The notes under the pieces: model-generated | The model's database searches: none | What the model was told of the DNA's origin: nothing | What the model saw: only the letters and a program-made list of their open reading frames with translations | Source of the DNA: Calditrichota bacterium | GTDB lineage: Bacteria > CLD3 | Assembly: GCA_008501735.1 (NCBI GenBank) | Contig: QQUF01000053.1 | Location: 62,001-126,000 of the forward strand | Length of the DNA stretch: 64,000 bases | Direction: 5' to 3' | Position numbers and translations under genes: made by a program | Shown here: in pieces, positions 1 to 64,000 of the stretch | How positions within the stretch are numbered: the stretch's first letter is position 1 | Layout of the letters: the number at the start of each line of letters is the position of its first letter

Positions 1-175
1 ATTTACTGTCTCGAAAAGAAATTTCTTCTATCGGGGGAGTTTCGCCATTTTTAATTATTGTTCCCAGTACACGAACTGCCTCCTTGACTTTATCTATTGT
101 CTCTTTTTTAATGAAATGGTTGACATTTCTAAGTCTTGCCGTTTGTTGTGTTAATTCATTTAGTTCTTCAATCAT
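1..175 (-). CDS. Third gene of Zorya-like operon, 5' part only
   Basis: An open frame starts with ATG at 175 and runs off the left edge without a stop, so only the first 58 residues are visible. It begins MIEELNELTQQTARLRNV and continues as a hydrophilic, probably helical segment. Its ATG overlaps the end of the ZorB-like gene by 8 bases (ATGATTGA), which points to translational coupling in the same operon. In known Zorya systems the gene after zorB is zorC (type I) or zorE (type II, HNH nuclease). The visible residues do not decide between these or a third effector. The reading frame and operon position are seen in the sequence; the role as a Zorya effector is inferred from position alone. 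Confidence 0.6.
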   Translation of the reverse strand, partial: MIEELNELTQQTARLRNVNHFIKKETIDKVKEAVRVLGTIIKNGETPPIEEISFRDSK

Positions 176-872
176 TGTTCTTGAGGCTTAATTTTAAAAG
201 TTCATCGATTCTCTTTTCTGCATCAGTTCTAACTCGAAACTCAACTCTTCTCGAAACAGCTTTATTCTCAATTCCATTTTCAAAGACTAATTTGCTTGAA
301 GATAGACCGTTTGCAGTAATTTTTCCACGACACCAATCTTTTAAATCTTTTTCATCAATTTGTAAAAGTGAAAATTCTAAAACTGCTCTCGTTCTATTTT
401 GTGAAAGTTCCATATTATAAAAATAGGCTTTGTCTTCTTCAACTTGAAAACTCCATTCGCTTGAAGTATGACCTTCAATTCTTATTTCTTCAATAGCATC
501 TCTAAATTTTTGTTCACTTAAAACGTTAATGTAACGAGGGAAGAAATCTGTCAGAATTTCCTGAAATTTATTTGACAATTTATAATCTCCTTGCTTAAAT
601 AAAATATCAGGCGTGTGAAACATAAAAGACAAAGTCAAACTATCAATTTCGGCTCCCCATTTGGGTAAATCTTCTTTGAACTCTAAGAAAAGATTGTTGT
701 AAAGTTCTCTTTTTATTTCAACGTATTTTTCAGCAATATTAACTTTTTCCTCTGTCTCTTTCTCTAATCTTAGCAAAGTTGAGGAAAGAAGGAGAACAAA
801 GATTAAAAGTAAAGCCGCCATCAAATCGCCAATCGAAAGAGCAAAAGCATTTTCTTCTTCATACTTTTTCAT
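168..872 (-). CDS. zorB: ZorB-like motor protein, MotB/OmpA type
   Basis: This 234-residue inner-membrane protein has a short cytoplasmic N-terminus and one membrane segment at about residues 17-32. The segment is preceded by the IGDLMAALLLIFVLLL signature, in which Asp16 matches the proton-carrying Asp of MotB/ZorB stators. A periplasmic OmpA-like peptidoglycan-binding domain spans about 105-225, with IEGHTS, the NRTRAVLEF helix and a terminal RRVEFRV strand. Length and layout fit ZorB rather than flagellar MotB, and no flagellar gene is nearby. Its ATG shares one base with the zorA stop (TGATG), so the two are translationally coupled. In Zorya, ZorA5B2 forms a proton-driven membrane motor that senses phage entry and recruits cytoplasmic effectors. 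A TolR/ExbD or MotB homologue is less likely given the partner gene. Confidence 0.85.
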   Translation of the reverse strand: MKKYEEENAFALSIGDLMAALLLIFVLLLSSTLLRLEKETEEKVNIAEKYVEIKRELYNNLFLEFKEDLPKWGAEIDSLTLSFMFHTPDILFKQGDYKLSNKFQEILTDFFPRYINVLSEQKFRDAIEEIRIEGHTSSEWSFQVEEDKAYFYNMELSQNRTRAVLEFSLLQIDEKDLKDWCRGKITANGLSSSKLVFENGIENKAVSRRVEFRVRTDAEKRIDELLKLSLKNND

Positions 873-2776
873 CAGTTTGCTCTTCTTATTTTCTCAAAAA
901 TACCCGTAAATTCTTCTGTTGTTTCACTCAGTTCTTCAACACTTGTTGCAAGAATTTTTGATGCTTTAGACAATTGTTCTGAAAATTCAGACAAATACTC
1001 GTTCAAATTTTCTCTAGTAATATTTTGGTAATCACTCAATCCTGTGTTTAATTGGTTAAAAATCCCTCCGAGTTTTTCTTCTATCGTTGAGAATTGGGTA
1101 ACGTAATTTGCCCCTAAGTTTTTTGCTTCTTCAAGAGATTTTTGAATTTCATTAATTGTTTGTTTATTAATTTTCAAAAACTCTTCTGATTGTTTGTTCA
1201 AAATATTAGTTGCACCTTTAAGGCTTTCGGAAGTTGAATCAAAATTTTCAGAAGTAGTTTTTAAACTTGTAGAAAGAGATTTGAATTCAGATAAACTCCC
1301 ACTTAAACCGTTAATGTTGGAATTCAAAGTTTTAATCAAATTTTGTCCTTCTTGGAAACTTTCCTTAGACTTCTCAATTAACTCTTCGACTTGCAACGTA
1401 ACATCTGATTCACCTTCGATTAATCTTTGAATCGTTTTTTCCAATTTTTCAATTGTCTCTAAAGTTTTGGTTTGAACTTCGTTGCTTGAGTTAATCAAGT
1501 TTTTTTCCTGTAACTCAACTACTTTTTTAAAATCTTCTGCTATGGACTTGAAAATCCCTTGAATCATTTCTGCATTTTCAGAAGCCGTTTCATTGGCTTT
1601 CGTGGTTGAATTCGAGAAATCCTCTTTTAGAGCTCTAATAATTTCTCCAAAATTATTAGCCAAATTATCGAAATGAGCCTGCATTTTTTCAATACTTTTA
1701 GGTAAATCATTTAATGATTTTACAGTTTCTCCCAAAGTCTTAGAAATATTTTCAAGTTCTGAGGTCGTTTCGCCTGTTAATGATTTTTTAAAATTCTCAA
1801 TTAATTCTTGCATTGAGTCTTTTAATTCTTGTATCGCTTCTTGCAGAACTTTTTCGGCAGATTCAGATTTTGTTGCTTTTAAGTCTTCAACTGCTTGAGT
1901 AAGTTTATTCAAAGCAGGAATTACTTGTTCATTAAAAACTTTAGTAAAGTTACTTCCTAAGATTGTTCCAATGCTTTCAATAGTTTCTGTTGAAATTTGA
2001 ATTCCGTCAGCTAAGTCAGTTGAAAAACTTTTTAAAGCCTTTGTTTGCTCTTCTTGGTTATGCCAAAGGTGCTTGAAAAGTTCCTTTGGAAAGACTTCCT
2101 TTTCTTCGTGTTCATAAACAAAAAAATCTTTCATAATCTTTTTTTGCTCTTCCACAAGATTTTCTTTTTCCTCTTCCGCTGAGTATTTAAATTTTGAATC
2201 TAAAAATGAAGAAAAGTCGTTACAATCTTGGTCGATTTTCCGAAACTGAAATTTTTCAAATAAACTAAAAAGGATTGAACAACCCATTCCCCAAACCGAT
2301 GTTAAGAAAGCAGTTCCAATTCCTGTTAATAGTTTCTCAATACTTTCTTTTATTGTCTCAATTGATTCAGTGTCAAATTCAGAAATTCCAAAAGTAAGCC
2401 CTAAAAAAGTTCCAAGAATACCTAAACCAACTAACAAATTTGGCACGTAAAGCCAAGTACGATAGTTTAATTTTGTGGTAATAATTCTTTCAAAACAAAA
2501 GTAAGAATCAGCACTGATTTTAGTTTTGCCATTTTCAAAAGTATGTTTATAAATTTCCCAAATGCTAGATAAATAAGAAATATTGCTTAGCTTTTCCTCA
2601 TCAAAGTTCTCAACTAAATCTTTTAAGTCTTTGTTGATTTTATTTGTGTGTCTTAGCCAAAGAAACAAACCCGAGACTACTACTATCAGAATTAAGAAAC
2701 AAATGATACCAACTGTCAGGTCAAATTCATTGTTTTTGGAAATTCTAAATGTCAGAACTGAAATTATTGTATCCAT
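872..2776 (-). CDS. zorA: ZorA-like proton channel with long coiled-coil tail
   Basis: This 634-residue protein has three visible membrane segments (about 20-41, 108-131 and 151-174). The latter two belong to the MotA/TolQ/ExbB core, with VPNLLVGLGILGTFLGLTFG followed by LLTGIGTAFLTSVWGMG. Residues from about 200 to the end are almost entirely predicted coiled coil (repeated Glu/Lys/Ser/Leu heptads such as ESAEKVLQEAIQELKDSMQELI). A MotA core followed by a very long cytoplasmic tail is the hallmark of ZorA, whose tail forms an intracellular rod required for defence. ExbB, TolQ and MotA lack it. It is the first gene of the operon and starts with ATG at 2776. No typical GGAG ribosome site is seen upstream. 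Confidence 0.85.
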   Translation of the reverse strand: MDTIISVLTFRISKNNEFDLTVGIICFLILIVVVSGLFLWLRHTNKINKDLKDLVENFDEEKLSNISYLSSIWEIYKHTFENGKTKISADSYFCFERIITTKLNYRTWLYVPNLLVGLGILGTFLGLTFGISEFDTESIETIKESIEKLLTGIGTAFLTSVWGMGCSILFSLFEKFQFRKIDQDCNDFSSFLDSKFKYSAEEEKENLVEEQKKIMKDFFVYEHEEKEVFPKELFKHLWHNQEEQTKALKSFSTDLADGIQISTETIESIGTILGSNFTKVFNEQVIPALNKLTQAVEDLKATKSESAEKVLQEAIQELKDSMQELIENFKKSLTGETTSELENISKTLGETVKSLNDLPKSIEKMQAHFDNLANNFGEIIRALKEDFSNSTTKANETASENAEMIQGIFKSIAEDFKKVVELQEKNLINSSNEVQTKTLETIEKLEKTIQRLIEGESDVTLQVEELIEKSKESFQEGQNLIKTLNSNINGLSGSLSEFKSLSTSLKTTSENFDSTSESLKGATNILNKQSEEFLKINKQTINEIQKSLEEAKNLGANYVTQFSTIEEKLGGIFNQLNTGLSDYQNITRENLNEYLSEFSEQLSKASKILATSVEELSETTEEFTGIFEKIRRAN

Positions 2777-3000
2777 ATTTTGCCTCTTAAAGTTTTTCCA
2801 TAATTGCCTTTTCTCTAAAACTTTTTCTTTACGTTGTAATTTCTAACTTTTGGTAAGATAGGGCCAACTTCCAATTTCAAGAGAAAGATTTATAAAGATA
2901 ATTTAAGATTGAATTTAGTCAAAAAGATTAGAATTGAAAATCTGAAAAGAAACAAACTTTTGGAGGTATTATGAAGATGGGTAAGAAATGAATACAAACA
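2777..3000. other. Intergenic region upstream of zorA
   Basis: No gene, RNA or clear repeat is seen here. The zorA promoter should lie in this stretch, but no convincing -35/-10 pair was recognised. The region separates the defence operon from the tRNA cluster and its terminator. Confidence 0.5.
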
Positions 3001-3031
3001 AAAAAGCCTCAGATTATTTCTGAGGCTTTTT
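3001..3031 (-). terminator. Rho-independent terminator after tRNA cluster
   Basis: An 8-bp GC-rich stem (AGCCTCAG/CTGAGGCT) with a 7-base loop is flanked by A and T runs, so it reads as a terminator on either strand. On the minus strand it lies just beyond tRNA-Asp and would end transcription of the tRNA/DUF3098 unit before zorA. Confidence 0.85.
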
Positions 3032-3038
3032 TGTTTAA

Positions 3039-3112
3039 CGGAATGGACGGGAATCGAACCCGCAACTTCCTGCGTGACAGGCAGGTGCTCTAACCAATTG
3101 AACTACCACTCC
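3039..3112 (-). tRNA. tRNA-Asp (GUC)
   Basis: A complete 74-nt cloverleaf. The acceptor stem GGAGUGG/CCAUUCC pairs with one G-U. The D-arm GTTC/GAGC is present, the anticodon stem is CCTGC/GCAGG and the loop CTGTCAC gives anticodon GUC. The T-arm is GCGGG/CCCGT with loop TTCGATT. The discriminator base is G, the identity base for Asp. No CCA is encoded. It lies 10 bp downstream of tRNA-Val on the same strand. Confidence 0.95.
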
Positions 3113-3122
3113 CAAAAATTTA

Positions 3123-3197
3123 TGGGCACTACTGGACTCGAACCAGTGACCTCCTGCTTGTAAGGCAGGAGCTCTAAACCAACTGAGCTAAGTGCCC
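3123..3197 (-). tRNA. tRNA-Val (UAC)
   Basis: A complete 75-nt cloverleaf with acceptor GGGCACT/AGTGCCC, anticodon stem CCTGC/GCAGG, loop CTTACAA (anticodon UAC), T-arm ACTGG/CCAGT with loop TTCGAGT, and discriminator A. CCA is not encoded. Its first ten bases overlap the end of the upstream DUF3098-like gene, whose TAG stop lies at tRNA positions 8-10. The mature tRNA 5' end therefore has to be cut out of that mRNA. Confidence 0.95.
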
Positions 3198-3403
3198 GAA
3201 GTTTCTTCTTTATCCTTTAGCATAATTGCTGCAGGAATTAGAATACAATAGGCGATAACTAATAAAACAGGTCCTAATGTCAGAGAAATTGGGTTATTTG
3301 CAGGTCCTTGATGAAGACTTACAAACCCTAAAAGGAGAACTAAAAGTCCTACTCCAAATAGAATGAAATTCTTTTTGGTTAATTTTAATTTACTCTTTGA
3401 CAT
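3188..3403 (-). CDS. DUF3098-like small membrane protein
   Basis: A 71-residue protein with a basic N-terminus (SKSKLKLTKKNFILFG), two membrane helices (about 13-31 and 41-62) and a charged C-terminus. The pattern 'K.N......GLLVLLLGFVSL......PISLTLGPVLLVIAYCILIPAAIM' resembles DUF3098 (two-helix proteins of Bacteroidota and relatives, often near ftsX; function unknown). The last codons, including the TAG stop, lie inside tRNA-Val, so the message must be cut by RNase P or read through the tRNA. It sits between tRNA-Lys and tRNA-Val and is probably co-transcribed with both. The family assignment is by pattern only. Confidence 0.7.
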   Translation of the reverse strand: MSKSKLKLTKKNFILFGVGLLVLLLGFVSLHQGPANNPISLTLGPVLLVIAYCILIPAAIMLKDKEETSGT

Positions 3404-3485
3404 ATTTGAGCGACAAATTTAATTTTTTATGTACCTATTGTCAACTCATTTCAATTGATGTTATCAAAAACTGAAAATGAATTTA

Positions 3486-3558
3486 TGACTCGGGACGGAT
3501 TCGAACCGTCGACCATCACCTTAAAAGGGTGCTGCTCTACCAGCTGAGCTACCGAATC
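3486..3558 (-). tRNA. tRNA-Lys (UUU)
   Basis: A 73-nt cloverleaf with acceptor GATTCGG/CCGAGTC (one U-G pair), D-arm GCTC/GAGC, anticodon loop CTTTTAA (anticodon UUU), T-arm GACGG/CCGTC with loop TTCGAAT, and discriminator A. The outermost anticodon-stem pair (27-43) reads G-A, and the other four pairs are intact. CCA is not encoded. It precedes the DUF3098-like gene by 82 bp. Confidence 0.93.
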
Positions 3559-3675
3559 TCCAAAAGAGTGCCAAATGTAAAACTCATTACCAAGTTTGTC
3601 AACTAAAAACTTAAAGAAAAATGAATTATTTTGAGGCAATATATTTTCAATCAAATTTGAAGTGATTAAGATGGT

Positions 3676-4284
3676 TTAGGAAAAAAGTCTGTTATTTAAA
3701 TTTCCCCAAGCATTTGGTCCTTTACGAAACCAGTTAACTCTAAAAAATTCAACATCTAAGGCATTTGCTGGTTCAAAGTCATCTTTTGTGTTGCCTACCA
3801 AAAGGGAATCTTTGGTGTTAGTTTTGAATTCTTGTAGTAGTTTTTTAAGACCTTCTGGGTTAGGCTTTTGCTCTGAAACATCCTCTGTGAAAACTAAAGA
3901 ATCAAAAAAGCCAATTAAGTCAAATTTCTTGAGCAAAAATTCACCAGTTTCTCTATCTCTTGCTGAAAAAATTGCGAGTTTAACATTTGATTTTTTCAAC
4001 TCGCTTAAAAGTTCGCTAACTCCTTCAGGAAGCCAAAATTTATCTAGGCTTTCGTAGTAGTATGTTTGGAGTTTGGCTAAGCATTCCTCAATTTGATTTT
4101 CATCTTTTAGAAAATGTTCACAAAACATTCTGTCAGTTGAACTTGGTGCTTGAACTACCTCAAAATATTCGATTTCACGTCCAAGATAATTTTTTAGAAG
4201 CTCTCGCCACAAAATTACAAAATCAATTTTATTAAGAATTAAGGTGTCATCAAGATCAAAAACTATAAGCTTTGGTAAATTCAA
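3676..4284 (-). CDS. HAD-superfamily phosphatase
   Basis: A 202-residue soluble protein with all four HAD motifs. Motif I is FDLDDT (nucleophile Asp10, acid/base Asp12), motif II Ser107 in FSARDR, motif III Lys140 in EQKPNP, and motif IV GNTKDD (Asp168/Asp169, Mg binding). A helical cap fills residues 15-80, as in subfamily I (phosphoglycolate phosphatase or beta-phosphoglucomutase type). The substrate cannot be read from the sequence. Its ATG is one base after the stop of the AlaX gene, so the two are probably translated together. The pairing could suggest a nucleotide- or tRNA-related role, but that is only context. Confidence 0.85.
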   Translation of the reverse strand: MNLPKLIVFDLDDTLILNKIDFVILWRELLKNYLGREIEYFEVVQAPSSTDRMFCEHFLKDENQIEECLAKLQTYYYESLDKFWLPEGVSELLSELKKSNVKLAIFSARDRETGEFLLKKFDLIGFFDSLVFTEDVSEQKPNPEGLKKLLQEFKTNTKDSLLVGNTKDDFEPANALDVEFFRVNWFRKGPNAWGNLNNRLFS

Positions 4285-4285
4285 A

Positions 4286-4987
4286 TTATTCTCCTAAATA
4301 AAAGTTCATTCTGAAATTCCCATCTGTCATTTGAAATGAGCTTTCAAAAAGAATCTCTCCAATTTCAGATGTGTTCTTGCAGTGAGTTCCATAACAGGCT
4401 TCTCTTCCAAGTCCTTCGATTTCGACGACTCTGTTTGGTCCAGTTTCGCAAGAGGTGTCAATTCCTTTGACTTTTGGTCCGTCAATCGAACATTTTGTAC
4501 CGAAATAAACTTCGATTTTTTTGCCTTCGTTGACAATGGAATTTGCTTTTACCAAAATTGATTCAATCTTTTCACGAGAAATTGGTTCTTTTGTAAAAAT
4601 TGAAAACCATTCAGGTAAAATTTTATGGCTAACATTTTTTTTAAATTTTGCAGGTAAAAAATAAGAAATTAAATGGGCGGCAGAGTGTTGACGCATCATC
4701 AAAAAACGAAAATCCCAATCAATTTCAGCTTCAACAATTTCGTCTTCAAGTTCAATTTGTTGGTCTGTTACGTGTAAAATTGAGCCGTCAATTTCCATAA
4801 CTTCGGTTAAAGGAATCCCGTTCAAAGTTCCTTTGTCGCAAGGTTGTTCGTCTGTTTGTGGGTGGAAAAAAGTTTGATCAAGTAAGTAACCGTAATGGTT
4901 TTCTTTTTGGAAAGTTTGTAAAACTTCGCCTCGAAAGTCAGTCCAGTAAGAATTTGAAAGGAAAAGTCTTGGTGTAATTGGATTCAA
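4286..4987 (-). CDS. alaX: Alanyl-tRNA editing protein, AlaX-M type
   Basis: A 233-residue stand-alone homologue of the AlaRS editing domain, which hydrolyses Ser-tRNA(Ala) or Gly-tRNA(Ala) in the cytoplasm. The zinc ligands are visible: HSAAH (His101, His105) and CYGTHC (Cys198, His202). The surrounding CETGPNRVVEIEGLGREACYGTH block is characteristic of AlaRS/AlaX. The N-terminal part (residues 1-90, with DQTFFHPQTDEQPCDKGTLNG) matches the glycine-rich beta-barrel domain of AlaX-M, so this is the longer form rather than AlaX-S. It is the first gene of a two-gene operon with the HAD phosphatase. Confidence 0.9.
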   Translation of the reverse strand: MNPITPRLFLSNSYWTDFRGEVLQTFQKENHYGYLLDQTFFHPQTDEQPCDKGTLNGIPLTEVMEIDGSILHVTDQQIELEDEIVEAEIDWDFRFLMMRQHSAAHLISYFLPAKFKKNVSHKILPEWFSIFTKEPISREKIESILVKANSIVNEGKKIEVYFGTKCSIDGPKVKGIDTSCETGPNRVVEIEGLGREACYGTHCKNTSEIGEILFESSFQMTDGNFRMNFYLGE

Positions 4988-5054
4988 TTTTTTTCTTTAC
5001 TAATTTTGTTTTGGAGGGAAATTAGAAAAGAGTTTGAGATTCGCAAACAAAATT

Positions 5055-5540
5055 TTAAAAATCGTAACTAAATCCAATTCCGACTCCAAGACCTGAAAAA
5101 TCTTTTGGGTTTATGAGGATTTTGTAGGAAGTGTAACCTAAGTCGAAATTCATTCTCATCTTTTGAGAGAATGGGAATTCAACTCCGACTCCCATTCCAT
5201 TTGTAAGAAAACTTAACCCCTCCTTTTTTTCTTCAGGTTCGTCAAAAGTCATTAAGAAGAAACTGCCGCCGAAAAGCCCGTAGAGCCTAAGACTCTCACT
5301 TTTGAAAAAATTAAATTGTAGTTCTAAACCAAGACTTAAGAGAAAACTGTCTGACTCTTCCTCATTTTCATCTTCGCTTCCGTCAAAGAAAAGAGTCGTT
5401 AGTTTTGTTTGTACAACTTCAGAAAATGAGTGGTTATAACTTAAGCCAAAACCTGAAAATGAAGAAGCGGAGATACCGGTTTGTGCGAAAGAATTTTGGG
5501 ATAGAATTAAAAATAAAAGTGATGTTGGGAGAAATTTCAA
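5055..5540 (-). CDS. Small outer-membrane beta-barrel protein, copy 2
   Basis: I place the start at the TTG at 5540, one base after the stop of the upstream paralogue. This gives MKFLPTSLLFLILSQNSFAQ, a clean signal peptide. An ATG 54 bases further upstream would add 18 residues that break the signal peptide. The mature part (about 142 residues) has alternating hydrophobic strands and a C-terminal aromatic residue (GIGFSYDF), typical of 8-stranded outer-membrane barrels. It is clearly related to its neighbour at 5542-6081: both begin the mature part with (G)(I/M)SASS(F/I)SG(F/A)G and share LGLELQF/LGGELQY and LYGLFGGS/LYLLAGGS. Ligand or function is unknown. Confidence 0.7.
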   Translation of the reverse strand: MKFLPTSLLFLILSQNSFAQTGISASSFSGFGLSYNHSFSEVVQTKLTTLFFDGSEDENEEESDSFLLSLGLELQFNFFKSESLRLYGLFGGSFFLMTFDEPEEKKEGLSFLTNGMGVGVEFPFSQKMRMNFDLGYTSYKILINPKDFSGLGVGIGFSYDF

Positions 5541-5541
5541 C

Positions 5542-6081
5542 TTATTTACCAAAAGTGTAACCGATTCCAACTCCACCACCAAAACCGATTTCATAATTTG
5601 AGTCTTTCAAAGAATTAATAAAATGGTAACCAAAATCAACATTGAAACTGATGTTGTCGAAAGTAATAGCTTCAATTCCTAAAGCAACTCCAAGATTAAA
5701 ATCTTCGTCAATTCTTTTCATTTTGTTCGTTTCAATTAATTCGAAAGGTTCTTTATCTCCATAAATATCATTCTGATACTCATCTTTTGAGTACCAATAA
5801 CTACCACCTGCAAGGAGGTAAAGGCGAGATTTTTTAGTTTGGTACAAATCATACTGGAGTTCACCTCCAAGGTTAAAATATAAATCGGAGCCACCATCGT
5901 TTTTGTTTCCTATGATAAAAGAAGTGGATTTGACAGCCCAATCTTCATTTATTTTATACTTGTAACTAAAACCTGCTCCTGAAATTGATGAAGCGGACAT
6001 TCCGACCGTGTGGGTTAAGTTTTGTGCAAAAAGGTTGCTAACAAGAATTGCAAAAATCGAAGCAAAGATTAATGTCTTCAT
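5542..6081 (-). CDS. Small outer-membrane beta-barrel protein, copy 1
   Basis: A 179-residue protein with a signal peptide (MKTLIFASIFAILVSNLFAQ) and a mature region of amphipathic strands rich in Tyr/Gly, ending in GIGYTFGK. It resembles OmpW/OprF-like eight-stranded barrels of FCB bacteria, but no specific family motif was recognised. It is the first gene of a tandem pair of paralogues; the second starts one base after its stop. The promoter must lie in the 224-bp divergent region shared with the FG-GAP protein at 6306. Confidence 0.7.
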   Translation of the reverse strand: MKTLIFASIFAILVSNLFAQNLTHTVGMSASSISGAGFSYKYKINEDWAVKSTSFIIGNKNDGGSDLYFNLGGELQYDLYQTKKSRLYLLAGGSYWYSKDEYQNDIYGDKEPFELIETNKMKRIDEDFNLGVALGIEAITFDNISFNVDFGYHFINSLKDSNYEIGFGGGVGIGYTFGK

Positions 6082-6153
6082 TTTAAAATTTCCTCAAAAT
6101 TTAGGAGTGTTAGAAAAATACTTTGCGAGTTATGACTTGCTTAGGAGTATTTT

Positions 6154-6192
6154 TGGCGACAGCGTTTAAATGTTAACGTTGCTATGGCGACA
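6154..6192 (+). promoter_or_regulatory. Candidate activator-binding region upstream of FG-GAP gene
   Basis: Two direct copies of TGGCGACA (6154-6161 and 6185-6192) are 31 bp apart, about three helical turns. The second copy is preceded by TTAACGTTGCTA. Nearly the same element, TAACGTTACTATGGGGACA, lies upstream of the next FG-GAP gene at 8970-8988. Position about 50 bp upstream of a sigma54-like -24 box suits an enhancer site. This is inferred from sequence repetition only. Confidence 0.45.
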
Positions 6193-6242
6193 CGAAATTC
6201 TTTTTCTCGTATTCTGCACATTCTGTTAGCATTTTAAAAGTT

Positions 6243-6258
6243 TGGCACGAATTCTGAA
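6243..6258 (+). promoter_or_regulatory. Possible sigma54 promoter
   Basis: TGGCACG matches the sigma54 -24 consensus exactly. After the correct 4-base gap the -12 element is only partial (CTGAA against TTGCA). It lies 63 bp upstream of the ATG at 6306. Support comes from similar boxes before the genes at 9109 and 45490. Confidence 0.4.
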
Positions 6259-6305
6259 ATAAAGGTTAGTGAAGTAGAAAATTAACTAAAATTTCGGAGA
6301 AGAAA

Positions 6306-8855
6306 ATGTCAACGATTAAAAAACAAACATTATCACTAAGCCTTTTACTGGCTTTTTTTACAAGTTTCGTCAACGGAGCAACAACAACTTACGATTTAAG
6401 TGCTGGGGAACGAGACTTGAGAGTGCGTGGTGAGACTGAAAAAGATTTCTTAGGTTCACCAAGTGCTCAAGAAGCAAAAGGAATTTTTATTGCAGATGTC
6501 AATGGAGATGGTTATGGAGATTTAATTTGTGGAGCTCCTGATTATGGCTCAAATGGAAGGGTTTACATTGCTTTTGGAGCTACATCTTTTAGTGGAGCAA
6601 ATTACAATCTTTATGGTAGTGGGAAACCTGACGTTGTTATTGAGGGTTCAAGTTCAACAGATGAAGTTGGAAGTATGATAGCTTCTGGAGACATTAATGG
6701 AGATGGAATTGAAGACCTCATTCTCGGAACTTACAGAGCAGATAGAAATTCTTTAAACCAAACTGGTGGAGCTTTAGTTTTTTATGGAACAACAAGTTGG
6801 TCCTCGTCAATTGATTTATCTTCAACAACTGCTGACGTGGAGATTTACGGTTCTGAAAATCTTGAGCAAGTTGGAAAATCTGTTGATGTTGGGGACATTA
6901 ATGGAGATGGTTACGACGACATAGTTCTTGGGGCTCCAAGAACAAGTCCAGATCCTGACGGATTAGGAGCAAGAAATTATGCTGGAGCAGTTTATGCAAT
7001 TTATGGTGGAACTTCACTTGCTTCTACAATCAACCTTGCGACAACTTCCGCTGACATTGAAATTTATGGACACTACTCAGGAACTTCAACAAGTCGAATT
7101 GGTGATGTTGTTTGGGTTGGTGATGTAACAGGTGATTCTTACGATGACATTTTTTTCGGCTACTATCACGCAGACCATTCAACTTGGTCAAATCCTGGAC
7201 ACAGTGGAATGATTTGGGGAGTTTATGGCTCTGCTTCTCCAAGTTCAACTTATGACATAAAAAATTCTGACCACGATTTTGTAACTTATGGTTCAACAAC
7301 AGGAACTTATGGAGTTGGTTACAGAGGAGACATTGGAGATGTAAACAACGACGGTTACGAAGACCTTTTGATCTACTGTTCTGATTCACCGACGACAAGT
7401 ATTGATGTGATTTTCGGAAGTTCTTCCCCAACTTCAGGAGGAATTGAGGTAATTCGCGATGTAACAATTCAAGTTGGAACAAACACTGGAATGGGCGGAG
7501 TTGCTTGTGGAGATTTTAATGGCGACGGGGTTAAAGACATTTTTACAGGAAATCCATTCTCAAGCCCTGGAGGAAGATTTTGGGCTGGAGCAGGTTACAT
7601 TTTTTACGGAAGCACAAGCCTTAGTGGAACTTTAACACAAACTTCAGATTGTGATGTAGAAATTCAAGGCGACACTGACGGCGATTACTGCGGATTTCAA
7701 GTTGCAATGGGAGATGTCAATGGTGATGGAACTGATGACGCATTTTTAAGTGCTCCGAATGCTGACCCTCCTTCAAGAAGCAATGGCGGAGAAGCTTACT
7801 TAATTTTTGGTGAAACTCCATCAACTGCAGCTACAGTAAATATGTCAACCGGTTCGGGAAATACTCCGCCAATTAATTTTGGAACTTCAAATGTAACAAT
7901 TGATTTTAATGACACTTCTGCTGGGTCGGGAACAGTGAGTTGTGAAATTAATCCTTCTTCTCCAAGTGGTTCAGGTTTACCGACAAGCGTAATGCCTGTT
8001 TGGTGGGATATTTCAACAACGAAAACTGGAACAATAAACAGCACAAGTTTAACATTTCAGTACACTGATGCACAGCTTGGCTCTTTGGATGAAAGTAGTT
8101 TGATTGTTTACACTCGTGAAACTTCAAGTGATGCTTGGACGACTTTGAGTGGAACAATTAATACAAGTGCTAACACAATCACAGTTTCTACAGACCATTT
8201 TTCGGAATGGGGAATTGGTGAAGAAGACGAACCTTTAGCAGTTGAACTAAATTCTTTTGAAGCAAGGCAAATAAAAAATGGAATTGAGTTAAATTGGGAA
8301 ACTCAATCTGAAACTGAAAACAAAGGCTTTAGACTTTTACGAGCAGTAGGAAATCCCGAAAATTTTGTAAAAATTGCTGACTTTGAATCGCACTCTGAAC
8401 TCGTTGGGCAAGGGAACAAGGCTTCTCGCACAAATTATAGTTTTGTTAATTTGGAAGTTAATTTTGGTGAAATGTATTTCTACAAACTTGTTGACGTTGA
8501 TTTTGAAGGAACTGAAACTGAACACGAAGCTGTTGAAATTGAGTTTCTAATTAGTAGTGAAAATTCAGTTTCAAAACTCGAGTACCAACTTGCACAGAAC
8601 TTCCCAAACCCTTTTAACCCAAATACAAAAATAGGTTTTACAATTCAAAGAGATAATTTTGTAACTCTAAAAATTTACAACCTTAAAGGGCAGTTGATTA
8701 AAACTTTAGTCGAAACAGATTTGGCAAAAGGTTCTCACCAAATTTCTTGGAATGGAGCAGACGAGAATGGGAACTCTGTTGCAAGTGGAAACTACATTTA
8801 TGAAATCGTTTCTGGCACTTTTAGACAAGCAAAGAAAATGACTTATCTAAAATAA
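6306..8855 (+). CDS. Secreted FG-GAP repeat protein with T9SS sorting domain
   Basis: An 849-residue exported protein with a signal peptide (residues 1-25, ending VNGA). Seven or so FG-GAP/integrin-alpha-like repeats (about 35-500) each carry a DxNGDGxxD calcium-loop motif, for example DVNGDGYGDLICGAP, followed by GxxYxxxG. A beta-rich linker follows, with AVELNSFEARQ.....LNWET.SE..NKGFRLLRA, a region common just before T9SS domains. The C-terminal sorting domain (about 765-849) contains AQNFPNPFNPNTKI and ends KKMTYLK. Such proteins are exported through T9SS and anchored or released at the cell surface; the repeats suggest a calcium-stabilised beta-propeller binding protein. A good ribosome site (CGGAG) precedes the ATG. 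It is a single-gene unit ended by a terminator at 8882. Confidence 0.9.
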   Translation: MSTIKKQTLSLSLLLAFFTSFVNGATTTYDLSAGERDLRVRGETEKDFLGSPSAQEAKGIFIADVNGDGYGDLICGAPDYGSNGRVYIAFGATSFSGANYNLYGSGKPDVVIEGSSSTDEVGSMIASGDINGDGIEDLILGTYRADRNSLNQTGGALVFYGTTSWSSSIDLSSTTADVEIYGSENLEQVGKSVDVGDINGDGYDDIVLGAPRTSPDPDGLGARNYAGAVYAIYGGTSLASTINLATTSADIEIYGHYSGTSTSRIGDVVWVGDVTGDSYDDIFFGYYHADHSTWSNPGHSGMIWGVYGSASPSSTYDIKNSDHDFVTYGSTTGTYGVGYRGDIGDVNNDGYEDLLIYCSDSPTTSIDVIFGSSSPTSGGIEVIRDVTIQVGTNTGMGGVACGDFNGDGVKDIFTGNPFSSPGGRFWAGAGYIFYGSTSLSGTLTQTSDCDVEIQGDTDGDYCGFQVAMGDVNGDGTDDAFLSAPNADPPSRSNGGEAYLIFGETPSTAATVNMSTGSGNTPPINFGTSNVTIDFNDTSAGSGTVSCEINPSSPSGSGLPTSVMPVWWDISTTKTGTINSTSLTFQYTDAQLGSLDESSLIVYTRETSSDAWTTLSGTINTSANTITVSTDHFSEWGIGEEDEPLAVELNSFEARQIKNGIELNWETQSETENKGFRLLRAVGNPENFVKIADFESHSELVGQGNKASRTNYSFVNLEVNFGEMYFYKLVDVDFEGTETEHEAVEIEFLISSENSVSKLEYQLAQNFPNPFNPNTKIGFTIQRDNFVTLKIYNLKGQLIKTLVETDLAKGSHQISWNGADENGNSVASGNYIYEIVSGTFRQAKKMTYLK

Positions 8856-8881
8856 ATTCCTTTCTACTTCCCCATACGAAC

Positions 8882-8916
8882 AAAAGGCAAACCTTTAATT
8901 AGGTTTGCCTTTTTTA
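8882..8916 (+). terminator. Rho-independent terminator
   Basis: An AAAAGGCAAACCT stem with loop TTAATT and AGGTTTGCCTTTTTT forms a 13-bp hairpin followed by a T-run, 26 bp after the stop of the FG-GAP gene. Confidence 0.9.
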
Positions 8917-8968
8917 TTTACAAAATTTAATGACTTAGGACACAATTTTTTAGACAAAGGTTTGCGAA

Positions 8969-8988
8969 GTAACGTTACTATGGGGACA
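8969..8988 (+). promoter_or_regulatory. Candidate activator site, second copy
   Basis: GTAACGTTACTATGGGGACA contains the perfect 10-bp palindrome GTAACGTTAC. It matches the element at 6173-6192 at 17 of the 19 bases that follow the first G. It lies about 60 bp upstream of a sigma54-like -24 box and 120 bp before the ATG at 9109, the same arrangement as at the previous FG-GAP gene. Confidence 0.5.
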
Positions 8989-9048
8989 AAAAAATATTAA
9001 TAAATCTTTAAGTGGCTTTCTTTGAGTTTAAAAGAAGGTTTTTTCTTT

Positions 9049-9064
9049 TGGCACAGTTTGTGGA
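9049..9064 (+). promoter_or_regulatory. Possible sigma54 promoter
   Basis: TGGCACA fits the -24 box in all but its last base. The spaced -12 element is partial (GTGGA). It lies 45 bp upstream of the ATG at 9109. Both FG-GAP genes share this -24 box and the upstream element, so common control is likely even if the sigma factor is uncertain. Confidence 0.4.
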
Positions 9065-9108
9065 ATAAGTAACAATAAAAATACAAACTCAAAACAGGAG
9101 ATAAAAAA

Positions 9109-10644
9109 ATGTTAGTGAATTTAAGCAGAAGATTAATGATTTTGACTTTAGGTTTGACAGTAACTTACCAAGCTTCTCAAGCAGAGACAACAATTACACC
9201 TTCAGATAATTATGAAGACAATTACTTTGGTGAAGGGCTTGACATTGACGGAGATTTTATTTTGTCTGGAGCTTCGTTGGATTCTACAAATGGTGACAAT
9301 GCTGGAGCAGTTTACTCTTTTGAACGAATCGGAACAAACTGGGTTGAACAAGAGAAATTTGTTGGTTCTGATACAAATTCTGGCGATTACTTTGGTTGTT
9401 CAGTAAAAAAAGATGGAGACTTTGCAATTGTTGGTGCAAGTGGAAAAGATAACTCAACTGGAGCAGCTTATATTTTTATGAGGAACTCTACGGGGTCTTG
9501 GATTGAAGTTGAAAAAATGGAAGGTGAAAATAGTTTAGATGGTTTTGGCTGCGATGTTGCAATTTCTGGAAATTATGCGATTGTTGGTGCTTTTGGAGTT
9601 AATTCAACTTCCTCAAGTACCACGATGAATTGGAATGGAGCAGTTTACGTTTATGAAAAGAAAACACCTTTCTTTTGGAAGAAAATCGCAGTTTTAAAAC
9701 CAACGGCAACAGATGCGACTGCAAAATTTGGAGCAAGTGTTGACATTGACGGGAATAACATCGTTGTCGGAGCTTGTGGTGAATACTACCTTAAAGGGGC
9801 AGTTTATATTTATGAGATAAAAAATGACTCTGTTGATTTAGTAAATAAATTTTATGGTGATTTAAATAGTTCCTCTTCAATTTATTCACGTTTTGGCTCA
9901 GATGTTGAGATAGATGGCGACGTAGTTTTGGCTTCTTCAGCTTCTGAAGAGATTGTTGCAGTTTTTGAAAAAAAGACTAAAATAAAAAAAGTGATTGTAG
10001 GTGATTCAGAAATGCAATTCTTAGATGTTAACTGGGAAACTAAAACTATTTTAACTCCAAATAGTTCAGCTAATGACTTTGGAAAATCTATTGCAATTTC
10101 TGGTGATAATATTTTTATTGCCTCCAATAGTAATGGGCATTTTTTTAAGAAAGTTGGAACAAACTGGGTAGAACAACTTTTACCAATCAACGCGAATTTG
10201 CCTAACACTTATAGTAGTTTTGGGAGGAATGTAGCGATTGATGGAGACCACGCAATTAGTAATGTTTTAAATGTCTTTTTTTACCCAACTTACTCAGATT
10301 CAGAAATTAGAGTTTATCACAAAGGTGCTTACTTTTTTACAAAACCGACTAATGATGAAAACACTCCTAAAGTTTTTTCACTTTCGCAAAATTATCCGAA
10401 TCCTTTTAACCCTTCTACCAAAATTGATTACGAATTAGAAATTTCAAATTTAGAAAATTCTTCTATTACAATTTTTAATATTCTTGGTGAAAAGGTCAAA
10501 GAGTTTACTTTGAATAAAGAAAAAGGTTCTGTTGTTTGGGATGGAAAAGATTCTTTTGGAAATTTGGTTTCTAGTGGTAATTATTTTTACAGACTCACAA
10601 GTGGAGATTACAGTCACACGAAAAAAATGACTTTTTTAAAATAG
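9109..10644 (+). CDS. Secreted beta-propeller (FG-GAP-like) protein with T9SS domain
   Basis: A 511-residue protein with a signal peptide (about 1-26, ending SQAE). Six or seven repeats of about 55 residues share the pattern 'FG..V.IDGD...VGA.......GAVY.FE....W', which are FG-GAP-type blades giving a single seven-bladed propeller. The T9SS sorting domain occupies about 430-511 (SQNYPNPFNPSTKI ... KKMTFLK). Unlike the previous protein the blades mostly lack DxNGDG loops (they have DIDGD). The ATG is preceded by AGGAG. Transcription ends at the hairpin at 10665. Ligand unknown; the shared upstream elements suggest co-regulation with the gene at 6306. Confidence 0.88.
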   Translation: MLVNLSRRLMILTLGLTVTYQASQAETTITPSDNYEDNYFGEGLDIDGDFILSGASLDSTNGDNAGAVYSFERIGTNWVEQEKFVGSDTNSGDYFGCSVKKDGDFAIVGASGKDNSTGAAYIFMRNSTGSWIEVEKMEGENSLDGFGCDVAISGNYAIVGAFGVNSTSSSTTMNWNGAVYVYEKKTPFFWKKIAVLKPTATDATAKFGASVDIDGNNIVVGACGEYYLKGAVYIYEIKNDSVDLVNKFYGDLNSSSSIYSRFGSDVEIDGDVVLASSASEEIVAVFEKKTKIKKVIVGDSEMQFLDVNWETKTILTPNSSANDFGKSIAISGDNIFIASNSNGHFFKKVGTNWVEQLLPINANLPNTYSSFGRNVAIDGDHAISNVLNVFFYPTYSDSEIRVYHKGAYFFTKPTNDENTPKVFSLSQNYPNPFNPSTKIDYELEISNLENSSITIFNILGEKVKEFTLNKEKGSVVWDGKDSFGNLVSSGNYFYRLTSGDYSHTKKMTFLK

Positions 10645-10664
10645 ACTTACTTTCTCGTTAAAGT

Positions 10665-10701
10665 AAAAAAGGCAAATCCATTTTTAAGATTTGCCTTTTT
10701 T
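10665..10701. terminator. Bidirectional terminator
   Basis: AAAAAAGGCAAATC pairs with GATTTGCCTTTTT across a 9-base loop. It sits between the convergent stops of the propeller gene (10644) and trhO (10706), so it can end both transcripts. Confidence 0.9.
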
Positions 10702-10705
10702 ATTA

Positions 10706-11650
10706 TTACACTTTTGCTTTCTTACTTTTTGAATCGAAAATCTGCCCGATATGTATTTTATTTCTTTGTCTTGCGAGTGCAACTTGTTTTGCTCTTTCTC
10801 TGCGACTTGCTAATTTTTCTTCATCAATTTCGTCGAAGCAGTGAGGACAGAAAACTCCTTCTTCGTATTTTTCCGATTTACGTTCTTCAGGGGAATTTGG
10901 GTAACCGCAAGAATGACAAAGTTGATACTCACCAATTTCAAGTTGATGCTTGATTCCGACTCGATTGTCAAAAACAAAACATTCACCTTCCCAAAGGCTT
11001 TTTTCTTCTTTCATTTCTTCAAGGTATTTTAAAATTCCGCCTTTAAGGTGGTAAACTTCCTTAAAGCCTTTTTCGAGCATAAAGGAAGTAGCTTTTTCGC
11101 AACGAATTCCACCTGTGCAGAACATCGCAACTTTTTTGTCTTTTTCAGGGTTGAGATTTCTTTCAACATATTCGGGAAACTCATTGAAAGATTTTGTTTT
11201 AGGATTCACAGCATTTTTAAAAGTCCCGACTTGGTATTCAAAATCATTTCTTGTGTCAATCAAAATGACTTCTGGGTCAGAAATTACTTTATTCCATTCT
11301 TCTGGATTCAAGTAAGTTCCAACTTTGTTGTTCGGGTTAATTTCCGGCATTCCAAGATTTACGATTTCTTTCTTGAGAAGAACTTTCATTCTTCGGAAAG
11401 GGTGTTCATCAATTGCGTAAGATTCTTTGTACTCAAGGTCTTCAAAACGTTTGTCTTCTCGCAGAAAATTAAGAAATGCTCCAATGCTTTCTCTTCTTCC
11501 ACTCATTGTAGAATTGATTCCTTCTTTTGCCAAAAGAATTGAACCACGAATATCGTGTTCTAAGCAGAATTTTTTGAGAGGTTTTCGAAGGGATTCAAAA
11601 TCAGGAAGGTCAACAAATTTATAAAAAGCTATTACGGTTAATTTTTTCAT
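10706..11650 (-). CDS. trhO: Oxygen-dependent tRNA uridine(34) hydroxylase TrhO
   Basis: TrhO (YceA) catalyses formation of 5-hydroxyuridine at the wobble position of tRNAs. I choose the ATG at 11650 (MKKLTVIAFYKFVDLPDF), giving 314 residues as usual for the family; the frame remains open 63 bases further up. The N-terminal acylphosphatase-like domain (1-95) contains the SILLAKEGINSTMSG signature. The rhodanese domain (about 110-215) has IDTRNDFEYQVGTF and the active loop CTGGIRCEK with Cys178 and Cys184. The C-terminal part carries a CxxC pair (CHSCG) and a second one (CPHC) that probably bind zinc. It is monocistronic, convergent with the propeller gene, and divergent from pullulanase. Confidence 0.93.
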   Translation of the reverse strand: MKKLTVIAFYKFVDLPDFESLRKPLKKFCLEHDIRGSILLAKEGINSTMSGRRESIGAFLNFLREDKRFEDLEYKESYAIDEHPFRRMKVLLKKEIVNLGMPEINPNNKVGTYLNPEEWNKVISDPEVILIDTRNDFEYQVGTFKNAVNPKTKSFNEFPEYVERNLNPEKDKKVAMFCTGGIRCEKATSFMLEKGFKEVYHLKGGILKYLEEMKEEKSLWEGECFVFDNRVGIKHQLEIGEYQLCHSCGYPNSPEERKSEKYEEGVFCPHCFDEIDEEKLASRRERAKQVALARQRNKIHIGQIFDSKSKKAKV

Positions 11651-11832
11651 TTTACACCTAAACATTAAAATTTTTCTAAGTTCAAAATTTAATAAAATTA
11701 AGGTGTTTAACAAAAGTAATAGATTGCAAAATATTTTACTTTTTCTCCAAATATTTTTTAGAATTTTTTAAATTGACATCGTCGTAAAAAACTGAAAAAG
11801 CTTCATAAAATGGAAATTCCAAAGGACTCAAA

Positions 11833-14508
11833 ATGAAATTTTTAATTCTACTTTTACTTTTAACTTCTCAAGTATTTGCAACTGAATTCTCACAGTTAGA
11901 AATTATTCAAGGTTACAAAATTGAAGGTGATAAAACTTACTTTGTCTTTTCTTCGGAGCTTTACAAAGTTGATGCAAAAAATGTAACTGTTACGGGAAGT
12001 TTTCGAGCTTGGAGTCAAGAAATGAAAGACGAGAATTGGCAGCTGAAAAAGAATGCCTCTAACCTTTGGACTTTGGAAGTTGAAAATCCTGACCTTGAAA
12101 AAATTCCGCCTTTCGCAGAATTTAAATTCCGAATTAATGAAGGCGATTGGCTTTCTCCACCTGAAAGTGCAGAAAACACTCAAGGTGGAAATTTGGTTTT
12201 TGCACACAAAACAGAACGCCGAACTTTTAAAGCAGAGCTTGTTTCTGAAAATCACATTCGAGTAATTTTTAGTGGTTACGAGCTTTCCTACTCACCAAAA
12301 GACTATAAAATCACTGACTCCAAGGGTGAAGAAATCCGAATCAAAAAAATACTTTACGAAAATCAAGGTGAAAGGCATTTGATTCCTGAAAAAGAATTGG
12401 ACAAAAGACGAGTTTACTACGTTTCTAACACTAAAATTAACAAAAAAGCATTTTGTAATTTTGATGGTTGGTTCAGAAAAGTTTATTCTGACAAAGAACT
12501 TGGAGCAAACTACGATTCCGAAACAGACAAAACTTGGTTCAGAATTTTCGCACCAAGAGCGACAGAAGTTGTTCTTTACCTTTACAAAAAACATTTCACA
12601 ACTGAGCCTTTTAGGGCAGTTCCTATGAAAATGGACGAAAATTGTGTTTGGGAATACTCGGTAGAAGGAAACTTACACGGAACTTACTACGAGTTTTCAG
12701 TTCACGGTTTTGACGAACCCGGAAATAAATTTTATGAAACAACTCACACTCGCATTTCTGACCCTTACGCAAGAGTGAATGTCGAAGCATTCGGAAAGAG
12801 TAGAGTTTGGAACAAAACAAAACCTGCAACTCCACTCAAAAACGGAATCCCGAAAATGGAAGACGTAATCGCTTACGAAGTTCACGTGCAGGATTTTACA
12901 ACGGCTTTGAACGGACTTGATGACAAGAAAAAAGGAACTTTTGAAGGCTTTGTGGAAACAGGTTTGAAAAATTCAAAAGGCGAGAAAATCGGTTTCGACT
13001 ACTTGGTCGATTTGGGAATTAATGTCGTTCACTTGCAACCTGTTCAAGAGTACTTACACTATCCCAATAAAATTTGGCGAAAGAATTTTGAGAACGCCCC
13101 GTTTTTCATTGAGCGAGGAATTAATCTTGAAAATTATCAATGGGGTTACAGAACTTCTCACGCTTTTGCTGTCGAGACAAAATTTCGCACAAAAGGCAGT
13201 GATTTTGGTGAACAGAACGAACAGTTCCGCGATTTGGTGCAAAAATTTCACGACAAAGGAATTGCGGTAATTGTTGATTTTGTTTTCAACCACACAGCCG
13301 AAAGAATGGATTTGAGAAATTATTTAATGCACTTCACTGCAATTGACCAACAGTACTACTACCGAAACACCGAAGAATTGGATTTTATCGGCGAATACGG
13401 AACTGAAACGAAATCCGAAGACAGACCAATGATGGCTCGTTGGATAATTGACCAATGCAAAATTTACATCGAAGAATTTGGAATTGACGGTTTCAGAATC
13501 GACCTTGCAGGACAAACTGACGAACAGACTTTACGACAGTTAATCTCAGAAATCGGTGAAGACAAAATCATTTACGGAGAACCTTGGATTGCTTCTGCTG
13601 ACCCTGATTACGAATCAAATCCTGATTGGGATTGGTACAAAGCAGATTCGCCGATTACTTTTTTTCAAGACGATTCACGAAATGCTTTTAAAGGACCAAC
13701 TTCCAATCCGAAAAGTAAAGAAGCCGACAGAGGTTTTGCAGGTGGAAACGGAGAACGTGAAAGAGTAAAAATGGCACTTTCTAACAATTTTGCAGAAGAC
13801 AAAACGATAACTTCAGGAATAAATTATTTGGACATTCACGACAACTGGGCTTTGGCGGACAGATTTGCAACAACCGATTGGAACGGAAATCTTGGAGTTG
13901 ATGAAGACCAATTCAAAATCGCAACAACTTTACTTTTCACCTCTTTAGGTCCGATTGTGATTCACGGCGGAACAGAAATTATGCGTTCAAAAGGTTCTGC
14001 TCCACTAAAAGAAACAACAATCACTTTGAAAGACAACGGAAGCATTCACGAAGGACCACTTTACTTTCACGGAAAACGAGACACTTACAATTTACGTCTT
14101 GCAAACGAGTTCCAATGGGAGAATGTCGGCAAAACAAAATCCGACGAAGGTTCAAATTGCGACTACAAAGGAATGCACGAATTTTGGAAAGGCTTGATTG
14201 CTTTGAGGAAAAGTAAGTACGGCGAAGTTTTTAGAATCAACCAAAAAACTCCTGAAAATTATTACCGTTGGATTGAGCCTGAAAATTCAAAACTCCTTGG
14301 CTACTTTGTCAATGAAAAAGTTTTTGTCCTTTTGAACACCGACAAAAAAGAAGCGGAATTCAAAGGAATCGAAATTCCAAAAGGAACTTGGAAGCTCGTA
14401 GCAACTAACGACAAAGTGAAATTAAACGGAATCTCAAAATTTAAAGGTGGCAAAAAAGCGAACTTGAAACTTCGAGGTGAAGGTTTGAAGGTTTGGGTTA
14501 AGGAATGA
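11833..14508 (+). CDS. pulA: Exported type I pullulanase-like enzyme (GH13)
   Basis: An 891-residue glycoside hydrolase with a signal peptide (MKFLILLLLLTSQVFAT). Two N-terminal beta-sandwich regions (20-125 and 125-215), one resembling glycogen-binding CBM48/E-set, precede a second CBM48-like module (about 220-330, WFRIFAPRATEVVLYLY) and the GH13 barrel. The four conserved GH13 regions are seen: VDFVFNHT (about 480), GFRIDLA with the nucleophile Asp (about 553), YGEPW with the acid/base Glu (about 580) and IHDNW (about 668). YQWGY replaces the type I pullulanase motif YNWGY. It would cleave alpha-1,6 bonds of pullulan, starch or glycogen outside the cytoplasm. There is no T9SS domain, so a periplasmic location is likely. 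It is a single gene without other starch-use genes beside it. Confidence 0.88.
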   Translation: MKFLILLLLLTSQVFATEFSQLEIIQGYKIEGDKTYFVFSSELYKVDAKNVTVTGSFRAWSQEMKDENWQLKKNASNLWTLEVENPDLEKIPPFAEFKFRINEGDWLSPPESAENTQGGNLVFAHKTERRTFKAELVSENHIRVIFSGYELSYSPKDYKITDSKGEEIRIKKILYENQGERHLIPEKELDKRRVYYVSNTKINKKAFCNFDGWFRKVYSDKELGANYDSETDKTWFRIFAPRATEVVLYLYKKHFTTEPFRAVPMKMDENCVWEYSVEGNLHGTYYEFSVHGFDEPGNKFYETTHTRISDPYARVNVEAFGKSRVWNKTKPATPLKNGIPKMEDVIAYEVHVQDFTTALNGLDDKKKGTFEGFVETGLKNSKGEKIGFDYLVDLGINVVHLQPVQEYLHYPNKIWRKNFENAPFFIERGINLENYQWGYRTSHAFAVETKFRTKGSDFGEQNEQFRDLVQKFHDKGIAVIVDFVFNHTAERMDLRNYLMHFTAIDQQYYYRNTEELDFIGEYGTETKSEDRPMMARWIIDQCKIYIEEFGIDGFRIDLAGQTDEQTLRQLISEIGEDKIIYGEPWIASADPDYESNPDWDWYKADSPITFFQDDSRNAFKGPTSNPKSKEADRGFAGGNGERERVKMALSNNFAEDKTITSGINYLDIHDNWALADRFATTDWNGNLGVDEDQFKIATTLLFTSLGPIVIHGGTEIMRSKGSAPLKETTITLKDNGSIHEGPLYFHGKRDTYNLRLANEFQWENVGKTKSDEGSNCDYKGMHEFWKGLIALRKSKYGEVFRINQKTPENYYRWIEPENSKLLGYFVNEKVFVLLNTDKKEAEFKGIEIPKGTWKLVATNDKVKLNGISKFKGGKKANLKLRGEGLKVWVKE

Positions 14509-14564
14509 CTTAAAAAGAGAAATTTCTTTCTTTGGAAGGGATATTTCTCGGAAGTCAAGAAAAT

Positions 14565-14610
14565 GTAGCGTAAATAATTTTGAATATTTGTACAAAATTA
14601 TTTACGCTAC
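14565..14610. repeat. Perfect 18-bp inverted repeat
   Basis: GTAGCGTAAATAATTTTG (14565-14582) and its exact complement (14593-14610) are separated by a 10-base AT-rich loop. It lies between the convergent ends of the pullulanase gene and the small gene at 14623. There is no T-run directly after the stem, so it is not a classical terminator. It could block transcripts, protect 3' ends, or be a small mobile palindrome. Confidence 0.8.
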
Positions 14611-14622
14611 TAAATGAATTGT

Positions 14623-14844
14623 TTACTTCTTTGCATTAGTTTTATTAATCTTCGTTTTATAAAACTCTTTTCTTTTTAGAAGCGAATCATTTGTAAAACT
14701 ATAGTTCAATTTTTTAAAGTATTGTTTTAGGCATTTATTATGAACTAAATCAATTTTATTCAAAGGGTCTTCTAAAGAGGGAAGAAATGTAATCTCATAA
14801 CCTTTCTTCCCACATAAAACACAAATTTTCATTTCGGTTCTCAT
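14623..14844 (-). CDS. Small cysteine-containing protein, unknown
   Basis: A 73-residue product if the ATG at 14844 is used. A TTG at 14874, overlapping the stop of the upstream lipoprotein gene, would add ten residues. It contains CVLCGKKG near the start and a third Cys in VHNKC 28 residues later, followed by a basic tail. This could be a small zinc-binding or redox domain, but no family was recognised. Tight linkage to the lipoprotein gene on the same strand supports a real gene; its size keeps confidence modest. Confidence 0.45.
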   Translation of the reverse strand: MRTEMKICVLCGKKGYEITFLPSLEDPLNKIDLVHNKCLKQYFKKLNYSFTNDSLLKRKEFYKTKINKTNAKK

Positions 14845-14866
14845 AATGTCTTCCAATTTAAGATTC

Positions 14867-15499
14867 TTATTCAATCAATCGTTCCCACTTAATAGAACTG
14901 TAAATTTGATTTTCTGATGAATAAAATTTTATTTGGCCAAGACTATCTTCTTGAACTCTAAACCCTTTAATATTGATACACTGAGAAGTTGTATCATCAA
15001 TTGAAATCCATTCATCCGACTCATTCAGAACTTGAGCGTTTTCAACATTCAAAATAGGAACTGAATCGGGATTACTCCAAGTTAATTGAATATTTTCACC
15101 AATTGTGATTACGCCATTACATTCAATTTCCATTTCTTCGCCACCAACATCAAATGTCCCTGATCTTAAAAAGGATAAATCTCCCCTTAGACCTTTACAA
15201 TCGTAAGTTCCTGTTCCGTCGGAAATTGATTCCCATTCTCCATTTGAGTTCATTTTTTCAGAGTTGGTTGCAGAAATAACTTGAATACTTTCCAAATTTT
15301 CCCAAATGGATTCTCCACCTGTAAGTGAGATTTCTCTTTCACAAGAAAGTTGGATCCCTGAATAATTAATGGGAATTGAGTATTCTTCTGAAGTAATTAT
15401 TTCATCATTAGAGCAACTGTTAAATATTGCTAACGCTGAAATAAAATAAGTGATTATTAAGCTTTTTGGGGAAACCCGATTACGTTTGAAATAATACAT
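14867..15499 (-). CDS. Putative lipoprotein, unknown
   Basis: A 210-residue protein with a long basic N-region, a hydrophobic segment (15-27) and the lipobox-like IFNSC (Cys29), indicating lipidation and membrane anchoring. The rest is acidic and beta-rich. It contains two parallel units with the pattern 'QVISATNSEKMNSNGEWESISD......C' and 'QVLNESDEWISIDD....C', suggesting an internal duplication. No domain family was recognised. It is the first gene of a two-gene unit with the small cysteine protein. Confidence 0.65.
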   Translation of the reverse strand: MYYFKRNRVSPKSLIITYFISALAIFNSCSNDEIITSEEYSIPINYSGIQLSCEREISLTGGESIWENLESIQVISATNSEKMNSNGEWESISDGTGTYDCKGLRGDLSFLRSGTFDVGGEEMEIECNGVITIGENIQLTWSNPDSVPILNVENAQVLNESDEWISIDDTTSQCINIKGFRVQEDSLGQIKFYSSENQIYSSIKWERLIE

Positions 15500-15745
15500 T
15501 TGTTCTGTCCTTTTGTTTTGTTAGTGACAGCACAAAATTATTTCTACTAAGCCGTTTCTTTAGAAACAGTAACGTCGAAATTATTGTTTTGGAATTATTC
15601 TAAAATCGTTGTTTGAAGGATAAAAATGGAGTTCTACAAAAATTTTATTTAAATTTTTGAGCTAAAAAAATCCATTTTCAAAATGATAGGAAGAGGTTTT
15701 TATTAAGAAAAATCAAAGTTGCTAAAAATATTGCTTTAAAGAAAA

Positions 15746-17284
15746 TTAAGATTCTTTGTTTTTTCTTAAAGTTTCTAAAATAATAGTCCACAAATTCTCA
15801 TAAGGTATAATCTCCCAATTAAAAAAGCTGTTTGTTGATTTAGTACGAAAGCTACTTAATTTTTTTACATATTCTAGGCTGTGAATTTTCAATTGATTAT
15901 AGTCGAAATCGTATTTTTCAATCATTAATATCATTTTAATAAAACAATCGGTACGATAGAATTCATTTTTTTTGAGATACCTTTGGTTGTATTGTTTCAA
16001 ACCTTCCATTTTATCCAAAACTTTAGAGTAATCTCCTTCGATTAAGTAAAACAATATTCTTAAAATTATTATTGAAACATTAAGACCTTTTTTGTCTTTT
16101 GATGTCTCGGATAATTTATCAATGGCTCTGAAAACATTAAAATTATTTTTTAACTCAATTCCCTTTTGAATTTCTAATGGGTTTTTGGAGTTTAGAAGAG
16201 CAATGATTATATAACTTTTAAATAAAATGAAATACTCGGCCTCTTGTAAAAAACTAATTTTGAAAAGCTCGTGAGATTCTAATTCCATTAATATTTCGAA
16301 AGCTTTTATAAGGTCATTTGACTGAATAGATAACAAAAAATAGTGATTGAGGAAAGAAATGTAATTTGCTGTCTGTTTTGGTAAGATTTTTTTTATCTTT
16401 TCTGCAATTAATTTTCCCTTTTCAAAATCTTGTAAATAAACAAGGCAAACCAATTGTTCTGTATTTAATTCAGCCAAAAGTTGTGGAGAAATTTTTATTG
16501 TACTATTTAGTAAACGTTTCTCAGTTTGTTCATAAACCTTTAGTGCGTTTTTTATATCGCCTACAGCTTCATATGCTGAGCTTTTTATTCTAAAATAGTA
16601 ATTGTGTAACTCAATAGAATCATATTCTTTAAATTTTTCAATATTTTCTTCAATTATTTTTGAATATTCCAAAGCAATTTCGAATGAGTTTGGGTTCAAG
16701 ATTCTTGAATTGGTTACTTCATATATAATTTTATGATAAAATTCTTGTGCTTGTATTTCAGCGGCATAAACTTCATTGTAAAAATTAATTTCTTTAAAAG
16801 AATCATATAAGACTTTTTTCTTGTGTTGAAAAACATAAAAAGTACTCAAGTTTTTTAGACAGTAAAGTATTACATCGGTAATTTTATGTTTCTTAGCGAG
16901 AAGGTAGGTTTGTTTATATAATTCTCTACTTGCATTGCTTGAGCCAGTTTTTCCTAACATCTTTGCAACGAATAAATTTTTTTCACATTTATAAGTAGCC
17001 TTTAACCTATCAGAAGCATTTATAGAAATATCTAATTCCATAATGGAGTTAATCATTTGTTCTTTAACATTATTTTTCAACTCACGAAACTTCTTTCCGG
17101 GGATTTTCTCACCAAAAATATCTAATGATGCTTCTGAATCCGTTTTATACTTACCTTCTAAAATCCCTTCGTAAAGTTTCCAAATGTTTGATTTTGTATC
17201 TTTTTTATGTAGGAAATTATTTAAAGGTTTAAAATCTCTTTTTTTCAAAAGTCTGGCAATGTCTATTAATTTTTCCAATTTCAA
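15746..17284 (-). CDS. Helical-repeat (TPR-like) protein, left copy
   Basis: A 512-residue protein made almost entirely of helices. The segments around residues 230-260, 270-300 and 300-345 look like degenerate TPRs (for example GDIKNALKVYEQTEKRLLNS). There is no signal peptide, so it is probably cytoplasmic. No ATG lies near the N-terminus; the TTG at 17284 (MKLEKLIDIARLLKKRDF) is conserved with the right copy. The first 190 and last 140 residues are almost identical to the paralogue, while the middle is more diverged. The partner is a divergent secreted esterase, now deleted here. The family is unknown. A regulatory or scaffold role for its divergent partner is possible but unproven. Confidence 0.8.
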   Translation of the reverse strand: MKLEKLIDIARLLKKRDFKPLNNFLHKKDTKSNIWKLYEGILEGKYKTDSEASLDIFGEKIPGKKFRELKNNVKEQMINSIMELDISINASDRLKATYKCEKNLFVAKMLGKTGSSNASRELYKQTYLLAKKHKITDVILYCLKNLSTFYVFQHKKKVLYDSFKEINFYNEVYAAEIQAQEFYHKIIYEVTNSRILNPNSFEIALEYSKIIEENIEKFKEYDSIELHNYYFRIKSSAYEAVGDIKNALKVYEQTEKRLLNSTIKISPQLLAELNTEQLVCLVYLQDFEKGKLIAEKIKKILPKQTANYISFLNHYFLLSIQSNDLIKAFEILMELESHELFKISFLQEAEYFILFKSYIIIALLNSKNPLEIQKGIELKNNFNVFRAIDKLSETSKDKKGLNVSIIILRILFYLIEGDYSKVLDKMEGLKQYNQRYLKKNEFYRTDCFIKMILMIEKYDFDYNQLKIHSLEYVKKLSSFRTKSTNSFFNWEIIPYENLWTIILETLRKNKES

Positions 17285-17615
17285 GTTCCTAATTTTTAGC
17301 AGGTAAAGTTATAAAAATTGAGTAAGTCATAAAATTACAAAGCAATAAATCATATTTTTGATAAAATATTGTCTATAAGTGATTTAATTTCCCTTTTTTT
17401 GCTTAAAGACGAAAAAAAATTGTGAATTTTTTAGTGAGAAACCTTCTAAAAGTTAAGAAAAACGTAATTTTCTTTCAAGCCAAAACAATAAAATGAACAA
17501 TTCTGTTTCTAACAAACTAAACTTTCAAATATAAATTTTCCTCGAAATGTTTTATGCACTCAATTGTCGTGAAAGCAATTTGGGTGAAACTTATAATTAA
17601 TTTTCGGAGGTTAAA
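17285..17615. other. Divergent intergenic region, left copy
   Basis: An AT-rich 330-bp promoter region between the left helical-repeat gene and the truncated esterase start. It is nearly base-for-base the same as 19514-19838, apart from an 11-bp insertion (AGTTATAAAAA type) near 19520 in the right copy. It ends in the ribosome site TTTCGGAGG. No additional gene was seen. The high conservation suggests recent duplication or shared function. Confidence 0.7.
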
Positions 17616-17699
17616 ATGTTGTTTTTAAAGAAAACAGGATTTTTTATCAAGTTTATCAGGCTGGAGCATTATTTAAAAGGAATATTGAGAAAGAAATAG
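17616..17699 (+). pseudogene. Remnant of the esterase gene 5' end
   Basis: ATG at 17616 follows the same ribosome site as the intact gene at 19839 and encodes MLFLKKTGFF before diverging. Alignment with the intact copy can still be followed through CTGGAGCATT and GAGAAA-GAAA. The frame ends at a TAG at 17697-17699 after 27 codons, where the remaining roughly 1490 codons are missing. It still has promoter and start signals, so a short peptide might be made. Confidence 0.75.
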
Positions 17700-17956
17700 G
17701 CTTAAATATTTACCAAAACCAATTTCTTTGGTAAGGTAATAGACCTTAACTATAAGAGATTGGATTCAATTCCAATCTCTTATTTTCATTTATTGTATTT
17801 TACAATAATTTTTCTTTCTTAGGGTTGTGTCTCAATTGAAAGATAACAGATAGAAAAATAACCTTTACTTTTGTATCGAAAAAATGATATTTGAAGCTAT
17901 AGGAAGAGAGCTTTTCAAGAAAAATAAAAATTACCAAAAATATTACTTTAGAAAAA
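17700..17956. other. Intergenic stretch with esterase-type hairpin
   Basis: No gene. It contains a small hairpin (TACCAAA/TTTGGTA, about 17711-17733). A 13-bp stem (17752-17764 with 17771-17783, ATAAGAGATTGGA) corresponds to the hairpin behind the intact esterase at 24407. The remainder up to 17956 includes the start of homology to the 3' flank of the left helical-repeat gene. Confidence 0.65.
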
Positions 17957-19495
17957 TTAAGATTCTTCATTTTTTCTTAAAGTTTCTAAAATAATAGTCC
18001 ACAAATTCTCATAAGGTATAATCTCCCAATTAAATAAACTTTTTGTTGTTTTAATACGAAAGCTGCTTAATTTTTTAACATATTCTACACTGTGAATTTT
18101 CAATTGATTATAGTCGAAATCGTATTTCTCAAGCATCATTATCATTTTAATAAAACAATCGGTACGATAGAATTCATTTTTTTTGAGGTACCTTTGGTTG
18201 TATTGTTTCAAACCTTCCATTTTATCCAAAACTTTAGAGTAATCTCCTTCGATTAAGTAAAATAATATTCTTAAAATTATTATGGAAACATTAAGACCTT
18301 TTTTATCCTTTGAAGTTTCTAATAATTTATCTATGGCTTTAAAAACATTAAAATTATTTCTTAACTCATTTCCTTTTTTAACTTCAAATGGGTTTTTGGA
18401 GTTTAGAAGAGCAATGATTAAATAACTTTTAAATAAAATGAAATACTCGGTTTCTTGGATAAAACTAATTTTGAAAAGCTCGTGAGATTCTAACTCCTTT
18501 ATTATCTCTAAAGCATTTTTAAGTTCATTTGACTGAATTGATAACAAAAAATAGTGATTGAGGAAGGAAATGTAGTTTGCTGTCTGTTTCGGTAAGATTT
18601 GTTTAATCTTTTCAGCAATTAATTTTCCCTTTTCAAAATCTTGTAAATAAACAAGGCAAATTAATTGTCCAGCATTTAATTCAGCCAAAAGTTGTGGAGA
18701 AACTATTATTGAACTATTTAGTAAGTTTTTCTCAGTTTGTTCGTAAACTTTTAGTGCATTTTTTATATCACCTATTGCTTCAAATGCTGAAGATTTTATC
18801 CTAAAAAAACAAATTCGTAATTCTAAAGAGTCATATTCTTTAAATTTTTCAATATTTGCTTCAATTATTTTTGAATATTCCAAAACAATTTCAAATGATT
18901 TCGGATCTAAAGTTTTTGAATTGGTTACTTCATATATAATTTTATGATAAAATTCTTGTGCTTGTATTTCAGCGGCATAAACTTCTTTGTAAAAATTAAT
19001 TTCTTTAAAACTATCATATAAGACTTTTTTCTTGTGTCGAAAAACATAAAAAGTACTCAGGTTTTTTAGGCAACAAAGTATCACATCGGTAATTTTATGC
19101 TTCTTAGCGAGAAGGTAGGTTTGTTTATATAATTCTCTACTTGCATTGCTTGAGCCAGTTTTTCCTAACATCTTTGCAACGAATAAATTTTTTTCACATT
19201 TATAAGTAGCCTTTAACCTATCAGAAGCATTTATAGAAATATCTAATTCCATAATGGAGTTAATCATTTGTTCTTTAACATTATTTTTCAACTCACGAAA
19301 CTTCTTTCCGGGGATTTTCTCACCAAAAATATCTAATGATGCTTCTGAATCCGTTTTATACTTACCTTCTAAAATCCCTTCGTAAAGTTTCCAAATGTTT
19401 GATTTTGTATCTTTTTTATGTAGGAAATTATTTAAAGGTTTAAAATCTCTTTTTTTCAAAAGTCTGGCAATGTCTATTAATTTTTCCAATTTCAA
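17957..19495 (-). CDS. Helical-repeat (TPR-like) protein, right copy
   Basis: A paralogue of the gene at 15746 with the same length (512 residues) from the conserved TTG at 19495. A TTG 18 bases upstream is open here, but its equivalent is CTG in the left copy, so I prefer the shared start. Differences cluster between about residues 195 and 375. The N-terminal 190 residues differ at only a few positions (for example YCLKN/CCLKN, FQHKK/FRHKK). It is soluble and all-helical with TPR-like pairs. It is divergent from the intact T9SS esterase and shares its promoter region. Function unknown. Confidence 0.8.
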   Translation of the reverse strand: MKLEKLIDIARLLKKRDFKPLNNFLHKKDTKSNIWKLYEGILEGKYKTDSEASLDIFGEKIPGKKFRELKNNVKEQMINSIMELDISINASDRLKATYKCEKNLFVAKMLGKTGSSNASRELYKQTYLLAKKHKITDVILCCLKNLSTFYVFRHKKKVLYDSFKEINFYKEVYAAEIQAQEFYHKIIYEVTNSKTLDPKSFEIVLEYSKIIEANIEKFKEYDSLELRICFFRIKSSAFEAIGDIKNALKVYEQTEKNLLNSSIIVSPQLLAELNAGQLICLVYLQDFEKGKLIAEKIKQILPKQTANYISFLNHYFLLSIQSNELKNALEIIKELESHELFKISFIQETEYFILFKSYLIIALLNSKNPFEVKKGNELRNNFNVFKAIDKLLETSKDKKGLNVSIIILRILFYLIEGDYSKVLDKMEGLKQYNQRYLKKNEFYRTDCFIKMIMMLEKYDFDYNQLKIHSVEYVKKLSSFRIKTTKSLFNWEIIPYENLWTIILETLRKNEES

Positions 19496-19838
19496 GTTCC
19501 TAATTTTTAGCAAGTAAAGTTATAAAAAAAGTTATAAAAATTGAGTAAGTCATAAAATTACAAAGCAATAAATCATATCTTTGATAAAATATTGTCTATA
19601 AGTGATTTAATTTCCCTTTTTTTGCTTAAAGACGAAAAAAAATTGTGAATTTTTTAGTGAGAAACCTTCTAAAAGTTAAGAAAAACGTAATTTTGTTTCA
19701 AGCCAAAACAATAAAATGAACAATTCTGTTTCTAACAAACTAAACTTTCAAATATAAATTTTCCTTGAAATGTTTTAGGCACTCATTTGTCGTGAAAGCA
19801 ATTTGGGTGAAACTTATAATTAATTTTCGGAGGTTAAA
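19496..19838. other. Divergent intergenic region, right copy
   Basis: The promoter region between the right helical-repeat gene and the esterase, duplicated at 17285-17615. It is AT-rich with poly-A/T tracts (for example near 19620 and 19640) and ends in the ribosome site TTTCGGAGG. No gene or strong known operator was recognised. Confidence 0.65.
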
Positions 19839-22800
19839 ATGTTGTTTTTAAAGAAAACAGGATTTTTAATTTTAACGAGTTTTGCAATTTTAGCAAACTG
19901 GAGCATTGTTTTGGGAGGAACATGGAGAAAAGAAACAGATTGGAGTGGTAGCCAATCAAAGGGTTTTAAAGAAATTGGAAGCCCAAATTTTAATTGGGCA
20001 AAAAAACTATTTTCATTTTTTATCTTTTTAACTTTTTTCCTCACATGTTTTGAACATGGATTCGCTACACAGTGGCAGAAAACAGCTGACCCATTTCAAG
20101 TTCATTCTGTAGTTAAAAAGCCTAATGACACTACTGATGTCTATGTGAGACATTCTGATAGAATTGTTTTAAAGTATGAAGTTGAAAATATACTCGGACA
20201 AAAAGTATATGGTGCTGTTCAGGTAGGTGTAAAGTTTAAAATTAATGGTACCTACACTCCTCAAAATACCTGGGCAGATTATTCAAATCCTCAAAGTGGT
20301 TTACAAGAATATTCTGATTTTATTGATACTCCGCCAGAATGGAGCGTACCTGGTGAGACATATATATTAGCCCATTTGTGGCGTGTAGATTGGGGTGAAC
20401 CTCAATATGTAGCATATATAAGAGTTCATTTATTGCCTAATTCAAATACTCAAAATTCTTTAAACAATCCAATTTCTCAGACTGGCTCTCACTCATACTT
20501 TACGGACAATTCTGATCAGATATGGCCAGGTGATTTTGACAAAGGAAACTCAATATCTGTATGGCAGGGTGGAAATGAAATTGATTACCCTATTATTATT
20601 GTTGAAGGATTTGATGCTAAAAACAAAGTTTATTCACAAAGTTTTTATAATGATATTTCTTCTTTTATTCAAATTCTCCAAAATACTTCACCCGAAGCAG
20701 ATATTTTACTTTTTGACTATTCTGATGGTGGTCAGGATCTAGCAAAATTGGGCCAAGGCCTTGCCAGTGGAATTAGTTATATAAGTAATATTTATGGTTC
20801 TTCTCAAATCATTGGCATAAGTATGGGAGGAGTTGTTGCCAGATATGCTCTTGCTTACGCAGAACAAGAGGGGATTTTAATCAATGTATCCAATTTTGTC
20901 TCTGTAGATTCCCCACAAAAAGGAGCTGAACTTGATGATAATTTTCAAAATTGGTTATATAATTTAGACGACTCACCTGCTGATATCTCTAGTGAAATAG
21001 AATCATTACGTAGTATTGCAGCAAAGCAAATGCTTACTTACAATGCCTGGAATTTAAATGGAAGTTACCACACATCATTTTACAACAACTTAAATGGTTT
21101 GAATTCCACGGGGTGGTCACAAAATACAAAAAATATTGGAGTTTCTTTTAGTCCTGGTTATGGACAAAATCCGAACTCTGGACTCAAATGGCTTAGTATG
21201 GATAATCAAGGCATTCCAGGGATAAGTGATGAAGACCTATACATAAGTTCTTCAGAAAATATTTCAGATATGGGTTCTTTTTTGCCCAAAAGTTTCACTG
21301 ATGGAAAGAGTAAAGGTTTTATCTATAATTTAGTTAATGTAGAAATTGAAAGATACTCTGATCCTACTTTTATTACATTTGAGAGTGCAACTTCATTTAA
21401 CCCAAATCAACCTAATAACTCTGATTTTGATGTAGTAATAAATTCTTTGGTTCCAACCTTTCACGATTCCGTTCCTCCAGAAATAATTCCACCTTTATTG
21501 AGTGAAATGGGATTTACACCACCAAGTGTAAACTGGTCAGTAACACCAATCACTCCAAACTACACAATTTCTGGTAGTTGGATAAATTACTCTGGAACTT
21601 TCCAAGTACAATTTCAGGATTTATCAACACAACAAAATGGCACAATCACAAATTGGTTATGGGATTTTGGGGATAACTCAACAAGTACTCAACAAAATCC
21701 GATTAAAACTTTCACAACTTACGGACAGCATGACGTAAAGTTAACAGTAACAAATTCAGCTGGAGTTCAATCTACAAAATATTGGGGGACTTTATCTAGT
21801 ACAGGTCAAGACATATCTAGAATTAATATTTATCCTGGATTTCCTTCAATTACGGGAGATTTATTTGTTGATTCAGCTCCTGGATTTTGTCAACTTGAAT
21901 CTAAAAGTTGGAAAGCTACACAAAACATAAATGATTTAAATAATTATGGTACTATAAAGTGGAAAATTGAAAAAGGTAGTAAATCTTATTTTGTTGAAGG
22001 AAATATAAATAGCCTCGGTAAAAGTTATTTACCTACCAATCCTAGTTTTGGCTCATTTAGTTGGAATTCTCATATCGGAGGAGATTGTCAAGCATTTAAA
22101 TTATCTGCACAAAAAAAAGTTAATTGGGCAGTGAGTGTTTGGAAAGAATTTGCAAATGGAACTCCTATTGTAAAACTTAACTGTGATTGTAATTTAAATC
22201 CTGGACCAAACGACCCAGTTTGTCCTCATATAGTTTTGAATATTAATGGTCAAGAAATAGTTGAGAATAACATTCTTTATTTCTCAAATGAACAAAGGGA
22301 ATTTGGACCTATTACAGATAAATGTTTAATTCAGAATGATTTACCAATTGAAAATGGAAAATATGTTTTAAACATCAAAGAAATTGGTACCTCAATTAGT
22401 AATCTTGATTACTTTTCTTTAGAGACAATTGATGTTCCAACAGGAATAGAGGTCGGAGCTTTAGCTCAAGAAAATCAAGAATTGGTTTTTTATTATCCTG
22501 ATAGTTTAAACTCAGTTTTTTCTGCCGATGTTAATGGTACGCAAGATATTCGGTCAGAAATTACAAATGATGATTCTCAATTTTTCCTTTCTGATTCAGG
22601 AGATGTTTTGAGTTTCGTCGTGAATCCGGTAGCAAATGAAACTTGCAAAATCATTATTAAAACTCTGGAACTTGACCCAACAATTGAAGCTCAACCAAAA
22701 TATGTTTATGGATTTTCAGTAATCGGAGGTGGAATAGAAGAAAATATTGCTTCTATAGCTTACAGAAATAAAGATTACACTCACGTTCTTGATGTTAGTG

Positions 22801-24392
22801 AGTTTGTTGGTTCAGAGAATCAAACAACTTTTAAGTTGAGTTTTAGAAATAAAGTATCAATTGACCAAATTGCAATTGATACTACTCCTATTGATTTAAA
22901 TGAAATTCAAGTGAATCAAGTTGAGCTTTCAAATGCAGAATTAATTTTAGGTGGTGAAAGTGGAGTAATTAATCAATTGTCAGAATTATCTTCTCCTGAT
23001 TTTGATTACTCTTGGCTTAAACCTAATCAAAGTTTAAAACTTGAATTTTCTTTTCCAACTCAAGAATCTGGTACTCAAAGAAAGTTTGTTTTAGCTTCAC
23101 AAGGTTTTTATGTTACTCCTTCTGATAGCATTTCCCTAGAAGTTTCAATACCTGAAGGTTTTAATTTATTTTCAATGCCTGTTGACAGCGTAAAACAAAA
23201 TTCTAATTACCAAGAGCTGTTTACTAACAACACAAATACTTATTTCCCTTACACAACAATAAATTATGAAGAAGTAGATTGGACATTAACCGATTCCGTA
23301 TTTTTTCAACAAGGATTTTCTACAGTTGCAGAAGGAAGTCCCAAGACTTTAAACTTTACAGGGAAAGAAAAATTAGAGTATGATTTGAATCTTAATGAAG
23401 GTTGGAACTTAATTCCTTCAATAAGTAATGAAGTTTCTATTGCAAAATACTTTTCTTCAAACGGTGGACCTTTTAGAGAAGGATTCTATTACGATTATGG
23501 TTACAAAGCAATTGATGCTGATAATGCAATTCTAAAACCCGGAGATGCAATTTGGGTTTATGTAGATTCTCCTATTGAAATTCTAAATTTTCCTTATGGG
23601 AATTCAAGTGAGCCATTAACAAAGTCATCTTCTGATTCTCTTATTTATTTAAGCTACAATCAATTACTTGATTTGAATGGATTGATTGAATTTTCGGTAA
23701 TTTCTGCTGAGTCTGATACGGTTAAATTATTTCTTGCTCAAAGCGATAGTTTCTCGGTAGATAATTCTTACTTTGGAAAACCTCCATTACCTGAAAGCAA
23801 CTTAGTTGACAGCCTGAAATTCTTTGATGCTCAAATTTATTTTAATGATTCAACTTACACTTATGCAAATGTTCAAGACTCGAGCAATGTCAACTTGACT
23901 ATTAGATTAACCGCCGCAAATTTCAAATACCCAATTTCAATAAGTTGGACTGATGCTCTTGGTAACTTGCAAGTTACAACCGTTGACAGTTCAAGTTTAA
24001 CAAAACTGGTAAACTTGAACAGAAGTAGTGGAAAAGTTGCAATGAAAGTAAATAGTGAGCAAAACTTAATTAACATTGCAGGAACTTTGAAAAACTATAA
24101 AAGTTCTATTCCTTCAAAGTATTCACTTTCACAAAATTACCCAAACCCATTCAACCCAAGTACAAGAATTAATTACTCAATTCCTGAAAACTCATTTGTT
24201 AAATTGGAAGTGTTTAACATTCTTGGTAGAAAAGTAAAAACTTTGGTCTCGAATGTTCAAAAATCAGGTAATTACTCAGTAAAATGGAATGGATTAAACG
24301 ATGAGAATAAATTAGTTTCGAGTGGAGTCTATTTTTACAGAATTGAATCAGGTGATTTTGTTTCAATCAAAAAAATGCTTTTACTCAAATAG
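19839..24392 (+). CDS. Secreted alpha/beta-hydrolase (lipase/esterase) with PKD and T9SS domains
   Basis: A 1517-residue exported protein. Residues 200-400 form an alpha/beta-hydrolase domain of the PGAP1/lipase kind: the strand YPIIIVEGFD (about 250) and nucleophile elbow GISMGG (Ser328) are clear. Other triad residues cannot be fixed by eye. A PKD domain follows (about 588-665, with WDFGDNSTSTQQNP). Long beta-rich regions come next, then the T9SS sorting domain (about 1430-1517, SQNYPNPFNPSTRI ... KKMLLLK). The N-terminus is odd: two hydrophobic segments (about 5-26 and 57-73) are separated by 30 polar residues. Either could be the signal peptide. It probably cleaves ester bonds of lipids or polymers at the cell surface. 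Its partner is the divergent helical-repeat gene. Confidence 0.85.
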   Translation: MLFLKKTGFLILTSFAILANWSIVLGGTWRKETDWSGSQSKGFKEIGSPNFNWAKKLFSFFIFLTFFLTCFEHGFATQWQKTADPFQVHSVVKKPNDTTDVYVRHSDRIVLKYEVENILGQKVYGAVQVGVKFKINGTYTPQNTWADYSNPQSGLQEYSDFIDTPPEWSVPGETYILAHLWRVDWGEPQYVAYIRVHLLPNSNTQNSLNNPISQTGSHSYFTDNSDQIWPGDFDKGNSISVWQGGNEIDYPIIIVEGFDAKNKVYSQSFYNDISSFIQILQNTSPEADILLFDYSDGGQDLAKLGQGLASGISYISNIYGSSQIIGISMGGVVARYALAYAEQEGILINVSNFVSVDSPQKGAELDDNFQNWLYNLDDSPADISSEIESLRSIAAKQMLTYNAWNLNGSYHTSFYNNLNGLNSTGWSQNTKNIGVSFSPGYGQNPNSGLKWLSMDNQGIPGISDEDLYISSSENISDMGSFLPKSFTDGKSKGFIYNLVNVEIERYSDPTFITFESATSFNPNQPNNSDFDVVINSLVPTFHDSVPPEIIPPLLSEMGFTPPSVNWSVTPITPNYTISGSWINYSGTFQVQFQDLSTQQNGTITNWLWDFGDNSTSTQQNPIKTFTTYGQHDVKLTVTNSAGVQSTKYWGTLSSTGQDISRINIYPGFPSITGDLFVDSAPGFCQLESKSWKATQNINDLNNYGTIKWKIEKGSKSYFVEGNINSLGKSYLPTNPSFGSFSWNSHIGGDCQAFKLSAQKKVNWAVSVWKEFANGTPIVKLNCDCNLNPGPNDPVCPHIVLNINGQEIVENNILYFSNEQREFGPITDKCLIQNDLPIENGKYVLNIKEIGTSISNLDYFSLETIDVPTGIEVGALAQENQELVFYYPDSLNSVFSADVNGTQDIRSEITNDDSQFFLSDSGDVLSFVVNPVANETCKIIIKTLELDPTIEAQPKYVYGFSVIGGGIEENIASIAYRNKDYTHVLDVSEFVGSENQTTFKLSFRNKVSIDQIAIDTTPIDLNEIQVNQVELSNAELILGGESGVINQLSELSSPDFDYSWLKPNQSLKLEFSFPTQESGTQRKFVLASQGFYVTPSDSISLEVSIPEGFNLFSMPVDSVKQNSNYQELFTNNTNTYFPYTTINYEEVDWTLTDSVFFQQGFSTVAEGSPKTLNFTGKEKLEYDLNLNEGWNLIPSISNEVSIAKYFSSNGGPFREGFYYDYGYKAIDADNAILKPGDAIWVYVDSPIEILNFPYGNSSEPLTKSSSDSLIYLSYNQLLDLNGLIEFSVISAESDTVKLFLAQSDSFSVDNSYFGKPPLPESNLVDSLKFFDAQIYFNDSTYTYANVQDSSNVNLTIRLTAANFKYPISISWTDALGNLQVTTVDSSSLTKLVNLNRSSGKVAMKVNSEQNLINIAGTLKNYKSSIPSKYSLSQNYPNPFNPSTRINYSIPENSFVKLEVFNILGRKVKTLVSNVQKSGNYSVKWNGLNDENKLVSSGVYFYRIESGDFVSIKKMLLLK

Positions 24393-24406
24393 CGTAAATT
24401 AATCAA

Positions 24407-24445
24407 TAACCAAGAGGTTGGATTTAAATCCAATCTCTTGGTTTG
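24407..24445. terminator. Hairpin after esterase gene
   Basis: AACCAAGAGGTTGGATTT pairs with AAATCCAATCTCTTGGTTT, a stem of about 18 bp with one G-T and almost no loop. The T-run after it is weak. It lies between the esterase stop and the next gene's start, and a relative lies at 17752. It could be a terminator or an mRNA processing or stability element. Confidence 0.6.
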
Positions 24446-24462
24446 TTACAAGGAAAAAAGCG

Positions 24463-26610
24463 ATGAAAACTTTAATCTTATCTTTAATCAGCTTAGTGTT
24501 TGCAAACAATTTATTTGCACAAGAACAGTGGTTACATTTTACAAATGACAGTGAAATAACAGCAATGGCAATTGAGAATGATACACTTTGGGCAGGAACA
24601 AAAGGAGGACTTTTGAAATGGAATTTAGTCGATTCAACTTATGAAAAATTTCTTGCTACTGATGGATTAGCGGACAATTATGTTACATCGATAGCTATTG
24701 GCTCAAATAATACCAAATGGATTGGAACCGGAAAAGGTATTTCAAAATTTGACGGAAGTAACTGGACTAGTTACAATTCTTTAAATAGTGGTTTAATCTA
24801 TAATTACGTAACTGATATAGCTTTTGATGTTAATGGAGATGTTTGGATAAGCACAGAAAATGGAGTAAGTATGTTTGATGGAACTAATTGGATTAACTAT
24901 GATTCCTCAAATAGTGGTTTAAGTAACAATAATGTTAATTCAATACTAATTGACTCTAGTGGAAATAAGTGGTTCGGAATATACACAGGAGGAGTAAGCA
25001 AGTTTGATGGAACTAATTGGATTAACTATGATTCCTCAAATAGTGGTTTAATCAATAATAATTGCTATTCTATTGAGCAAGATGCTTCAAATAATATTTG
25101 GATTGGAACAGGAAGTGGTGTTAGCAAGTTTGACGGTTTGAATTGGACTAGTTATACCATTTTCAACAGTAATCTTGTTTCAAATACCATTCAAGACATT
25201 TCTATTGATAAAGAAGGAAATCTTTGGTTTGTAACTTTAAATGGAGCAAGTAAGTTTAATGGAACATCTTGGCAAAATTTTATAGAATCGAATAGTGGTT
25301 TAATAAGCAGTACAATCAATAGTGTTATTTCGGATTCTGATGGGAATGTTTACTTTGGTCAAGGATTTTTTCAACAAGTTGGTGGAATTTCAAGTTTTGA
25401 CGGAATTAATTGGAAAAACTTTGAAACACCTAAAACTTTAACAGATAATTCTGTCCGAAAGATATTGATTGATTCTAATGGAAATAAATGGTTTGGAAAT
25501 GGCTATGGAATCAACAAACTAAGCGGTGAGACTTGGGAAAAGATTTATGGTTATGGAAATGTCTTTCCTAATCTTGGAGCTATTGATTCCGACGGAGATA
25601 TTTGGTTTGGCAGTTGGAATTCGCTTGCAGAATATAATGGAACAAATTGGACTTATTACGACGAAACAAACAGTGGTTTCCCTTCAAATTTCTCACTTGA
25701 AGCAATGGAAATTGACGGCAACAACAATATTTGGATTTCTAATGGAAATGAAAATGTTTACGGTAATGGTGTGACAAGGTTTAATGGAACAAATTGGGAT
25801 TCTTTTGATACCTCGAATAGCGGTTTAATTAGTGATGATATTTATAGTATAAAAAAAGATATTGATGGAAGTGTTTGGTTTGGAGGACAAGATGGAGTAA
25901 CAAATTTCGACGGCACAAATTGGGCAACAATAAATTTCACATTTCCTTACACTGCAAGAGTGTTGTCAATTGGTATTGAACAGAATACAAAGTGGTTTGG
26001 AACATTGATGCAAGGTGTCAGAAGCTATGATGGAAACACTTGGACTTATTACGATTCTACAAATAGTGGTTTGCCAAGCAATAAGGTTTTGGTAATTGAA
26101 ATTGATAATCTTGGCAACAAGTGGTTTGGAACAGATAACGGTTTGTGCAAATTTGACGGAACTAACTGGACTGTTTTTAACAAAGCGAATGGAGATTTAA
26201 TTTCAGATTACATTTACACTTTAGCCTCAGATGATTTTGGGAATTTGTGGATAGGTTATGAAGGACTATCTATTTTTAATGAGAATGGTGTCGTTTTAGG
26301 TGTTGAAGAAATCAAGCCGGATTTTTCTCCCAAAGACTTTAATCTTTCACAAAACTATCCAAATCCATTTAACCCAACCACAACGATTGAATATTCGATT
26401 CCTGAAAATTCATTCGTGAAACTTGAGATTTTTAATGTGCTTGGACAGAAAGTAAGAACTTTAGTTTCAGAAACTAAAATTGCTGGTAAGCACTTAATCA
26501 AATGGACTGGAACGAATGAACTGAAAAAGCAAGTCTCAAGTGGAGTTTATTTTTACAAAATTACTGCTAACGATTTTGTAGAGAATAAGAAAATGTTATT
26601 CTTGAAATAG
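24463..26610 (+). CDS. Secreted multi-blade propeller protein with T9SS domain
   Basis: I choose the ATG at 24463, preceded by AAGGA and giving the signal peptide MKTLILSLISLVFANNLFAQ; the frame is open 45 bases upstream through the hairpin. The 715-residue product has about 14 repeats of some 42 residues, of the type 'D..GN.W.GT..GVSKFDG.NW..Y...NSGL..N.V'. These are the two-component-regulator propeller (Reg_prop) type, enough for one 14-blade or two 7-blade propellers. The T9SS sorting domain is at the end (SQNYPNPFNPTTTI ... KKMLFLK). No enzyme motif is seen, so a surface-binding role is likely. The lipoprotein gene at 26656 follows on the same strand. Confidence 0.9.
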   Translation: MKTLILSLISLVFANNLFAQEQWLHFTNDSEITAMAIENDTLWAGTKGGLLKWNLVDSTYEKFLATDGLADNYVTSIAIGSNNTKWIGTGKGISKFDGSNWTSYNSLNSGLIYNYVTDIAFDVNGDVWISTENGVSMFDGTNWINYDSSNSGLSNNNVNSILIDSSGNKWFGIYTGGVSKFDGTNWINYDSSNSGLINNNCYSIEQDASNNIWIGTGSGVSKFDGLNWTSYTIFNSNLVSNTIQDISIDKEGNLWFVTLNGASKFNGTSWQNFIESNSGLISSTINSVISDSDGNVYFGQGFFQQVGGISSFDGINWKNFETPKTLTDNSVRKILIDSNGNKWFGNGYGINKLSGETWEKIYGYGNVFPNLGAIDSDGDIWFGSWNSLAEYNGTNWTYYDETNSGFPSNFSLEAMEIDGNNNIWISNGNENVYGNGVTRFNGTNWDSFDTSNSGLISDDIYSIKKDIDGSVWFGGQDGVTNFDGTNWATINFTFPYTARVLSIGIEQNTKWFGTLMQGVRSYDGNTWTYYDSTNSGLPSNKVLVIEIDNLGNKWFGTDNGLCKFDGTNWTVFNKANGDLISDYIYTLASDDFGNLWIGYEGLSIFNENGVVLGVEEIKPDFSPKDFNLSQNYPNPFNPTTTIEYSIPENSFVKLEIFNVLGQKVRTLVSETKIAGKHLIKWTGTNELKKQVSSGVYFYKITANDFVENKKMLFLK

Positions 26611-26655
26611 GAATGGAAAAAGAACTTTGAAAATTAAAATTTTGGAGAATGAAAA

Positions 26656-27192
26656 GTGAGAATTTTTGAAATTTTATTAATCCTTTTCTTACTTGTAGGT
26701 TGTTCAAACCAAACGATTTTAAGAAATTCACAAGAAGCCCTTGGGCTGTATAAAGAGATCAGCCAGAAGTCAAAAGATAAAATTTTTGATGTTGAACTTT
26801 GTGAAAAAGACAGTATAGTTTGGGGTGAGAAATTAGAAATTGATAAAGAATTTTTTCTATTTACAAACTCTAAGACAAAAGAAAAAATTAGCCTTCACAG
26901 AGACGAGATTAAAAAATTAACGATTTACTCTAAAGGTTCAAAAACTCTTGCAACAATTACAGGAGCAGGAATTGGAGCTGTTTCAGGAGCCACAATGGGT
27001 TTAGGGCTTCTTTACTCTTTGGAAAATAATTTACAAACAGGTTCGTTAGAGAGTGAAGAGTCATCTTTTAAGGCTCCTTCTTTTCTGATTGTTGGTTTTG
27101 GTGGTGCAATTGCAGGTTTTTTCGGTGGTGCGGTTTTAGGTTCCAAAAGTGTTGGAAGTGAAGTTTATGAATTCGATAATTGTTCAAAATAA
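26656..27192 (+). CDS. Glycine-zipper lipoprotein, unknown
   Basis: A 178-residue protein starting with GTG at 26656, after GGAG at 26643. The overlapping upstream ATG is out of frame. The signal ends in a lipobox (LLVGC, Cys16). The N-terminal half is a charged beta-type domain (about 40-95) that resembles a conserved FCB pattern 'G..L......F.L.......EI..I'. The C-terminal half has two glycine-rich hydrophobic stretches (TITGAGIGAVSGATMGLGLLY and VGFGGAIAGFFGGAVLGS), typical of glycine-zipper membrane segments. Probably anchored in a membrane. It is likely transcribed with the propeller gene 46 bp upstream. Confidence 0.7.
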   Translation: MRIFEILLILFLLVGCSNQTILRNSQEALGLYKEISQKSKDKIFDVELCEKDSIVWGEKLEIDKEFFLFTNSKTKEKISLHRDEIKKLTIYSKGSKTLATITGAGIGAVSGATMGLGLLYSLENNLQTGSLESEESSFKAPSFLIVGFGGAIAGFFGGAVLGSKSVGSEVYEFDNCSK

Positions 27193-27202
27193 TTTCTTAG
27201 AA

Positions 27203-27229
27203 AAAAGGCAAGAATTTAACCTTGCCTTT
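27203..27229 (-). terminator. Terminator after def
   Basis: AAAGGCAAG and CTTGCCTTT form a stem of about 9 bp. On the minus strand it is followed by T6, just beyond the stop of the peptide deformylase gene. It also lies after the lipoprotein gene on the plus strand, but the T-run there is short. Confidence 0.75.
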
Positions 27230-27236
27230 AAAAAAA

Positions 27237-27767
27237 TTATTTTTTCTTTGATTCGGGAATCCAACCGTCAGGCTTGATTTTTAAGAGTTTCTTTTTGATT
27301 CTCTTTTTTTCGTCTTTCTCTAATTTGCCAACGAAAAGTTTTCCGTCAAGGTGGTCAATTTCGTGTTGCAAAACTCTTGACAAATATTCTTCGTCTTCCA
27401 AAATCTGTTCTCTTCCGTCAATGTCAAGGTATTTTAGTTTGATTCTTTTAGGGCGTTTAACAATTGCGTAAACGTCAGGAACACTAAGACAACCCTCGTC
27501 CATTTCACATTCATCTTCCATTTCGAGAAATTCGGGATTTATGAAAATTGTCGGAATTTCTCCTTCTGTAATCATTCCCAAATCAACGACAAGCATTCGG
27601 ATTGAATGTCCAACTTGTGGAGCAGCCAAACCAACTCCGTCTCCTGCAATCATTGTATCAATCATATTTGTTGCAAGTTCGATAATCGAATCGTCAATTT
27701 TTTCAATTGGTTTTGCAATTTGCTCTAAAATTGGGTCGCCGATTGTCCTGATTTTCAAAATGCTCAT
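27237..27767 (-). CDS. def: Peptide deformylase
   Basis: A 176-residue metalloenzyme that removes the formyl group from the N-terminal methionine of new proteins. All three family motifs are present: GVGLAAPQVG (44-53), EGCLSVP with metal ligand Cys93, and QHEIDHLDG with His135, catalytic Glu136 and His139. It is the last gene of a minus-strand run with the unknown 133-residue protein and 3-hydroxyacyl-CoA dehydrogenase. Confidence 0.97.
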   Translation of the reverse strand: MSILKIRTIGDPILEQIAKPIEKIDDSIIELATNMIDTMIAGDGVGLAAPQVGHSIRMLVVDLGMITEGEIPTIFINPEFLEMEDECEMDEGCLSVPDVYAIVKRPKRIKLKYLDIDGREQILEDEEYLSRVLQHEIDHLDGKLFVGKLEKDEKKRIKKKLLKIKPDGWIPESKKK

Positions 27768-27778
27768 TTTCTAACTTT

Positions 27779-28180
27779 CTAATGTTTTGATAACTTATAT
27801 CTTTGCTGAGCTTGTGGCAAAGGATTTGCTTTGTCGAGTTTGATTTTCAAATCGCTAGAAATATCTTCGTAATGATTTGCCATTCTGCGAATAAAAAACT
27901 TTTTGACACGAACAACAATGTTCCACCACTTGTCTTCTGGTGTAAGTTTTCCTGCAATTTTGTATTGCATTACAGCCGCTTGCATAACTCTTGAAATCAT
28001 ATCGTATTCATCTCTTTTGAAAATGATTTCATTTGACTCACCTTCGCATTTCTCAACAATTACGTCCATCATATTTTGTGTTTTTTTGAACTTCTTTTTG
28101 TCTTGAATCGGTTTCATTGTACCTTTGATTAAGGCTGAAACTGCTTTGCGTTGGCTTTTGCTAAGTAAAAACTTTGGCAT
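27779..28180 (-). CDS. Conserved-looking basic protein, unknown
   Basis: A 133-residue soluble, lysine-rich protein, mostly predicted helical (MPKFLLSKSQRKAVSALIKG at the start). Residues 85-105 contain DKWWNIVVRVKKFFIRRM. There is no signal peptide or membrane helix. It is spaced 11 bp from def and 9 bp from the dehydrogenase gene, indicating an operon. The family was not recognised. The charge suggests nucleic-acid binding, but that is only a guess. Confidence 0.7.
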   Translation of the reverse strand: MPKFLLSKSQRKAVSALIKGTMKPIQDKKKFKKTQNMMDVIVEKCEGESNEIIFKRDEYDMISRVMQAAVMQYKIAGKLTPEDKWWNIVVRVKKFFIRRMANHYEDISSDLKIKLDKANPLPQAQQRYKLSKH

Positions 28181-28189
28181 TAATTTTTC

Positions 28190-29041
28190 CTATTCGTAGT
28201 CGTAAACGCCTTTTCCGACTTTCTTACCAAGTCTTCCAGCTTTCACATATTTTTCGATTAAAGGACAAGGGCGATATTTTTCGCCAAGAGTTTGTTGCAA
28301 ATATTTGAGAATGCTAAGTCTTGTGTCAAGCCCAACAAGGTCAATCATTTCAAAAGGTCCCATTGGGTGATTAAGTCCAAGTTTGAGAGCTTTGTCAATT
28401 CCTCTTGCAGAAGCAACTCCTTCTTGAAGCATATAAAATGCCTCGTTTCCAATCATTGCGTTAATTCGGCTTGTTACAAATCCAGGAGATTCGTTCACTT
28501 CGACAGTTTCTTTACCCATATTTACAGAAACTAATTCTGTTGCTTGGTAAGTTTCGTCAGAGGTTTCAAGTCCACGAATAATTTCAACAAGTTTCATTTT
28601 GTGAACAGGGTTGAAAAAGTGCATTCCAATTACTTTTTCAGGTCTGCGAGTTGCTCCAGCCATTTCGGTAATGCTCAAACCTGAAGTGTTTGTTGCAAAA
28701 ACTGTATCAGGTTTACAAAAATTGTCAAGATTTTCCATCAATTGAAGTTTTAAGTCAATTCTTTCCGGAATCGCTTCAATTACCAAATCGGAATCTTCAA
28801 CAGAGCTTTTGAGTTCGGCACTAAGTGAGATTTTTGAAATTGCTGAATCCATTTTACCTTGTGAAAGTTTGCCGAGTTCGACACCTTTTGCCATATTCTT
28901 TTTGATTCGCTCAAAGTTTTTTTCAAGCACTTCCAACGAAATGTCATTTATTACAACATCGTAACCGCCAATAGCTCCAACGTGAGCAATTCCTAAGCCC
29001 ATTGTTCCGCTTCCGATTACTGTTATTTTTTTTACGTTCAT
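28190..29041 (-). CDS. hbd: 3-hydroxybutyryl-CoA dehydrogenase
   Basis: A 283-residue NAD(P)-dependent enzyme that oxidises 3-hydroxyacyl-CoA, or reduces acetoacetyl-CoA, in fatty acid or butyrate metabolism. The Rossmann motif is GSGTMGLGIAH (10-20). The catalytic residues Ser120 (NTSGLS), His141 (GMHFFNPVH), Asn144 and Glu153 (KLVEIIRG) are present. The length is that of the single-domain HbdA/PaaH type, not the fused FadB type. It heads a three-gene minus-strand operon with the unknown gene and def. The crotonase and acetyl-CoA synthetase further right belong to the same metabolic area but are not linked to it. Confidence 0.95.
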   Translation of the reverse strand: MNVKKITVIGSGTMGLGIAHVGAIGGYDVVINDISLEVLEKNFERIKKNMAKGVELGKLSQGKMDSAISKISLSAELKSSVEDSDLVIEAIPERIDLKLQLMENLDNFCKPDTVFATNTSGLSITEMAGATRRPEKVIGMHFFNPVHKMKLVEIIRGLETSDETYQATELVSVNMGKETVEVNESPGFVTSRINAMIGNEAFYMLQEGVASARGIDKALKLGLNHPMGPFEMIDLVGLDTRLSILKYLQQTLGEKYRPCPLIEKYVKAGRLGKKVGKGVYDYE

Positions 29042-29173
29042 TTTATTTCCTAAAAATTATAATTTTCCATTTGCCAAAAAACGTTAAAGGACTCATTTAA
29101 AGTGAGAAACTAAAACTTTTAATGAGCATCTAATTTACTTGTTTTTTCTAATTTTTCAAATTGCAAAATTGTG

Positions 29174-29202
29174 TTGACTTAAAAGGCGTAAAGTAATATT
29201 TT
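29174..29202 (+). promoter_or_regulatory. Possible sigma70-type promoter for yicC operon
   Basis: TTGACT (29174-29179) and TATTTT (29197-29202) are 17 bp apart, fitting a -35/-10 pair and placing the start of transcription about 25 bp before the yicC ATG. FCB bacteria often use a different -33/-7 consensus, so this is tentative. Confidence 0.4.
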
Positions 29203-29234
29203 TCTTGATTTACAATTAATTGAGCAAGTTATCT

Positions 29235-30116
29235 ATGATTAGCAGTATGACTGGTTTTGGGAGCGTTACTCTTGAGGTTCTTGGAACAACAGTTCAAGTT
29301 GAAGTGAAGACAGTAAATCACCGTTTTAGTGAAATCTCTACAAAACTACCGAAGCCACTTTATTCTTTTGAGCAAGAAATCCGAGAAATTCTTAAAAAGA
29401 GAATTCAACGAGGAAAAATCACTTTGGTTATTAATTTTACAAACCAAAATGATGTTCCTTCAAATGAAATTAATGAAACCTTAGCCGTCAAATATTTTGA
29501 CTCTCTAACAAAACTTAATGCAAAACTTGGAATTTCAGAAGAGGTCAAATTAGACCAAATTCTCGCTTTTCCTGACGTTATAATTCCACACGAACTTTCC
29601 GAAGAAGAACAGGTTGTTTTTATTAAAGAAATTTGTGAAGGAGTAGAAAAGGCAACTGACAAACTCCTTAAAATGCGTCTTGATGAAGGCAAGAGTTTGG
29701 AAAATGATTTGGTAAAAAGAATCGAAATCTTAGAGAAAACTTTAGTCGAAATTTATGAAATCACCAAAAATGCTTCTGCTGACATTCGCGAAAATCTGAC
29801 GAATAAAATAAATAATTTGTTGAACGACAATTCGGTAATCGTCAAAGAACGACTTGAACTTGAAATTGCATTTTTGGCTGACAAAGCTGACGTTACAGAA
29901 GAAATTACTCGTTTCAACAGTCACAACAAACTTTTCTTAGAAACAATCAAAACCTCCGAAGCTCCGGGAAGAAGAATGAATTTCTTACTTCAAGAGATGA
30001 ATCGCGAGGCTAACACAATCGGCTCAAAATCTTCAAAATCGGAAATCGCTCACTTTGTTGTAACCCTCAAAGAAGAAATTGAAAGAATTAGAGAACAGGT
30101 ACAAAATATTGAGTAA
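29235..30116 (+). CDS. yicC: YicC family endoribonuclease-like protein
   Basis: The start is taken as ATG at 29235 (MISSMTGFGS), the invariant N-terminus of the family. A TTG 15 bases earlier is open but unlikely. The product has 293 residues. The N-terminal YicC-like domain (about 1-155) and the C-terminal DUF1732 domain (about 205-293, with EITRFNSHNKLF and GRRMNFLLQEMNREANTIGSKS) are complete. YicC/RicC proteins are stress-associated RNA-binding endonucleases. It is first in the yicC-gmk-rpoZ-coaBC order found in many bacteria. The stop overlaps the proposed gmk start by 8 bases. Confidence 0.93.
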   Translation: MISSMTGFGSVTLEVLGTTVQVEVKTVNHRFSEISTKLPKPLYSFEQEIREILKKRIQRGKITLVINFTNQNDVPSNEINETLAVKYFDSLTKLNAKLGISEEVKLDQILAFPDVIIPHELSEEEQVVFIKEICEGVEKATDKLLKMRLDEGKSLENDLVKRIEILEKTLVEIYEITKNASADIRENLTNKINNLLNDNSVIVKERLELEIAFLADKADVTEEITRFNSHNKLFLETIKTSEAPGRRMNFLLQEMNREANTIGSKSSKSEIAHFVVTLKEEIERIREQVQNIE

Positions 30117-30681
30117 CAGCGAAGAAAAAGGTTTTCTGTTTGTTGTCTCTTCTCCTTCTGGCGGTGGAAAATCAACAATTTTGGAAGAAGTGTTAAAACA
30201 AGATTTGAACTTGAGTTACTCAATTTCTTTCACAACTCGCAAACAAAGAGATTACGAAGAAAATGGAAAACATTATTTTTTTGTAAGTGAATCTGAATTT
30301 GAAGAAATGATTGTTCAGAATGAATTTCTGGAATGGGAAAAGGTTCACGGAAACTTTTACGGCACTTCTCGTAAGAAAATCGAAGCCCAACTTGAGCAAG
30401 GCAAAAATATTGTTTTAGACCTTGACGTTCTTGGAGCTTTGAAACTGAAAGAGAAGAACCCAAGAACAGTTTTAATTTTTATAACAGTTTCTTCTTTAGA
30501 AATTTTAGAGGCACGATTAAGAAATAGAAAATCTGAAACAGAGGAAACAATTCAGGTTAGATTGGAACGTGCCGCAAAAGAAATGGCTTTTACAGAAAAA
30601 TATGACCACGTGATAGAAAATTTAGAAATCGAAAAATCAGTAAACGAATTTAAAGAAATTATTAATCAATACTTAAACTGA
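30109..30681 (+). CDS. gmk: Guanylate kinase
   Basis: It phosphorylates GMP to GDP with ATP. The P-loop SSPSGGGKST starts near residue 14 and is followed by the GMP-binding region SISFTTRKQRDYEENGKHYFFVSESEF. The lid and core motif VLDLDVLGALKLK replaces the usual 'DIDVQGA'. There is no ATG near the N-terminus. I take the TTG at 30109, which overlaps the yicC stop (TTGAGTAA), giving 190 residues; a TTG at 30079 would add ten. It is the second gene of the operon. Confidence 0.93.
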   Translation: MSNSEEKGFLFVVSSPSGGGKSTILEEVLKQDLNLSYSISFTTRKQRDYEENGKHYFFVSESEFEEMIVQNEFLEWEKVHGNFYGTSRKKIEAQLEQGKNIVLDLDVLGALKLKEKNPRTVLIFITVSSLEILEARLRNRKSETEETIQVRLERAAKEMAFTEKYDHVIENLEIEKSVNEFKEIINQYLN

Positions 30682-30693
30682 AAGGTTTAAAAA

Positions 30694-30978
30694 ATGAAAT
30701 TAATCAAACGTTCACACTTGGAAGATAGTGCAGACAATATTTACGAAGCAATAATGGCTGCAGGAAAAAGAGCGAGACAAATCAATTACCAAAGAAAACA
30801 ATTGATGCAACCAGAAGATTTAGATACGAATTTGCTTTACGAAGAAGAGATTGACAGAGAAGCATTGAAAAGAGAATTTATCGACCCACCAAAACCAACA
30901 GTTTTAGCGATTGATGAACTTCTTGATTCTAAATTAAATTTCCATTACAAAACTGATGCAACAAACAAAAAACGATAA
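30694..30978 (+). CDS. rpoZ: RNA polymerase omega subunit-like protein
   Basis: A 94-residue protein with the omega/Rpb6 core 'DNIYEAIMAAGKRARQINYQRKQ' (about 14-36). In its usual position between gmk and coaBC it would assist assembly of RNA polymerase beta-prime. The C-terminal half is acidic and longer than E. coli omega's conserved part, as in other FCB members. The end overlaps the coaBC start by 23 bases. Confidence 0.85.
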   Translation: MKLIKRSHLEDSADNIYEAIMAAGKRARQINYQRKQLMQPEDLDTNLLYEEEIDREALKREFIDPPKPTVLAIDELLDSKLNFHYKTDATNKKR

Positions 30979-32146
30979 AAAAATTGTTCTTTGCGTAAGT
31001 GGTGGAATTGCCGTTTACAAAGCGTGTGAACTCGTCAGACTTTTGAGAAAATCAAATTATCTCGTGAAAGTTGTGATGACGAAAAACGCAATGGAGTTTG
31101 TTACTCCAACAACTTTTGAAGTCCTTTCAAACAATGAAGTTTTTACGAGTGTCTTTCCTGCCGATAAGCGGAAAGACACTTATCACATCGAATTGGCTCG
31201 TTGGGCTGATCTAATCCTCGTTGCTCCTGCAACAGCAAACACAATCGGAAAAATCGCAAACGGAATCGCTGACGATATTCTTACAACAACTTTAATTGGC
31301 ACAAAAGCTCCTGTAATCGTAGCTCCTGCAATGAACGATTTTATGTACGAAAATCAGGCTTTACAAACAAACCTTGAGAAATTGAAAAGTTTTGGTTACG
31401 GAATCATTCCTCCAGGTTTTGGCGATTTGGCTTGTGGAGTTCACTCCGTCGGAAGACTTGCCGAACCTGAACAAATTTTCCAAGAAGTCGAGAATTTTTT
31501 TACCGAAAGCCAATCGCTTCAAGGCAAAAAAATCCTAATCACAGCAGGTCCAACAAAAGAGCCGATTGACCCTGTTCGTTTCATTTCAAATCCTTCAAGT
31601 GGAAAAATGGGTTATGCAATCGCTGAGAAAGCAATTGAAATGGGAGCAGAAGTTACGCTTGTTAGCGGAGAAGTTTTCATTTCTCCACCGCCAAAAGCAA
31701 AGTTAATCAAAGTTAAAACTGCTCAAGCAATGTTCGAAGCGACAATGCAAAATTACGAAAATTGTGAAGTCGCAATTTTTACAGCAGCAGTCGGAGATTA
31801 CACTCCCAAAAATCCTGCAAAAGAAAAATTAAAGAAAAGTTCTGACTCATTTTCTTTAGAACTCACAAAAACTAAAGACATTGCTTTTGAAGCAGGAAAA
31901 CTCAAAGGCAAAAGAATTCACATTGGCTTTGCAGTCGAGACCGAAAATGAACTTGAAAACGCTAAAACCAAACTACAAAAGAAAAATTTTGACTTTGTGG
32001 TCCTGAACAATCCGAAAGAAAAAGGTGCAGCTTTTCAAGGCGACACAAACAAAGTAACTTTAGTTTTTAGCAACAAAACCGAATCCCTTCCGTTGATGAG
32101 CAAAAAAGAATTAGCTCGAAAAATCCTTCAAAGAATTAAGAATTAG
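30956..32146 (+). CDS. coaBC: Bifunctional CoaBC (phosphopantothenoylcysteine synthase/decarboxylase)
   Basis: A 396-residue cytosolic enzyme of coenzyme A synthesis. The N-terminal CoaC half (1-185) binds FMN: GGIAVYKACELVR, His77 in YHIELARWAD, PATANT (91-96), PAMNDFMYEN and Cys160 in GDLACGV. The C-terminal CoaB half (about 185-396) starts with KKILITAGPTKEPIDPVRFISN and has SSGKMGYA and FTAAVGDYTP followed by KEKLKKS, carrying the substrate-binding Lys. Its ATG lies inside the rpoZ end, so translation is coupled. A hairpin at about 32159-32186 follows. Confidence 0.95.
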   Translation: MQQTKNDKKIVLCVSGGIAVYKACELVRLLRKSNYLVKVVMTKNAMEFVTPTTFEVLSNNEVFTSVFPADKRKDTYHIELARWADLILVAPATANTIGKIANGIADDILTTTLIGTKAPVIVAPAMNDFMYENQALQTNLEKLKSFGYGIIPPGFGDLACGVHSVGRLAEPEQIFQEVENFFTESQSLQGKKILITAGPTKEPIDPVRFISNPSSGKMGYAIAEKAIEMGAEVTLVSGEVFISPPPKAKLIKVKTAQAMFEATMQNYENCEVAIFTAAVGDYTPKNPAKEKLKKSSDSFSLELTKTKDIAFEAGKLKGKRIHIGFAVETENELENAKTKLQKKNFDFVVLNNPKEKGAAFQGDTNKVTLVFSNKTESLPLMSKKELARKILQRIKN

Positions 32147-32158
32147 AAATTAAGAATT

Positions 32159-32186
32159 AAGAATTTCTGTTTAGTAGAAATTTCTT
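32159..32186 (+). terminator. Weak hairpin after coaBC
   Basis: AAGAA-TTTCT pairs with AGAAATTTCTT with one bulged base. It is AT-only and followed by few T residues. It is preceded by three near-repeats of AAGAATTA. It may end the yicC-coaBC transcript, but weakly. Confidence 0.4.
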
Positions 32187-32269
32187 AAAAACTCTATTTC
32201 AAAACCAATTGAGCGAAGCGAAAGAGCTTTTCTATTAGGCATTAATCATTAAAAAAATGGGAGAATTCT

Positions 32270-33031
32270 ATGAAAACCTTAACCAGAGAAGAAATCCTTA
32301 GTGAAATTACGGCAAAACTTGAACCGCTTGAATTTGTAAATGCAATGTGGGAAGCAGGAGCGAAAGCGTTTAATCGAGTCGATGAGTGGTCAGACATTGA
32401 TTTACAGATTGATGTTAAAGATGGGTTTGAAGAACAAACATTTAATATTTTTGAAGAAACCTTAAAGTCTCTCTCACCGATTGAGCTAAGATTTGTTTTG
32501 CCAAAACCGACTTGGCACGGACACGAACAAGCATTTTACAAACTAAAAAATGCTTCGGAGTTTCTGCTAATCGACTTTGTTTTGATGACTGAAAGCAATA
32601 AAAGCAAATTTCTTGAATCTGAAATTCACGGAAAACCAAACTTTCTTTTTGATAAAAACAACACTTCGAATTGTTCTAACTTTGATGCGAGTTCACAGAA
32701 AGAATTGATTCGGAAAAGGATTGAGAATCTGAAAGTAACTTTCCCACTTTACCAAGCTTTAACGACAAAAGAACTCCACAGAAAAAATTACATTGAAGCA
32801 TTTAGTTATTATCAAGGAATGACTCTTAGACCTTTGGTAGAAGTTTTACGAATGAAGTTTGAGCCGAATCGTTACAATTTTCACACTCGTTACGTTTACT
32901 ATGAATTTCCAAAAGAAGTGGTTAGTAGGTTAGAGGAGTTTTTCTTTGTCACAAAAGGAGAAGAACTTTGGCAAAAACATTCTGAAGCAGGAAAGTGGTT
33001 TTACGAAACCCTGAATGAATTAAAAAACTAA
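32270..33031 (+). CDS. Nucleotidyltransferase-superfamily protein
   Basis: A 253-residue soluble protein. The N-terminal region carries an Asp-x-Asp signature (AGAKAFNRVDEWSDIDLQIDV, about 27-47), with a likely third acid in LLIDFVLM about 65 residues on. This fits the polymerase-beta/minimal nucleotidyltransferase fold, although the usual GS of the GSxxxG motif is changed to AGAKAFNR. The C-terminal half is helical, as in kanamycin/streptomycin-type or stand-alone nucleotidyltransferases. The substrate is unknown. Its ATG is preceded by GGGAG and a terminator follows, so it is a single-gene unit. Confidence 0.65.
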   Translation: MKTLTREEILSEITAKLEPLEFVNAMWEAGAKAFNRVDEWSDIDLQIDVKDGFEEQTFNIFEETLKSLSPIELRFVLPKPTWHGHEQAFYKLKNASEFLLIDFVLMTESNKSKFLESEIHGKPNFLFDKNNTSNCSNFDASSQKELIRKRIENLKVTFPLYQALTTKELHRKNYIEAFSYYQGMTLRPLVEVLRMKFEPNRYNFHTRYVYYEFPKEVVSRLEEFFFVTKGEELWQKHSEAGKWFYETLNELKN

Positions 33032-33034
33032 AAC

Positions 33035-33073
33035 AAAAAAAGCCGTTGAACATTAAAGTTCAACGGCTTTTTT
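33035..33073. terminator. Bidirectional terminator
   Basis: AAAAAAGCCGTTGAA and TTCAACGGCTTTTTT form a 15-bp hairpin with an 8-base loop between the convergent ends of the nucleotidyltransferase gene and the giant gene at 33114. It can serve both. Confidence 0.93.
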
Positions 33074-33113
33074 ATTTAAAAATTAGTAATCGAAATTACT
33101 ATTTCATTTTGAC

Positions 33114-36100
33114 TTATTTCGAGTGTTCTACTTCAAATAAGTTTGGATACATTGAGAGTAACCAAGTTTTCACATCTGCGTCAAGTAATCCTTGAGCTTC
33201 TAACTCTTTGTATTCTGCAAGCATTTCATCAGTAATTACAATTTGGTAGTTACTGTTGTTAGCAAGAGAGTTGTTACCTTTGTTAGAAGTTGGAGCAACT
33301 ACAGGAGCATCAGTGTCAGCAGTTACGTAATAGAAAGGTTCAGCACTTGTTGCTCCTGCAGGGTCAGTCCAAGTAAGAACGTTTCCGACAGAAGTTGAAG
33401 TATTGAAAGGTCCATTAGGGTTAGCTGCTTGGTAAACCCAATAGTTGTTTGCATTAGTTACTGCTGGCCAACTTAAAGTTGAACCATCAATCATTGTAAC
33501 TGGAGCATCAATACTTGGAGCACCTAAATCATAAATAATGTTACCATTAAAGATTCTTGGAGTATTTGTAGCCCCAAAAGGATAACCTTTACCAACACCT
33601 TCTAAGAACTGAATGTTAGCATCTTGTGCAAATACATTACCAACAGCAGTTCCGTTAGTATAGTTTACAGAACCACTTGTTCTTGTAACATAGAATCCCT
33701 GAGTAGCACCAGTTGCAATTGGAACATTAATCAGGATTGGTAATTGAGTTGGAGTTCCATCATCTAGAGCAGTACTTGAAGAAGGAAGTCCTGTGAAACT
33801 ACCAATCAAAGTCCAGTTAGCAGCATTTGTTTCACTACCAACATAAGTTCCACCACCTGTAATAATCCAAACTTCAAAATCTCCAACACCTGGATCAAAG
33901 TGAACGTCAAAACAAGTAATTACAACATCATTGATTGCAACAATGTCAAACATATTTCCTCCAGCACCATTTCCTGAAGCAAAAGTTGTAGTCAATGCAT
34001 TTGCACCACAACCAGCAAGAGGAACAGTGTAACCTAAAGTTGCAGAGTCATTACTTGGGTCTCCGTCACCAACAAGTGTTTGTGTAACAGTTGCTGTGAA
34101 AGAACCTGCAACAGCTGAAGGAATTGTAGCAGTAACCATAATTGCTAAAGTATCACCAGGAGCAATTGGTCCATAAGCTTGAGCAACGATTTCAGGAGTT
34201 CCATCAGTGTCAACATCAAAATCAAAAGTTCCTGAAGCAGGATTGATTCCGTTGTTCACGAGTTCAAAATCATAATTGTTAGTTGAACCGTCTGTTGGAG
34301 CAGTTGGTCCAGTAAGATTTTGAGCGGAAACATCATCTGTTGGAATGAGTGTGTAAGTTGAAGTTGCAGTGTCATTACTTGGGTCACCGTCAACACCACT
34401 TGTTAAAGTTACAGTCGCTGAAACAGTAAAGACATCAAAAGGATTTCCAACTCCAGCAGCGATAGAAACTGTAACAGTTTCGGTAAGTCCAGAAGCTAAA
34501 CCAGTAAAGTTTCCACTTCCGTCTGCAATACCATCGTTGTCAACATCAAAGTCAACAGTTCCATCAGCAGCACTTGCACCTAAGTTTGTAACATCAGCAC
34601 TAAATGTTGCTGTCATTCCTGAATAAGCATTTCCAACAACAATGTTAGAAATTGCCATATCTTCGTTAGGAGTAACAGTGTAAACAGTTGAATTAGTGTT
34701 GTCAGAAAGGTCTCCGTCAGTTGCACTTAAGAGATTTGCAGTTGCAGAAGCTGTGTAGTTTCCAATTGTTAAAGGAGCAATACCTGAAACTGAAACTACT
34801 TGAGTTCCACCAGCAGCAATTGCTGTGAATGCTCCACTACCATCAATAACACCATCATTATCAAGGTCAAGGTCAACAGTTCCGTCTGCAGGGTTTAAAC
34901 CGAAGTTGTAAACTGAAACATCAAAAGTTGTTGTTGCACCAACAGGAGCAGCACCATTTAAAGCAACTGAAGTAACAGCAACATCATCAGTTCCTTCAGT
35001 AATACTTACGTGGTCAATTGCAGCGTCACCGTCACAACATCCACCATTTTTGATGTATCTCCAACGAACTTTGATGTTTTGTCCTGCATAAGCACCAAGA
35101 CCAACTTTTACTGATTCCCAAGGATCTAATTCGTCAAGTTGAACTTGTCCACTTAAATTCCATAGAGAAGTAGCTAAAACAACATCATTTTCGTCTAAAA
35201 TATCAACGTGCATATCTCCAATTAAATTACCATAAAAATGGTAATAGAATTTGAGAGTTGGAGAAGCAAGAGAAGTAAGGTCAAAACATCTTGAATCAAG
35301 AGTTGTAATCTGACCATTAACTCCACTTGAAGTTTCAACGAAAATATATTTCCCTGTTCCACCACCAAGTTGAGCAGTTACATCATTACTTGGACCTGTA
35401 TTTGCAGAACCGGTTGTCAAATCATCAATTGTCCAGTTATAAGCTGCTAATGGTCCAGAAGTATTTACCCAACCACTAGCGACAGGTAAAACGTTTCCAT
35501 TTGCGAAAGCATCAAATGTTTCTAAGAAAGGATAAGTTGTTACACAACCAGGAAGAACATTGTAAGTACCTGTTGAATTGTCATTTAATGGCTCTAAGTC
35601 AATTCCATTAGTAAGGGCTACAGAAGCATTAACTGTAATTACACCACCTTGTGCAGGAGCTGTAGTATTGAAAATTAATGTATCCATTGCACCGTTAACC
35701 AAACCTGTTCCAGAAAGAGTTGCATCAATAACTCCGTCATCATCCCAATCAACATTTACATCGTAATCTGCTGGGTTGACACCGAAGTTAGTAACTTCAA
35801 CATCAATTTGAACTGCATCACCAGGATTTAAAAGTGCAGTAGGAACTACAAGGTTAGTAATACCAACATCGTCTGTTGCCGCTTCACCAATTTTTACTTG
35901 GTCAATACCCATATCACTTGTAAAAGAACTTCCTGTCATTCCTCTGAATTGAAGTCTTATTTGGTTTCCTAAAAACGGAGTAAGTGAGACAGTTGCTTTT
36001 TCCCAAGGGTCAGCTTCATTTGCTTGTTGTTGACCTGTTAAAACAAAAACATCAGTTGTTGTTGTTCCAGTTGTTTGGTCTAAAATATCAACGTGCAAAT

Positions 36101-39100
36101 CACCCATTGTTGCTCCTACCATATGATAGTAGAAAGTAAGTTCAGGAGCAGTTAAGAAACTAAGGTCATAACAAGTTGAAATAATTGTTGCTTCCAAGTT
36201 ATTGAAACCTGAAGTTTCTGTATAAAGGTAATTTCCAACAGTGGCACCGTTAGTAATTTCATTTGTGAAATCTTTTGTTGGTCCAGATGAACCTGAAGTT
36301 GTGGAGCCACTGAATACTGTCCAGTTCATTCCGTCGGTTGTAGATTGAGTCCAACCAGTTGAAACATCAAAAGCACCATTTCCAGTTGCCCAAGAGTCAA
36401 ATGTTTCAGTAGCTGGGAAAGTAATAACACAACCAGGAGTTACAGAATAACCTGCAGTTGCATTATTGTTTGAAGCATCACCGTCAATACCACTTGTTAA
36501 AGTGATTGCAACAGAAGCTGTATAATTCCCAGCAGTTCCAGGAGCAGCTGTGTTGAAAGTTTCTGTTTGAGTTCCACCAGAAGCTAAGCCAGAAATATTA
36601 CTTGAAGCATCAACGATACCATCATTTTCGTAATCAATTTCAACTAAAACGTCAGCAGGTGAAGCACCAAGATTCTGAACATCTACATTAAGGTCAAAAG
36701 ATGAACCTGCAGCAACAGGGTTTGGAGTAGCTGCAAATGCAACAACACCAACATCTTCACTTGGAGTAACTGTATAAACAGTTGAACCTGTGTTATCAGA
36801 AGTGTCGCCGTCAACTGCACTTGTAAGAGTTGCAGAAGCAGATGCAGTGTAGTTTCCAATTGTCAAAGGAGCAATACCTGAAACAGTAACTACAGTAGAA
36901 GTTCCTGAAGCTAAACCAGTGAAGTTAGCACTACCATCAACAATTCCGTCATCTTCAACATCAATGTCAACGTTTCCGTCAGCAGCATTTAAACCGAAGT
37001 TGTAAACTGTAACGTCAAAATCAACTTGTGAACCAACTGAAGCAGCACCATTAAGAGAAACATCAGTGACAGAAATATCATCGGAGCCTTCAGTAATACT
37101 TACGTGGTCAATTGCAGCATCACCTGTACAACATCCACCATTTTTAATGTATCTAAAACGAACTTTAATTACTTGACCAGCATAAGCTCCAAGTCCAATT
37201 TTGACAGATTCCCAAGGGTCTAATTCATCAAGTTGTACTTGCCCGTTTTGGTTCCAAAGTGAAGTTCCAATTACATTACCACTTGTGTCCATAATATCAA
37301 CGTGTAAATCACCGATTAATAAACCATACATATGGTAATAGAATTTGAGAGTTGGAGAAGCAAGAGTTGTAAGGTCAAAACATCTTGAATCAAGAGTTGT
37401 GATTTCACCATTGACACCACTTGAAGTTTCTACATAGATATATTTCCCTGTTCCACCACCAAGTTGTGCTGTTACATCATCATTTGGACCTGTAGAACCT
37501 GAACTAGTTGTTAAATCATCAATTGTCCAGTTATAACTAGCAGTTGTGCCAGAAGCATTTGTCCAACCACTAGCGACAGGTAAGTTAGTTCCGTTTGCGA
37601 AAGTATCAAATGTTTCTAAGAATGGATAAGTTGTAACACAACCAGGAAGAACATCATAAAAATCTGTTCCTGTATCATTTGTAGCATCTTGGTCAATATC
37701 ACTTGTTAAAAGAACTGTTCCAAGAACTGTGATTTGTCCACCTTGTCCAGGAGCTGTTGTGTTAAAACTAACCGTTTGTGAAGCTAAAGAAGCTAAAGCA
37801 GTGATTGTTTGAACATCATCATCAACACCGTCATTTTCATAGTCGACAGAAACATCAATGTCTGCTGCATTTTGACCATTATTTGTTACAACAATGTCAA
37901 TTTGAACTGCATCACCAGGATTCAGTAAACCAGCTGGAGCAGTTACACTTGTAACTTCAACATCAGAAGTTGGGACAGTTGTATAATTTGTAGTTGCAAC
38001 GTCATTTGTATTGTCTTGGTCAACTCCAGAAGTAAGAATTGCAGTTCCTGTTGCTGTGAAGTTTCCAACAGTTGCAGGAGAAGTAGCTGAAATTTGAACA
38101 GTCGTTGAAGCACCACCAACTAAACCTGAGAAGTTTCCTGAAGCATCAGCAACACCATCATTGTCGACATCGATATCAACATTTCCATCTGCCGGATTAA
38201 AGCCATTGTTTGTTACTACAACATCAAAAGTAGATTGTGCTCCTGCAAATGCAGAAACAGCAGTTATACTTGTAGCTTCAATATCATCACCAGCAACCAC
38301 ATCGTAGGTTGTAGCTGTTGAGTTGTTAAATGGTTTTCCATCAATTCCACTTGTCAAAGTAGCTGTAGCTGAAGCAGTGTAAGTTCCTAATGCTCCAGGA
38401 ACTGTTCCTTGAATTTGGACTACAACTGTATCACCTGCTGCAAGACCAGTGAAAGAATTGCTACCGTCAGAAAAACCATCGTTGTCAATGTCAAGGTCAA
38501 CGTTTCCGTCAGCGACATTCAACCCTTTGTTTACAACTGTAATATCAGCTGTAACTGTTGAGCTGACTCCACCATTCGGAACAAACATTGCAGTAAGTGC
38601 AACGTCGTCATTTACTGGAGTGTCATCTAAAGTTGTATTCCAAAGTTGTGAAACTTCAAGAGCAGTTAATGCATTTCCGTAAAGTCTGAATTCGTCCATT
38701 GCGACACCAGCTGCCATTCCACCACTTGATGAATAAGAACCAACTTTGAAATTAGTTGCTCCCGTTCCCTGAATATTTAAAACTGGTTGAGGAGTAGTAA
38801 CATTGAGAACACCGTTTAAATACCCTCTTACTTCTGGAACAGAACTATCATAAACATAAGTCATAGCAGCAGGTTGATTTGCTGCAGCTGCTCCACCAAC
38901 AATGGTACAATCAGTCATTCCACCACCGCGGAGAATTACATTTCCTGCACCAGCAGCTCCATTTGTAAAACTACGAAAACTGGCTGCAGTAACGTCTCCA
39001 AAGAGATAATTTAATCCGGTTGGTCCATTAGTATAATCCAACCAGAAATGAATTGTCCAATCACCGGTAAGGTCTGTTTGCCAACCTGTATCAACGAAGT

Positions 39101-39371
39101 CTGTAGAACCGTTTCCAGCTGATCCAACTAAACCTCCGTTAAATTGTCCTGCTCCAGGAGTAAGAGCAAAAGCTCCGTTTACTGTAGCATTTTGTGCTCC
39201 GACAAAAGGACTCGCTTCGTTTAATGTAGTAGTTCCACCTGATTCATTAAACTTGTAATAAAGCATATCAGGGAATGTTTGTGCAAAAGCAGAAGAACTG
39301 CTCATTGCTACTGAACCTAAAACTGCGACACTTAAGGCAATTTTAGAGATGAGTTTTTTGGTTTTAACCAT
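33114..39371 (-). CDS. Giant surface protein: LamG, nine CARDB-like and three MAM-like modules
   Basis: A 2085-residue exported protein with a signal peptide ending AFAQ (about residue 31). A LamG/concanavalin-type domain fills about 35-245. Then come about nine Ig-like CARDB/DUF11-type repeats (roughly 110 residues, 'DDV.VTSV......G....FDV.V.N.G.NPADGNVDIDVDNDG..DGS..F.GLA.G'). Among them lie three MAM-like domains starting CV(T/I)(T/F)(Y/F)P..ETFD. Each CARDB unit carries a DxDxDG loop likely to bind calcium. The end has a Fn3-like unit (LSWPAVTNANNYWVYQA) and a helical tail (KELEAQGLLDADVKTWLL). No T9SS sorting domain is present. Base composition is visibly richer in G+C than neighbouring genes. 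It is probably a long adhesin or surface fibre. The tail matches the neighbour at 39686. Confidence 0.85.
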   Translation of the reverse strand: MVKTKKLISKIALSVAVLGSVAMSSSSAFAQTFPDMLYYKFNESGGTTTLNEASPFVGAQNATVNGAFALTPGAGQFNGGLVGSAGNGSTDFVDTGWQTDLTGDWTIHFWLDYTNGPTGLNYLFGDVTAASFRSFTNGAAGAGNVILRGGGMTDCTIVGGAAAANQPAAMTYVYDSSVPEVRGYLNGVLNVTTPQPVLNIQGTGATNFKVGSYSSSGGMAAGVAMDEFRLYGNALTALEVSQLWNTTLDDTPVNDDVALTAMFVPNGGVSSTVTADITVVNKGLNVADGNVDLDIDNDGFSDGSNSFTGLAAGDTVVVQIQGTVPGALGTYTASATATLTSGIDGKPFNNSTATTYDVVAGDDIEATSITAVSAFAGAQSTFDVVVTNNGFNPADGNVDIDVDNDGVADASGNFSGLVGGASTTVQISATSPATVGNFTATGTAILTSGVDQDNTNDVATTNYTTVPTSDVEVTSVTAPAGLLNPGDAVQIDIVVTNNGQNAADIDVSVDYENDGVDDDVQTITALASLASQTVSFNTTAPGQGGQITVLGTVLLTSDIDQDATNDTGTDFYDVLPGCVTTYPFLETFDTFANGTNLPVASGWTNASGTTASYNWTIDDLTTSSGSTGPNDDVTAQLGGGTGKYIYVETSSGVNGEITTLDSRCFDLTTLASPTLKFYYHMYGLLIGDLHVDIMDTSGNVIGTSLWNQNGQVQLDELDPWESVKIGLGAYAGQVIKVRFRYIKNGGCCTGDAAIDHVSITEGSDDISVTDVSLNGAASVGSQVDFDVTVYNFGLNAADGNVDIDVEDDGIVDGSANFTGLASGTSTVVTVSGIAPLTIGNYTASASATLTSAVDGDTSDNTGSTVYTVTPSEDVGVVAFAATPNPVAAGSSFDLNVDVQNLGASPADVLVEIDYENDGIVDASSNISGLASGGTQTETFNTAAPGTAGNYTASVAITLTSGIDGDASNNNATAGYSVTPGCVITFPATETFDSWATGNGAFDVSTGWTQSTTDGMNWTVFSGSTTSGSSGPTKDFTNEITNGATVGNYLYTETSGFNNLEATIISTCYDLSFLTAPELTFYYHMVGATMGDLHVDILDQTTGTTTTDVFVLTGQQQANEADPWEKATVSLTPFLGNQIRLQFRGMTGSSFTSDMGIDQVKIGEAATDDVGITNLVVPTALLNPGDAVQIDVEVTNFGVNPADYDVNVDWDDDGVIDATLSGTGLVNGAMDTLIFNTTAPAQGGVITVNASVALTNGIDLEPLNDNSTGTYNVLPGCVTTYPFLETFDAFANGNVLPVASGWVNTSGPLAAYNWTIDDLTTGSANTGPSNDVTAQLGGGTGKYIFVETSSGVNGQITTLDSRCFDLTSLASPTLKFYYHFYGNLIGDMHVDILDENDVVLATSLWNLSGQVQLDELDPWESVKVGLGAYAGQNIKVRWRYIKNGGCCDGDAAIDHVSITEGTDDVAVTSVALNGAAPVGATTTFDVSVYNFGLNPADGTVDLDLDNDGVIDGSGAFTAIAAGGTQVVSVSGIAPLTIGNYTASATANLLSATDGDLSDNTNSTVYTVTPNEDMAISNIVVGNAYSGMTATFSADVTNLGASAADGTVDFDVDNDGIADGSGNFTGLASGLTETVTVSIAAGVGNPFDVFTVSATVTLTSGVDGDPSNDTATSTYTLIPTDDVSAQNLTGPTAPTDGSTNNYDFELVNNGINPASGTFDFDVDTDGTPEIVAQAYGPIAPGDTLAIMVTATIPSAVAGSFTATVTQTLVGDGDPSNDSATLGYTVPLAGCGANALTTTFASGNGAGGNMFDIVAINDVVITCFDVHFDPGVGDFEVWIITGGGTYVGSETNAANWTLIGSFTGLPSSSTALDDGTPTQLPILINVPIATGATQGFYVTRTSGSVNYTNGTAVGNVFAQDANIQFLEGVGKGYPFGATNTPRIFNGNIIYDLGAPSIDAPVTMIDGSTLSWPAVTNANNYWVYQAANPNGPFNTSTSVGNVLTWTDPAGATSAEPFYYVTADTDAPVVAPTSNKGNNSLANNSNYQIVITDEMLAEYKELEAQGLLDADVKTWLLSMYPNLFEVEHSK

Positions 39372-39444
39372 TGTAATTTTTCCTTAATTAAACCTAAGGT
39401 TTAGACAAAAATTTTTGGCTAATAAAAAACATTTTACTTTTGTG

Positions 39445-39458
39445 CCTTGGGGAGGGTT
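39445..39458 (-). promoter_or_regulatory. Shared 5' leader motif of giant genes, copy 1
   Basis: On the minus strand this reads AACCCTCCCCAAGG, 74 bases before the ATG. The identical 14 bases occur before the other giant gene (45538-45551). The C-rich core stands out in AT-rich surroundings. It may be a protein-binding site, or an mRNA element able to pair with Shine-Dalgarno-like sequence. Confidence 0.55.
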
Positions 39459-39625
39459 CAAGCTACTTTGTTTTTTATTGCCAAAATTTATTAAAAGTAT
39501 GTGCTTTAATTCTAGAGCAAATTCTTTGCAATCAATTCTTAATAAAAAATAAAAATTAAGCATTAAAGTCAATGCTTAATTGGAGATAATTTAAGAATTA
39601 ATGAGAGAAATAAAATCTAATATAA

Positions 39626-39657
39626 AAAAAGCCGATAGAAAACTCTATCGGCTTTTT
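39626..39657 (-). terminator. Terminator after 1934-residue giant gene
   Basis: AAAAAGCCGATAGA and TCTATCGGCTTTTT form a 14-bp stem with a 4-base loop, 29 bp beyond the stop of the 39686 gene. It separates the two giant genes into separate transcripts. The rest of 39372-39685 holds no gene, only the leader and promoter of the 2085-residue protein. Confidence 0.9.
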
Positions 39658-39685
39658 AAGTAATGACTTACTTATTTGGAAGGAA

Positions 39686-42600
39686 CTATCTACTTTGTTG
39701 AAGTTGTTTCTTTTGGAAGAGTCCCATTTTCTCTAAATCTTGAATTGCGTGTTTCAACCAAGATTCTTGTTTTGGAGTGAGTTTACCTTCATTTTGTAGC
39801 TTTTTGAAAACATTCACATTTTTCATTGAAACTTCCGAAGGCACGTTGTAAGGATTCCAAGAAACAAATTGTTTCTGAGTTATTGCAACTGAAGCACTTC
39901 CTTTGTTAGAAGTTGGAGCTACAACAGGAGCATCAGAATCAGCAGTTACGTAATAATTTGGAGTTGCTGAACTTGTGCTACTTGGGTCTGTCCAAGAAAG
40001 AACGTTTCCAACTGAAACTGCTGTGAAAGGTCCGTTTGGATTGTCAGCTTTGTAAACCCAGTAATTTTGTGCACCAGTTACTGCGGGCCAAGTTAAAGTT
40101 GCTCCGTCAATCATTACAACAGGTGGATCAGGTTGGATGTCAGTTTTGATTTTTACAGACATATTGCTTCCTAAGAAAGGAGAGTTAAATGCCATTTCCA
40201 AACCATCAAGAGAACCACCTGAAATTCCAACTCCAGCTTCATCAAGGACTGTTGAGAGCATTGTTGCATAATTCAATTCAATTGTTCCGTCATCGTAGAG
40301 AATCACTTGGAAAGTATTTCTGAGTGGAGTGTTGTTGTTTGCCAAATAATCACTTCTGAAAGGAACTTGATCCCATTGAATAATGTATCTACTGTTTGCA
40401 GAATCATAATATTCAAAAAGATCACCAGCACCTAAGTGTAAATCATCGTACCAAGCTGCAATCATATTGTTTGAGTTTGTTACAAGAGGCGATGGTGTCC
40501 AAAGTGATCCTGAGAAAGTTGCATCAAAGTTAATCCAACCATTTGCATTTACACTTCCTGAAGTGTAATCAGTTCCGTAGAATGGGAAGTTAAATGGAAT
40601 TGTGAAAGGTTCGGTTGAGTCATCAGAGCCAACGATTGGAGTTCCAAAAGAAGTTCCCATTGTAGAAATGTCAAAGAAATCAACTGGAATTGCTCCATCT
40701 AAACTACTGCACCAAGTATGACCAAATGTGTCAGGACCACCGGAAGCAGGAACAACGTAATAACTTGAATTACGGTCGTCATCAGTTGGGTCTGCGTCAG
40801 TGTCGTTAGTTTGAGTAACAGTTGCACTTACATTAGCAGCACCAATTGCCACAGGGGAAATTGTGCTAAAAGTTAAAGTTGCTTGAGCACCACTTGCCAA
40901 ACCTACAAAAGAGTCTGTTGCATCAGGAGTTCCATCATTGTCCCAATCAAAGTCAACATTTCCATCTGCAGGGTTCATTCCAAAGTTTTCAACGATTACG
41001 TCAAAGTCAATTGCAAAACCACCGGCGATTGTTGCAGGATGAAGAATGTCAACAATTCCTACGTTTACAGTCGGAACAGTTGTATAATTTTCCGAATCCA
41101 TATCATTTAAGTTGTTGCTGTCAACACCACTTGTAAGAGTAACTGTTGCATCTGCACTAAAAGTACCAATTGTTGCAGGAGCAGTTGCTGTAACTGTAAC
41201 AGTTGTTGTCAAAGTTGAAGCTAAACCTGTAAAGGAAGAAGTTCCGTCAGAAACTCCGTCTCCGTCAATATCAACGTCAACATCACCATCAGCAGGATTC
41301 AATCCAAAGTTTTTAACATCAACATCAATTGTCATTGTGTTTCCGACAAAAGCAGAACCAACAATAGTAACTAATGTAACTCCAACGTCTTCTGATGCTT
41401 GTTCATCAATTACAACATCATCAATTGCAATATCACTTTCAAAAGATTGAGAAGGTTTATCGCCTCTGAAAATTATTCTAACTGTTTCACCTAAGAAAGC
41501 ACTTAAGTCAACTTTAGCTTGTAACCAAGGGTCAGTTGGAGCATTTTGTTGAAGTCCTGAAATGGTGAAAACATCTTGAGTTGTAACACCTGTTGTGAAA
41601 TTCAAAACGTCAACGTGCAAATCACCGATTCCAGCAGCATTGCCATCGTACATATGATACCAGAATGATAACTCTGGAGCTGTTAAAAATGATAAATCCA
41701 TACAAGGAGAAGATAAAGAAGGACTTTCAATATTAGTCCAATCTGAAGCTTGAGTGTATGCAAACATTCCACTCCCACTTGTGTGGTCAGCAGAAGGTCC
41801 TGTTTGCCAGTTTGTACCTACAGAAGTTATTTGCCAGTTTGCATCAGGGTCAGTGTTTTCCCAACCGGTTGCAATGTCAATTGGGAAAGTCATTGCATCA
41901 AAGTTTTCAGTGTAAGGGAATGCATTTACACAAGGAGGAATTGCATTGTAAGTAGTTGACCAAGAATCATTTGAAGCATCAGAGTCAATTCCACTTGTTG
42001 CAACAACAGTTGCATCAGCAGTGTAACTTCCCGGAGTTGCAGGTGCAAAACCGTTGCTTACAGTAACAATTGTAGAAGCTCCGGAAGCTAATCCGGTGAA
42101 ACTTGCAGTTGCATCATCAACACCGTCACCGTCAATATCAATATTTACATCTCCGTCAGCAGTGTTTGTTCCATAGTTGAAAATTTCAACATCAAAAGAA
42201 ATCGGAGTACCGGCAATTGAACCTGCTGTTGTCATTCCAAGAATTGCAACATCGTCAGCAGCTTGTTCGCCAACTGTTACGTCGTCAATTGCAATATCGC
42301 TTTCAAAAGATTGGACAGGTTTATCACCTCTAAAAAAGATTCTTATTGTTGAACCTACAAAAGCAGAAAGGTCAACTTTAGCTTGTAACCAAGGGTCAGT
42401 TGAAGAAAATTGCTGATTTCCACCTGAAATTACAAAAACATCTTGAGTAACTGTTCCGGCAGTTTGGTCTTCTATGTCAATGTGTAAATCACCAATTGCA
42501 TTGAGTACATCTTCATCGTACATATGGTACCAAAATGATAATTCAGGAGAAGTTAAAAAGGATAAATCCATACAAGGAGCAGCTAAAGTAGGAGTTTCTG

Positions 42601-45490
42601 CATTACTCCAGTTATCAGCTTGAGTGAACATAAATTGCCCACTTCCCGTGTGGTCAAAATCAGGTCCTGTTTGCCAGTTTGGAGTTGGTCCAAAACTTGG
42701 TTGCCAATTTGCAACACCATCAGTGTTTTCCCAACCGGTTGCAATGTCAACAGGGAAAGTCATTGCGTCAAAGTTTTCAACGTAAGGGAAAGCATTCACA
42801 CAACCTGGAATTGCACTGTAAGTAACAGACCAAGTATCGTTTGAAGCATCAGTATCAATTCCACTTGAAAGAACGACAGTTGCATCAGCGGTGTAATTTC
42901 CTGCAATTACAGGAGCAAATCCGTTACTAACCGTAACAGTCGTTGAAGTATTTGGAGCTAAACCTGTGAAACTTGCAGTTGCATCAGTAACACCATCTCC
43001 GTCAATATCAACATTTACATCTCCATCAGCAGTGTTTAAACCGTAATTGTAAACTACAACATCGAAAGAAATAGGAGCACCTGCAACCGAACCAGCAGTT
43101 GTCATTCCAAGAATTGCTGCATCATCAGTAGCTTGTTCGCCAACTCTTAAATCGTCAATTGCCATATCGTGTTCAAAAGTTTGAGCAGGTTTATCGCCTC
43201 TAAAAATAATTCTTACAGTTGACCCTGCAAAAGCTGAAAGATTAACTTTAGCTTGTAACCAAGGGTCAGTTGGAGAACTTTGTTGGTTGCCTGAAATCAC
43301 AAAAACATCTTGTGTAAGAGTTCCGAAACTTTGGTCTTCAATGTCGACGTGCAAATCTCCCATTGGAGTAGAATTTCCATCGTACATATGATACCAGAAT
43401 GATAATTCAGGTGAAACTAAAAGTGATAAGTCCATACAAGGAGAAGATAACATTGGGTCTTCAAAATTACTCCAGTTATTAGCTTGTGTGAACATAAATT
43501 GTCCTGTTCCACTTGTGTGGTCAAAATCAGGTCCTGTTTGCCAGTTTGGAGTTGGTCCTGAACTATTTTGCCAATTCACGTCAGGGTCAGAATTTGTATT
43601 TTCCCAACCAGTTGCGATGTCAATAGGAAAAGTCATTGTGTCAAAATTTTCAGTGTATGGGAAAGCTTGAACGCAACTTGGAACAGCACTGTAACCAATT
43701 GACCAAGAATCATTTGTTGGGTCGCCGTCAATTCCACTTGAAAGAACAACAGTTGCATCAGCAGAATAACTTCCGGGAGTTGCAGGAGCTGTTGCATTTA
43801 CAGTAACAACCATTGAAGCTCCAGAAGCTAATCCGGTGAAACTTGCAGTTGCATCATCAACACCATCTCCGTCAGTGTCAATACTTACATCACCAGCAGC
43901 AGTGTTTAAACCAAAGTTTTCAACTGTTACGTCAATAGTGAAAGGAGAGTTTACACTTCCACCGGAAGTTGACATTGCAGTAATTCCTGCATCATCATTT
44001 GCTTTCTCACCAACGAAGAAATCATCAACAGCAATATCACTTTCAAAAGATTGTGCAGGTTTTGTTCCTCTAAAGATTACTCTAATTGTTGAGCCTGCAA
44101 AAGCTGCGAGGTCGATTTTAGCTTGTAACCAAGGGTCAAGAGTTGAGAATTGTTGACTTCCTTGAAGCACGAAAACATCTTGGGTAAGAGTTCCGTTAGT
44201 TAAGTCAGCAATGTCAATGTGCAAATCACCAACTCCGTTGAAATTGTCATCAAACATATGATACCAAAAAGCCATTTCAGGATTTATCAATAAAGATAAA
44301 TCAAAGCAATTTGAGTAAAGAGTTGGAGTTTCAAAATCGCCCCAATTTGTAGCTTGAGTGTAAATAAATTGTCCACCTCCAGTATGGTCAGCAGAAGGTC
44401 CTGTTTGCCAGTTTCCTGTTGGTCCTGAACTTAATTGCCAATTTGCATTAGGGTCAGTGTTTTCAAATCCTGTTGAGATGTCAATTGGGAAAGTCATTGC
44501 ATCAAAATTTTCGAGATAAGGATAAGTAATGACACAAGGAGGAGTTACACTGTAAGTTACAGAACCCATATCGTTTCCACTATTGGGGTCAACACCACTT
44601 GTGAGCGAAACAGTTGCAGTAGCTGTGTAAATTCCAGCAGTTGCTGGAGCATTCACAGGAATTATAACTGTTGTTGTTGCACCTGCTGCTGCTAAACCAG
44701 TGAAACTTCCACTTCCGTCATCAACTCCGTCTCCGTCGATGTCAATTCCTACAGTTCCGTCGGCAGAAAGTCCGGCAGTTCCAATATTTATTACTGTAAC
44801 TTCATAATTTGTTAATGCACTTGAAGCGGTTGAACCTCCGGGAACAACAACAGATGTAATTCCTACATCTTCTGCTCCGGGAACCTGACCTGTTAATTCA
44901 AAATCATCAATGAACCAACCTGCTGTGTTATTTGCAAAGTCATCTCCTGTATCAAATCTAAATCTGATTTTAATATTTCCCCAAGTTGGGTCTAAAGGAA
45001 TTGAAACCAATTCCCATACTTGTTGGGTAGCAGGGTCGAATTGCTCTGCATAAGCAATTGTAGCAAAGTTATCATTACTAATTTCAATCCACTTTTGGTC
45101 CCAGTTTAGTCCTGTTTCTGTCTCTACTAAAGATTGGAATGTGATTGTAGGAACTAAGTAAGTGCTAATGTCATAAGCATTAATAGTAGTTGCGGTTCCT
45201 GAATTCTGAGAACCGTCGTCGTAAGTTGCTCCATCATTGTAATTCAAACAAGCAGTTCCTGCAAAAGGTATTGCTGTCGCACCAACTGTTGCAGGAGTTG
45301 CATCAGCTGCCCAAACGACATTTCCTGTTCCGGCTGTCGATTGAGTATTCCAGTTTCCAGCTCCTGCTTCAAAGTCATCTGCAAAGATAGTTACTTGAGC
45401 AAAGGAAGCTGAATTGCAAAAAGCTATTGCACCCAAAGCTACTAAATTTAACTTAGCAACTTTAGCTAGCGTTTTTTGGATTTGATTCAT
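39686..45490 (-). CDS. Giant surface protein with tandem MAM/CARDB units
   Basis: A 1934-residue exported protein with a signal peptide ending SFAQ (about 32). An N-terminal jelly-roll/MAM-like domain (33-205) is followed by a CARDB-like repeat. Four successive units of about 290 residues come next, each a MAM-like domain ('CV.AFPY.ENFD.MTFPIDIATGWENT') plus a CARDB repeat with an IDGDGV.DATASFTGLA calcium-type loop. One more CARDB, a nidogen-like domain (FTIPFNFPFYGTDYTSG), a Fn3-like unit and a helical tail (FKKLQNEGKLTPKQESWL) end the protein. There is no T9SS domain. The last 150 residues parallel those of the gene at 33114, indicating common export or anchoring. It lies 305 bp downstream of the kinase/sigma54 regulator gene, on the same strand, and its leader has a good sigma54-like box. 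Confidence 0.85.
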   Translation of the reverse strand: MNQIQKTLAKVAKLNLVALGAIAFCNSASFAQVTIFADDFEAGAGNWNTQSTAGTGNVVWAADATPATVGATAIPFAGTACLNYNDGATYDDGSQNSGTATTINAYDISTYLVPTITFQSLVETETGLNWDQKWIEISNDNFATIAYAEQFDPATQQVWELVSIPLDPTWGNIKIRFRFDTGDDFANNTAGWFIDDFELTGQVPGAEDVGITSVVVPGGSTASSALTNYEVTVINIGTAGLSADGTVGIDIDGDGVDDGSGSFTGLAAAGATTTVIIPVNAPATAGIYTATATVSLTSGVDPNSGNDMGSVTYSVTPPCVITYPYLENFDAMTFPIDISTGFENTDPNANWQLSSGPTGNWQTGPSADHTGGGQFIYTQATNWGDFETPTLYSNCFDLSLLINPEMAFWYHMFDDNFNGVGDLHIDIADLTNGTLTQDVFVLQGSQQFSTLDPWLQAKIDLAAFAGSTIRVIFRGTKPAQSFESDIAVDDFFVGEKANDDAGITAMSTSGGSVNSPFTIDVTVENFGLNTAAGDVSIDTDGDGVDDATASFTGLASGASMVVTVNATAPATPGSYSADATVVLSSGIDGDPTNDSWSIGYSAVPSCVQAFPYTENFDTMTFPIDIATGWENTNSDPDVNWQNSSGPTPNWQTGPDFDHTSGTGQFMFTQANNWSNFEDPMLSSPCMDLSLLVSPELSFWYHMYDGNSTPMGDLHVDIEDQSFGTLTQDVFVISGNQQSSPTDPWLQAKVNLSAFAGSTVRIIFRGDKPAQTFEHDMAIDDLRVGEQATDDAAILGMTTAGSVAGAPISFDVVVYNYGLNTADGDVNVDIDGDGVTDATASFTGLAPNTSTTVTVSNGFAPVIAGNYTADATVVLSSGIDTDASNDTWSVTYSAIPGCVNAFPYVENFDAMTFPVDIATGWENTDGVANWQPSFGPTPNWQTGPDFDHTGSGQFMFTQADNWSNAETPTLAAPCMDLSFLTSPELSFWYHMYDEDVLNAIGDLHIDIEDQTAGTVTQDVFVISGGNQQFSSTDPWLQAKVDLSAFVGSTIRIFFRGDKPVQSFESDIAIDDVTVGEQAADDVAILGMTTAGSIAGTPISFDVEIFNYGTNTADGDVNIDIDGDGVDDATASFTGLASGASTIVTVSNGFAPATPGSYTADATVVATSGIDSDASNDSWSTTYNAIPPCVNAFPYTENFDAMTFPIDIATGWENTDPDANWQITSVGTNWQTGPSADHTSGSGMFAYTQASDWTNIESPSLSSPCMDLSFLTAPELSFWYHMYDGNAAGIGDLHVDVLNFTTGVTTQDVFTISGLQQNAPTDPWLQAKVDLSAFLGETVRIIFRGDKPSQSFESDIAIDDVVIDEQASEDVGVTLVTIVGSAFVGNTMTIDVDVKNFGLNPADGDVDVDIDGDGVSDGTSSFTGLASTLTTTVTVTATAPATIGTFSADATVTLTSGVDSNNLNDMDSENYTTVPTVNVGIVDILHPATIAGGFAIDFDVIVENFGMNPADGNVDFDWDNDGTPDATDSFVGLASGAQATLTFSTISPVAIGAANVSATVTQTNDTDADPTDDDRNSSYYVVPASGGPDTFGHTWCSSLDGAIPVDFFDISTMGTSFGTPIVGSDDSTEPFTIPFNFPFYGTDYTSGSVNANGWINFDATFSGSLWTPSPLVTNSNNMIAAWYDDLHLGAGDLFEYYDSANSRYIIQWDQVPFRSDYLANNNTPLRNTFQVILYDDGTIELNYATMLSTVLDEAGVGISGGSLDGLEMAFNSPFLGSNMSVKIKTDIQPDPPVVMIDGATLTWPAVTGAQNYWVYKADNPNGPFTAVSVGNVLSWTDPSSTSSATPNYYVTADSDAPVVAPTSNKGSASVAITQKQFVSWNPYNVPSEVSMKNVNVFKKLQNEGKLTPKQESWLKHAIQDLEKMGLFQKKQLQQSR
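41390..44560 (-). repeat. Four tandem 864-870-bp coding repeats
   Basis: The same DNA segments recur with spacings of 864, 870 and 870 bp. For example, GCTTGTAACCAAGGGTCA begins at 41517, 42381, 43251 and 44121. Each unit encodes one MAM-like plus one CARDB-like module. High base identity between units implies recent expansion or gene conversion and predicts copy-number variation between strains. Confidence 0.85.
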
Positions 45491-45537
45491 AGATTTTCCT
45501 ATGTTTTAAGAGTGAATAATTTTAAAACTTAGTAACA

Positions 45538-45551
45538 CCTTGGGGAGGGTT
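45538..45551 (-). promoter_or_regulatory. Shared 5' leader motif of giant genes, copy 2
   Basis: AACCCTCCCCAAGG on the minus strand, 48 bases before the ATG at 45490. It is identical to the motif before the other giant gene, and lies downstream of the proposed sigma54 start site, hence in the transcribed leader. Confidence 0.55.
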
Positions 45552-45581
45552 TAATAAGATTAAAAATTTAATTGACTTTTT

Positions 45582-45598
45582 AGACAAGATTTGTGCCA
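45582..45598 (-). promoter_or_regulatory. Likely sigma54 promoter of giant gene
   Basis: On the minus strand TGGCACA is followed by AATC and TTGTC. This fits the sigma54 consensus TGGCACG-N4-TTGCA with the correct spacing and one mismatch in each core. It is the best of the three such sites found in front of surface-protein genes in this window, and lies next to a sigma54-activator gene. Confidence 0.55.
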
Positions 45599-45795
45599 AA
45601 AGAAAGGAAGAAATATACTTAGAATAGCCCAAATAATAGAGTAATTTTTGAAATGATTGAAAGCTTTAAGTGTAGCGTTTTGGTGCACTTGAAGGGGCGT
45701 TTGAGTAATTGCCTTGTTTATCTAATTGTTTTGTAGGGGTTTATGGCAATTGTTTCAAGTCGGTACGTTGTCTCGATTTAGGACAGTTAATGTGC

Positions 45796-48700
45796 TTATC
45801 TTGAAGCTGGTAAGTTATGTTTTTCTAAAATTCTGTAAAGACGTGAACGACCGATATTTAAATTGCTTGCTGTTTTGGAAAGATTCCAGTTTGAATTTTC
45901 AAGAGCTTCAATAACTACTTTTTTTTCAGTTAGTTCAAGAATACTGTTTAAACTTCGACCTTCGATTGAGAAATCATTAGTTTGGTTTGTGGAAGGGCTT
46001 TCATTCTTTTGCTCAATCTCATTTTCATTAAATAAGTTTTTTAAATCCAAGTTTAATTTGCCTTGATGGTTTAGTACACCTTTTGCGATTGTGTTTTCAA
46101 GTTCTCGGACATTTCCGACCCATTGTGAAGATTTAAGAAATTCTATTGATTTTAAAGTAAAGCCTTTTATTTCCTTATTCATTTCTTTGCAGTATTTCTC
46201 TAAAAAATAATAGGATAAAGGGAGAATATCACTTACTCTTTCCCGTAAAGGTGGAATTTCGATTTTTAACACATTGAGCCTGTGGTAAAGGTCTTCCCTA
46301 AAAGTTCCTTTTGAAATTTCATCTTTTAAATTTCTATGAGTTGCAGTAATTATTCTCGTATTGATTGAGATTGGATTTTTTCCACCGACTCTCCAAATTT
46401 GTTTTTCTTCTATTGCACGAAGTATTTTGGCTTGGTTTTCAAGTGAAAGTTCTGCAATCTCATCTAAGAAAAGAGTTCCATTATCCGCTAACTCAAATTT
46501 ACCTTGTCGTTCAAAAGCACCTGTAAAAGAGCCTTTCTCGTGACCAAAAAGTTCACTTTCAACTAAACCTCTTGGCAAAGCGGCACAATTTATTGCAATA
46601 AATGGATTATTTTTATTTTCGCTAATGTAATGGATTGATTTTGCAACCAATTCTTTCCCTGTTCCTGTTTCGCCGTAAATAAAAACAGGTAATTTAACTT
46701 TTGAGGTATTTTCAATTTGTTTGTAAACCTTTTGCATTTCGACGCTGTTACCGACGAACATTCCAAGTCTTCTTATTTTAGACTCAAATTGAAATGTTTT
46801 ATTTTTTTCTTGTTGCCATAAAACAGAGGAAATTAATTTAGTGAGTGTCAAAACATTATTTAGGTTTTTAGTTTTGAAAACTCCTTTTTCAACTTGACAT
46901 CTGTCTAAGTAAATTGCACCGATTATTTCATTGTTAATTTTTAAAGGGACTGAAATTACAGACAGAAAAATTTTTCCATAAACACTTACGTTATGCTTAA
47001 ACTGAGTAGACTCAACGGCATTTTCAATTAATGTCGGCTTATTTTGCCTAATTGATTCCTGCAAAATTCCTCGGCTAAAGTCAAAATCTTCACCTTCTAA
47101 GCCCGGGGATAATGCTCGCATTTCAAAGTAGTTTGTATTCTCTTTGTAATAAATAATTTGACCTCTGTCAGCGTCACACTCACGAATTAAAAAATTAAGA
47201 ATTTCAGTGTAAATAATTTCCGGGTCCATCCACTTTGTTAGTGCTTCAACTAAGGACAAAGTTGTTTGAGAAATTGAAGAGTCTGTATTACTTGAATTCA
47301 AAAGCTCATCAATTTTTCTTTGGTAAGTAAATTTTGGTGAACTTTGATTTATTTTGAAAAAATACTCCAACGCTTTACGACGGTATTTTTCTCTATCAAT
47401 TTCTAAATGTGAAGGCTTTTCTGCAAAGTTGAAATATGTGTGGTAAATTTTAGCGTATTCAAAGTCATTTACAGCACTTTTTAAAAGAGATTCTAAATTT
47501 TTGAATGCTTCAATTTGATTTCCAATTGCAAATTCAATTTGAATGAGGAGCAAATCATTTTCAAAAATATCTTGCATTAATCCGTAACTGTTCCACTTTT
47601 TAGCTTCTAAAGCGTAAGATTGGGCTTTAAGTTCTTCACCCATTGCAAAGTAAGATTGTGCTAAGTTTATATTCGCACTATGAATGACTAAAAAGAATTC
47701 TATTTCTTTGGCTTTCTCTAAACCTTTGTTAAAGTAATAAATTGCATTTTTATAATCTTTGTTGATATAGTAACAAACTCCGAGATTCAAAAGAGTATTT
47801 GTGGCATTTAATCTCATTCCAAATCGATTGCTCAGTTTAAGATTTTCTAAACTAATTTGTATCGAGTTATCAATTTTACCGGTTTTGAGAAAAATAATTC
47901 CTAATACATCATTACAAGTTAATATCGTATCAATGATATTTTCTTTTTTAGCATTTTTCTTTCTTTTATTTAAAAAACTTAGTGCTTCCTTAACTTCTTC
48001 TTTTGTGTCTGCAAATTTGTAAATGTCCAACAAAGCCGATTCAATTAAGCTTTCATCTTTAAGTTCTTTTGCAATTTCCAGCCTTTTCTTTGTAACTAAT
48101 TTCGCTTTAGGTTGTTCGTACTTACTTAAATAGAAGTAAAAATAAATTTGATAAACATTTACTAAGTCTGTTTTCGAATTTTCTTGTTCAAATAGTTTTA
48201 TGGCTTTGTCAAAATTCTTTTTTGCTTCTTCAAACTTTCCTTGATTGTATTGAAGTTCTCCAATTCCTTGTGAAACTCGCCCAACTCTTAAGTCGTCATT
48301 AATTTCCAATGCTAATTTTAATGCTTTGTTTAAAGAATCATTTTGCTCTTTTAGTTTGGTTAGATTTTCTAGCAAAACATTTCTTTTAAGCAAGAAGTCA
48401 ATTTCTAATTCCTTATCTCCCGTCTTTTGAGCAAGTTCAATTACCTGAGCGTAGAAGTATTCTGCTTTTAAATATGAGAATTCTTTGTTGTTAAAATCTC
48501 CTGCTAAAGAACAATATTCAATTGCCTTCGTATAGTTTTTAGCCAAATAAAAATGTTTTGCAAGTTCATCAAAAATTTGTTCCAAATTCTCTGAGTTTTG
48601 TTTCTCAAGATAAAATCCTACTTTTTCATGAAATTCTTTTTTCTCAGAAAAGTTTACCAAAAGTGATTCGCAGATTGCATCGTATGTAAACTCAAATGAA

Positions 48701-50625
48701 CTTTGAACTTTATTTTTGATTAGCCCTTCAAATCGAGCTTCTTCGAGTAAATTTAAAACAGTGTTTTCTTCAATTTCAAGTAAGTCAATTAATTGTTGTG
48801 AACTAAACGTTTTACCAATAATTGAAGCAACTTGTAAGCATTTTAGAACTTCAGGTCTAAGAAGTTCTAATTGTTTAGTTAAAATGTGTTGAATTGAACT
48901 TGGAAGTTTGAGTTCTTCAATTGAACTTTCGTTTAAAATCCACTTACCATTTTCCAATTTTATTTTTTCGGTTCTTAATAAGTAACGAACGATTTCCGAA
49001 ATAAAAAGTGGGTTTCCACTGCAACGTTTCATTACTCCTTTTGCAAAATCTTCATTTATCGGCTCAGACTTACCAAGCATTGAAGTTAGAAGTGCCGAAA
49101 CTGAATTTAAGTCTAATGGCTTTAAGTGAATAGTTTCTAAATATTCTTCAACTTTTTCAAAATTTGTAAGGATTCGTTTAAATGGAAGTGAGTCTGAAAA
49201 TTGTGACCGAGAAGTTCCAACAAAGTAAATTGGAAGTTTATGAATGTTTTTGAAAAGGAAATTTAGCCAATTGCACGTTTTTTCGTCAGCCCATTGGAGG
49301 TCGTCAAAAAAAATAATTATTGGATTTTTATCAAAAACAATTTCTGACAGATTAGTAAAAAAAGTCTGTACAGTTTCAAAAAATCTAATCTCATCGTTTA
49401 CTTTTGCTAAAGTGAAAGGTTGTTGCTCAAGTAAACTCAGTAATTCTTCGTCTTGAGGCTCTGAACATAAGTCAAGTAGAATTTTACCATTGTTACCAAG
49501 TATTTCAGCTTTTTTATGATTCTCCAAACCTTTTAACGAGGTTAAACATTGTTTGATAATCTCTGAAAGAGGTTTGTAAATCCCACTTCCATTGACACAA
49601 AAAGTTTCAAAAATATTAACTTTAAACAAATTAAGCCCAACACAAAATTCATTCCAAAGTTTTGTTTTACCGACTCCCGAATCACCCAAAATTAAAACAG
49701 CTTTACCACGACTGCTAGTTACTTGGTGAAAATTATTTTCTAAAGAATAAAGAAATTCCTCTCTTCCAACAAAAGTAGGAGGTAAAAGTCGTTTCTGACC
49801 AGAATTGATTTTTGAAATCTCACGTTCACTCAAAAAGACTTTTAGTTCGTCAATCAAATTTCTTGCTGATTGAAATCTATCTTTTGGGTTTTTAGCTAAA
49901 AGTTTTTCGATAATATTTTTTAGCGAATTAGGGATTTCAGATGGAAGTTCTTTAGGAAAAACCAAAGGTGATTTTATATGAGCCAAAATGATTTCGGTGT
50001 TTGTTTTTCCGTCGAATGGTAGTTTACCTGTAATCAATTCGTAAAGAATCACTCCAAGTGAATAAAGGTCGCTTCTTCCGTCAATTTTTTTTGAATCAAC
50101 GCATTGTTCTGGTGAAGCATATTTTATTGTTCCAATAAAAATACCTTTTGGAGTATTAATTAAGGCACTTGTTTTTAGAAAGTCAAAATCGGTAATTTTG
50201 ACTTCTTCTTCGGAAGTGATTAAAATATTCTCGGGTTTTAAGTCTCTGTGAACAAGGTTGAGTGAGTGAAGTTCGTCTAAGCCATTACAAACTTGAATTA
50301 TTGCTTGAATAGCTTTGGAAAGCGAGAATTCTGTTTCTTTGTTTCGTAGGTTCTTAAGAAATGAAATGGGTTTCCCGTCCACAAATTCCATAGCGAAACC
50401 ATAACTTTGAGGAGTCTCAACCCATTCAATCATTTTAACGCAGTTTGGGTGTGAAATCTTTGAAGCAGAAATAAAATTTATTTTAATTCTGCGTTTTTCT
50501 TCTTCAGAATTAAGATTCGGGTGAATGATTTTTAAGGCGGCAATCTTTTTTGTCTTTTTATTTCTTACTTTCGAGACTGTGCCGAATGAGCCTGAAGAGA
50601 TTTCTTCAAGAAGTTCCCAATCCAT
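45796..50625 (-). CDS. Giant regulator: Ser/Thr kinase, ATPase, TPR, GAF, sigma54 AAA+, Fis HTH
   Basis: A 1609-residue cytoplasmic protein combining two signalling architectures. Residues 5-265 are a Hanks-type kinase: glycine loop SSGSFGTV, AALK lysine, HRDLKPEN (about 125), GTIKYASPEQ. The DFG motif reads DFD. Residues about 285-600 are a STAND/AAA-type ATPase (Walker A GDSGVGKTK about 312, Walker B IIIFFDDLQW). TPRs fill about 680-1100. A GAF domain lies at about 1115-1265. The sigma54-activator AAA+ domain (about 1290-1530) has GETGTGKE and GSFTGA in place of GAFTGA. A Fis-type HTH ends the protein (ALENSNWNLSKTASNLNIGRSRLYRIL). It probably integrates a signal by phosphorylation or ligand binding and activates RNA polymerase with RpoN. 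It immediately precedes the giant adhesin gene on the same strand. Confidence 0.92.
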   Translation of the reverse strand: MDWELLEEISSGSFGTVSKVRNKKTKKIAALKIIHPNLNSEEEKRRIKINFISASKISHPNCVKMIEWVETPQSYGFAMEFVDGKPISFLKNLRNKETEFSLSKAIQAIIQVCNGLDELHSLNLVHRDLKPENILITSEEEVKITDFDFLKTSALINTPKGIFIGTIKYASPEQCVDSKKIDGRSDLYSLGVILYELITGKLPFDGKTNTEIILAHIKSPLVFPKELPSEIPNSLKNIIEKLLAKNPKDRFQSARNLIDELKVFLSEREISKINSGQKRLLPPTFVGREEFLYSLENNFHQVTSSRGKAVLILGDSGVGKTKLWNEFCVGLNLFKVNIFETFCVNGSGIYKPLSEIIKQCLTSLKGLENHKKAEILGNNGKILLDLCSEPQDEELLSLLEQQPFTLAKVNDEIRFFETVQTFFTNLSEIVFDKNPIIIFFDDLQWADEKTCNWLNFLFKNIHKLPIYFVGTSRSQFSDSLPFKRILTNFEKVEEYLETIHLKPLDLNSVSALLTSMLGKSEPINEDFAKGVMKRCSGNPLFISEIVRYLLRTEKIKLENGKWILNESSIEELKLPSSIQHILTKQLELLRPEVLKCLQVASIIGKTFSSQQLIDLLEIEENTVLNLLEEARFEGLIKNKVQSSFEFTYDAICESLLVNFSEKKEFHEKVGFYLEKQNSENLEQIFDELAKHFYLAKNYTKAIEYCSLAGDFNNKEFSYLKAEYFYAQVIELAQKTGDKELEIDFLLKRNVLLENLTKLKEQNDSLNKALKLALEINDDLRVGRVSQGIGELQYNQGKFEEAKKNFDKAIKLFEQENSKTDLVNVYQIYFYFYLSKYEQPKAKLVTKKRLEIAKELKDESLIESALLDIYKFADTKEEVKEALSFLNKRKKNAKKENIIDTILTCNDVLGIIFLKTGKIDNSIQISLENLKLSNRFGMRLNATNTLLNLGVCYYINKDYKNAIYYFNKGLEKAKEIEFFLVIHSANINLAQSYFAMGEELKAQSYALEAKKWNSYGLMQDIFENDLLLIQIEFAIGNQIEAFKNLESLLKSAVNDFEYAKIYHTYFNFAEKPSHLEIDREKYRRKALEYFFKINQSSPKFTYQRKIDELLNSSNTDSSISQTTLSLVEALTKWMDPEIIYTEILNFLIRECDADRGQIIYYKENTNYFEMRALSPGLEGEDFDFSRGILQESIRQNKPTLIENAVESTQFKHNVSVYGKIFLSVISVPLKINNEIIGAIYLDRCQVEKGVFKTKNLNNVLTLTKLISSVLWQQEKNKTFQFESKIRRLGMFVGNSVEMQKVYKQIENTSKVKLPVFIYGETGTGKELVAKSIHYISENKNNPFIAINCAALPRGLVESELFGHEKGSFTGAFERQGKFELADNGTLFLDEIAELSLENQAKILRAIEEKQIWRVGGKNPISINTRIITATHRNLKDEISKGTFREDLYHRLNVLKIEIPPLRERVSDILPLSYYFLEKYCKEMNKEIKGFTLKSIEFLKSSQWVGNVRELENTIAKGVLNHQGKLNLDLKNLFNENEIEQKNESPSTNQTNDFSIEGRSLNSILELTEKKVVIEALENSNWNLSKTASNLNIGRSRLYRILEKHNLPASR

Positions 50626-50696
50626 ATTGTCATTACTTTAGTTTTAAAATGGATATTAATAATCGTAAAAATCAATTTAAGAAATAAAATGATTTT

Positions 50697-51566
50697 TTAA
50701 TTGGTTTTTTGATTCCAAAGTTTTGGTCTTTCTGTTTCAAAAAAATTATTTTCTTTTCCCAAAAATTCTGCTGTAGTACAAATTTTATTTCCATTTCTAC
50801 GAGCTGTCTCCTTTGGCACTTTTAGGTAATCTTGGAAATCACCTCCTCTCAAAAGGTGGTGGTCAACAATCACTTGCGGCAATTTCTCAGCGAGTAACGA
50901 AAGGTTCTGTACAGCTTGAGTAATAAACTTTCGGCTTACTTGTCCGAGGTAAGCTGGAGGTCCACCAATCCAAAGTAAATCAGGTTTTTCTGCAATGAGC
51001 ATTTCAACAGAAGGTTTGTAAATTGCCTGGCAGTCTGAAGCGTGAATGAATTTGAAACCATCTTCTTCGCAAATTGCACACAAAATCCAACCTTGACGAG
51101 TGTTCTCTTCTCCGTGAAAAATCGGCTTTGAAAATCTAACTTTGCCAAATTCTTTTCCATCAACTTTGTGGATTGCCTTTCCTAATTTCCTAAAAACCTC
51201 TTCTGCACGTAGCTTTTGGTAGTAATTTATTTTCACATCTGGAGATTTTGCCCAAACTGTTTTGTCTTTCATAATTTCGTAATAGTCAAGAGTATCGTTG
51301 AATTCCAACGGATTAAATTCAAACCTTGGAATGTGATCAAAGTGGTAATGGCTAAAAGAAATTACATCTGATTTTAGAATTTCTTCATCAAAGGTTTTAC
51401 GAGTTTCTTGAGCTTTTGCAATTTCAAGATTGTGGGGTGGTAAGTCAAATCTTTTTGGTGTTACGGAAAATGAAGGGTCAATAAAAAGTTGAAAATCACT
51501 GAACTTTACAACACAAGCTGTTGAACGTAAACCAAGTGATTCTGTCATTAAAAATTTAATTTCCAA
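50697..51566 (-). CDS. Metallo-beta-lactamase-fold hydrolase, UPF0282-like
   Basis: A 289-residue soluble metallohydrolase. The metal motif SHYHFDH (His73, His75, Asp77, His78) and later ligands (His in FIHASDCQ, HH in IVDHHLLRGGDF) are visible. The N-terminal pattern 'ESLGLRSTACVVKFSDFQLFIDPSFSVTPKRFDLPPH' resembles UPF0282, a family I know mainly from archaea such as Pyrococcus and Methanocaldococcus. The substrate is unknown. It is a single minus-strand gene between the regulator and a divergent protease. Codon use looks native. Transfer from archaea is possible but untested. Confidence 0.8.
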   Translation of the reverse strand: MEIKFLMTESLGLRSTACVVKFSDFQLFIDPSFSVTPKRFDLPPHNLEIAKAQETRKTFDEEILKSDVISFSHYHFDHIPRFEFNPLEFNDTLDYYEIMKDKTVWAKSPDVKINYYQKLRAEEVFRKLGKAIHKVDGKEFGKVRFSKPIFHGEENTRQGWILCAICEEDGFKFIHASDCQAIYKPSVEMLIAEKPDLLWIGGPPAYLGQVSRKFITQAVQNLSLLAEKLPQVIVDHHLLRGGDFQDYLKVPKETARRNGNKICTTAEFLGKENNFFETERPKLWNQKTN

Positions 51567-51753
51567 TTTGAATTAGCTTTCTGTTAAATAATTAAATTCA
51601 TTAAAACAAAAACTTATGTTGATAATTTTTGTTGTCTTTAATATTTTAAAATTAAATCAAACTTGTTCTAAATCATAAATGTATAAATTTATTGATGTAA
51701 GTTTAAGATTCTACCCCACAAAAAATAAATAAAATTCTTCGGAGACATCTCAG

Positions 51754-54741
51754 ATGAACAAAAAGTTAATCTCACTTTCTATGACATTGTTGCTTTCCTC
51801 ACTCAGTTTTTCCCAATCTCAAGTCGGAAGTTTTGACTTAGAGCCTTGCGGAAGTGTACTTACTGAAGAAGATGCAAATTGGATTCGTCAAAATGACCCT
51901 TTTTATGGAAAGGACATTTCGTCAATCCTTAAAAATAAGTATGGGAATTATGCAAATACAACTTTTACAGTTCCAGTTACAATTCATATTGTAAGAACTA
52001 GTGCAGGAACTGACGGACTTCCAGGAGCTCAGTTGACTCAAGGTATGACAGATTTGAATAGCTATTTCTCATCAGTTGGAATTCAGTTTACACAGCAAGG
52101 AGCAACAAATTACATTGACAGCGATGCTTTTTATTCAATCTCAAGTGATTCTGAAAGAAACACTTTGAGAAATACTTACAATGTTTCGAATACCATTAAT
52201 CTTTATTTTGTTGACTATGTACAAAATTCTTGTGGAATTTCATCTTTCTCATTTTCTACTGTTCAGGGAATCGTAATTGATAACGATTGTATGGGACTTG
52301 CGATTAATCCAAGTACTTTTCCTCACGAGGTCGGTCATTATTTTGATTTGTTTCACACACACGAAACCGGCATTGCGAGTGAATTAGTTGATGGCTCAAA
52401 TTGTAGTATTGCAGGAGACTTAGTTTGTGATACTCCAGCAGACCCGAATGTCTCAGGTGATGTTTCAGCATTTCCAACTTGTGGTTACACTGGAAGTGGA
52501 ACAGATGGAAATGGAGATACTTATGTTCCAAGTACTTCTAATACTATGTCTTATTCATTAAAGGAATGTAGAACTACTTTTACAACTCAGCAAAGAGATA
52601 GAATGTTAGCGAACTTACTTTTTGTAAGGAATACAGAATTACTGGCTTCACCAACAATTGCCTTAGACAAAACTACTTCTACAAAAACTTTGTCGGCAGG
52701 TTCAACAGCAAGTGAAAAGGTTAATGTTTCAAACACAACGGCAAACACAAGTCTCAACTGGAGTGTTAGTATGAGTTCTGTTTCTGGTCCTTCTGCTGTC
52801 AGTAACAAAGAAGTTTCTGAGCTTAACGCTTCTGGTGGTCCAGATAATTTTGGCTACACTTACAAAGATTCGAGTGAGCCAGATGGACCAACTTACACTT
52901 GGAACGATATTTCAGGAACAGGAACAGCAATCGGGAACAGTTGGACGGGATTTGGAAAAGATGAAGCTGTTTTTACTTTGCCAATCGGATTTGATTTCCC
53001 TTTTTATGGCGGTTACTACGATACGGTTTTTGTAAATACAAATGGCTTCCTCAGCTTTAACTTTCACACTGAATTACCTTATACCTATTTAAATGGCTCG
53101 ATTCCAAGCAATGATGAAATTAATAATATTATCGCTCCATTTTGGGACGATATGAATGGAGGCACTACAGGAGAAGTTTATTACTTAAAAACTGCAAGTA
53201 CATTGACAATTCAGTACAATCTATGGGCAAGGTCAGGTACGACTTCTTATAAAACATTTCAAGTCGTTTTGTCTTCAAATGGAAAAATTAACTTTTACTA
53301 CAATTCTATGATTGGGACAAGTTCAAGTTGTACAATTGGCATAGAAAATGGTGCTGGAAATGATGGTTTGGAACTTGTTGAAAATGGAGGTTATGTTTTT
53401 AGTCCTTTAGCAGTTGAATTTACTTATCCACTTTCTTGGCTCTCAGTTTCTTCGGGAAATGGAAAAATCGAAAGTACAAGCAATGAAGATGTTAACATTA
53501 ATTTTGATGCAACAGGTCTTGCAAATGGAACTTATTCTGCAAACGTGAATTTTGGAAGTAATGATACTACTAACCCAACAAAGACAGTTGCAGTTTCTCT
53601 TGTTGTTGCTGACCCTCCTCCAACAGTTGATGATTCGGATACAGAAGCAGTTACAGGAGATGGAACAGTTGATTTTGTCGGTGGAACTTCGGGTGGGGTA
53701 ATTGCGGCTTTGCAAAATGACGGAGCAGGAAATCTCGGAAATGTTACAATCTCAGTTGATGATGGAAATTCCACGACTTACGGTGGTGTGAATGTGATTG
53801 ACAGAAGATTTACAATTACTTCTGATAATCCTGTTACTCCAGGTGGAGCGGTTTTGGTAAAATTTCACGTTACACAAGCAGAACTTGATGCTGCAGGAGT
53901 TACTTTTGCTGACGCGGTTCCTTTCGATTGTGCTTTTACACCTTGTCAAGGAGGTTATCCAACAAAAGCTGCTGCGGTTGCTGTAACTCCTCCTGATAAT
54001 TCAGGAATCGGAAAAGATGTTGATGATTCCGACAACTCAAATCCAAATGATGTTGTAATTGCTGCTTGGTTTACTTCTTTCTCACCTTTTGTTATCGGAG
54101 ACCAAGACGACATTCCGCTTCCGATTGAACTTGCAAGTTTCGAAGGTGTTCAAAAAGGAAAAAATGTTCAGTTAAATTGGGCAACTCACTCGGAGCTCAA
54201 CAACAGAGGCTTTAGAATTTACAGAAGTGAAAATCCAACCGAAGAATTTTACAAAATTGCTGATTTTGAAGGACATTCCGAATTGCTCGGAAGTGGAAAT
54301 TCAAGTAATTTACTCAGCTATGAATTTTTAGACAGAAAAGTTGAATACGGAAACAAATATTTTTATCAATTGGCAGATGTTGATTTATCTAACTTTGAAA
54401 CACTCCAAGAGGAAATAGTTGAGGTTTCTGTTGAAGCCCCTGAAGAAGAAATTATCGAAAAGTTCGAGTACGAACTCGCACAGAATTTCCCGAACCCTTT
54501 TAACCCTGAAACTTCGATTGCTTACTCTTTGGAAAAAGAAAGTTTCGTAAGCCTTGAAGTTTACAACCTTTTGGGACAAAAAGTAAAGTCGCTTGTTTCA
54601 GTTAAGCAAAAAGCGGGAAAACATTCGGCAGTTTGGGACGGAACAGACGAAAATGGCAAAGTTGTCAGCTCAGGAATTTACTACTACAAAATCCAAGCAG
54701 GAAACTTCACAGAAAATCGGAAAATGGTTTTCTTAAAATAA
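51754..54741 (+). CDS. Secreted M43-like zinc metalloprotease with T9SS domain
   Basis: A 995-residue exported protein with a signal peptide (about 1-20, ending SFSQS). The catalytic domain (about 60-300) has HEVGHYFDLFH: zinc ligands His191, His195 and His201, catalytic Glu192. The usual Gly of HExxHxxGxxH is Asp. The Met-turn NTMSYS is near 264. This matches pappalysin/cytophagalysin (M43). A nidogen-like beta domain (about 360-560), beta-sandwich linkers and the region LPIELASFEGVQ....LNWATHSELNNRGFRIYRS follow, the last shared with the FG-GAP protein at 6306. The T9SS domain ends the protein (AQNFPNPFNPETSI ... RKMVFLK). The ribosome site CGGAG is 12 bp before the ATG. It probably digests extracellular protein. 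Confidence 0.9.
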   Translation: MNKKLISLSMTLLLSSLSFSQSQVGSFDLEPCGSVLTEEDANWIRQNDPFYGKDISSILKNKYGNYANTTFTVPVTIHIVRTSAGTDGLPGAQLTQGMTDLNSYFSSVGIQFTQQGATNYIDSDAFYSISSDSERNTLRNTYNVSNTINLYFVDYVQNSCGISSFSFSTVQGIVIDNDCMGLAINPSTFPHEVGHYFDLFHTHETGIASELVDGSNCSIAGDLVCDTPADPNVSGDVSAFPTCGYTGSGTDGNGDTYVPSTSNTMSYSLKECRTTFTTQQRDRMLANLLFVRNTELLASPTIALDKTTSTKTLSAGSTASEKVNVSNTTANTSLNWSVSMSSVSGPSAVSNKEVSELNASGGPDNFGYTYKDSSEPDGPTYTWNDISGTGTAIGNSWTGFGKDEAVFTLPIGFDFPFYGGYYDTVFVNTNGFLSFNFHTELPYTYLNGSIPSNDEINNIIAPFWDDMNGGTTGEVYYLKTASTLTIQYNLWARSGTTSYKTFQVVLSSNGKINFYYNSMIGTSSSCTIGIENGAGNDGLELVENGGYVFSPLAVEFTYPLSWLSVSSGNGKIESTSNEDVNINFDATGLANGTYSANVNFGSNDTTNPTKTVAVSLVVADPPPTVDDSDTEAVTGDGTVDFVGGTSGGVIAALQNDGAGNLGNVTISVDDGNSTTYGGVNVIDRRFTITSDNPVTPGGAVLVKFHVTQAELDAAGVTFADAVPFDCAFTPCQGGYPTKAAAVAVTPPDNSGIGKDVDDSDNSNPNDVVIAAWFTSFSPFVIGDQDDIPLPIELASFEGVQKGKNVQLNWATHSELNNRGFRIYRSENPTEEFYKIADFEGHSELLGSGNSSNLLSYEFLDRKVEYGNKYFYQLADVDLSNFETLQEEIVEVSVEAPEEEIIEKFEYELAQNFPNPFNPETSIAYSLEKESFVSLEVYNLLGQKVKSLVSVKQKAGKHSAVWDGTDENGKVVSSGIYYYKIQAGNFTENRKMVFLK

Positions 54742-54749
54742 ATTCTACT

Positions 54750-54784
54750 AAGACCTGAAAGGTTTCAAAACCTTTCAGGTCTTT
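54750..54784 (+). terminator. Palindromic terminator, GAAAGGTTT family
   Basis: AAGACCTGAAAGGTT and AACCTTTCAGGTCTT form a perfect 15-bp stem with a TCAA-type loop, then T-rich sequence. The core GAAAGGTTT/AAACCTTTC recurs at 55592-55627. Confidence 0.85.
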
Positions 54785-54800
54785 CTTTTTAGAGGAAGAA

Positions 54801-55256
54801 ATGAAACACTTTATTGTTGAGTTAAACCAAGTAATCGGAACTTTAAAATATTTTGTGAGTGAGTATAAAAAATTAGATTCCAAAACACCCGAATTTTTAA
54901 ATTGTCCTTCTTGGATTGCAGGTCATTCAGCTTTTGGAATTTACGATATGATTCTTCGACCCTTGGGAAGTGATTTTGAATTTCCTGAAAATTACCACAC
55001 ATTTTTCAAAACGGGTTCAACTCGCATTCCTGAAAGTGAATATCCAAAAATTGAAGAAATTTTAGAAACTTTAGACAAAGTTGTAAATGAAGCAAAAAAG
55101 TTAATCGGAAATCTTTCAGGAGGAGAAATTGGGCTACCGAAAGACTTAAGAGAAGAAGGATTTTTTTCAATTGAAAATCTAATCACTCATACAATCCAAG
55201 ACATTGCTTACCACAATGGTCAGCTTTCTTACTTGGTTAGGTTTTTAAACAAATAA
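54801..55256 (+). CDS. DinB-like protein
   Basis: A 151-residue four-helix-bundle protein with NCPSWIAGHSAFGIYDMI near residue 45 and the C-terminal HTIQDIAYHNGQLSYLVRFL. These are the positions of the three metal-binding histidines in DinB/YfiT proteins (His50, plus His near 130 and His138). Such proteins are thiol-dependent transferases or of unknown function in bacteria. The gene lies between two palindromic terminators together with the ABM protein gene (18 bp gap), which forms a small operon. Confidence 0.75.
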   Translation: MKHFIVELNQVIGTLKYFVSEYKKLDSKTPEFLNCPSWIAGHSAFGIYDMILRPLGSDFEFPENYHTFFKTGSTRIPESEYPKIEEILETLDKVVNEAKKLIGNLSGGEIGLPKDLREEGFFSIENLITHTIQDIAYHNGQLSYLVRFLNK

Positions 55257-55274
55257 TTTTACAAAGGAAAAAAT

Positions 55275-55589
55275 ATGTTTGCGGTAATTTTAGAATTTGA
55301 TATTCTTGAAGGAAAAGAGGAAGAGTTTAGAGAGGCTTGGAGCGAAGTAACAAAATTTATTTACCAAAATTTTGGTAGTTTAGGTTCTCGTTTGCACAAA
55401 GCAAAAACAGGGAAATTCATTGCATACGCTCAGTGGCCCGACAAAGAGACTTACTTCTCAGAACACAAATGGACAGAAGAAGGAATTAAGTGTGGAAAAA
55501 GAATGCGAGCGACTTACAGGTCAGAAACCAAAGTTTTGCAAATGCTTGAAATGGACATTGATTTGACAAAAGATAAAGTTTATAAATAA
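55275..55589 (+). CDS. Antibiotic biosynthesis monooxygenase (ABM)-fold protein
   Basis: A 104-residue ferredoxin-like single-domain protein. The pattern 'FAVILEFDILEGKEEEFREAW', followed by 'GSLGSRLHKAKTGKFIAYAQWPDKETYFS', is that of the ABM/YgiN family of small dimeric oxygenases. The true activity cannot be read. It is translated from an ATG after AAAGGAAA and follows the DinB-like gene. Confidence 0.8.
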   Translation: MFAVILEFDILEGKEEEFREAWSEVTKFIYQNFGSLGSRLHKAKTGKFIAYAQWPDKETYFSEHKWTEEGIKCGKRMRATYRSETKVLQMLEMDIDLTKDKVYK

Positions 55590-55591
55590 AG

Positions 55592-55627
55592 AACACTTGA
55601 AAGGTTTTAGAAAACCTTTCAAGTGTT
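55592..55627. terminator. Palindromic bidirectional terminator, GAAAGGTTT family
   Basis: AACACTTGAAAGGTTTT and AAAACCTTTCAAGTGTT form a 17-bp perfect stem with only 2 bases between. It lies between the ABM gene and the convergent T9SS gene, and its core matches the hairpin at 54750. Confidence 0.8.
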
Positions 55628-55631
55628 AAAC

Positions 55632-57443
55632 CTATTTAACCAAAGTCATTTTTCTTGTTTCTGATTTTCCACTTTCAGTTAAAAGTTGGTAAAAATAAGT
55701 GCCTGAACTTACGTTAAAACCTTTGGCATTTTTGCCATTCCAAACAACAGAACCTTCCGAATTTTTCAAATTAAATTCTTTGATTCTATCGCCAAGAACA
55801 TTAAAAATTACCAATTTTCCTGAATTGTCCACAGATAATTTATAATCAATTTTTGTGCTCGGGTTAAAAGGATTCGGGAAATTTTGCTTTAATGAAAAAA
55901 CATTTGGTAAAGTTACTGCTTGCTCTTGAACGGAAGTAACAAAGCCTGCGTTTTCAGTTGCCAAGTAAAAATCGTTCACAGCAACGTTTGTATAAATTTC
56001 CGTTCCGCCGATTGACCATTCGATTTTTATTGAATCAATAATTGTTGCATCTCCAAGTCCGAAATGACAACGCAAACTGTTTTGGCTCAAGTAACCAGTA
56101 CAACCCGAAATTTCTCGCATTTGCCAAACAGGTGTTCCGTTGATTGTCGCTTTAATTCTAACTTTTGTTCCGATTGCCGAAACATTGGAATTTGTTCCGA
56201 TACATTCGATGTTTACCCAATTGTTATTCGTTCCGTTGTTGATGAAAATTTTGTCATTTTTGCCGTTGAAGTTTGCAAGGTAAACGTCTAAATCTCCGTC
56301 ATTTTCAACGTCGCCGAAAATTACTCCAGCCCAACAACCTGTTACAAGTAAATCGTCTTCTGAATCTCCGGGAAGAATTTTGGTAAAACCTAAAGTTCCG
56401 TTGTTTTCATACAAAAAAACAACGTCAGTTCCAGGACCTCCGTTTGCGACAATTAAATCCAAATCTCCGTCGTTGTCGTAATCGCCCCAAGCACTTCCTT
56501 CTCCTGTTCCGCCATTTGAAACAACAGGACTAATCAAAATTTTCGTGAAAGTTCCGTTTCCGTTGTTTCGGTAAAGATTGTCGTTTTGGTTAAAATTACA
56601 GACGAACAAATCCATATCTCCATCATTGTCGTAATCGCCCCAACTACAACCGATTGAACCAAAAACATCAGTTGCAATCGCTCCGTTAGTAACTTTTGTA
56701 AAACTGCCGTCGTTGTTGTTTTGGTAAAGAAAATTTGAAGTGTTGGAATTTGCAACGAAAAGGTCAAGGTCATTGTCGTTGTCGTAATCGCTCCAACCCG
56801 GAGTAAAACCTGTTCCTGCATTACTGACAAGTTCACCTGCGGGAGCAGAAGCTAAGATTTTTGTAAAAGTTCCGTTACCGTTGTTTGTGTAAAAACAATC
56901 AACTCCGGGACCAGAACCTGCGGGATTTAAGTTCTGAATTACAAACAAATCCAAATCTCCGTCTTTGTCGTAATCCGCCCAACTACAACCTTGCGAAAAT
57001 CCGACTGAACTTGAAATATCGTTATCGTAATATTTTGTGAAGTAGCCGTTTCCATTGTTCTTGTAGAGGAAGTCAACTCTTGAACTGTCAAAACCTCCGT
57101 TTGCAACGAAAAGGTCAATCCAACCATCATTGTCAAAATCTCCCCAAGTTCCGTTTTCCGTCATAACAATGTCGGTAACGATTATTCCTGTGTCAATTTT
57201 GGTGAAGTTTCCGAGACCGTCATTTTCGTAGAGAAAATTGACAGCACTTTTTCGCGGATTGTTTCCTGCAAAAAGGTCAAGGTCTCCGTCTTTGTCGTAA
57301 TCAATGAAATTTCCGCCTTCTGTCCAACCGACATCAGTTGAAATGTCAACTCCAAAAACGTCGGTAAAAGTCTGTGCTTTCAGCGTCAGTGAAAAGGTTA
57401 AAAGTGTAAGGGAAGCGAATGAGATTTTGTAAAGGTTCTTCAT
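55632..57443 (-). CDS. Secreted FG-GAP/VCBS-ASPIC protein with T9SS domain
   Basis: Start taken at ATG 57443, giving signal peptide MKNLYKISFASLTLLTFSLTLKAQ; the frame extends 45 bases further. The product has 603 residues. About seven FG-GAP/VCBS repeats (25-400) carry the DYDNDGDLDLFVAN-type calcium loop. An ASPIC/UnbV-like domain follows (about 400-500, IGTKVRIKATINGTPVWQMREISGCTGYLSQN, HFGLGDATIIDSIKIEW). The T9SS sorting domain ends the protein (QNFPNPFNPSTKI ... RKMTLVK). FG-GAP plus ASPIC is common in surface proteins of FCB bacteria and planctomycetes; ligand unknown. The ATG follows an AAAGGCAAAAGC stretch. Confidence 0.9.
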   Translation of the reverse strand: MKNLYKISFASLTLLTFSLTLKAQTFTDVFGVDISTDVGWTEGGNFIDYDKDGDLDLFAGNNPRKSAVNFLYENDGLGNFTKIDTGIIVTDIVMTENGTWGDFDNDGWIDLFVANGGFDSSRVDFLYKNNGNGYFTKYYDNDISSSVGFSQGCSWADYDKDGDLDLFVIQNLNPAGSGPGVDCFYTNNGNGTFTKILASAPAGELVSNAGTGFTPGWSDYDNDNDLDLFVANSNTSNFLYQNNNDGSFTKVTNGAIATDVFGSIGCSWGDYDNDGDMDLFVCNFNQNDNLYRNNGNGTFTKILISPVVSNGGTGEGSAWGDYDNDGDLDLIVANGGPGTDVVFLYENNGTLGFTKILPGDSEDDLLVTGCWAGVIFGDVENDGDLDVYLANFNGKNDKIFINNGTNNNWVNIECIGTNSNVSAIGTKVRIKATINGTPVWQMREISGCTGYLSQNSLRCHFGLGDATIIDSIKIEWSIGGTEIYTNVAVNDFYLATENAGFVTSVQEQAVTLPNVFSLKQNFPNPFNPSTKIDYKLSVDNSGKLVIFNVLGDRIKEFNLKNSEGSVVWNGKNAKGFNVSSGTYFYQLLTESGKSETRKMTLVK

Positions 57444-57602
57444 TGCTTTTGCCTTTCGGTTAAGGTTAAGATTTCTCGCTTTTAGCAAACCGAAAGGAAT
57501 TTCACCTCAAGGCTTAGCTAAAATTGTGTTAAGGTTAAAAAAGGTTTTTAGCAAAAATTTTGTTTTAAAATCAATTTGCAACCGAAAAAGCAAATTGATT
57601 TT

Positions 57603-59693
57603 CTAATCGAATCCCGGAGCAGTTGTGTCAGGTTCTGTTAGAAATGGTTGGTAATTCACAATTCCCAAGTTTGAGTCATCAAAGAAGTCGAAAATTTTAT
57701 CTTGAATTTCAGATTCGTCAGTTGTTCCCCACCAATTGTTTGAAAGGTCAATGTCAATGGAAGAGCTATTGTAGATTTCAAACTCGTTTGAGGGGTTTGA
57801 AAAATTATTGTTATTAAACTCAGTTATGACATTTTGTTCTGAGTTAATTTGAAAGCCTTGAAATGATGAATTTGTGCAAATATTATCAATAATAGAGTTA
57901 TAAGAAATTTTTGCATTTATCAAATTATCATTTGTAGGATAAATGCTTAAATATCCCAAATAATAATTAGAAGTATTTCCTTTAATAAAATTATTTTTAA
58001 TGTTTAGTTGAGAAGGTAAGTGATGTTGAAAATTGATGTTAATAATGGAATTATTGCAATGATTATTGATGAAATCATTCTCATTAACTATTATTTCACT
58101 TTTAAGCGTGCGAATATCAGCTAATTCATTACTTATGTTATTTTGAAAAAGATTATTCTGAATTAATGTTTGACTATTACCCAAATTAGATGTGGCGTAT
58201 AAATCAAGTTTTAAAAGAAAGTTACCTTCGTTTGAATCAAAAACATTGTTTATTAAAAAAAAATTTTTAAATGCATAAAAACTACTTCCTCTTATAGCTA
58301 TATCATTTTTTTCAAATTTACAATTTAAGATTGAAATGTCATTTTCACCATTATCTAAGTCAAAATAAACTCCTATTTCTGATGAAAATTCGATTTTTAC
58401 AAAATTCAGAAAAAATGATTTGTTGGAATAAACCATTCCATTTTCATTTCCTCCGTAAGAAATATTGCAATGTTCTAAAATTGAACCACTAATGTAATTT
58501 CCGAGAGAATCTATCTCTGCTCCGACCGCTTCTTCTGTGAAATAAATATTTTGCCATTCGCCCGGATTTGGTCTTGGTGAGGTAAAAATTATTTTCTCAT
58601 TTTCCGTTCCGATTGCAATTAGTTCTCCGTTGATTTGCAAAGATTTATCTTTTCCCATAAAAATTTCTGTTCCGGATTCAATCGTCAAAGTCGCTCCCGA
58701 TTCCACACGAATGTTGTTGTTTACAAAATACGGACTGTTTGCTTTTGTCCAAGTTGTGTTGGTTGTGATGAAGTTGTTAATCTCTGTTGCTTGAATTATT
58801 GTGAAGTTCCAAGTTTCACTCCATTCTCCCCAAACTCCGTCAGAATTTTTAATTTTTACGTGCCAGTAAAAAGGTTTGCCTAAATCCAAAATGTTTGAAA
58901 TTGAAACTTCCGATTCTGTTAAAGTCGAATCAGCAAATAAAATATTTGAACTAAAATCTTGCTCTTCACTAATTTCCACGAAGTAAACAGAAGCAGAATC
59001 AACGTCTTCCCAATCAAAACTTGGAGTTTGTGTCAAAATCGTTTCATCATTAAGTGGGTCGGGAATTTCAGGAATCGGAAGTTTTGTTGTAAAACTCCAA
59101 GGAGTTGTCCACTCAGTCCAAGAGTCATTCAAAGTCTGAACTCGAACTCGCCAAAAATAAGTTTGGTTGTTCTCTAAAGGTGGAAGCTCAAATTCGTCAT
59201 TTTTTATTGTGTCAACGTCAACAACAATTCCACTCAAGAAATTCTCTGATTCGCTAACTTGAACCGCATAATTTTGAAAAACACTCAATCTGCTCCAATC
59301 CAAATTCGGAGAGGTCTCGGGAATTGTGTCTTGGTTAAAAGGTCTTGAATGGTAAAGGTTAAAGAAAGATTCGGGCAAAAGTTCGATGTTCAAATTTATG
59401 TTTGTAGAATCACTGTTACTTAGTTCTAATTCCTGTAAATCACTCACGAAACCGTCCTGTGAAAAAAGTAATTTCCAAGAACCTGAACTTAGCTCGACTT
59501 CATAAGTTCCGTCAAAATCCGAAACTGTAGAAATATCAGAATCTTCAACTTGAACTTTAGCTCCGATTAGCGGGTTTTTATTAGTTCCGTGAATGACACT
59601 TCCACTGATTTGAAAAGTCTTTTCCGAATTATCTGAACTACAACCAAAAAATAAAGTGGTTGCCAAAAGTAAAAACCCTAAAAACTTAGTCAT
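57603..59693 (-). CDS. Lipoprotein with CarboxypepD_reg, Fn3-like and beta-helix domains
   Basis: A 696-residue protein with a lipobox (LFFGC, Cys18). A carboxypeptidase-regulatory-like domain (about 28-105, ISGSVIHGTNKNPLIGAKVQVED) is followed by two Fn3-like domains (about 110-300, each ending WT..WSFT or WSETWNFT). A right-handed parallel beta-helix (about 320-680) is shown by NNN and 'ENDFINNH'-type turns and the NNWWGTTD motif of pectate-lyase-like copper-binding/NosD-type helices. Likely anchored to the outer membrane and binding polysaccharide, but no catalytic set could be named. It is a single gene upstream of the FG-GAP/ASPIC gene on the same strand. Confidence 0.75.
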   Translation of the reverse strand: MTKFLGFLLLATTLFFGCSSDNSEKTFQISGSVIHGTNKNPLIGAKVQVEDSDISTVSDFDGTYEVELSSGSWKLLFSQDGFVSDLQELELSNSDSTNINLNIELLPESFFNLYHSRPFNQDTIPETSPNLDWSRLSVFQNYAVQVSESENFLSGIVVDVDTIKNDEFELPPLENNQTYFWRVRVQTLNDSWTEWTTPWSFTTKLPIPEIPDPLNDETILTQTPSFDWEDVDSASVYFVEISEEQDFSSNILFADSTLTESEVSISNILDLGKPFYWHVKIKNSDGVWGEWSETWNFTIIQATEINNFITTNTTWTKANSPYFVNNNIRVESGATLTIESGTEIFMGKDKSLQINGELIAIGTENEKIIFTSPRPNPGEWQNIYFTEEAVGAEIDSLGNYISGSILEHCNISYGGNENGMVYSNKSFFLNFVKIEFSSEIGVYFDLDNGENDISILNCKFEKNDIAIRGSSFYAFKNFFLINNVFDSNEGNFLLKLDLYATSNLGNSQTLIQNNLFQNNISNELADIRTLKSEIIVNENDFINNHCNNSIININFQHHLPSQLNIKNNFIKGNTSNYYLGYLSIYPTNDNLINAKISYNSIIDNICTNSSFQGFQINSEQNVITEFNNNNFSNPSNEFEIYNSSSIDIDLSNNWWGTTDESEIQDKIFDFFDDSNLGIVNYQPFLTEPDTTAPGFD

Positions 59694-59709
59694 TGTCTTA
59701 AACCCCTAA

Positions 59710-60792
59710 TTAAAAATTATTAACTTCCTTCACGTAACTATCAAAATTTCTTTTTGTCTCTGAAACCGAATCTCCACCGAATTTTTCCAAAAAAGCTTGA
59801 GCAAGTACAAAAGCAGTCAAATTCTTTGCGATGATTGAACAAGCAAAAACTGCCGTTATATCGCTTCGTTCTCTGTGGGAAAAAGCAACTTCTTTAGTCT
59901 CCAAGTTTACCGAATTAAGTGGTTTCATCAAAGTTGGAATTGGCTTCATTGAAAGTGTTACCTCAATGTCAGAACCTGTTGACATTCCGCCTTCGATTCC
60001 ACCCGAATTGTTACTTTTCCTGTAAAAACCTTCTTCTTTGCCCCAAAAAATTTCGTCGTGAACTTCAGAGCCTTTGAGTTCGGCAATTTTTGTTCCAAGC
60101 CCAAACTCGACAGCTTTAATTGCTTGAATGCTTGTAAGTTGGAAGGCAAGTCTTGCGTCAAGTTTTTTATCCCAATGAACGTAACTTCCCAAACCAACAG
60201 GAACATTTTTAGCGACGACTTTTATTTTTCCGCCAAGTGTAAAACCTTGTTCTTTCGCCTCGTCAATTTTTGCTTTTGTGTTTTTTTCTCCCGAAACTCC
60301 ACCAATGCTCAAAACTTCCGTTTCAATTTGAATTCCGAATTCAGACAAGAATTTTTTGCAAATTGCACCGACAGCAGTTCTCATCGCAGTTTCTCTTGCA
60401 CTGCTTCTTTCGAGGACGTTCCGAGCATCTGAAAAACCGAATTTCAAAACTCCATTTAAGTCTGCGTGTCCGGGACGAGGAACTAAAACTTTTTTTTCTG
60501 AATTCTTATTTTCTTCGGGAGACATCACTTCTTGCCAATTTGCAAAATCTTTGTTTTCCAAAATTAGACTGATTGGGCTTCCGATTGTTTTTCCGTGCCG
60601 AACTCCGCTGTAAATTTTGATTTTATCGGTTTCAATTTTTTGGCGATTACTTCTACCGTAACCTTGTTGCCTGAGTGCAAGTTCTGTGTTAATGTCTTCT
60701 GCCGTTAGCTCAAGTCCTGCGGGAATTCCTTCGAGGATTCCGATTAAACCTTGTCCGTGTGATTCGCCTGCTGTCAAATATCTTAGTAGCAT
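59710..60792 (-). CDS. aroC: Chorismate synthase
   Basis: A 360-residue FMN-dependent enzyme making chorismate from EPSP, the last common step of aromatic amino acid synthesis. Signature regions are GESHGQGLIGILEGIPAG (8-25), GHADLNGVLKFGFSDARNVLERSSARETA (about 113-141) and a C-terminal HRERSDIT. The invariant histidines are in place. It is a single gene; the lipoprotein gene is 16 bp beyond the stop, on the same strand. Confidence 0.96.
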   Translation of the reverse strand: MLLRYLTAGESHGQGLIGILEGIPAGLELTAEDINTELALRQQGYGRSNRQKIETDKIKIYSGVRHGKTIGSPISLILENKDFANWQEVMSPEENKNSEKKVLVPRPGHADLNGVLKFGFSDARNVLERSSARETAMRTAVGAICKKFLSEFGIQIETEVLSIGGVSGEKNTKAKIDEAKEQGFTLGGKIKVVAKNVPVGLGSYVHWDKKLDARLAFQLTSIQAIKAVEFGLGTKIAELKGSEVHDEIFWGKEEGFYRKSNNSGGIEGGMSTGSDIEVTLSMKPIPTLMKPLNSVNLETKEVAFSHRERSDITAVFACSIIAKNLTAFVLAQAFLEKFGGDSVSETKRNFDSYVKEVNNF

Positions 60793-60809
60793 TTAATTTT
60801 CTAATTTTT

Positions 60810-61007
60810 ATGAAATTTATTTTTGCAGTTCTTCATTTACTAATGAAAGCCACTAACTCAAAAGGTAAGAAAATGCTTCAGAAAATACTTCCTGCCAATG
60901 AAATTAAAAGACGAAAAAAATTTTCTTACCAAGCTGCTGTCAGTTTGCTGATTTTGAGCGGAGTTGTAGCAACATTTTTCATTTTAGAATTTGTTGAAGG
61001 ACTTTAA
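60810..61007 (+). CDS. Small single-helix membrane protein, unknown
   Basis: A 65-residue frame from ATG 60810; ATGs at 60843 and 60873 are alternatives. The N-terminus is hydrophobic (MKFIFAVLHLLM), followed by a basic stretch (KGKKMLQKILPANEIKRRKK) and a clear membrane helix (about 44-60). It lies in the space between divergent aroC and convergent ridA and overlaps the ridA stop by 4 bases. No family recognised. The basic/hydrophobic layout is convincing for a real protein, but size limits certainty. Confidence 0.5.
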   Translation: MKFIFAVLHLLMKATNSKGKKMLQKILPANEIKRRKKFSYQAAVSLLILSGVVATFFILEFVEGL

Positions 61008-61402
61008 TCAGGGATTACAGCTGTTCCTTCAATTTCCAAAAGATAATCGTCTTCAAAAAGACTTTTCACTTCGCACAGTGTCATTGCAGGAAAATTCTTG
61101 CCGAAAAGTTCGCGGTAAATTTTCCCGATTTCTTTACCATTTTTAGCATAAGCATTTTTGTCTGTTGTAAAAATATTAATCTTAACAAGGTTTTCAGGTT
61201 TTCCGCCACCTTCTGTTAAGACTGCTTTGAAGTTCGTCATTGCTTGTCTGAATTGTCCGACGATGTCTCCAACTGAAACCATTTCTCCATTTTTATCGTG
61301 TGCGACTTGCCCAGCGATGAATAAAAAATTTCCTTTTGCAAGAACTCCGTGAGCGTAACCGATTGGCTTTTCTAAAGATTCAGGATTTACTTGTTTATGC
61401 AT
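61004..61402 (-). CDS. Rid family protein lacking the catalytic Arg
   Basis: A 132-residue YjgF/YER057c/UK114-fold protein (GVLAKGNFLFIAGQVAHDKNGEMV, then FRQAMTNFKAVLTEGGGKPENLVKINIF). RidA deaminases that destroy reactive enamines/imines carry an essential Arg in PARS.VEV. Here the aligned residues are PAMTLCEV, so the Arg is absent and RidA-type deaminase activity is not expected. This fits one of the other Rid subfamilies. It lies 1 base after the crotonase stop, forming an operon with it. Confidence 0.85.
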   Translation of the reverse strand: MHKQVNPESLEKPIGYAHGVLAKGNFLFIAGQVAHDKNGEMVSVGDIVGQFRQAMTNFKAVLTEGGGKPENLVKINIFTTDKNAYAKNGKEIGKIYRELFGKNFPAMTLCEVKSLFEDDYLLEIEGTAVIPD

Positions 61403-61403
61403 T

Positions 61404-62201
61404 TTAGTTTCCTTTGAATTTGGGTTTGCGTTTTTCTACGAAACTATTGTAAAATTCTTTGTGGTCTTTTCCCATTAGCAACAATGCTTGTGCTTGTGCT
61501 TCTTGTTCGATTGCAGAAACTAAGTCCATTCCGTATTCGTTGTTGAGCATTCTTTTTGTCATCGAAAGTGCAAGAGTTGCTGAATTGTTTAGTCTTTCAG
61601 CTAAAGCTTGAGTTTCCTCTTGTAACTTTTCTGGAGAAACGACTTTGTAAGCCAAACCGATTTCCTTTGCTTTTTCTGGGTAAATTGAATCTCCAAGCAT
61701 CAAAACTTCCGTTGCTCTACCAAATCCGATAACTTTTGGTAAAAGGTAAGCGGCTCCCATATCGGCTCCGGTCAAACCGACTTTTTGAAACAAAAATGCG
61801 ATTTTGGATTCGGTTGAAAAAATTCTAAAATCCGAAGCTAAAGCAATTACTGCACCAGCTCCTGCACAAATTCCGTTGATTGAAGAAATTACAGGTTTGT
61901 CTAAAAGCCTTAAGTTTTTAACAACATTTCCGGTCATTCTTGTGAATTCAAGAACGCCTTTCATATCGCGTTTGAAAAGTTCTCCGATAATCGTGTGAAC
62001 ATCGCCTCCTGAACAAAATCCTTTTCCTTCACCTGTGATTACAACAACTTTTACATCGTCCATTTCTTGCAATTCACCTGTCAAAACTTCGAGTTCTCGG
62101 TAAACTTCAAACGTCAAAGAATTAAGAGTTTTGGGTCTTTGGAAAGTGATTGTGCAAATTCCGTTTACAGTCTCTAATTTGAAATTATTTTTTTTAGTCA
62201 T
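61404..62201 (-). CDS. Enoyl-CoA hydratase/isomerase (crotonase) family protein
   Basis: Start taken at ATG 62201 (MTKKNNFKLETVNGICTITF), giving 265 residues; the frame extends 87 bases further without support. Crotonase fold motifs are GKGFCSGGDV (oxyanion hole) and INGICAGAGAVIALASDFRI. The two acid/base Glu residues of classical enoyl-CoA hydratase appear replaced (AGAVIAL and FQKVGLTGADMG), so ordinary hydratase activity is doubtful. The Asp in TGADMG might act instead. It is first in a two-gene unit with the Rid protein, divergent from acetyl-CoA synthetase. Confidence 0.85.
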   Translation of the reverse strand: MTKKNNFKLETVNGICTITFQRPKTLNSLTFEVYRELEVLTGELQEMDDVKVVVITGEGKGFCSGGDVHTIIGELFKRDMKGVLEFTRMTGNVVKNLRLLDKPVISSINGICAGAGAVIALASDFRIFSTESKIAFLFQKVGLTGADMGAAYLLPKVIGFGRATEVLMLGDSIYPEKAKEIGLAYKVVSPEKLQEETQALAERLNNSATLALSMTKRMLNNEYGMDLVSAIEQEAQAQALLLMGKDHKEFYNSFVEKRKPKFKGN

Positions 62202-62323
62202 TTTTAGAAATTTTCCCTTGTATAAAAATTGAAAAAATTTGGTCTTTACTTTCCCATTAAAATAAAAATTACTTACTTTAAAAAGCACAAAATTCTTTCC
62301 AAAATCAAAAACAGGAGAAATTT

Positions 62324-64000
62324 ATGTCTGGCAAAAATGACTCGGAGTTTTTTTACCCTTCCGAAGAAGTTAAAGCTCAAGCTAACGTAAAAGATTACGA
62401 ATCGCTTTACAAACGTTCAATCGAAGACCGAGAAGGGTTTTGGGCTGAAAGAGCAGAGGATTTGGAGTGGTTTCAAAAATGGGATAAAGTTTTAGATGAT
62501 AGTAACAAGCCATTCTATAAGTGGTTTGTCGGAGGGAAAACAAACATCGTTCACAATGCGATTGACAGACATCTGAAAACTTGGCGAAGAAACAAAGTTG
62601 CTTTGATTTGGGAAGGTGAACCCGGAGATGTAAGAACTTATTCTTACCACGCACTTAATCGCGAAGTCTCAAGGTTTGCAAATGTGCTCAAAAGTATGGG
62701 GGTTAAAAGAGGCGAAATTGTTACAATTTATATGCCTCAAGTTCCTGAACTTCCTATTGCGATGATTGCTTGTGCGAAAATCGGAGCTGCTCACAGTGTT
62801 GTTTACGGAGGATTTAGCCACGAAGCACTTTCCGACAGAATTAACGATGCACAAAGTCGAGTTCTTGTTACAGCCGACGGAGGTTGGCGACGAGGAAAAA
62901 TTACTGATTTGAAAAAAATCGCTAACAACGCAATGAAAAATTCACCGACAATTGAAGTTTGCATCACCGTAAAAAGAACGGAACACGAAGTTTATATGGA
63001 AAATGACCGCGATTTTTGGTACCACGATTTGATGGGACTTCCAATTGCGAGTCCAAAATGTGAAACCGAAGTTATGGACGCAGAAGATATGCTTTTCATT
63101 CTTTACACTTCGGGAACGACAGGGAAACCAAAAGGAGTTTTGCATACTCACGGAGGTTATTCGGTTTACACTTCAACAACTCATAAATACGTTTTTGACA
63201 TAAAAGATGAAGACCGTTGGTGGTGTGCTGCTGACCCAGGTTGGATTACAGGACATTCTTACATTGTTTATGCTCCGTTAATTAACGGCTCAACTGTAAT
63301 GATGTACGAAGGAGCTCCGAATCATCCTTATCCGAATCGTTGGTGGCAAATGATTGAAAAATACGGAATCACAATTCTTTACACTTCGCCGACAGCTGTC
63401 AGAGGTTTGATGCGTTTTGGTGATTCTTGGTCGCAAAAACACGACTTGAGTTCGCTCAGACTTCTTGGTTCTGTTGGTGAACCGATAAATCCTGAGGCTT
63501 GGAAATGGTACCACAAAGTAATTGGGCGTGAAAAATGTCCGATTATGGATACTTGGTGGCAAACAGAAACAGGCGGTTTTATGATTACACCTTTACCGAT
63601 TACTCCTTTGAAACCAGGTTCTGCAACAAAGCCATTTTTCGGAAATGAAGTTGCGGTTGTTGACGACGCAGGAAATGAAGTTAAAGCAGGTGAAGTTGGA
63701 AAATTAGTTTTAAAAGCTCCTTGGCCCGGAATGGCGAGAACAATTTATGGTGACGATGAACGTTACAAAGAAGTTTATTGGAAAGAGTTTGAAAAGCAAG
63801 GTTGGTACAAAGCAGGTGATTCTGCAAGAATTGACGAAGACGGTTACGTTTGGGTAATTGGAAGAATTGACGACGTGATAAAAGTTAGTGGTTACAGACT
63901 TGGAACGGCAGAAGTCGAAAGTGCTTTTGTAAGTCATTCTGATGTTGCGGAATCTGCTGCAATCGCTTTGCCTCACGAACTTAAAGGAAATTGTATTCAT
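62324..64000 (+). CDS. acs: Acetyl-CoA synthetase, 3' end beyond window
   Basis: ATG at 62324, after AGGAGAAA, opens a frame that continues without stop for 559 codons to the window edge. Full-length Acs is about 640-650 residues, so roughly 90 are missing, including the acetylated Lys of the C-terminal A10 motif. AMP-forming ligase motifs are clear: YTSGTTGKPKG (about 260), WWCAADPGWITGHSYIVY, DTWWQTETGG, and GRIDDVIKVSGYRLGTAEVES near the visible end. It activates acetate to acetyl-CoA using ATP. It is divergent from the crotonase gene, and both promoters must lie in the 122-bp gap. Confidence 0.95.
   Translation, partial: MSGKNDSEFFYPSEEVKAQANVKDYESLYKRSIEDREGFWAERAEDLEWFQKWDKVLDDSNKPFYKWFVGGKTNIVHNAIDRHLKTWRRNKVALIWEGEPGDVRTYSYHALNREVSRFANVLKSMGVKRGEIVTIYMPQVPELPIAMIACAKIGAAHSVVYGGFSHEALSDRINDAQSRVLVTADGGWRRGKITDLKKIANNAMKNSPTIEVCITVKRTEHEVYMENDRDFWYHDLMGLPIASPKCETEVMDAEDMLFILYTSGTTGKPKGVLHTHGGYSVYTSTTHKYVFDIKDEDRWWCAADPGWITGHSYIVYAPLINGSTVMMYEGAPNHPYPNRWWQMIEKYGITILYTSPTAVRGLMRFGDSWSQKHDLSSLRLLGSVGEPINPEAWKWYHKVIGREKCPIMDTWWQTETGGFMITPLPITPLKPGSATKPFFGNEVAVVDDAGNEVKAGEVGKLVLKAPWPGMARTIYGDDERYKEVYWKEFEKQGWYKAGDSARIDEDGYVWVIGRIDDVIKVSGYRLGTAEVESAFVSHSDVAESAAIALPHELKGNCIH

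Follow-up and report, generated by a model that had tools for sequence, protein, structure and literature searches.

A small DUF3098-like membrane-protein gene that ends inside tRNA-Val(UAC): a shared stop codon in a probable, widely conserved ORF-tRNA operon

Introduction

Protein genes and tRNA genes can be combined in mRNA-tRNA operons, in which both are carried on a shared transcript and the tRNA is released by RNase P. In the case of secG, the coding region has its own stop codon upstream of the tRNA gene leuU. In the tRNA punctuation of mitochondria, excision of the tRNA shortens the message, so that its stop codon is lost or cut short, and polyadenylation completes UAA. The secG leuU operon of E. 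coli is named in the title of Mohanty and Kushner 2008, as cited in an excerpt of PMC3985628. It was also reported, in the portion of PMC3985003 that deals with ArfA, that RNase III cuts a hairpin in the mRNA and that this cleavage before the stop codon gives a non-stop mRNA, which is handled by tmRNA.

The locus presented here lies in a stretch of 64,000 nucleotides from a Calditrichota bacterium (the window), where the frame of a small membrane protein runs into tRNA-Val(UAC). By its sequence it belongs with the known mRNA-tRNA operons, and what differs is the stop codon inside the tRNA. As in secG leuU, a protein gene and a tRNA are predicted to share one transcript from which RNase P releases the tRNA; however, the stop codon of the window's gene lies within the mature tRNA. 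As in ArfA, a cut before the stop codon and a non-stop mRNA are predicted, and a tmRNA is present in the window's genome (E 1.5e-70), whereas the cut would be made by RNase P (predicted only) and the RNA that is cut is a tRNA, which that of ArfA is not. Genes of the same protein family (DUF3098, PF11297), with two hydrophobic stretches as in the window, are also located between ftsX and uppP/bacA, but such loci are without a tRNA: FtsX and BacA/UppP genes flanked the DUF3098-like gene in all three tRNA-less loci tested (L145, L149, and L151; G069, G210, and G340). No report of this junction was found among the papers listed in searches of the open-licence literature.

Results

The junction in the window

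All features of the operon lie on the minus strand and are given below in the direction of transcription, with the basis of each in brackets.

3574-3602, minus: promoter-like TTGACA-17-TACATT, 5' of tRNA-Lys (sequence match)
3486-3558, minus: tRNA-Lys(UUU), a neighbouring and probably separate unit (tRNA prediction)
3416-3444, minus: promoter-like TTGACA-17-TAAATT, just 5' of the ORF and between it and tRNA-Lys (10/12 match)
3188-3403, minus: ORF of a DUF3098-like two-helix membrane protein, 71 aa, ATG start (ORF reading, homology, dN/dS)
3188-3197, minus: overlap of the ORF and tRNA-Val, 10 nt (ORF and tRNA coordinates)
3188-3190, minus: stop codon TAG, bases 8-10 of tRNA-Val (sequence read directly)
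3123-3197, minus: tRNA-Val(UAC) (ARAGORN; ViennaRNA fold as a tRNA within the precursor)
3039-3112, minus: tRNA-Asp(GUC) (tRNA prediction)
2995-3037, minus: terminator-like hairpin after tRNA-Asp (sequence match)

A preliminary description of this DNA had placed the stop of the DUF3098-like frame on a TAG at positions 8-10 of tRNA-Val on the same strand, and the coordinates agree with it exactly. The ORF ends with ...ACT TCG GGC ACT TAG, where the first base of tRNA-Val (3197) is the third position of TCG and the final two residues, G and T, are encoded by the acceptor stem of the tRNA. One copy each of tRNA-Val(UAC) and tRNA-Asp was found in the window's genome.

The ORF and its homologues

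Judging from its homologues and substitution pattern, the 71-aa ORF is a real gene. The first homologues came from 60 relatives that were searched. With a profile built from 17 aligned members (A1), relatives were then found in 184 of 506 distinct genomes. Matches to the profile were found in 90 of 386 genomes, in 5/5 genomes of the phylum of G059, and in 31/47, 37/39, and 32/40 genomes of the phyla of G202, G163, and G351, respectively. The dN value was lower than dS in all nine pairs tested (dN 0.05-0.38, dS 0.35-2.0; G000 versus G001, 0.38 and 2.0), and G001 has the identical junction and frame with different upstream codons.

The window protein is called DUF3098-like here since its own match to DUF3098 scored 17.9 bits, under the Pfam gathering cut-off of 25; 13 of the 17 A1 members matched the domain at E <=0.01 (best 4.8e-11). 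By hydropathy the window protein has the two hydrophobic helices of that family (maxima of 2.47 and 2.45 for the 19-residue windows that begin at residues 13 and 43, respectively); its N-terminus is rich in lysine and its C-terminus is charged. No common neighbour gene hinting at the role of the protein stood out in 12 loci whose ORFs were read by eye. Integrase-like genes, recognised by eye from their translations, were seen near the tRNA-Val operon at two loci (L084 and L106).

The transcription unit

The broader conserved unit, as read from sequence, is a promoter, the ORF, and tRNA-Val, sometimes with tRNA-Asp, with little or no gap between ORF and tRNA. Of 64 loci with linked tRNA-Val/tRNA-Asp, 53 were used in the promoter test and 11 without a clear start or upstream sequence were skipped. 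In 37 of these 53 loci, TTGAC occurred in the 105 nt upstream of the start codon, against 3.9 expected from shuffled sequences, while the last 105 nt of the ORF held it in 6/53, not above chance (3.9 expected). The promoter and terminator matches of the window, taken alone, barely exceed shuffles: the region held five promoter-like sites versus 2.6 (sd 1.9) and one terminator-like site versus 0.6. The putative -10 hexamer lies 13-14 nt before the ATG in the window (7-13 nt in several relatives), so the message may be nearly leaderless.

The preliminary description had treated tRNA-Lys, the ORF, tRNA-Val, and tRNA-Asp as apparently one transcript. This holds in part. The ORF, tRNA-Val, and tRNA-Asp would be co-transcribed, considering the promoter-like site 5' of the ORF with none before the tRNA, the lack of any gap before tRNA-Val, and the terminator-like hairpin after tRNA-Asp. 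The inclusion of tRNA-Lys, on the other hand, is not supported, because it has a promoter-like site of its own and another stands before the ORF; moreover, a tRNA-Lys upstream of the gene was seen in just two of 98 loci, those of the window and G001. It is therefore probably a separate unit, but read-through from tRNA-Lys into the ORF may occur, as no terminator was among the predicted sites of the window between them.

The junction in relatives

The junction was surveyed in 190 loci, i.e., one per matching genome, two for G053, and six named loci, with G308 (E 5.5e-5) left out. The frame stopped on the TAG at bases 8-10 of tRNA-Val(UAC) in 49 loci, representing 19 of 84 families when two Fibrobacteres records (L061 and L062), which may duplicate other genomes counted, are taken as families of their own. 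In three loci the frame was one phase off and stopped at the next TAG deeper in the tRNA. The stop was 1-60 nt before tRNA-Val in 79 loci (26 of these gaps were <=9 nt) and >60 nt from it in 19. In the remaining 40 loci no tRNA-Val(UAC) was seen downstream, a class that includes three ends near a contig end and all of the several loci with low family scores (e.g., G101, G342, G362, G212, G340, and G136). Altogether, tRNA-Val was overlapping or <=60 nt away in 131 loci, and tRNA-Asp was <=250 nt away in 20 of the 49 overlap loci.

The overlap is shared with the nearest relative, G001, and occurred in all five genomes of the phylum of G059. It prevailed in f1 (2/2), f175 (13/14), f154 (8/10), and f269 (4/6), was mixed in f247 (4/14) and f276 (2/7), and was absent from f268 (0/4), f264 (0/3), and f225 (0/9). 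In the sister family f2, from the window's own phylum, the gene lay apart from tRNA-Val, with none downstream (7/7). On the family tree, which was built from 73 columns for 154 of 161 loci (seven scoring <40 were left out, and the phylum of G351 is not in it), the overlap/gap label changed 19 times over 109 labelled rows, compared with a shuffled mean of 35.8 (28-44); with so few columns the tree cannot separate gain from loss.

Relatives whose frame ends upstream of the tRNA had been named beforehand as evidence against the shared stop. Such relatives exist, as the 79 loci above, but not in the window's own family, where both loci have the overlap. As 79 of 190 loci stop 1-60 nt earlier and 40 have no tRNA-Val downstream, the gene works without the overlap, which is thus not obligatory, yet it is stable in several lineages. 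The stop codon shared by the membrane-protein gene and tRNA-Val(UAC) is real and lineage-stable, and it is part of a widely conserved ORF-tRNA operon.

Other frames ending in tRNA genes

The window's genome has 34 tRNA sites, and the DUF3098-like frame is its only upstream ORF of at least 60 aa to end inside a tRNA; at the lower threshold of at least 45 aa, a 49-aa GTG frame ending in tRNA-Leu was also found. Many tRNAs have a TAG at bases 8-10, at which any frame entering in the right phase will stop. Together, G408 and G163 (85 tRNA sites) had 20 further frames of at least 60 aa that ended inside a tRNA, and a Pfam search of 10 of them gave one match. This is the PCMT (protein-L-isoaspartate methyltransferase) gene of G163 (L310, 31-723, plus strand), whose TAG stop ends at base 23 of tRNA-Pro(CGG).

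Among ORFs of at least 100 aa from outside the family that ended between -60 and +75 of a tRNA, 8/27 ended inside it and 19 ended 0-60 nt before; several of these eight are evidently alternative frames of the same loci. The corresponding figures for the DUF3098-like family in the same earlier locus set were 47 inside and 61 ending 0-60 nt before. A 289-aa frame at L048 (G029) ends at bases 8-10 of tRNA-Gln and is possibly another real overlap. Since other frames, some possibly real, also end in tRNAs, overlap of a gene and a tRNA is not unique to this family.

Additional copies of tRNA-Val

The ORFs of G471 and G472 each end at bases 8-10 of a tRNA-Val copy that is defective; an intact tRNA-Val lies 145 or 210 nt further downstream. 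Between the two there are two and three tandem partial copies, in which the anticodon arm is replaced by a TCCCGA...TCGGGA hairpin. The ORF of G496 (L356) ends in such a partial copy near the contig end, with a different hairpin, and G446 has a decayed partial copy. Extra copies were present in 9 of the 150 loci scanned, eight of them in the phylum of G351 and the ninth in G446. The loci with partial copies are L346 (G471), L332 (G472), L333 (G481), L328 (G488), L331 (G469), L343 (G474), L344 (G470), L329 (G487), and L356 (G496, seen apart from the scan). These arrangements suggest that a functional tRNA would be freed from the ORF if the tRNA were duplicated and the first copy then decayed. 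At the 14th locus of f175 (L201, G415), the ORF runs to its stop through the initial 10 bases of tRNA-Val and the tRNA breaks off after base 11, which may be due to rearrangement, decay, or an assembly fault.

Discussion

Capture of a stop codon already present in the tRNA by a gene without a spacer is probably the simplest origin of the overlap. Where the gene stops 1-60 nt before the tRNA, the gaps are evenly spread over the three phases (24, 31, and 24), while the overlaps by phase number 49 (UAG at bases 8-10), 3 (the next TAG, at about base 22), and 0 (the third phase, which on a typical tRNA-Val reads much further through the tRNA). UAG at bases 8-10 is near-invariant and therefore offers a ready stop in one phase, with which a gene that loses its own stop keeps its normal length. 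In a spacer-poor operon, loss of the gene's stop would thus be caught in one of three phases, and the captured state would persist, since undoing it would take a new stop upstream, an insertion, or duplication of the tRNA.

As to how the junction functions, we consider it moderately probable that the ORF forms the 5' portion of a precursor of tRNA-Val and tRNA-Asp which doubles as an mRNA with a captured stop, and that translation and maturation of one molecule exclude each other. One promoter 5' of the ORF would drive the ORF and both tRNAs, as the conserved sequence indicates. Ribosomes would translate this leader and terminate, with RF1, on the UAG at bases 8-10. When its A site is on these bases, a ribosome would cover the point of RNase P cleavage, which is ten bases 5' of the end of the stop codon, and would also occupy the 5' strand of the acceptor stem. 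Translation of the last codons and maturation of the tRNA would therefore be mutually exclusive for each molecule. The protein would be made from nascent or uncut RNA. It follows from the coordinates that RNase P cleavage would generate a non-stop RNA whose last codon is incomplete (UC in the window), and that it would compete with translation; late ribosomes on the cut message would need tmRNA. These steps draw on known dimensions and pathways. The tmRNA was over the cut-off in 18 of 20 genomes, with weak matches only in G111 and G248. In the ViennaRNA predictions the fold of tRNA-Val was unchanged with 30 or 60 nt of the ORF added, and no alternative structure between the tRNA and the end of the ORF was seen; the precursor thus looks like a fair substrate of RNase P. 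Completion of the stop by poly(A), as in mitochondrial punctuation, was rejected, for the bases left before the tRNA were TA in 0/49 overlap loci; the frame does not allow it, since TA followed by G would be a stop.

Among the other explanations, it is very improbable that the ORF is untranslated in the window's genome or ends elsewhere and that the overlap comes from a frame open by chance. It is true that spurious frames stop at the TAG of tRNAs, chiefly in the GC-rich G408, but the homology across lineages, the lower dN in every pair compared, and the frame and junction kept by G001 argue against it. Quite possible, though not the reading we prefer, is purely neutral crowding, in which the stop of the ORF was lost and the UAG of the tRNA serves instead, with both outputs unaffected, as coupled transcription and translation would finish the protein before the tRNA folds. 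This is consistent with a UAG that is present at bases 8-10 anyway, with gaps elsewhere that are small and random in phase, and with an overlap that comes and goes within f247 and f269. It does not readily account for f175, where the overlap is stable and the tail is exactly ten residues in 14/14 loci despite its varied sequence.

Another explanation is that the overlap is a selected regulatory device, in which maturation of tRNA-Val is coupled to the DUF3098 protein and full-length protein reports slow RNase P or low tmRNA, as with ArfA of E. coli; we regard this as unlikely. Long retention of the overlap in several lineages points to it, and the cut before the stop in the mRNA of ArfA (excerpt of PMC3985003) provides a precedent. 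The tail of the ORF gave no new upstream stop in 193 substitutions, against 7.1 expected if truncation were neutral (four overlap groups, 30 rows, with one row, G461, dropped), but this test is biased and counts as weak evidence, since the overlap was the criterion by which the groups were selected. Relatives outside the test rows have lost it, with the stop 13 nt upstream in G443 and the tRNA displaced in G446, G463, and G464. Moreover, the tail itself may matter to the protein, and the overlap is absent from most loci. A further step, which seems to us distinctly doubtful, would be a long-lived RNA switch in which each precursor gives either the DUF3098 protein or tRNA-Val, never both at once, with full-length protein reading out the capacity of RNase P or of trans-translation, kept in several lineages on a tRNA that is single-copy in the window's genome.

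If the precursor is both mRNA and pre-tRNA, as in the reading that we prefer, RNase P would make a non-stop RNA each time a single-copy tRNA matures, and the locus would offer a natural setting for studying in what order translation, folding of the tRNA, and RNase P cleavage take place. That the DUF3098-like gene is paired with tRNA-Val(UAC) in many lineages is a strong genomic clue for an uncharacterised family. Annotation rules that bar overlaps of protein genes with tRNAs may trim or drop such junctions.

Directly 3' of the tRNA operon, the window holds a ZorB-like gene (168-872, minus strand) and a ZorA-like gene (872-2776, minus strand), matched by PADLOC to ZorB2 (2e-78) and ZorA1 (5.1e-33) and under the NCBIfam cut-offs. 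This pair could possibly be a Zorya-type defence system at the tRNA locus.

Follow-up and report, generated by a model that had tools for sequence, protein, structure and literature searches.

A paired palindromic element and predicted sigma54 promoters upstream of exported beta-propeller genes in a Calditrichota bacterium

Two neighbouring genes for exported proteins in a Calditrichota bacterium are preceded by the same 19-bp element, which raises the question of whether this element belongs to sigma54-type control regions and, if so, which regulator might act through it. Within the window (the whole stretch of DNA analysed, 64,000 nucleotides long), gene A (6306..8855, + strand) encodes an exported FG-GAP beta-propeller protein of 849 aa (FG-GAP, 1.2e-36), and gene B (9109..10644, + strand) encodes an exported FG-GAP protein of 511 aa (FG-GAP_2, 6.6e-45). 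The ATGs of both genes, at 6306 and 9109, have plausible ribosome-binding sites and lie downstream of the promoter-like boxes, as stated in the initial annotation, which had been made from the sequence alone. The same annotation described the pair as FG-GAP genes of the type IX secretion system (T9SS), and both proteins carry, besides their FG-GAP matches, the T9SS C-terminal signal TIGR04183 (28.9 bits for gene A and 39.7 bits for gene B, against an NCBIfam cut-off of 23), a C-terminal sorting domain that marks them as predicted T9SS substrates. The reading favoured here, with a probability of roughly 0.8, is that sigma54 promoters with a paired-palindrome enhancer, bound by a kinase-activator encoded on contig C1, drive a set of exported beta-propeller T9SS genes. 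The elements, their spacing, the gene set, rpoN, the activator domains and the conservation in one other genus were read from sequence, and the genome statistics are based on pattern searches together with a number of sampled stretches.

The shared element and its palindromic core

The 19-mer TAACGTTRCTATGGSGACA occurs without mismatch at 6174-6192 and 8970-8988 of the window, in agreement with the claim that it precedes both genes, and it is rare in shuffled sequence and in the genome alike. In shuffled windows, 0.01 matches are expected even at three mismatches, and the rest of the 4.14 Mb genome contains a single further match, at three mismatches, and none with fewer. An origin as a duplication leftover was ruled out because the upstream regions of genes A and B share the element only (it alone forms their best local alignment), the flanks being unrelated, and because the two proteins align only within the C-terminal sorting domain. 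The broader explanation, under which the 19-mer would match by chance or be a duplication remnant, a mobile repeat or an RNA element, could draw on the fact that the full 19-mer has just two copies, yet it is extremely improbable given the shuffle expectation, the unrelated flanks, the absence of any match in an Rfam search for an RNA element at this site, and the retention of the palindrome across genera in a rearranged setting. This cross-genus conservation already contradicts it.

At its core the element contains a palindrome of 14 bp, GTTRC-N4-GYAAC. Five exact copies of this core pattern, GTTRCTATGGNRACA, occur in the genome, and a search permitting one mismatch gives eight matches versus three for the reversed-pattern control. 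Three of the five copies are the perfect palindrome GTTACTATGGTAAC, and this exact palindrome is found three times in the bacterium's own genome and once in the sister genome, with none for the control in either. In distant genomes, other palindrome matches fall mostly inside unrelated genes in a chance-like manner, the control giving at least as many. Two of the five core copies lie in the window, and contigs C50, C52 and C1 carry one each. The C50 copy is upstream of an operon of two genes, one for an exported protein of 106 aa and one for a T9SS protein of the sortilin type, the C52 copy is upstream of a gene for another sortilin-type T9SS protein, and the C1 copy precedes by 18 bp the start codon of the gene for a 1261-aa activator, from which the gene for a third sortilin-type exported protein diverges. 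The distribution of the core, obtained through the kind of genome-wide search proposed in the initial annotation, is thus not random, since the genes that it precedes encode exported proteins and a sigma54 activator.

At each of the six loci considered, of which five are in this genome and the sixth is that of the sister genus, the palindrome is accompanied by a weaker second copy 14-20 bp away, centre to centre, with a combined p of about 4e-6. Upstream of gene A, the weaker distal copy GTTTAAATGTTAAC (6164..6177, + strand), which agrees with GTTRC-N4-GYAAC at 7/10 arm positions, abuts the predicted core enhancer palindrome GTTGCTATGGCGAC (6178..6191, + strand), whose centre is 60.5 bp upstream of the -24 G. 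Upstream of gene B, the weaker distal copy GTTTGCGAAGTAAC (8960..8973, + strand; 8/10 arm positions) likewise abuts the predicted core palindrome GTTACTATGGGGAC (8974..8987, + strand), which is centred 70.5 bp before the -24 G. The copy at 6164..6177 is weak alone and is backed by the pairing at all six loci, and the imperfect right arm of both core copies in the window counts against the enhancer reading. Because the weaker and core copies abut in the window, the element as first delimited begins with TAAC, the end of the upstream copy.

The initial annotation also noted, in the first region, a second and helically phased copy of TGGCGACA. This sequence is indeed present at 6154..6161 (+ strand), 31 bp upstream of the copy at 6185-6192, and may represent an extra half-site, although an uncertain one. 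Two copies of it also occur in 17 of 100 window shuffles, so the half-site alone carries little weight, and a helically phased half-site is not needed. The proposal that the element acts as an enhancer-type site is supported, with the adjacent palindrome pair taking the place of the phased half-site as the unit. Upstream activating sequences are palindromic, usually repeated, and located roughly 80-200 bp upstream; here, the palindromes are paired and the core centre lies about 85-108 bp upstream of the predicted starts. Four of the five core copies are followed 60-84 bp on by a TTGGCAC facing the gene start, with distances from palindrome centre to -24 G of about 60, 70, 72 and 84 bp, whereas a box lies within range of only 4.1% of intergenic points drawn at random from the sampled, TTGGCAC-enriched loci.

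Sigma54 promoters in the window and across the genome

A canonical sigma54 promoter combines a TGGCAC -24 element, with GG at -25/-24, and a TTGC -12 element, with GC at -13/-12. TGGCAC-type boxes had been noted 50-60 bp past the shared element, and TTGGCAC starts at 6242 (50 bp) and at 9048 (60 bp). The predicted sigma54 promoters are TTGGCACGAATTCTGAA for gene A (6242..6258, + strand) and TTGGCACAGTTTGTGGA for gene B (9048..9064, + strand), with transcription starts near 6269 and 9075, respectively, as judged from the -24 positions. Their -12 parts, TTCTGAA (gene A) and TTGTGGA (gene B), both have T and G at -14/-13 at the right spacing and lack C at -12, and the absence of this canonical feature counts against a sigma54 reading. 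The imperfection noted earlier in the -12 elements is ordinary in this genome, where C at -12 is found in only 4/35 sites and its absence is the local norm.

The pattern TTGGCAC-N6-TG has 43 sites in the genome versus 13 for the reversed control, an excess of about threefold, and 35 of the 43 lie upstream of a gene in sampled DNA that is about 92% coding. Among the columns left free by the pattern, T is found at -15 in 28/35 sites and -11/-10 are mostly A, and the unselected -12 columns read TTGNAA. The genes downstream encode mainly exported proteins. Sigma54-like boxes also precede groES (L084:6701) and a putative small heat-shock gene (L048:1501), both genes being named from sequence by eye. 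TTGGCAC sites are further enriched near activator genes, with 10 within 3 kb of one versus about 2.5 expected. The genome has one rpoN (C55:144321; E 8.2e-56), encoding a 475-aa product with a normal RpoN box, ARRTVNKYRE. In the sister genome TTGGCAC-N6-TG is not in excess, with 14 sites versus 17 for the control.

If the TTGGCAC boxes were not sigma54 promoters, the genes might be transcribed with a housekeeping sigma factor and the element might serve as a conventional operator, which would accommodate the missing C at -12. Such an explanation is nevertheless very unlikely in view of the genome-wide count of TTGGCAC-N6-TG, threefold above control and concentrated at gene starts, the conservation of -12 columns that the pattern had left free, the presence of rpoN together with many GAFTGA activators, and the occurrence of such a box at groES, as at groES of a flavobacterium (PMC9723704). 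The arrangement originally proposed, an enhancer site plus a sigma54 promoter, is supported by the gene-start excess, by rpoN, and by the association of palindrome and box at the activator gene of the sister genus.

Several further features of the window are recorded here in their own right. Another predicted sigma54 promoter, TTGGCACAAATCTTGTC (45583..45599, - strand), stands without this enhancer element and faces the gene for an exported 1934-aa protein (39686-45490). The sequence AACCCTCCCCAAGG occurs on the - strand at 39445-39458 and 45538-45551, upstream of both giant exported-protein genes (starts at 39371 and 45490), its second copy lying downstream of the sigma54-like box, and is possibly a shared leader element. 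In addition, the stretches at about 15686-17644 and 17899-19867 are direct repeats of 2 kb with 93% identity, and each encodes a protein of 512-518 aa; a Pfam search with the protein of the first copy (about 15686-17644) found no known family.

A candidate kinase-activator and its conservation

The activator gene preceded by the palindrome on contig C1 (C1:61421-65206) encodes a protein in which a Ser/Thr kinase domain, TPR repeats, a GAF domain, an AAA+ domain and a Fis-type HTH follow one another in that order. It contains Walker A (GESGTGKE, 982), GAFTGA (1029), Walker B (VIFLDE, 1049) and an HTH_8 domain (1217-1256), the features that together identify it as a predicted bacterial enhancer-binding protein. 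Its kinase domain (Pkinase, 1.3e-48) retains intact VALK, HGDLK, DFG and APE motifs, from which Ser/Thr kinase activity is predicted. The window itself encodes a kinase-AAA16-TPR-GAF-sigma54 activator (45796..50625, - strand), but its recognition helix differs from that of the proposed regulator, of which it is a paralog, not an ortholog.

Conservation was assessed in one genome of the same family, G001, which represents the sister genus (including contig JADZEA010000198.1, 'MAG: bacterium isolate SJ803'). Its sole exact palindrome lies just upstream of the activator ortholog, which is 63% identical. On the other side of the palindrome, TTGGCACGAAATTTTATG faces an operon that encodes a CheY-like protein followed by a sortilin protein with 57.5% identity to the C52 target; its -24 G is about 72 bp away from the centre of the palindrome. 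In this genome the activator gene is interrupted by a contig break, its start lying on the contig with the palindrome and residues 117-1261 on another, and the contig bearing the ortholog of gene A ends inside that gene, its promoter falling beyond the sequence end. Palindrome, activator and target thus remain together despite a move of the target gene. The recognition helices of the two orthologs, VNRSTLYKKMEIL and MNRSTLYKRMEIL, are near-identical and unlike those of the other activators compared. Seven genomes of the same class have neither the palindrome nor the ortholog, the best activator match being 31-34% identical. In the genome under study, no -24 box could be recognised upstream of the exported-protein gene that diverges from the C1 activator gene. 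As a separate observation, the palindrome at the activator gene is immediately preceded by GGCACTATCTTAAC (L073:14371-14404), and a similar ACTATCTTARC accompanies both the C52 palindrome and that of the sister genus; these sequences would be fitting for a conserved second site.

A different assignment would retain the sigma54 promoters but give the palindrome to another regulator, either an activator or a repressor, which would control the kinase-activator gene as well, while the kinase-activator itself used other sites. The position of the palindrome 18 bp before the activator start codon is of the repressor type, and some 37 activators in the genome provide other candidates. This assignment is nonetheless unlikely, as the palindrome accompanies the activator ortholog in both genomes and is absent from the seven genomes of the same class, and the spacing from palindrome to -24 is enhancer-like.

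Under the preferred reading of the C1 kinase-activator as regulator, we infer its binding, activation, autoregulation and signal as follows. Each region would comprise a sigma54 promoter, TTGGCAC-N6-TG, and an upstream activating sequence made up of the 14-bp palindrome and a weaker adjacent copy, with the core centred about 85-95 bp before the predicted start. The palindrome would be bound by the Fis-type HTH of the C1 activator, a kinase-TPR-GAF-AAA+ protein of 1261 aa. On receiving a signal through its kinase, TPR or GAF domains, this activator would assemble at the two sites of each pair, reach the sigma54 polymerase by looping and open the promoters of its target genes through its GAFTGA AAA+ motor. 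The predicted targets form a small exported beta-propeller T9SS set of two FG-GAP and two sortilin-type proteins, and the palindrome 18 bp before the activator's own start codon may permit self-regulation.

Strong sigma54-activator domains number about 37 in the genome. Some 20 of these activators lie in open frames of 1185-1795 aa and are fusion-like by frame length, and a kinase domain was present in 7/7 activators scanned with Pfam. Such an expansion of Ser/Thr kinase-sigma54 activator fusions is unusual, and a search of the open-licence literature for kinase-fused sigma54 activators yielded nothing useful. Contig C38 carries another kinase-activator gene next to five FG-GAP T9SS genes, all of which have a TTGGCAC promoter. 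These five promoters share a different palindrome, GTACT-N6-(A/G)GTAC (GTACTGAAATCAGTAC/GTACTGATTTCAGTAC), located 168-196 bp before TTGGCAC. Four of the promoters have two copies of it, 28 bp apart, and the fifth has a single copy (L074: 435-450, 4178-4221, 7290-7333, 9776-9819 and 12275-12318). This recurrence is partly inherited, because the pattern was derived from these paralogous promoters; the informative part of the case is the absence of the palindrome elsewhere in the genome, where the stricter pattern GTACT-N6-AGTAC is found on C38 alone (control 0). With two cases seen, GTTRC-N4-GYAAC (C1 activator and window) and GTACT-N6-AGTAC (C38 cluster), it is conceivable, at somewhat less than even odds, that a private-line code operates in which each of some 20 kinase-activator fusions has its own palindromic enhancer and a small sigma54-driven set of T9SS beta-propeller genes. 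The case further suggests that each of the many paralogous kinase-activators may be a switch of its own for a separate surface-protein set. The locus bears on how T9SS surface proteins are chosen for export, as the cis element, sigma factor, candidate regulator and targets can all be named from sequence, and the candidate regulator combines, within a single polypeptide, a kinase of eukaryote-like type with a sigma54 motor.

Comparison with known sigma54 systems

The predicted system resembles those of the NtrC/PspF/NorR type in its -24 box, its tandem palindromic upstream sites and its GAFTGA AAA+ activator with a Fis-type HTH. The pspF gene is divergent from pspA, and the activator gene of the sister genus is similarly divergent from its target. 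In contrast to those systems, the activator here has its own Ser/Thr kinase, TPR and GAF domains, the -12 element is without the usual C, and the targets are T9SS beta-propeller proteins. A survey of sigma54 as a controller of the bacterial exterior deals with envelope polymers, flagella and their precursors (PMC3162934). The mainly exported nature of the targets predicted here accords with that role, whereas the kinases in the covered parts of the survey are histidine kinases, and a term search of its text returned no mention of Bacteroidetes (PMC3162934).

A parallel in the targets concerned is offered by Flavobacterium psychrophilum, in which sigma54 promoters are found at groES/groEL and at genes for exported and gliding proteins, including remFG-sprCDBF (PMC9723704). 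The adhesin SprB of this organism leaves via T9SS, and the sigma54 promoter of its operon was shown by promoter mutagenesis (PMC9723704). Sigma54 boxes at groES and at exported-protein genes are common to this regulon and to the genome analysed here (PMC9723704). The two differ in that only three activators are predicted in F. psychrophilum and the passages covered assign no enhancer site (PMC9723704), whereas the present genome has about 37 activators and cluster-specific palindromes.

Follow-up and report, generated by a model that had tools for sequence, protein, structure and literature searches.

Sigma54 activators (bacterial enhancer-binding proteins) are an established class of regulators. 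Within the 64-kb stretch of DNA analyzed here (hereafter, the window), one gene encodes a protein that combines such an activator with a protein kinase, a STAND-type ATPase, and a putative sensor. This raises the question of which gene such a one-chain regulator controls, and whether the neighboring gene for a putative surface protein is its target.

Domain architecture of the 1609-aa protein

A preliminary description of the window reported a 1609-residue kinase-ATPase-TPR-GAF-sigma54 chain, and we recovered the open reading frame with the same length and strand and with matching Pfam domains. The range given for it (45582-50625) takes in the promoter site described below; the gene proper spans 45796-50625. 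From the N-terminus, the protein contains a Hanks-type kinase, a STAND ATPase, a TPR solenoid, a GAF domain, a sigma54 AAA+ domain, and a Fis HTH:

45796..50625, minus strand: kinase-STAND-TPR-GAF-sigma54 activator gene, 1609 aa, ATG start
49870..50616, minus strand: Hanks-type Ser/Thr kinase domain, aa 4-252 (Pfam Pkinase, E 2.6e-52)
48556..49776, minus strand: STAND ATPase core, aa 284-690 (Pfam AAA_16 at 284-460, then a winged-helix region)
47266..48555, minus strand: TPR solenoid and putative sensor, aa 691-1120, ~430 residues (Pfam TPRs, AlphaFold model)
46825..47226, minus strand: GAF domain, aa 1134-1267 (Pfam GAF_2, under cut-off)
46054..46755, minus strand: sigma54-interacting AAA+ domain with GSFTGA loop, aa 1291-1524 (Pfam)
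45820..45939, minus strand: Fis-type HTH (HTH_8), aa 1563-1602 (Pfam, E 9.6e-8)

The GAF_2 match (aa 1134-1267, E 2.7e-6) scored 28.1 bits, slightly below the cut-off of 28.6. The Sigma54_activat match (PF00158) covers aa 1291-1456 with an E-value of 4.4e-69, and Pfam places an AAA lid after it. Both Walker motifs of the AAA+ domain are present (GETGTGKE and GTLFLDE), the Walker A motif of the STAND core is intact (GDSGVGKT), and the GAFTGA loop, which reads GSFTGA as previously noted, is also intact; LevR, a validated activator, likewise has Ser at the second position of this loop (PMC3162934). Pfam returned zero HisKA or HATPase matches in the protein, and its C-terminal output is of the sigma54 type instead. 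A transmembrane stretch is absent, with a highest 19-residue hydropathy of 1.4.

In the kinase domain, the catalytic Lys (AALK) and HRDLKPEN are intact, whereas the DFG motif reads DFD, as had been pointed out, with the Mg-binding Asp retained. We rejected the possibility that DFD marks a degenerate kinase because nearly all family members with an intact HRD also have DFD. The substitution is a rule of the subfamily, not a defect of the 45796-50625 copy, and does not make this copy unusual. In most members, the kinase is conserved and appears to have all it needs for catalysis.

AlphaFold modeling of residues 1-1125 (mean pLDDT 80, pTM 0.51) predicted the kinase, the STAND core, and a run of paired helices at 662-1110; given the pTM value, the relative placement of the domains is unsure. 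The top PDB match of the model was 6mfv, a STAND protein with a TPR sensor (E 1.4e-16), followed by the kinases PknA and PknB. Consistent with the earlier description of a STAND-type ATPase with TPRs, the AAA_16 and TPR part is STAND-like as modeled. The protein can thus be assigned to the sigma54 activators on its sequence and to the STAND proteins with a TPR sensor on its predicted structure.

The downstream gene and its sigma54-type promoter

The gene that follows the regulator on the same strand, and the site that precedes it, are as follows:

39686..45490, minus strand: putative target, 1934-aa secreted MAM/CARDB protein (signal-like N-terminus, Pfam)
45583-45598, minus strand: sigma54-type promoter TGGCACAAATCTTGTC, with core TGGCAC-AAATC-TTG at 45585..45598 (motif search)

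The 1934-aa gene starts 93 bp after this site, which is the sole match to TGGCAY-N5-TTG within the 64-kb window, in agreement with its earlier designation as the best sigma54-like promoter there. The product of 39686-45490 had been called a giant adhesin. It has a signal-like N-terminus and MAM and CARDB domains, and no T9SS sorting tail was detected at E ≤1e-3; based on these features, the term adhesin is reasonable, albeit not proved. Further downstream, an intrinsic-terminator-like hairpin with a T run (39630-39653) separates two MAM/CARDB genes, suggesting that 33114-39371 is probably a separate transcript; it has no obvious sigma54 site.

The genome (4.14 Mb in 59 contigs) contains a single rpoN gene, located outside the window and with an intact RpoN box, so the objection that rpoN might be missing falls away. 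We counted the motif in 340 upstream regions at loci picked for their sigma54 activators or rpoN rather than for motif content. With 5 bases between TGGCAY and TTG, there were 22 occurrences in the sense and 3 in the antisense orientation, whereas any other spacer from 0 to 12 gave 0-2 occurrences per strand. With TGGCAY as the sole seed, T, T, and G were each found at the correct distance in 77-80% of cases; the next base, C at -12 in the classical consensus, was C in 11% and A in 46%. Unlike in that consensus, the -12 C is largely lost from the sigma54-type motif of this genome, and the window site (TTGT) lacks it, as do most sites in the genome. Genome-wide, TGGCAY-N5-TTG has 71 copies, compared with 30 for the reversed control; among 69 sites examined, 52 are intergenic and 24 lie ahead of genes for proteins with T9SS-type tails. 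The strict form TGGCAC-N5-TTGCW was rejected as a promoter model, with three genome sites in all. Judged by these counts, the actual promoter motif is the relaxed TGGCAY-N5-TTG with a strict spacer.

The rarity of the -12 C and the three strict matches would also be expected if the motif were the site of another factor of this lineage rather than a sigma54 promoter. We consider this very improbable, as the spacing equals that of sigma54 exactly, the RpoN box is intact, the enrichment is specific to gaps behind sigma54 activators (see below), and one of the three perfect sites precedes a secreted-protein gene downstream of another kinase-sigma54 regulator (L062).

Paralogous regulators, their neighbors and candidate enhancers

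The genome encodes ~37 sigma54 activators, and in about 20 of them the open frame extends over roughly 1200-1800 residues; those long activators that were scanned all show the kinase-STAND-TPR-GAF-sigma54 architecture. In a tree built from the C-terminal parts of the long activators, two groups were recovered. Subfamily I (SH-aLRT 100) comprises the window protein, 14 more from the same genome, and two from G001, the one other genome of the family compared, giving a clade of at least 15 in the genome of the window; three further copies in the genome of the window (G000) match the N-terminal part, with the C-terminus missing at contig ends. Subfamily II consists chiefly of one-to-one orthologs common to G001 and, more widely, the class. 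A fusion of similar kind also occurs outside the class (L178). Subfamily I is thus a radiation seen in this family only. The proposed search for the same architecture had a positive outcome, and the architecture is not special to the window gene. Phage DNA yielded zero matches to the protein, and matches on plasmids nowhere covered ≥80% of it; the best plasmid-borne matches, to trifunctional kinase proteins of the kind compared below, span aa 96-826 with about 29% identity.

Mean identity among paralogs is 61% for the AAA+ domain, 57% for the kinase, 45% for GAF, 33-37% for STAND, 33% for the HTH, and 22% for the TPR region, which is the fastest-diverging large domain. This pattern suggests a fixed engine (kinase and AAA+) combined with a variable input (TPR) and a variable DNA address (HTH). 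The kinase ranks second in conservation, and kinase-STAND fusions that lack a sigma54 output exist, as would fit a protein whose main output is the kinase and STAND part, acting on other substrates or in defense, with sigma54 control as a side branch. However, the AAA+ domain is the most conserved of all, the GSFTGA loop and HTH are intact, and a sigma54 site lies downstream of the gene, which together make that explanation improbable.

Thirteen subfamily I regulators in the genome of the window have a same-strand neighbor downstream. TGGCAY-N5-TTG occurs in the gap between regulator and neighbor in 10 of these 13, compared with 9 of 125 other same-strand gaps at the same loci (Fisher p 1.3e-7, computed on 10/14, with one regulator counted twice via overlapping loci). 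Gaps with the exact motif are those of the window, L063, L067, L068, L069 (twice), L072, L074, L075, and L079; TAG replaces TTG in the L076 gap, and the motif was looked for and absent in the gaps of L078 and L080 (2/13). Both G001 members (L163 and L164) also have it. The neighbors of the paralogs are secreted proteins, and most have T9SS tails: they include tailed beta-propellers of the FG-GAP_2 and Ldl_recept_b families and a 2046-aa MAM/CARDB protein with a T9SS tail, and the G001 target is an SBBP propeller. The genome encodes at least 150 proteins with T9SS tails, and the SprA translocon is present. Most sister proteins directly precede a secreted surface-protein gene with a sigma54-type promoter, an arrangement that makes each regulator resemble a self-contained switch of the adjacent gene. 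The HRD motif of the kinase is broken in L080 (HGN) and absent in L078, the two regulators without either a site or an intact HRD; catalysis and the circuit may go together, a hint based on n=2.

Most gaps also contain a locus-specific palindrome in two or three copies over 250 bp, including TGTTACAATTTGTAACA (L079), TTTAGGC-N-GCCTAAA (L063), TTGGCTCTG-N-AGAGCCA (L068), and AATAGTCAAAATGACTATT (L069). We predict that these repeated palindromes are the expected enhancers. A repeat-plus-palindrome score of ≤1 was obtained for 8 of 13 regions; none of 780 dinucleotide shuffles and 4 of 64 intergenic controls reached it. HTH similarity tracks palindrome similarity (rho 0.38, permutation p 0.006, with half-sites chosen by hand). 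The helix IDNKRLDRLL recurs in L063 and L164, which belong to different genera, as does an AGGCG/CGCCT palindrome. On contig C38 (L148, L067; G000), five T9SS-type genes form an array behind an activator that is cut short by the start of the contig; each of the five has TGGCAC-N5-TTG, with TGTACTG-N4-CAGTACA pairs upstream.

In the window's own gap, the repeat-plus-palindrome test gave no significant repeated palindrome. The gap does contain one element of interest:

45668..45690, no strand assigned: candidate enhancer AAGTGTAGCGTTTTGGTGCACTT, 23 bp, at 70-92 bp before the -24 element

This element resembles one located about 90 bp ahead of the sigma54 sites in the C38 array, and the HTH helix of the C38 regulator is similar to that of the window regulator, which is suggestive of an enhancer for the latter. 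The 13-bp core TTTTGGTRCACTT alone was rejected as an enhancer, since its four other exact copies are intragenic with no sigma54 site near; only the full two-arm element is therefore of interest, and its role as an enhancer stays suggestive.

The HTH had also been proposed to serve 6154-6192 and 8969-8988, a proposal that found no support. A single enhancer for the sites at 45598, 6243, and 9049 was rejected because the latter two have a 16-mer of their own, CGTT(G/A)CTATGG(C/G)GACA (6177-6192 and 8973-8988), and exact matches to this pattern are confined to these two places in the genome. The 260 bp on the upstream side of 45598 contain no comparable word, suggesting that these two elements probably answer to a different regulator. 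The 16-mer lies about 66-76 bp upstream of the TGGCAC sites of two FG-GAP genes with T9SS tails (6306-8855 and 9109-10644), and these sites have a variant -12 element (CTG, GTG). A copy with one mismatch stands directly ahead of the kinase-sigma54 gene L064 (C1:61389), a possible regulator.

An alternative is that the protein is a true sigma54 activator with its main targets elsewhere, while a different one of the ~37 activators uses the adjoining promoter and joint duplication of gene neighborhoods accounts for the adjacency. The number of activators in the genome, the gap without a convincing enhancer, the lack of a downstream-neighbor site for L066, L078, and L080, and the L071 site, which precedes the upstream gene, all fit this alternative. 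In contrast, the paralogs precede unrelated families (FG-GAP_2, Ldl_recept_b, and MAM/CARDB), and the palindrome at each locus tracks the adjacent HTH, neither of which is predicted by joint duplication alone; we regard it as unlikely. The best explanation, with a probability of roughly 70%, is that the gene encodes a cytosolic one-chain sigma54 activator that switches on the adjoining MAM/CARDB gene and belongs to a set of at least 15 paralogous modules. Counting against it are the lack of a significant palindrome in the window gap, of the -12 C, and of a T9SS tail on the window target, as well as the two of 13 paralogs that have no site at the neighbor and the manual choice of half-sites in the HTH-palindrome comparison. 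From the comparison of loci, we conclude that the gene is probably one of many private modules, each made up of a regulator, an enhancer, a sigma54 promoter, and a surface protein. Of the preliminary description's proposals on regulation, control of the surface-protein gene gained strong comparative support from the gap counts and the secreted neighbors, whereas a role of the same HTH at the two further sites did not.

Proposed circuit and known systems

From the architecture, the rpoN gene, the sigma54-type sites ahead of the neighbors, and the locus-specific palindromes, all read from the DNA, we infer how binding, activation, signal, and kinase might work in this circuit. At rest, the STAND core would be ADP-bound and kept closed by the TPR sensor. 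A ligand or partner on the TPR region, and possibly also on GAF, would open the core, after which ATP-bound copies would assemble; both steps are drawn by analogy with STAND regulators (PMC6468293). Assembly would join the AAA+ domains into a ring, which would remodel the sigma54-RNA polymerase at 45585-45598, and the HTH would take the ring to an enhancer located between the regulator gene and the promoter. The kinase probably phosphorylates its own chain and thereby sets the threshold of the switch or how long it stays on. Every paralogous module would have its own sensor, HTH, and enhancer. More tentatively, and with the odds somewhat against it, the modules together may form a multichannel system of surface display in which each channel links its TPR sensor and enhancer to the sigma54-driven expression of a single adjoining surface protein, the self-phosphorylating kinase acts as a gate so that one protein spans the whole route from kinase to promoter, and HTH and enhancer have codiversified for insulation.

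The protein has partial counterparts in several systems. The enhancer-binding proteins NorR, NifA, and FhlA likewise have GAF, sigma54 AAA+, and Fis HTH domains in that order, and NCBIfam ranks NorR and NifA, each under cut-off, as the top matches to the C-terminal third; however, the window protein adds about 1100 N-terminal residues (kinase, STAND core, and TPR sensor), and the targets here are secreted proteins rather than nitrogen or NO metabolism. The STAND regulators MalT, PH0952 (the protein in 6mfv; PMC6468293), and AfsR share the NBD, winged helix, and TPR solenoid, but their output is a LuxR or SARP DNA-binding domain instead of a sigma54 AAA+ ring, and the window protein has an N-terminal kinase in addition. 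Cyanobacterial proteins annotated as trifunctional Ser/Thr kinase, ATP-binding protein, and sensor histidine kinase have the kinase, ATPase, and TPR-like half in common with it and are the nearest named relatives of its N-terminal half; they are annotated with a histidine kinase as output, whereas that of the window protein is a sigma54 activator. PorX/PorY-SigP similarly ties transcriptional control to type IX secretion (PMC4800418, PMC8265659), but it runs the secretion machine via an ECF sigma factor, whereas here cargo genes are apparently controlled singly, each with its own sigma54 activator. The open-access papers that we searched include none on a fusion of a sigma54 activator with a Ser/Thr kinase and a STAND sensor. 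The activator class itself is known; the architecture, its expansion, and its wiring set the present case apart.

If the proposed circuit is right, insulated signaling channels can be multiplied in bacteria without two-component partners, the loci offer natural matched HTH-enhancer pairs for work on orthogonal sigma54 circuits, and the protein is a direct test case for a Hanks kinase gating an AAA+ transcription activator within one chain. It would likewise agree with the proposal that sigma54 chiefly governs the cell exterior (PMC3162934), here in a new lineage. Elsewhere, large open frames (about 900-2150 aa) on G000 contig C41:36000-100000 match the STAND/TPR part of the protein at 22-28%.
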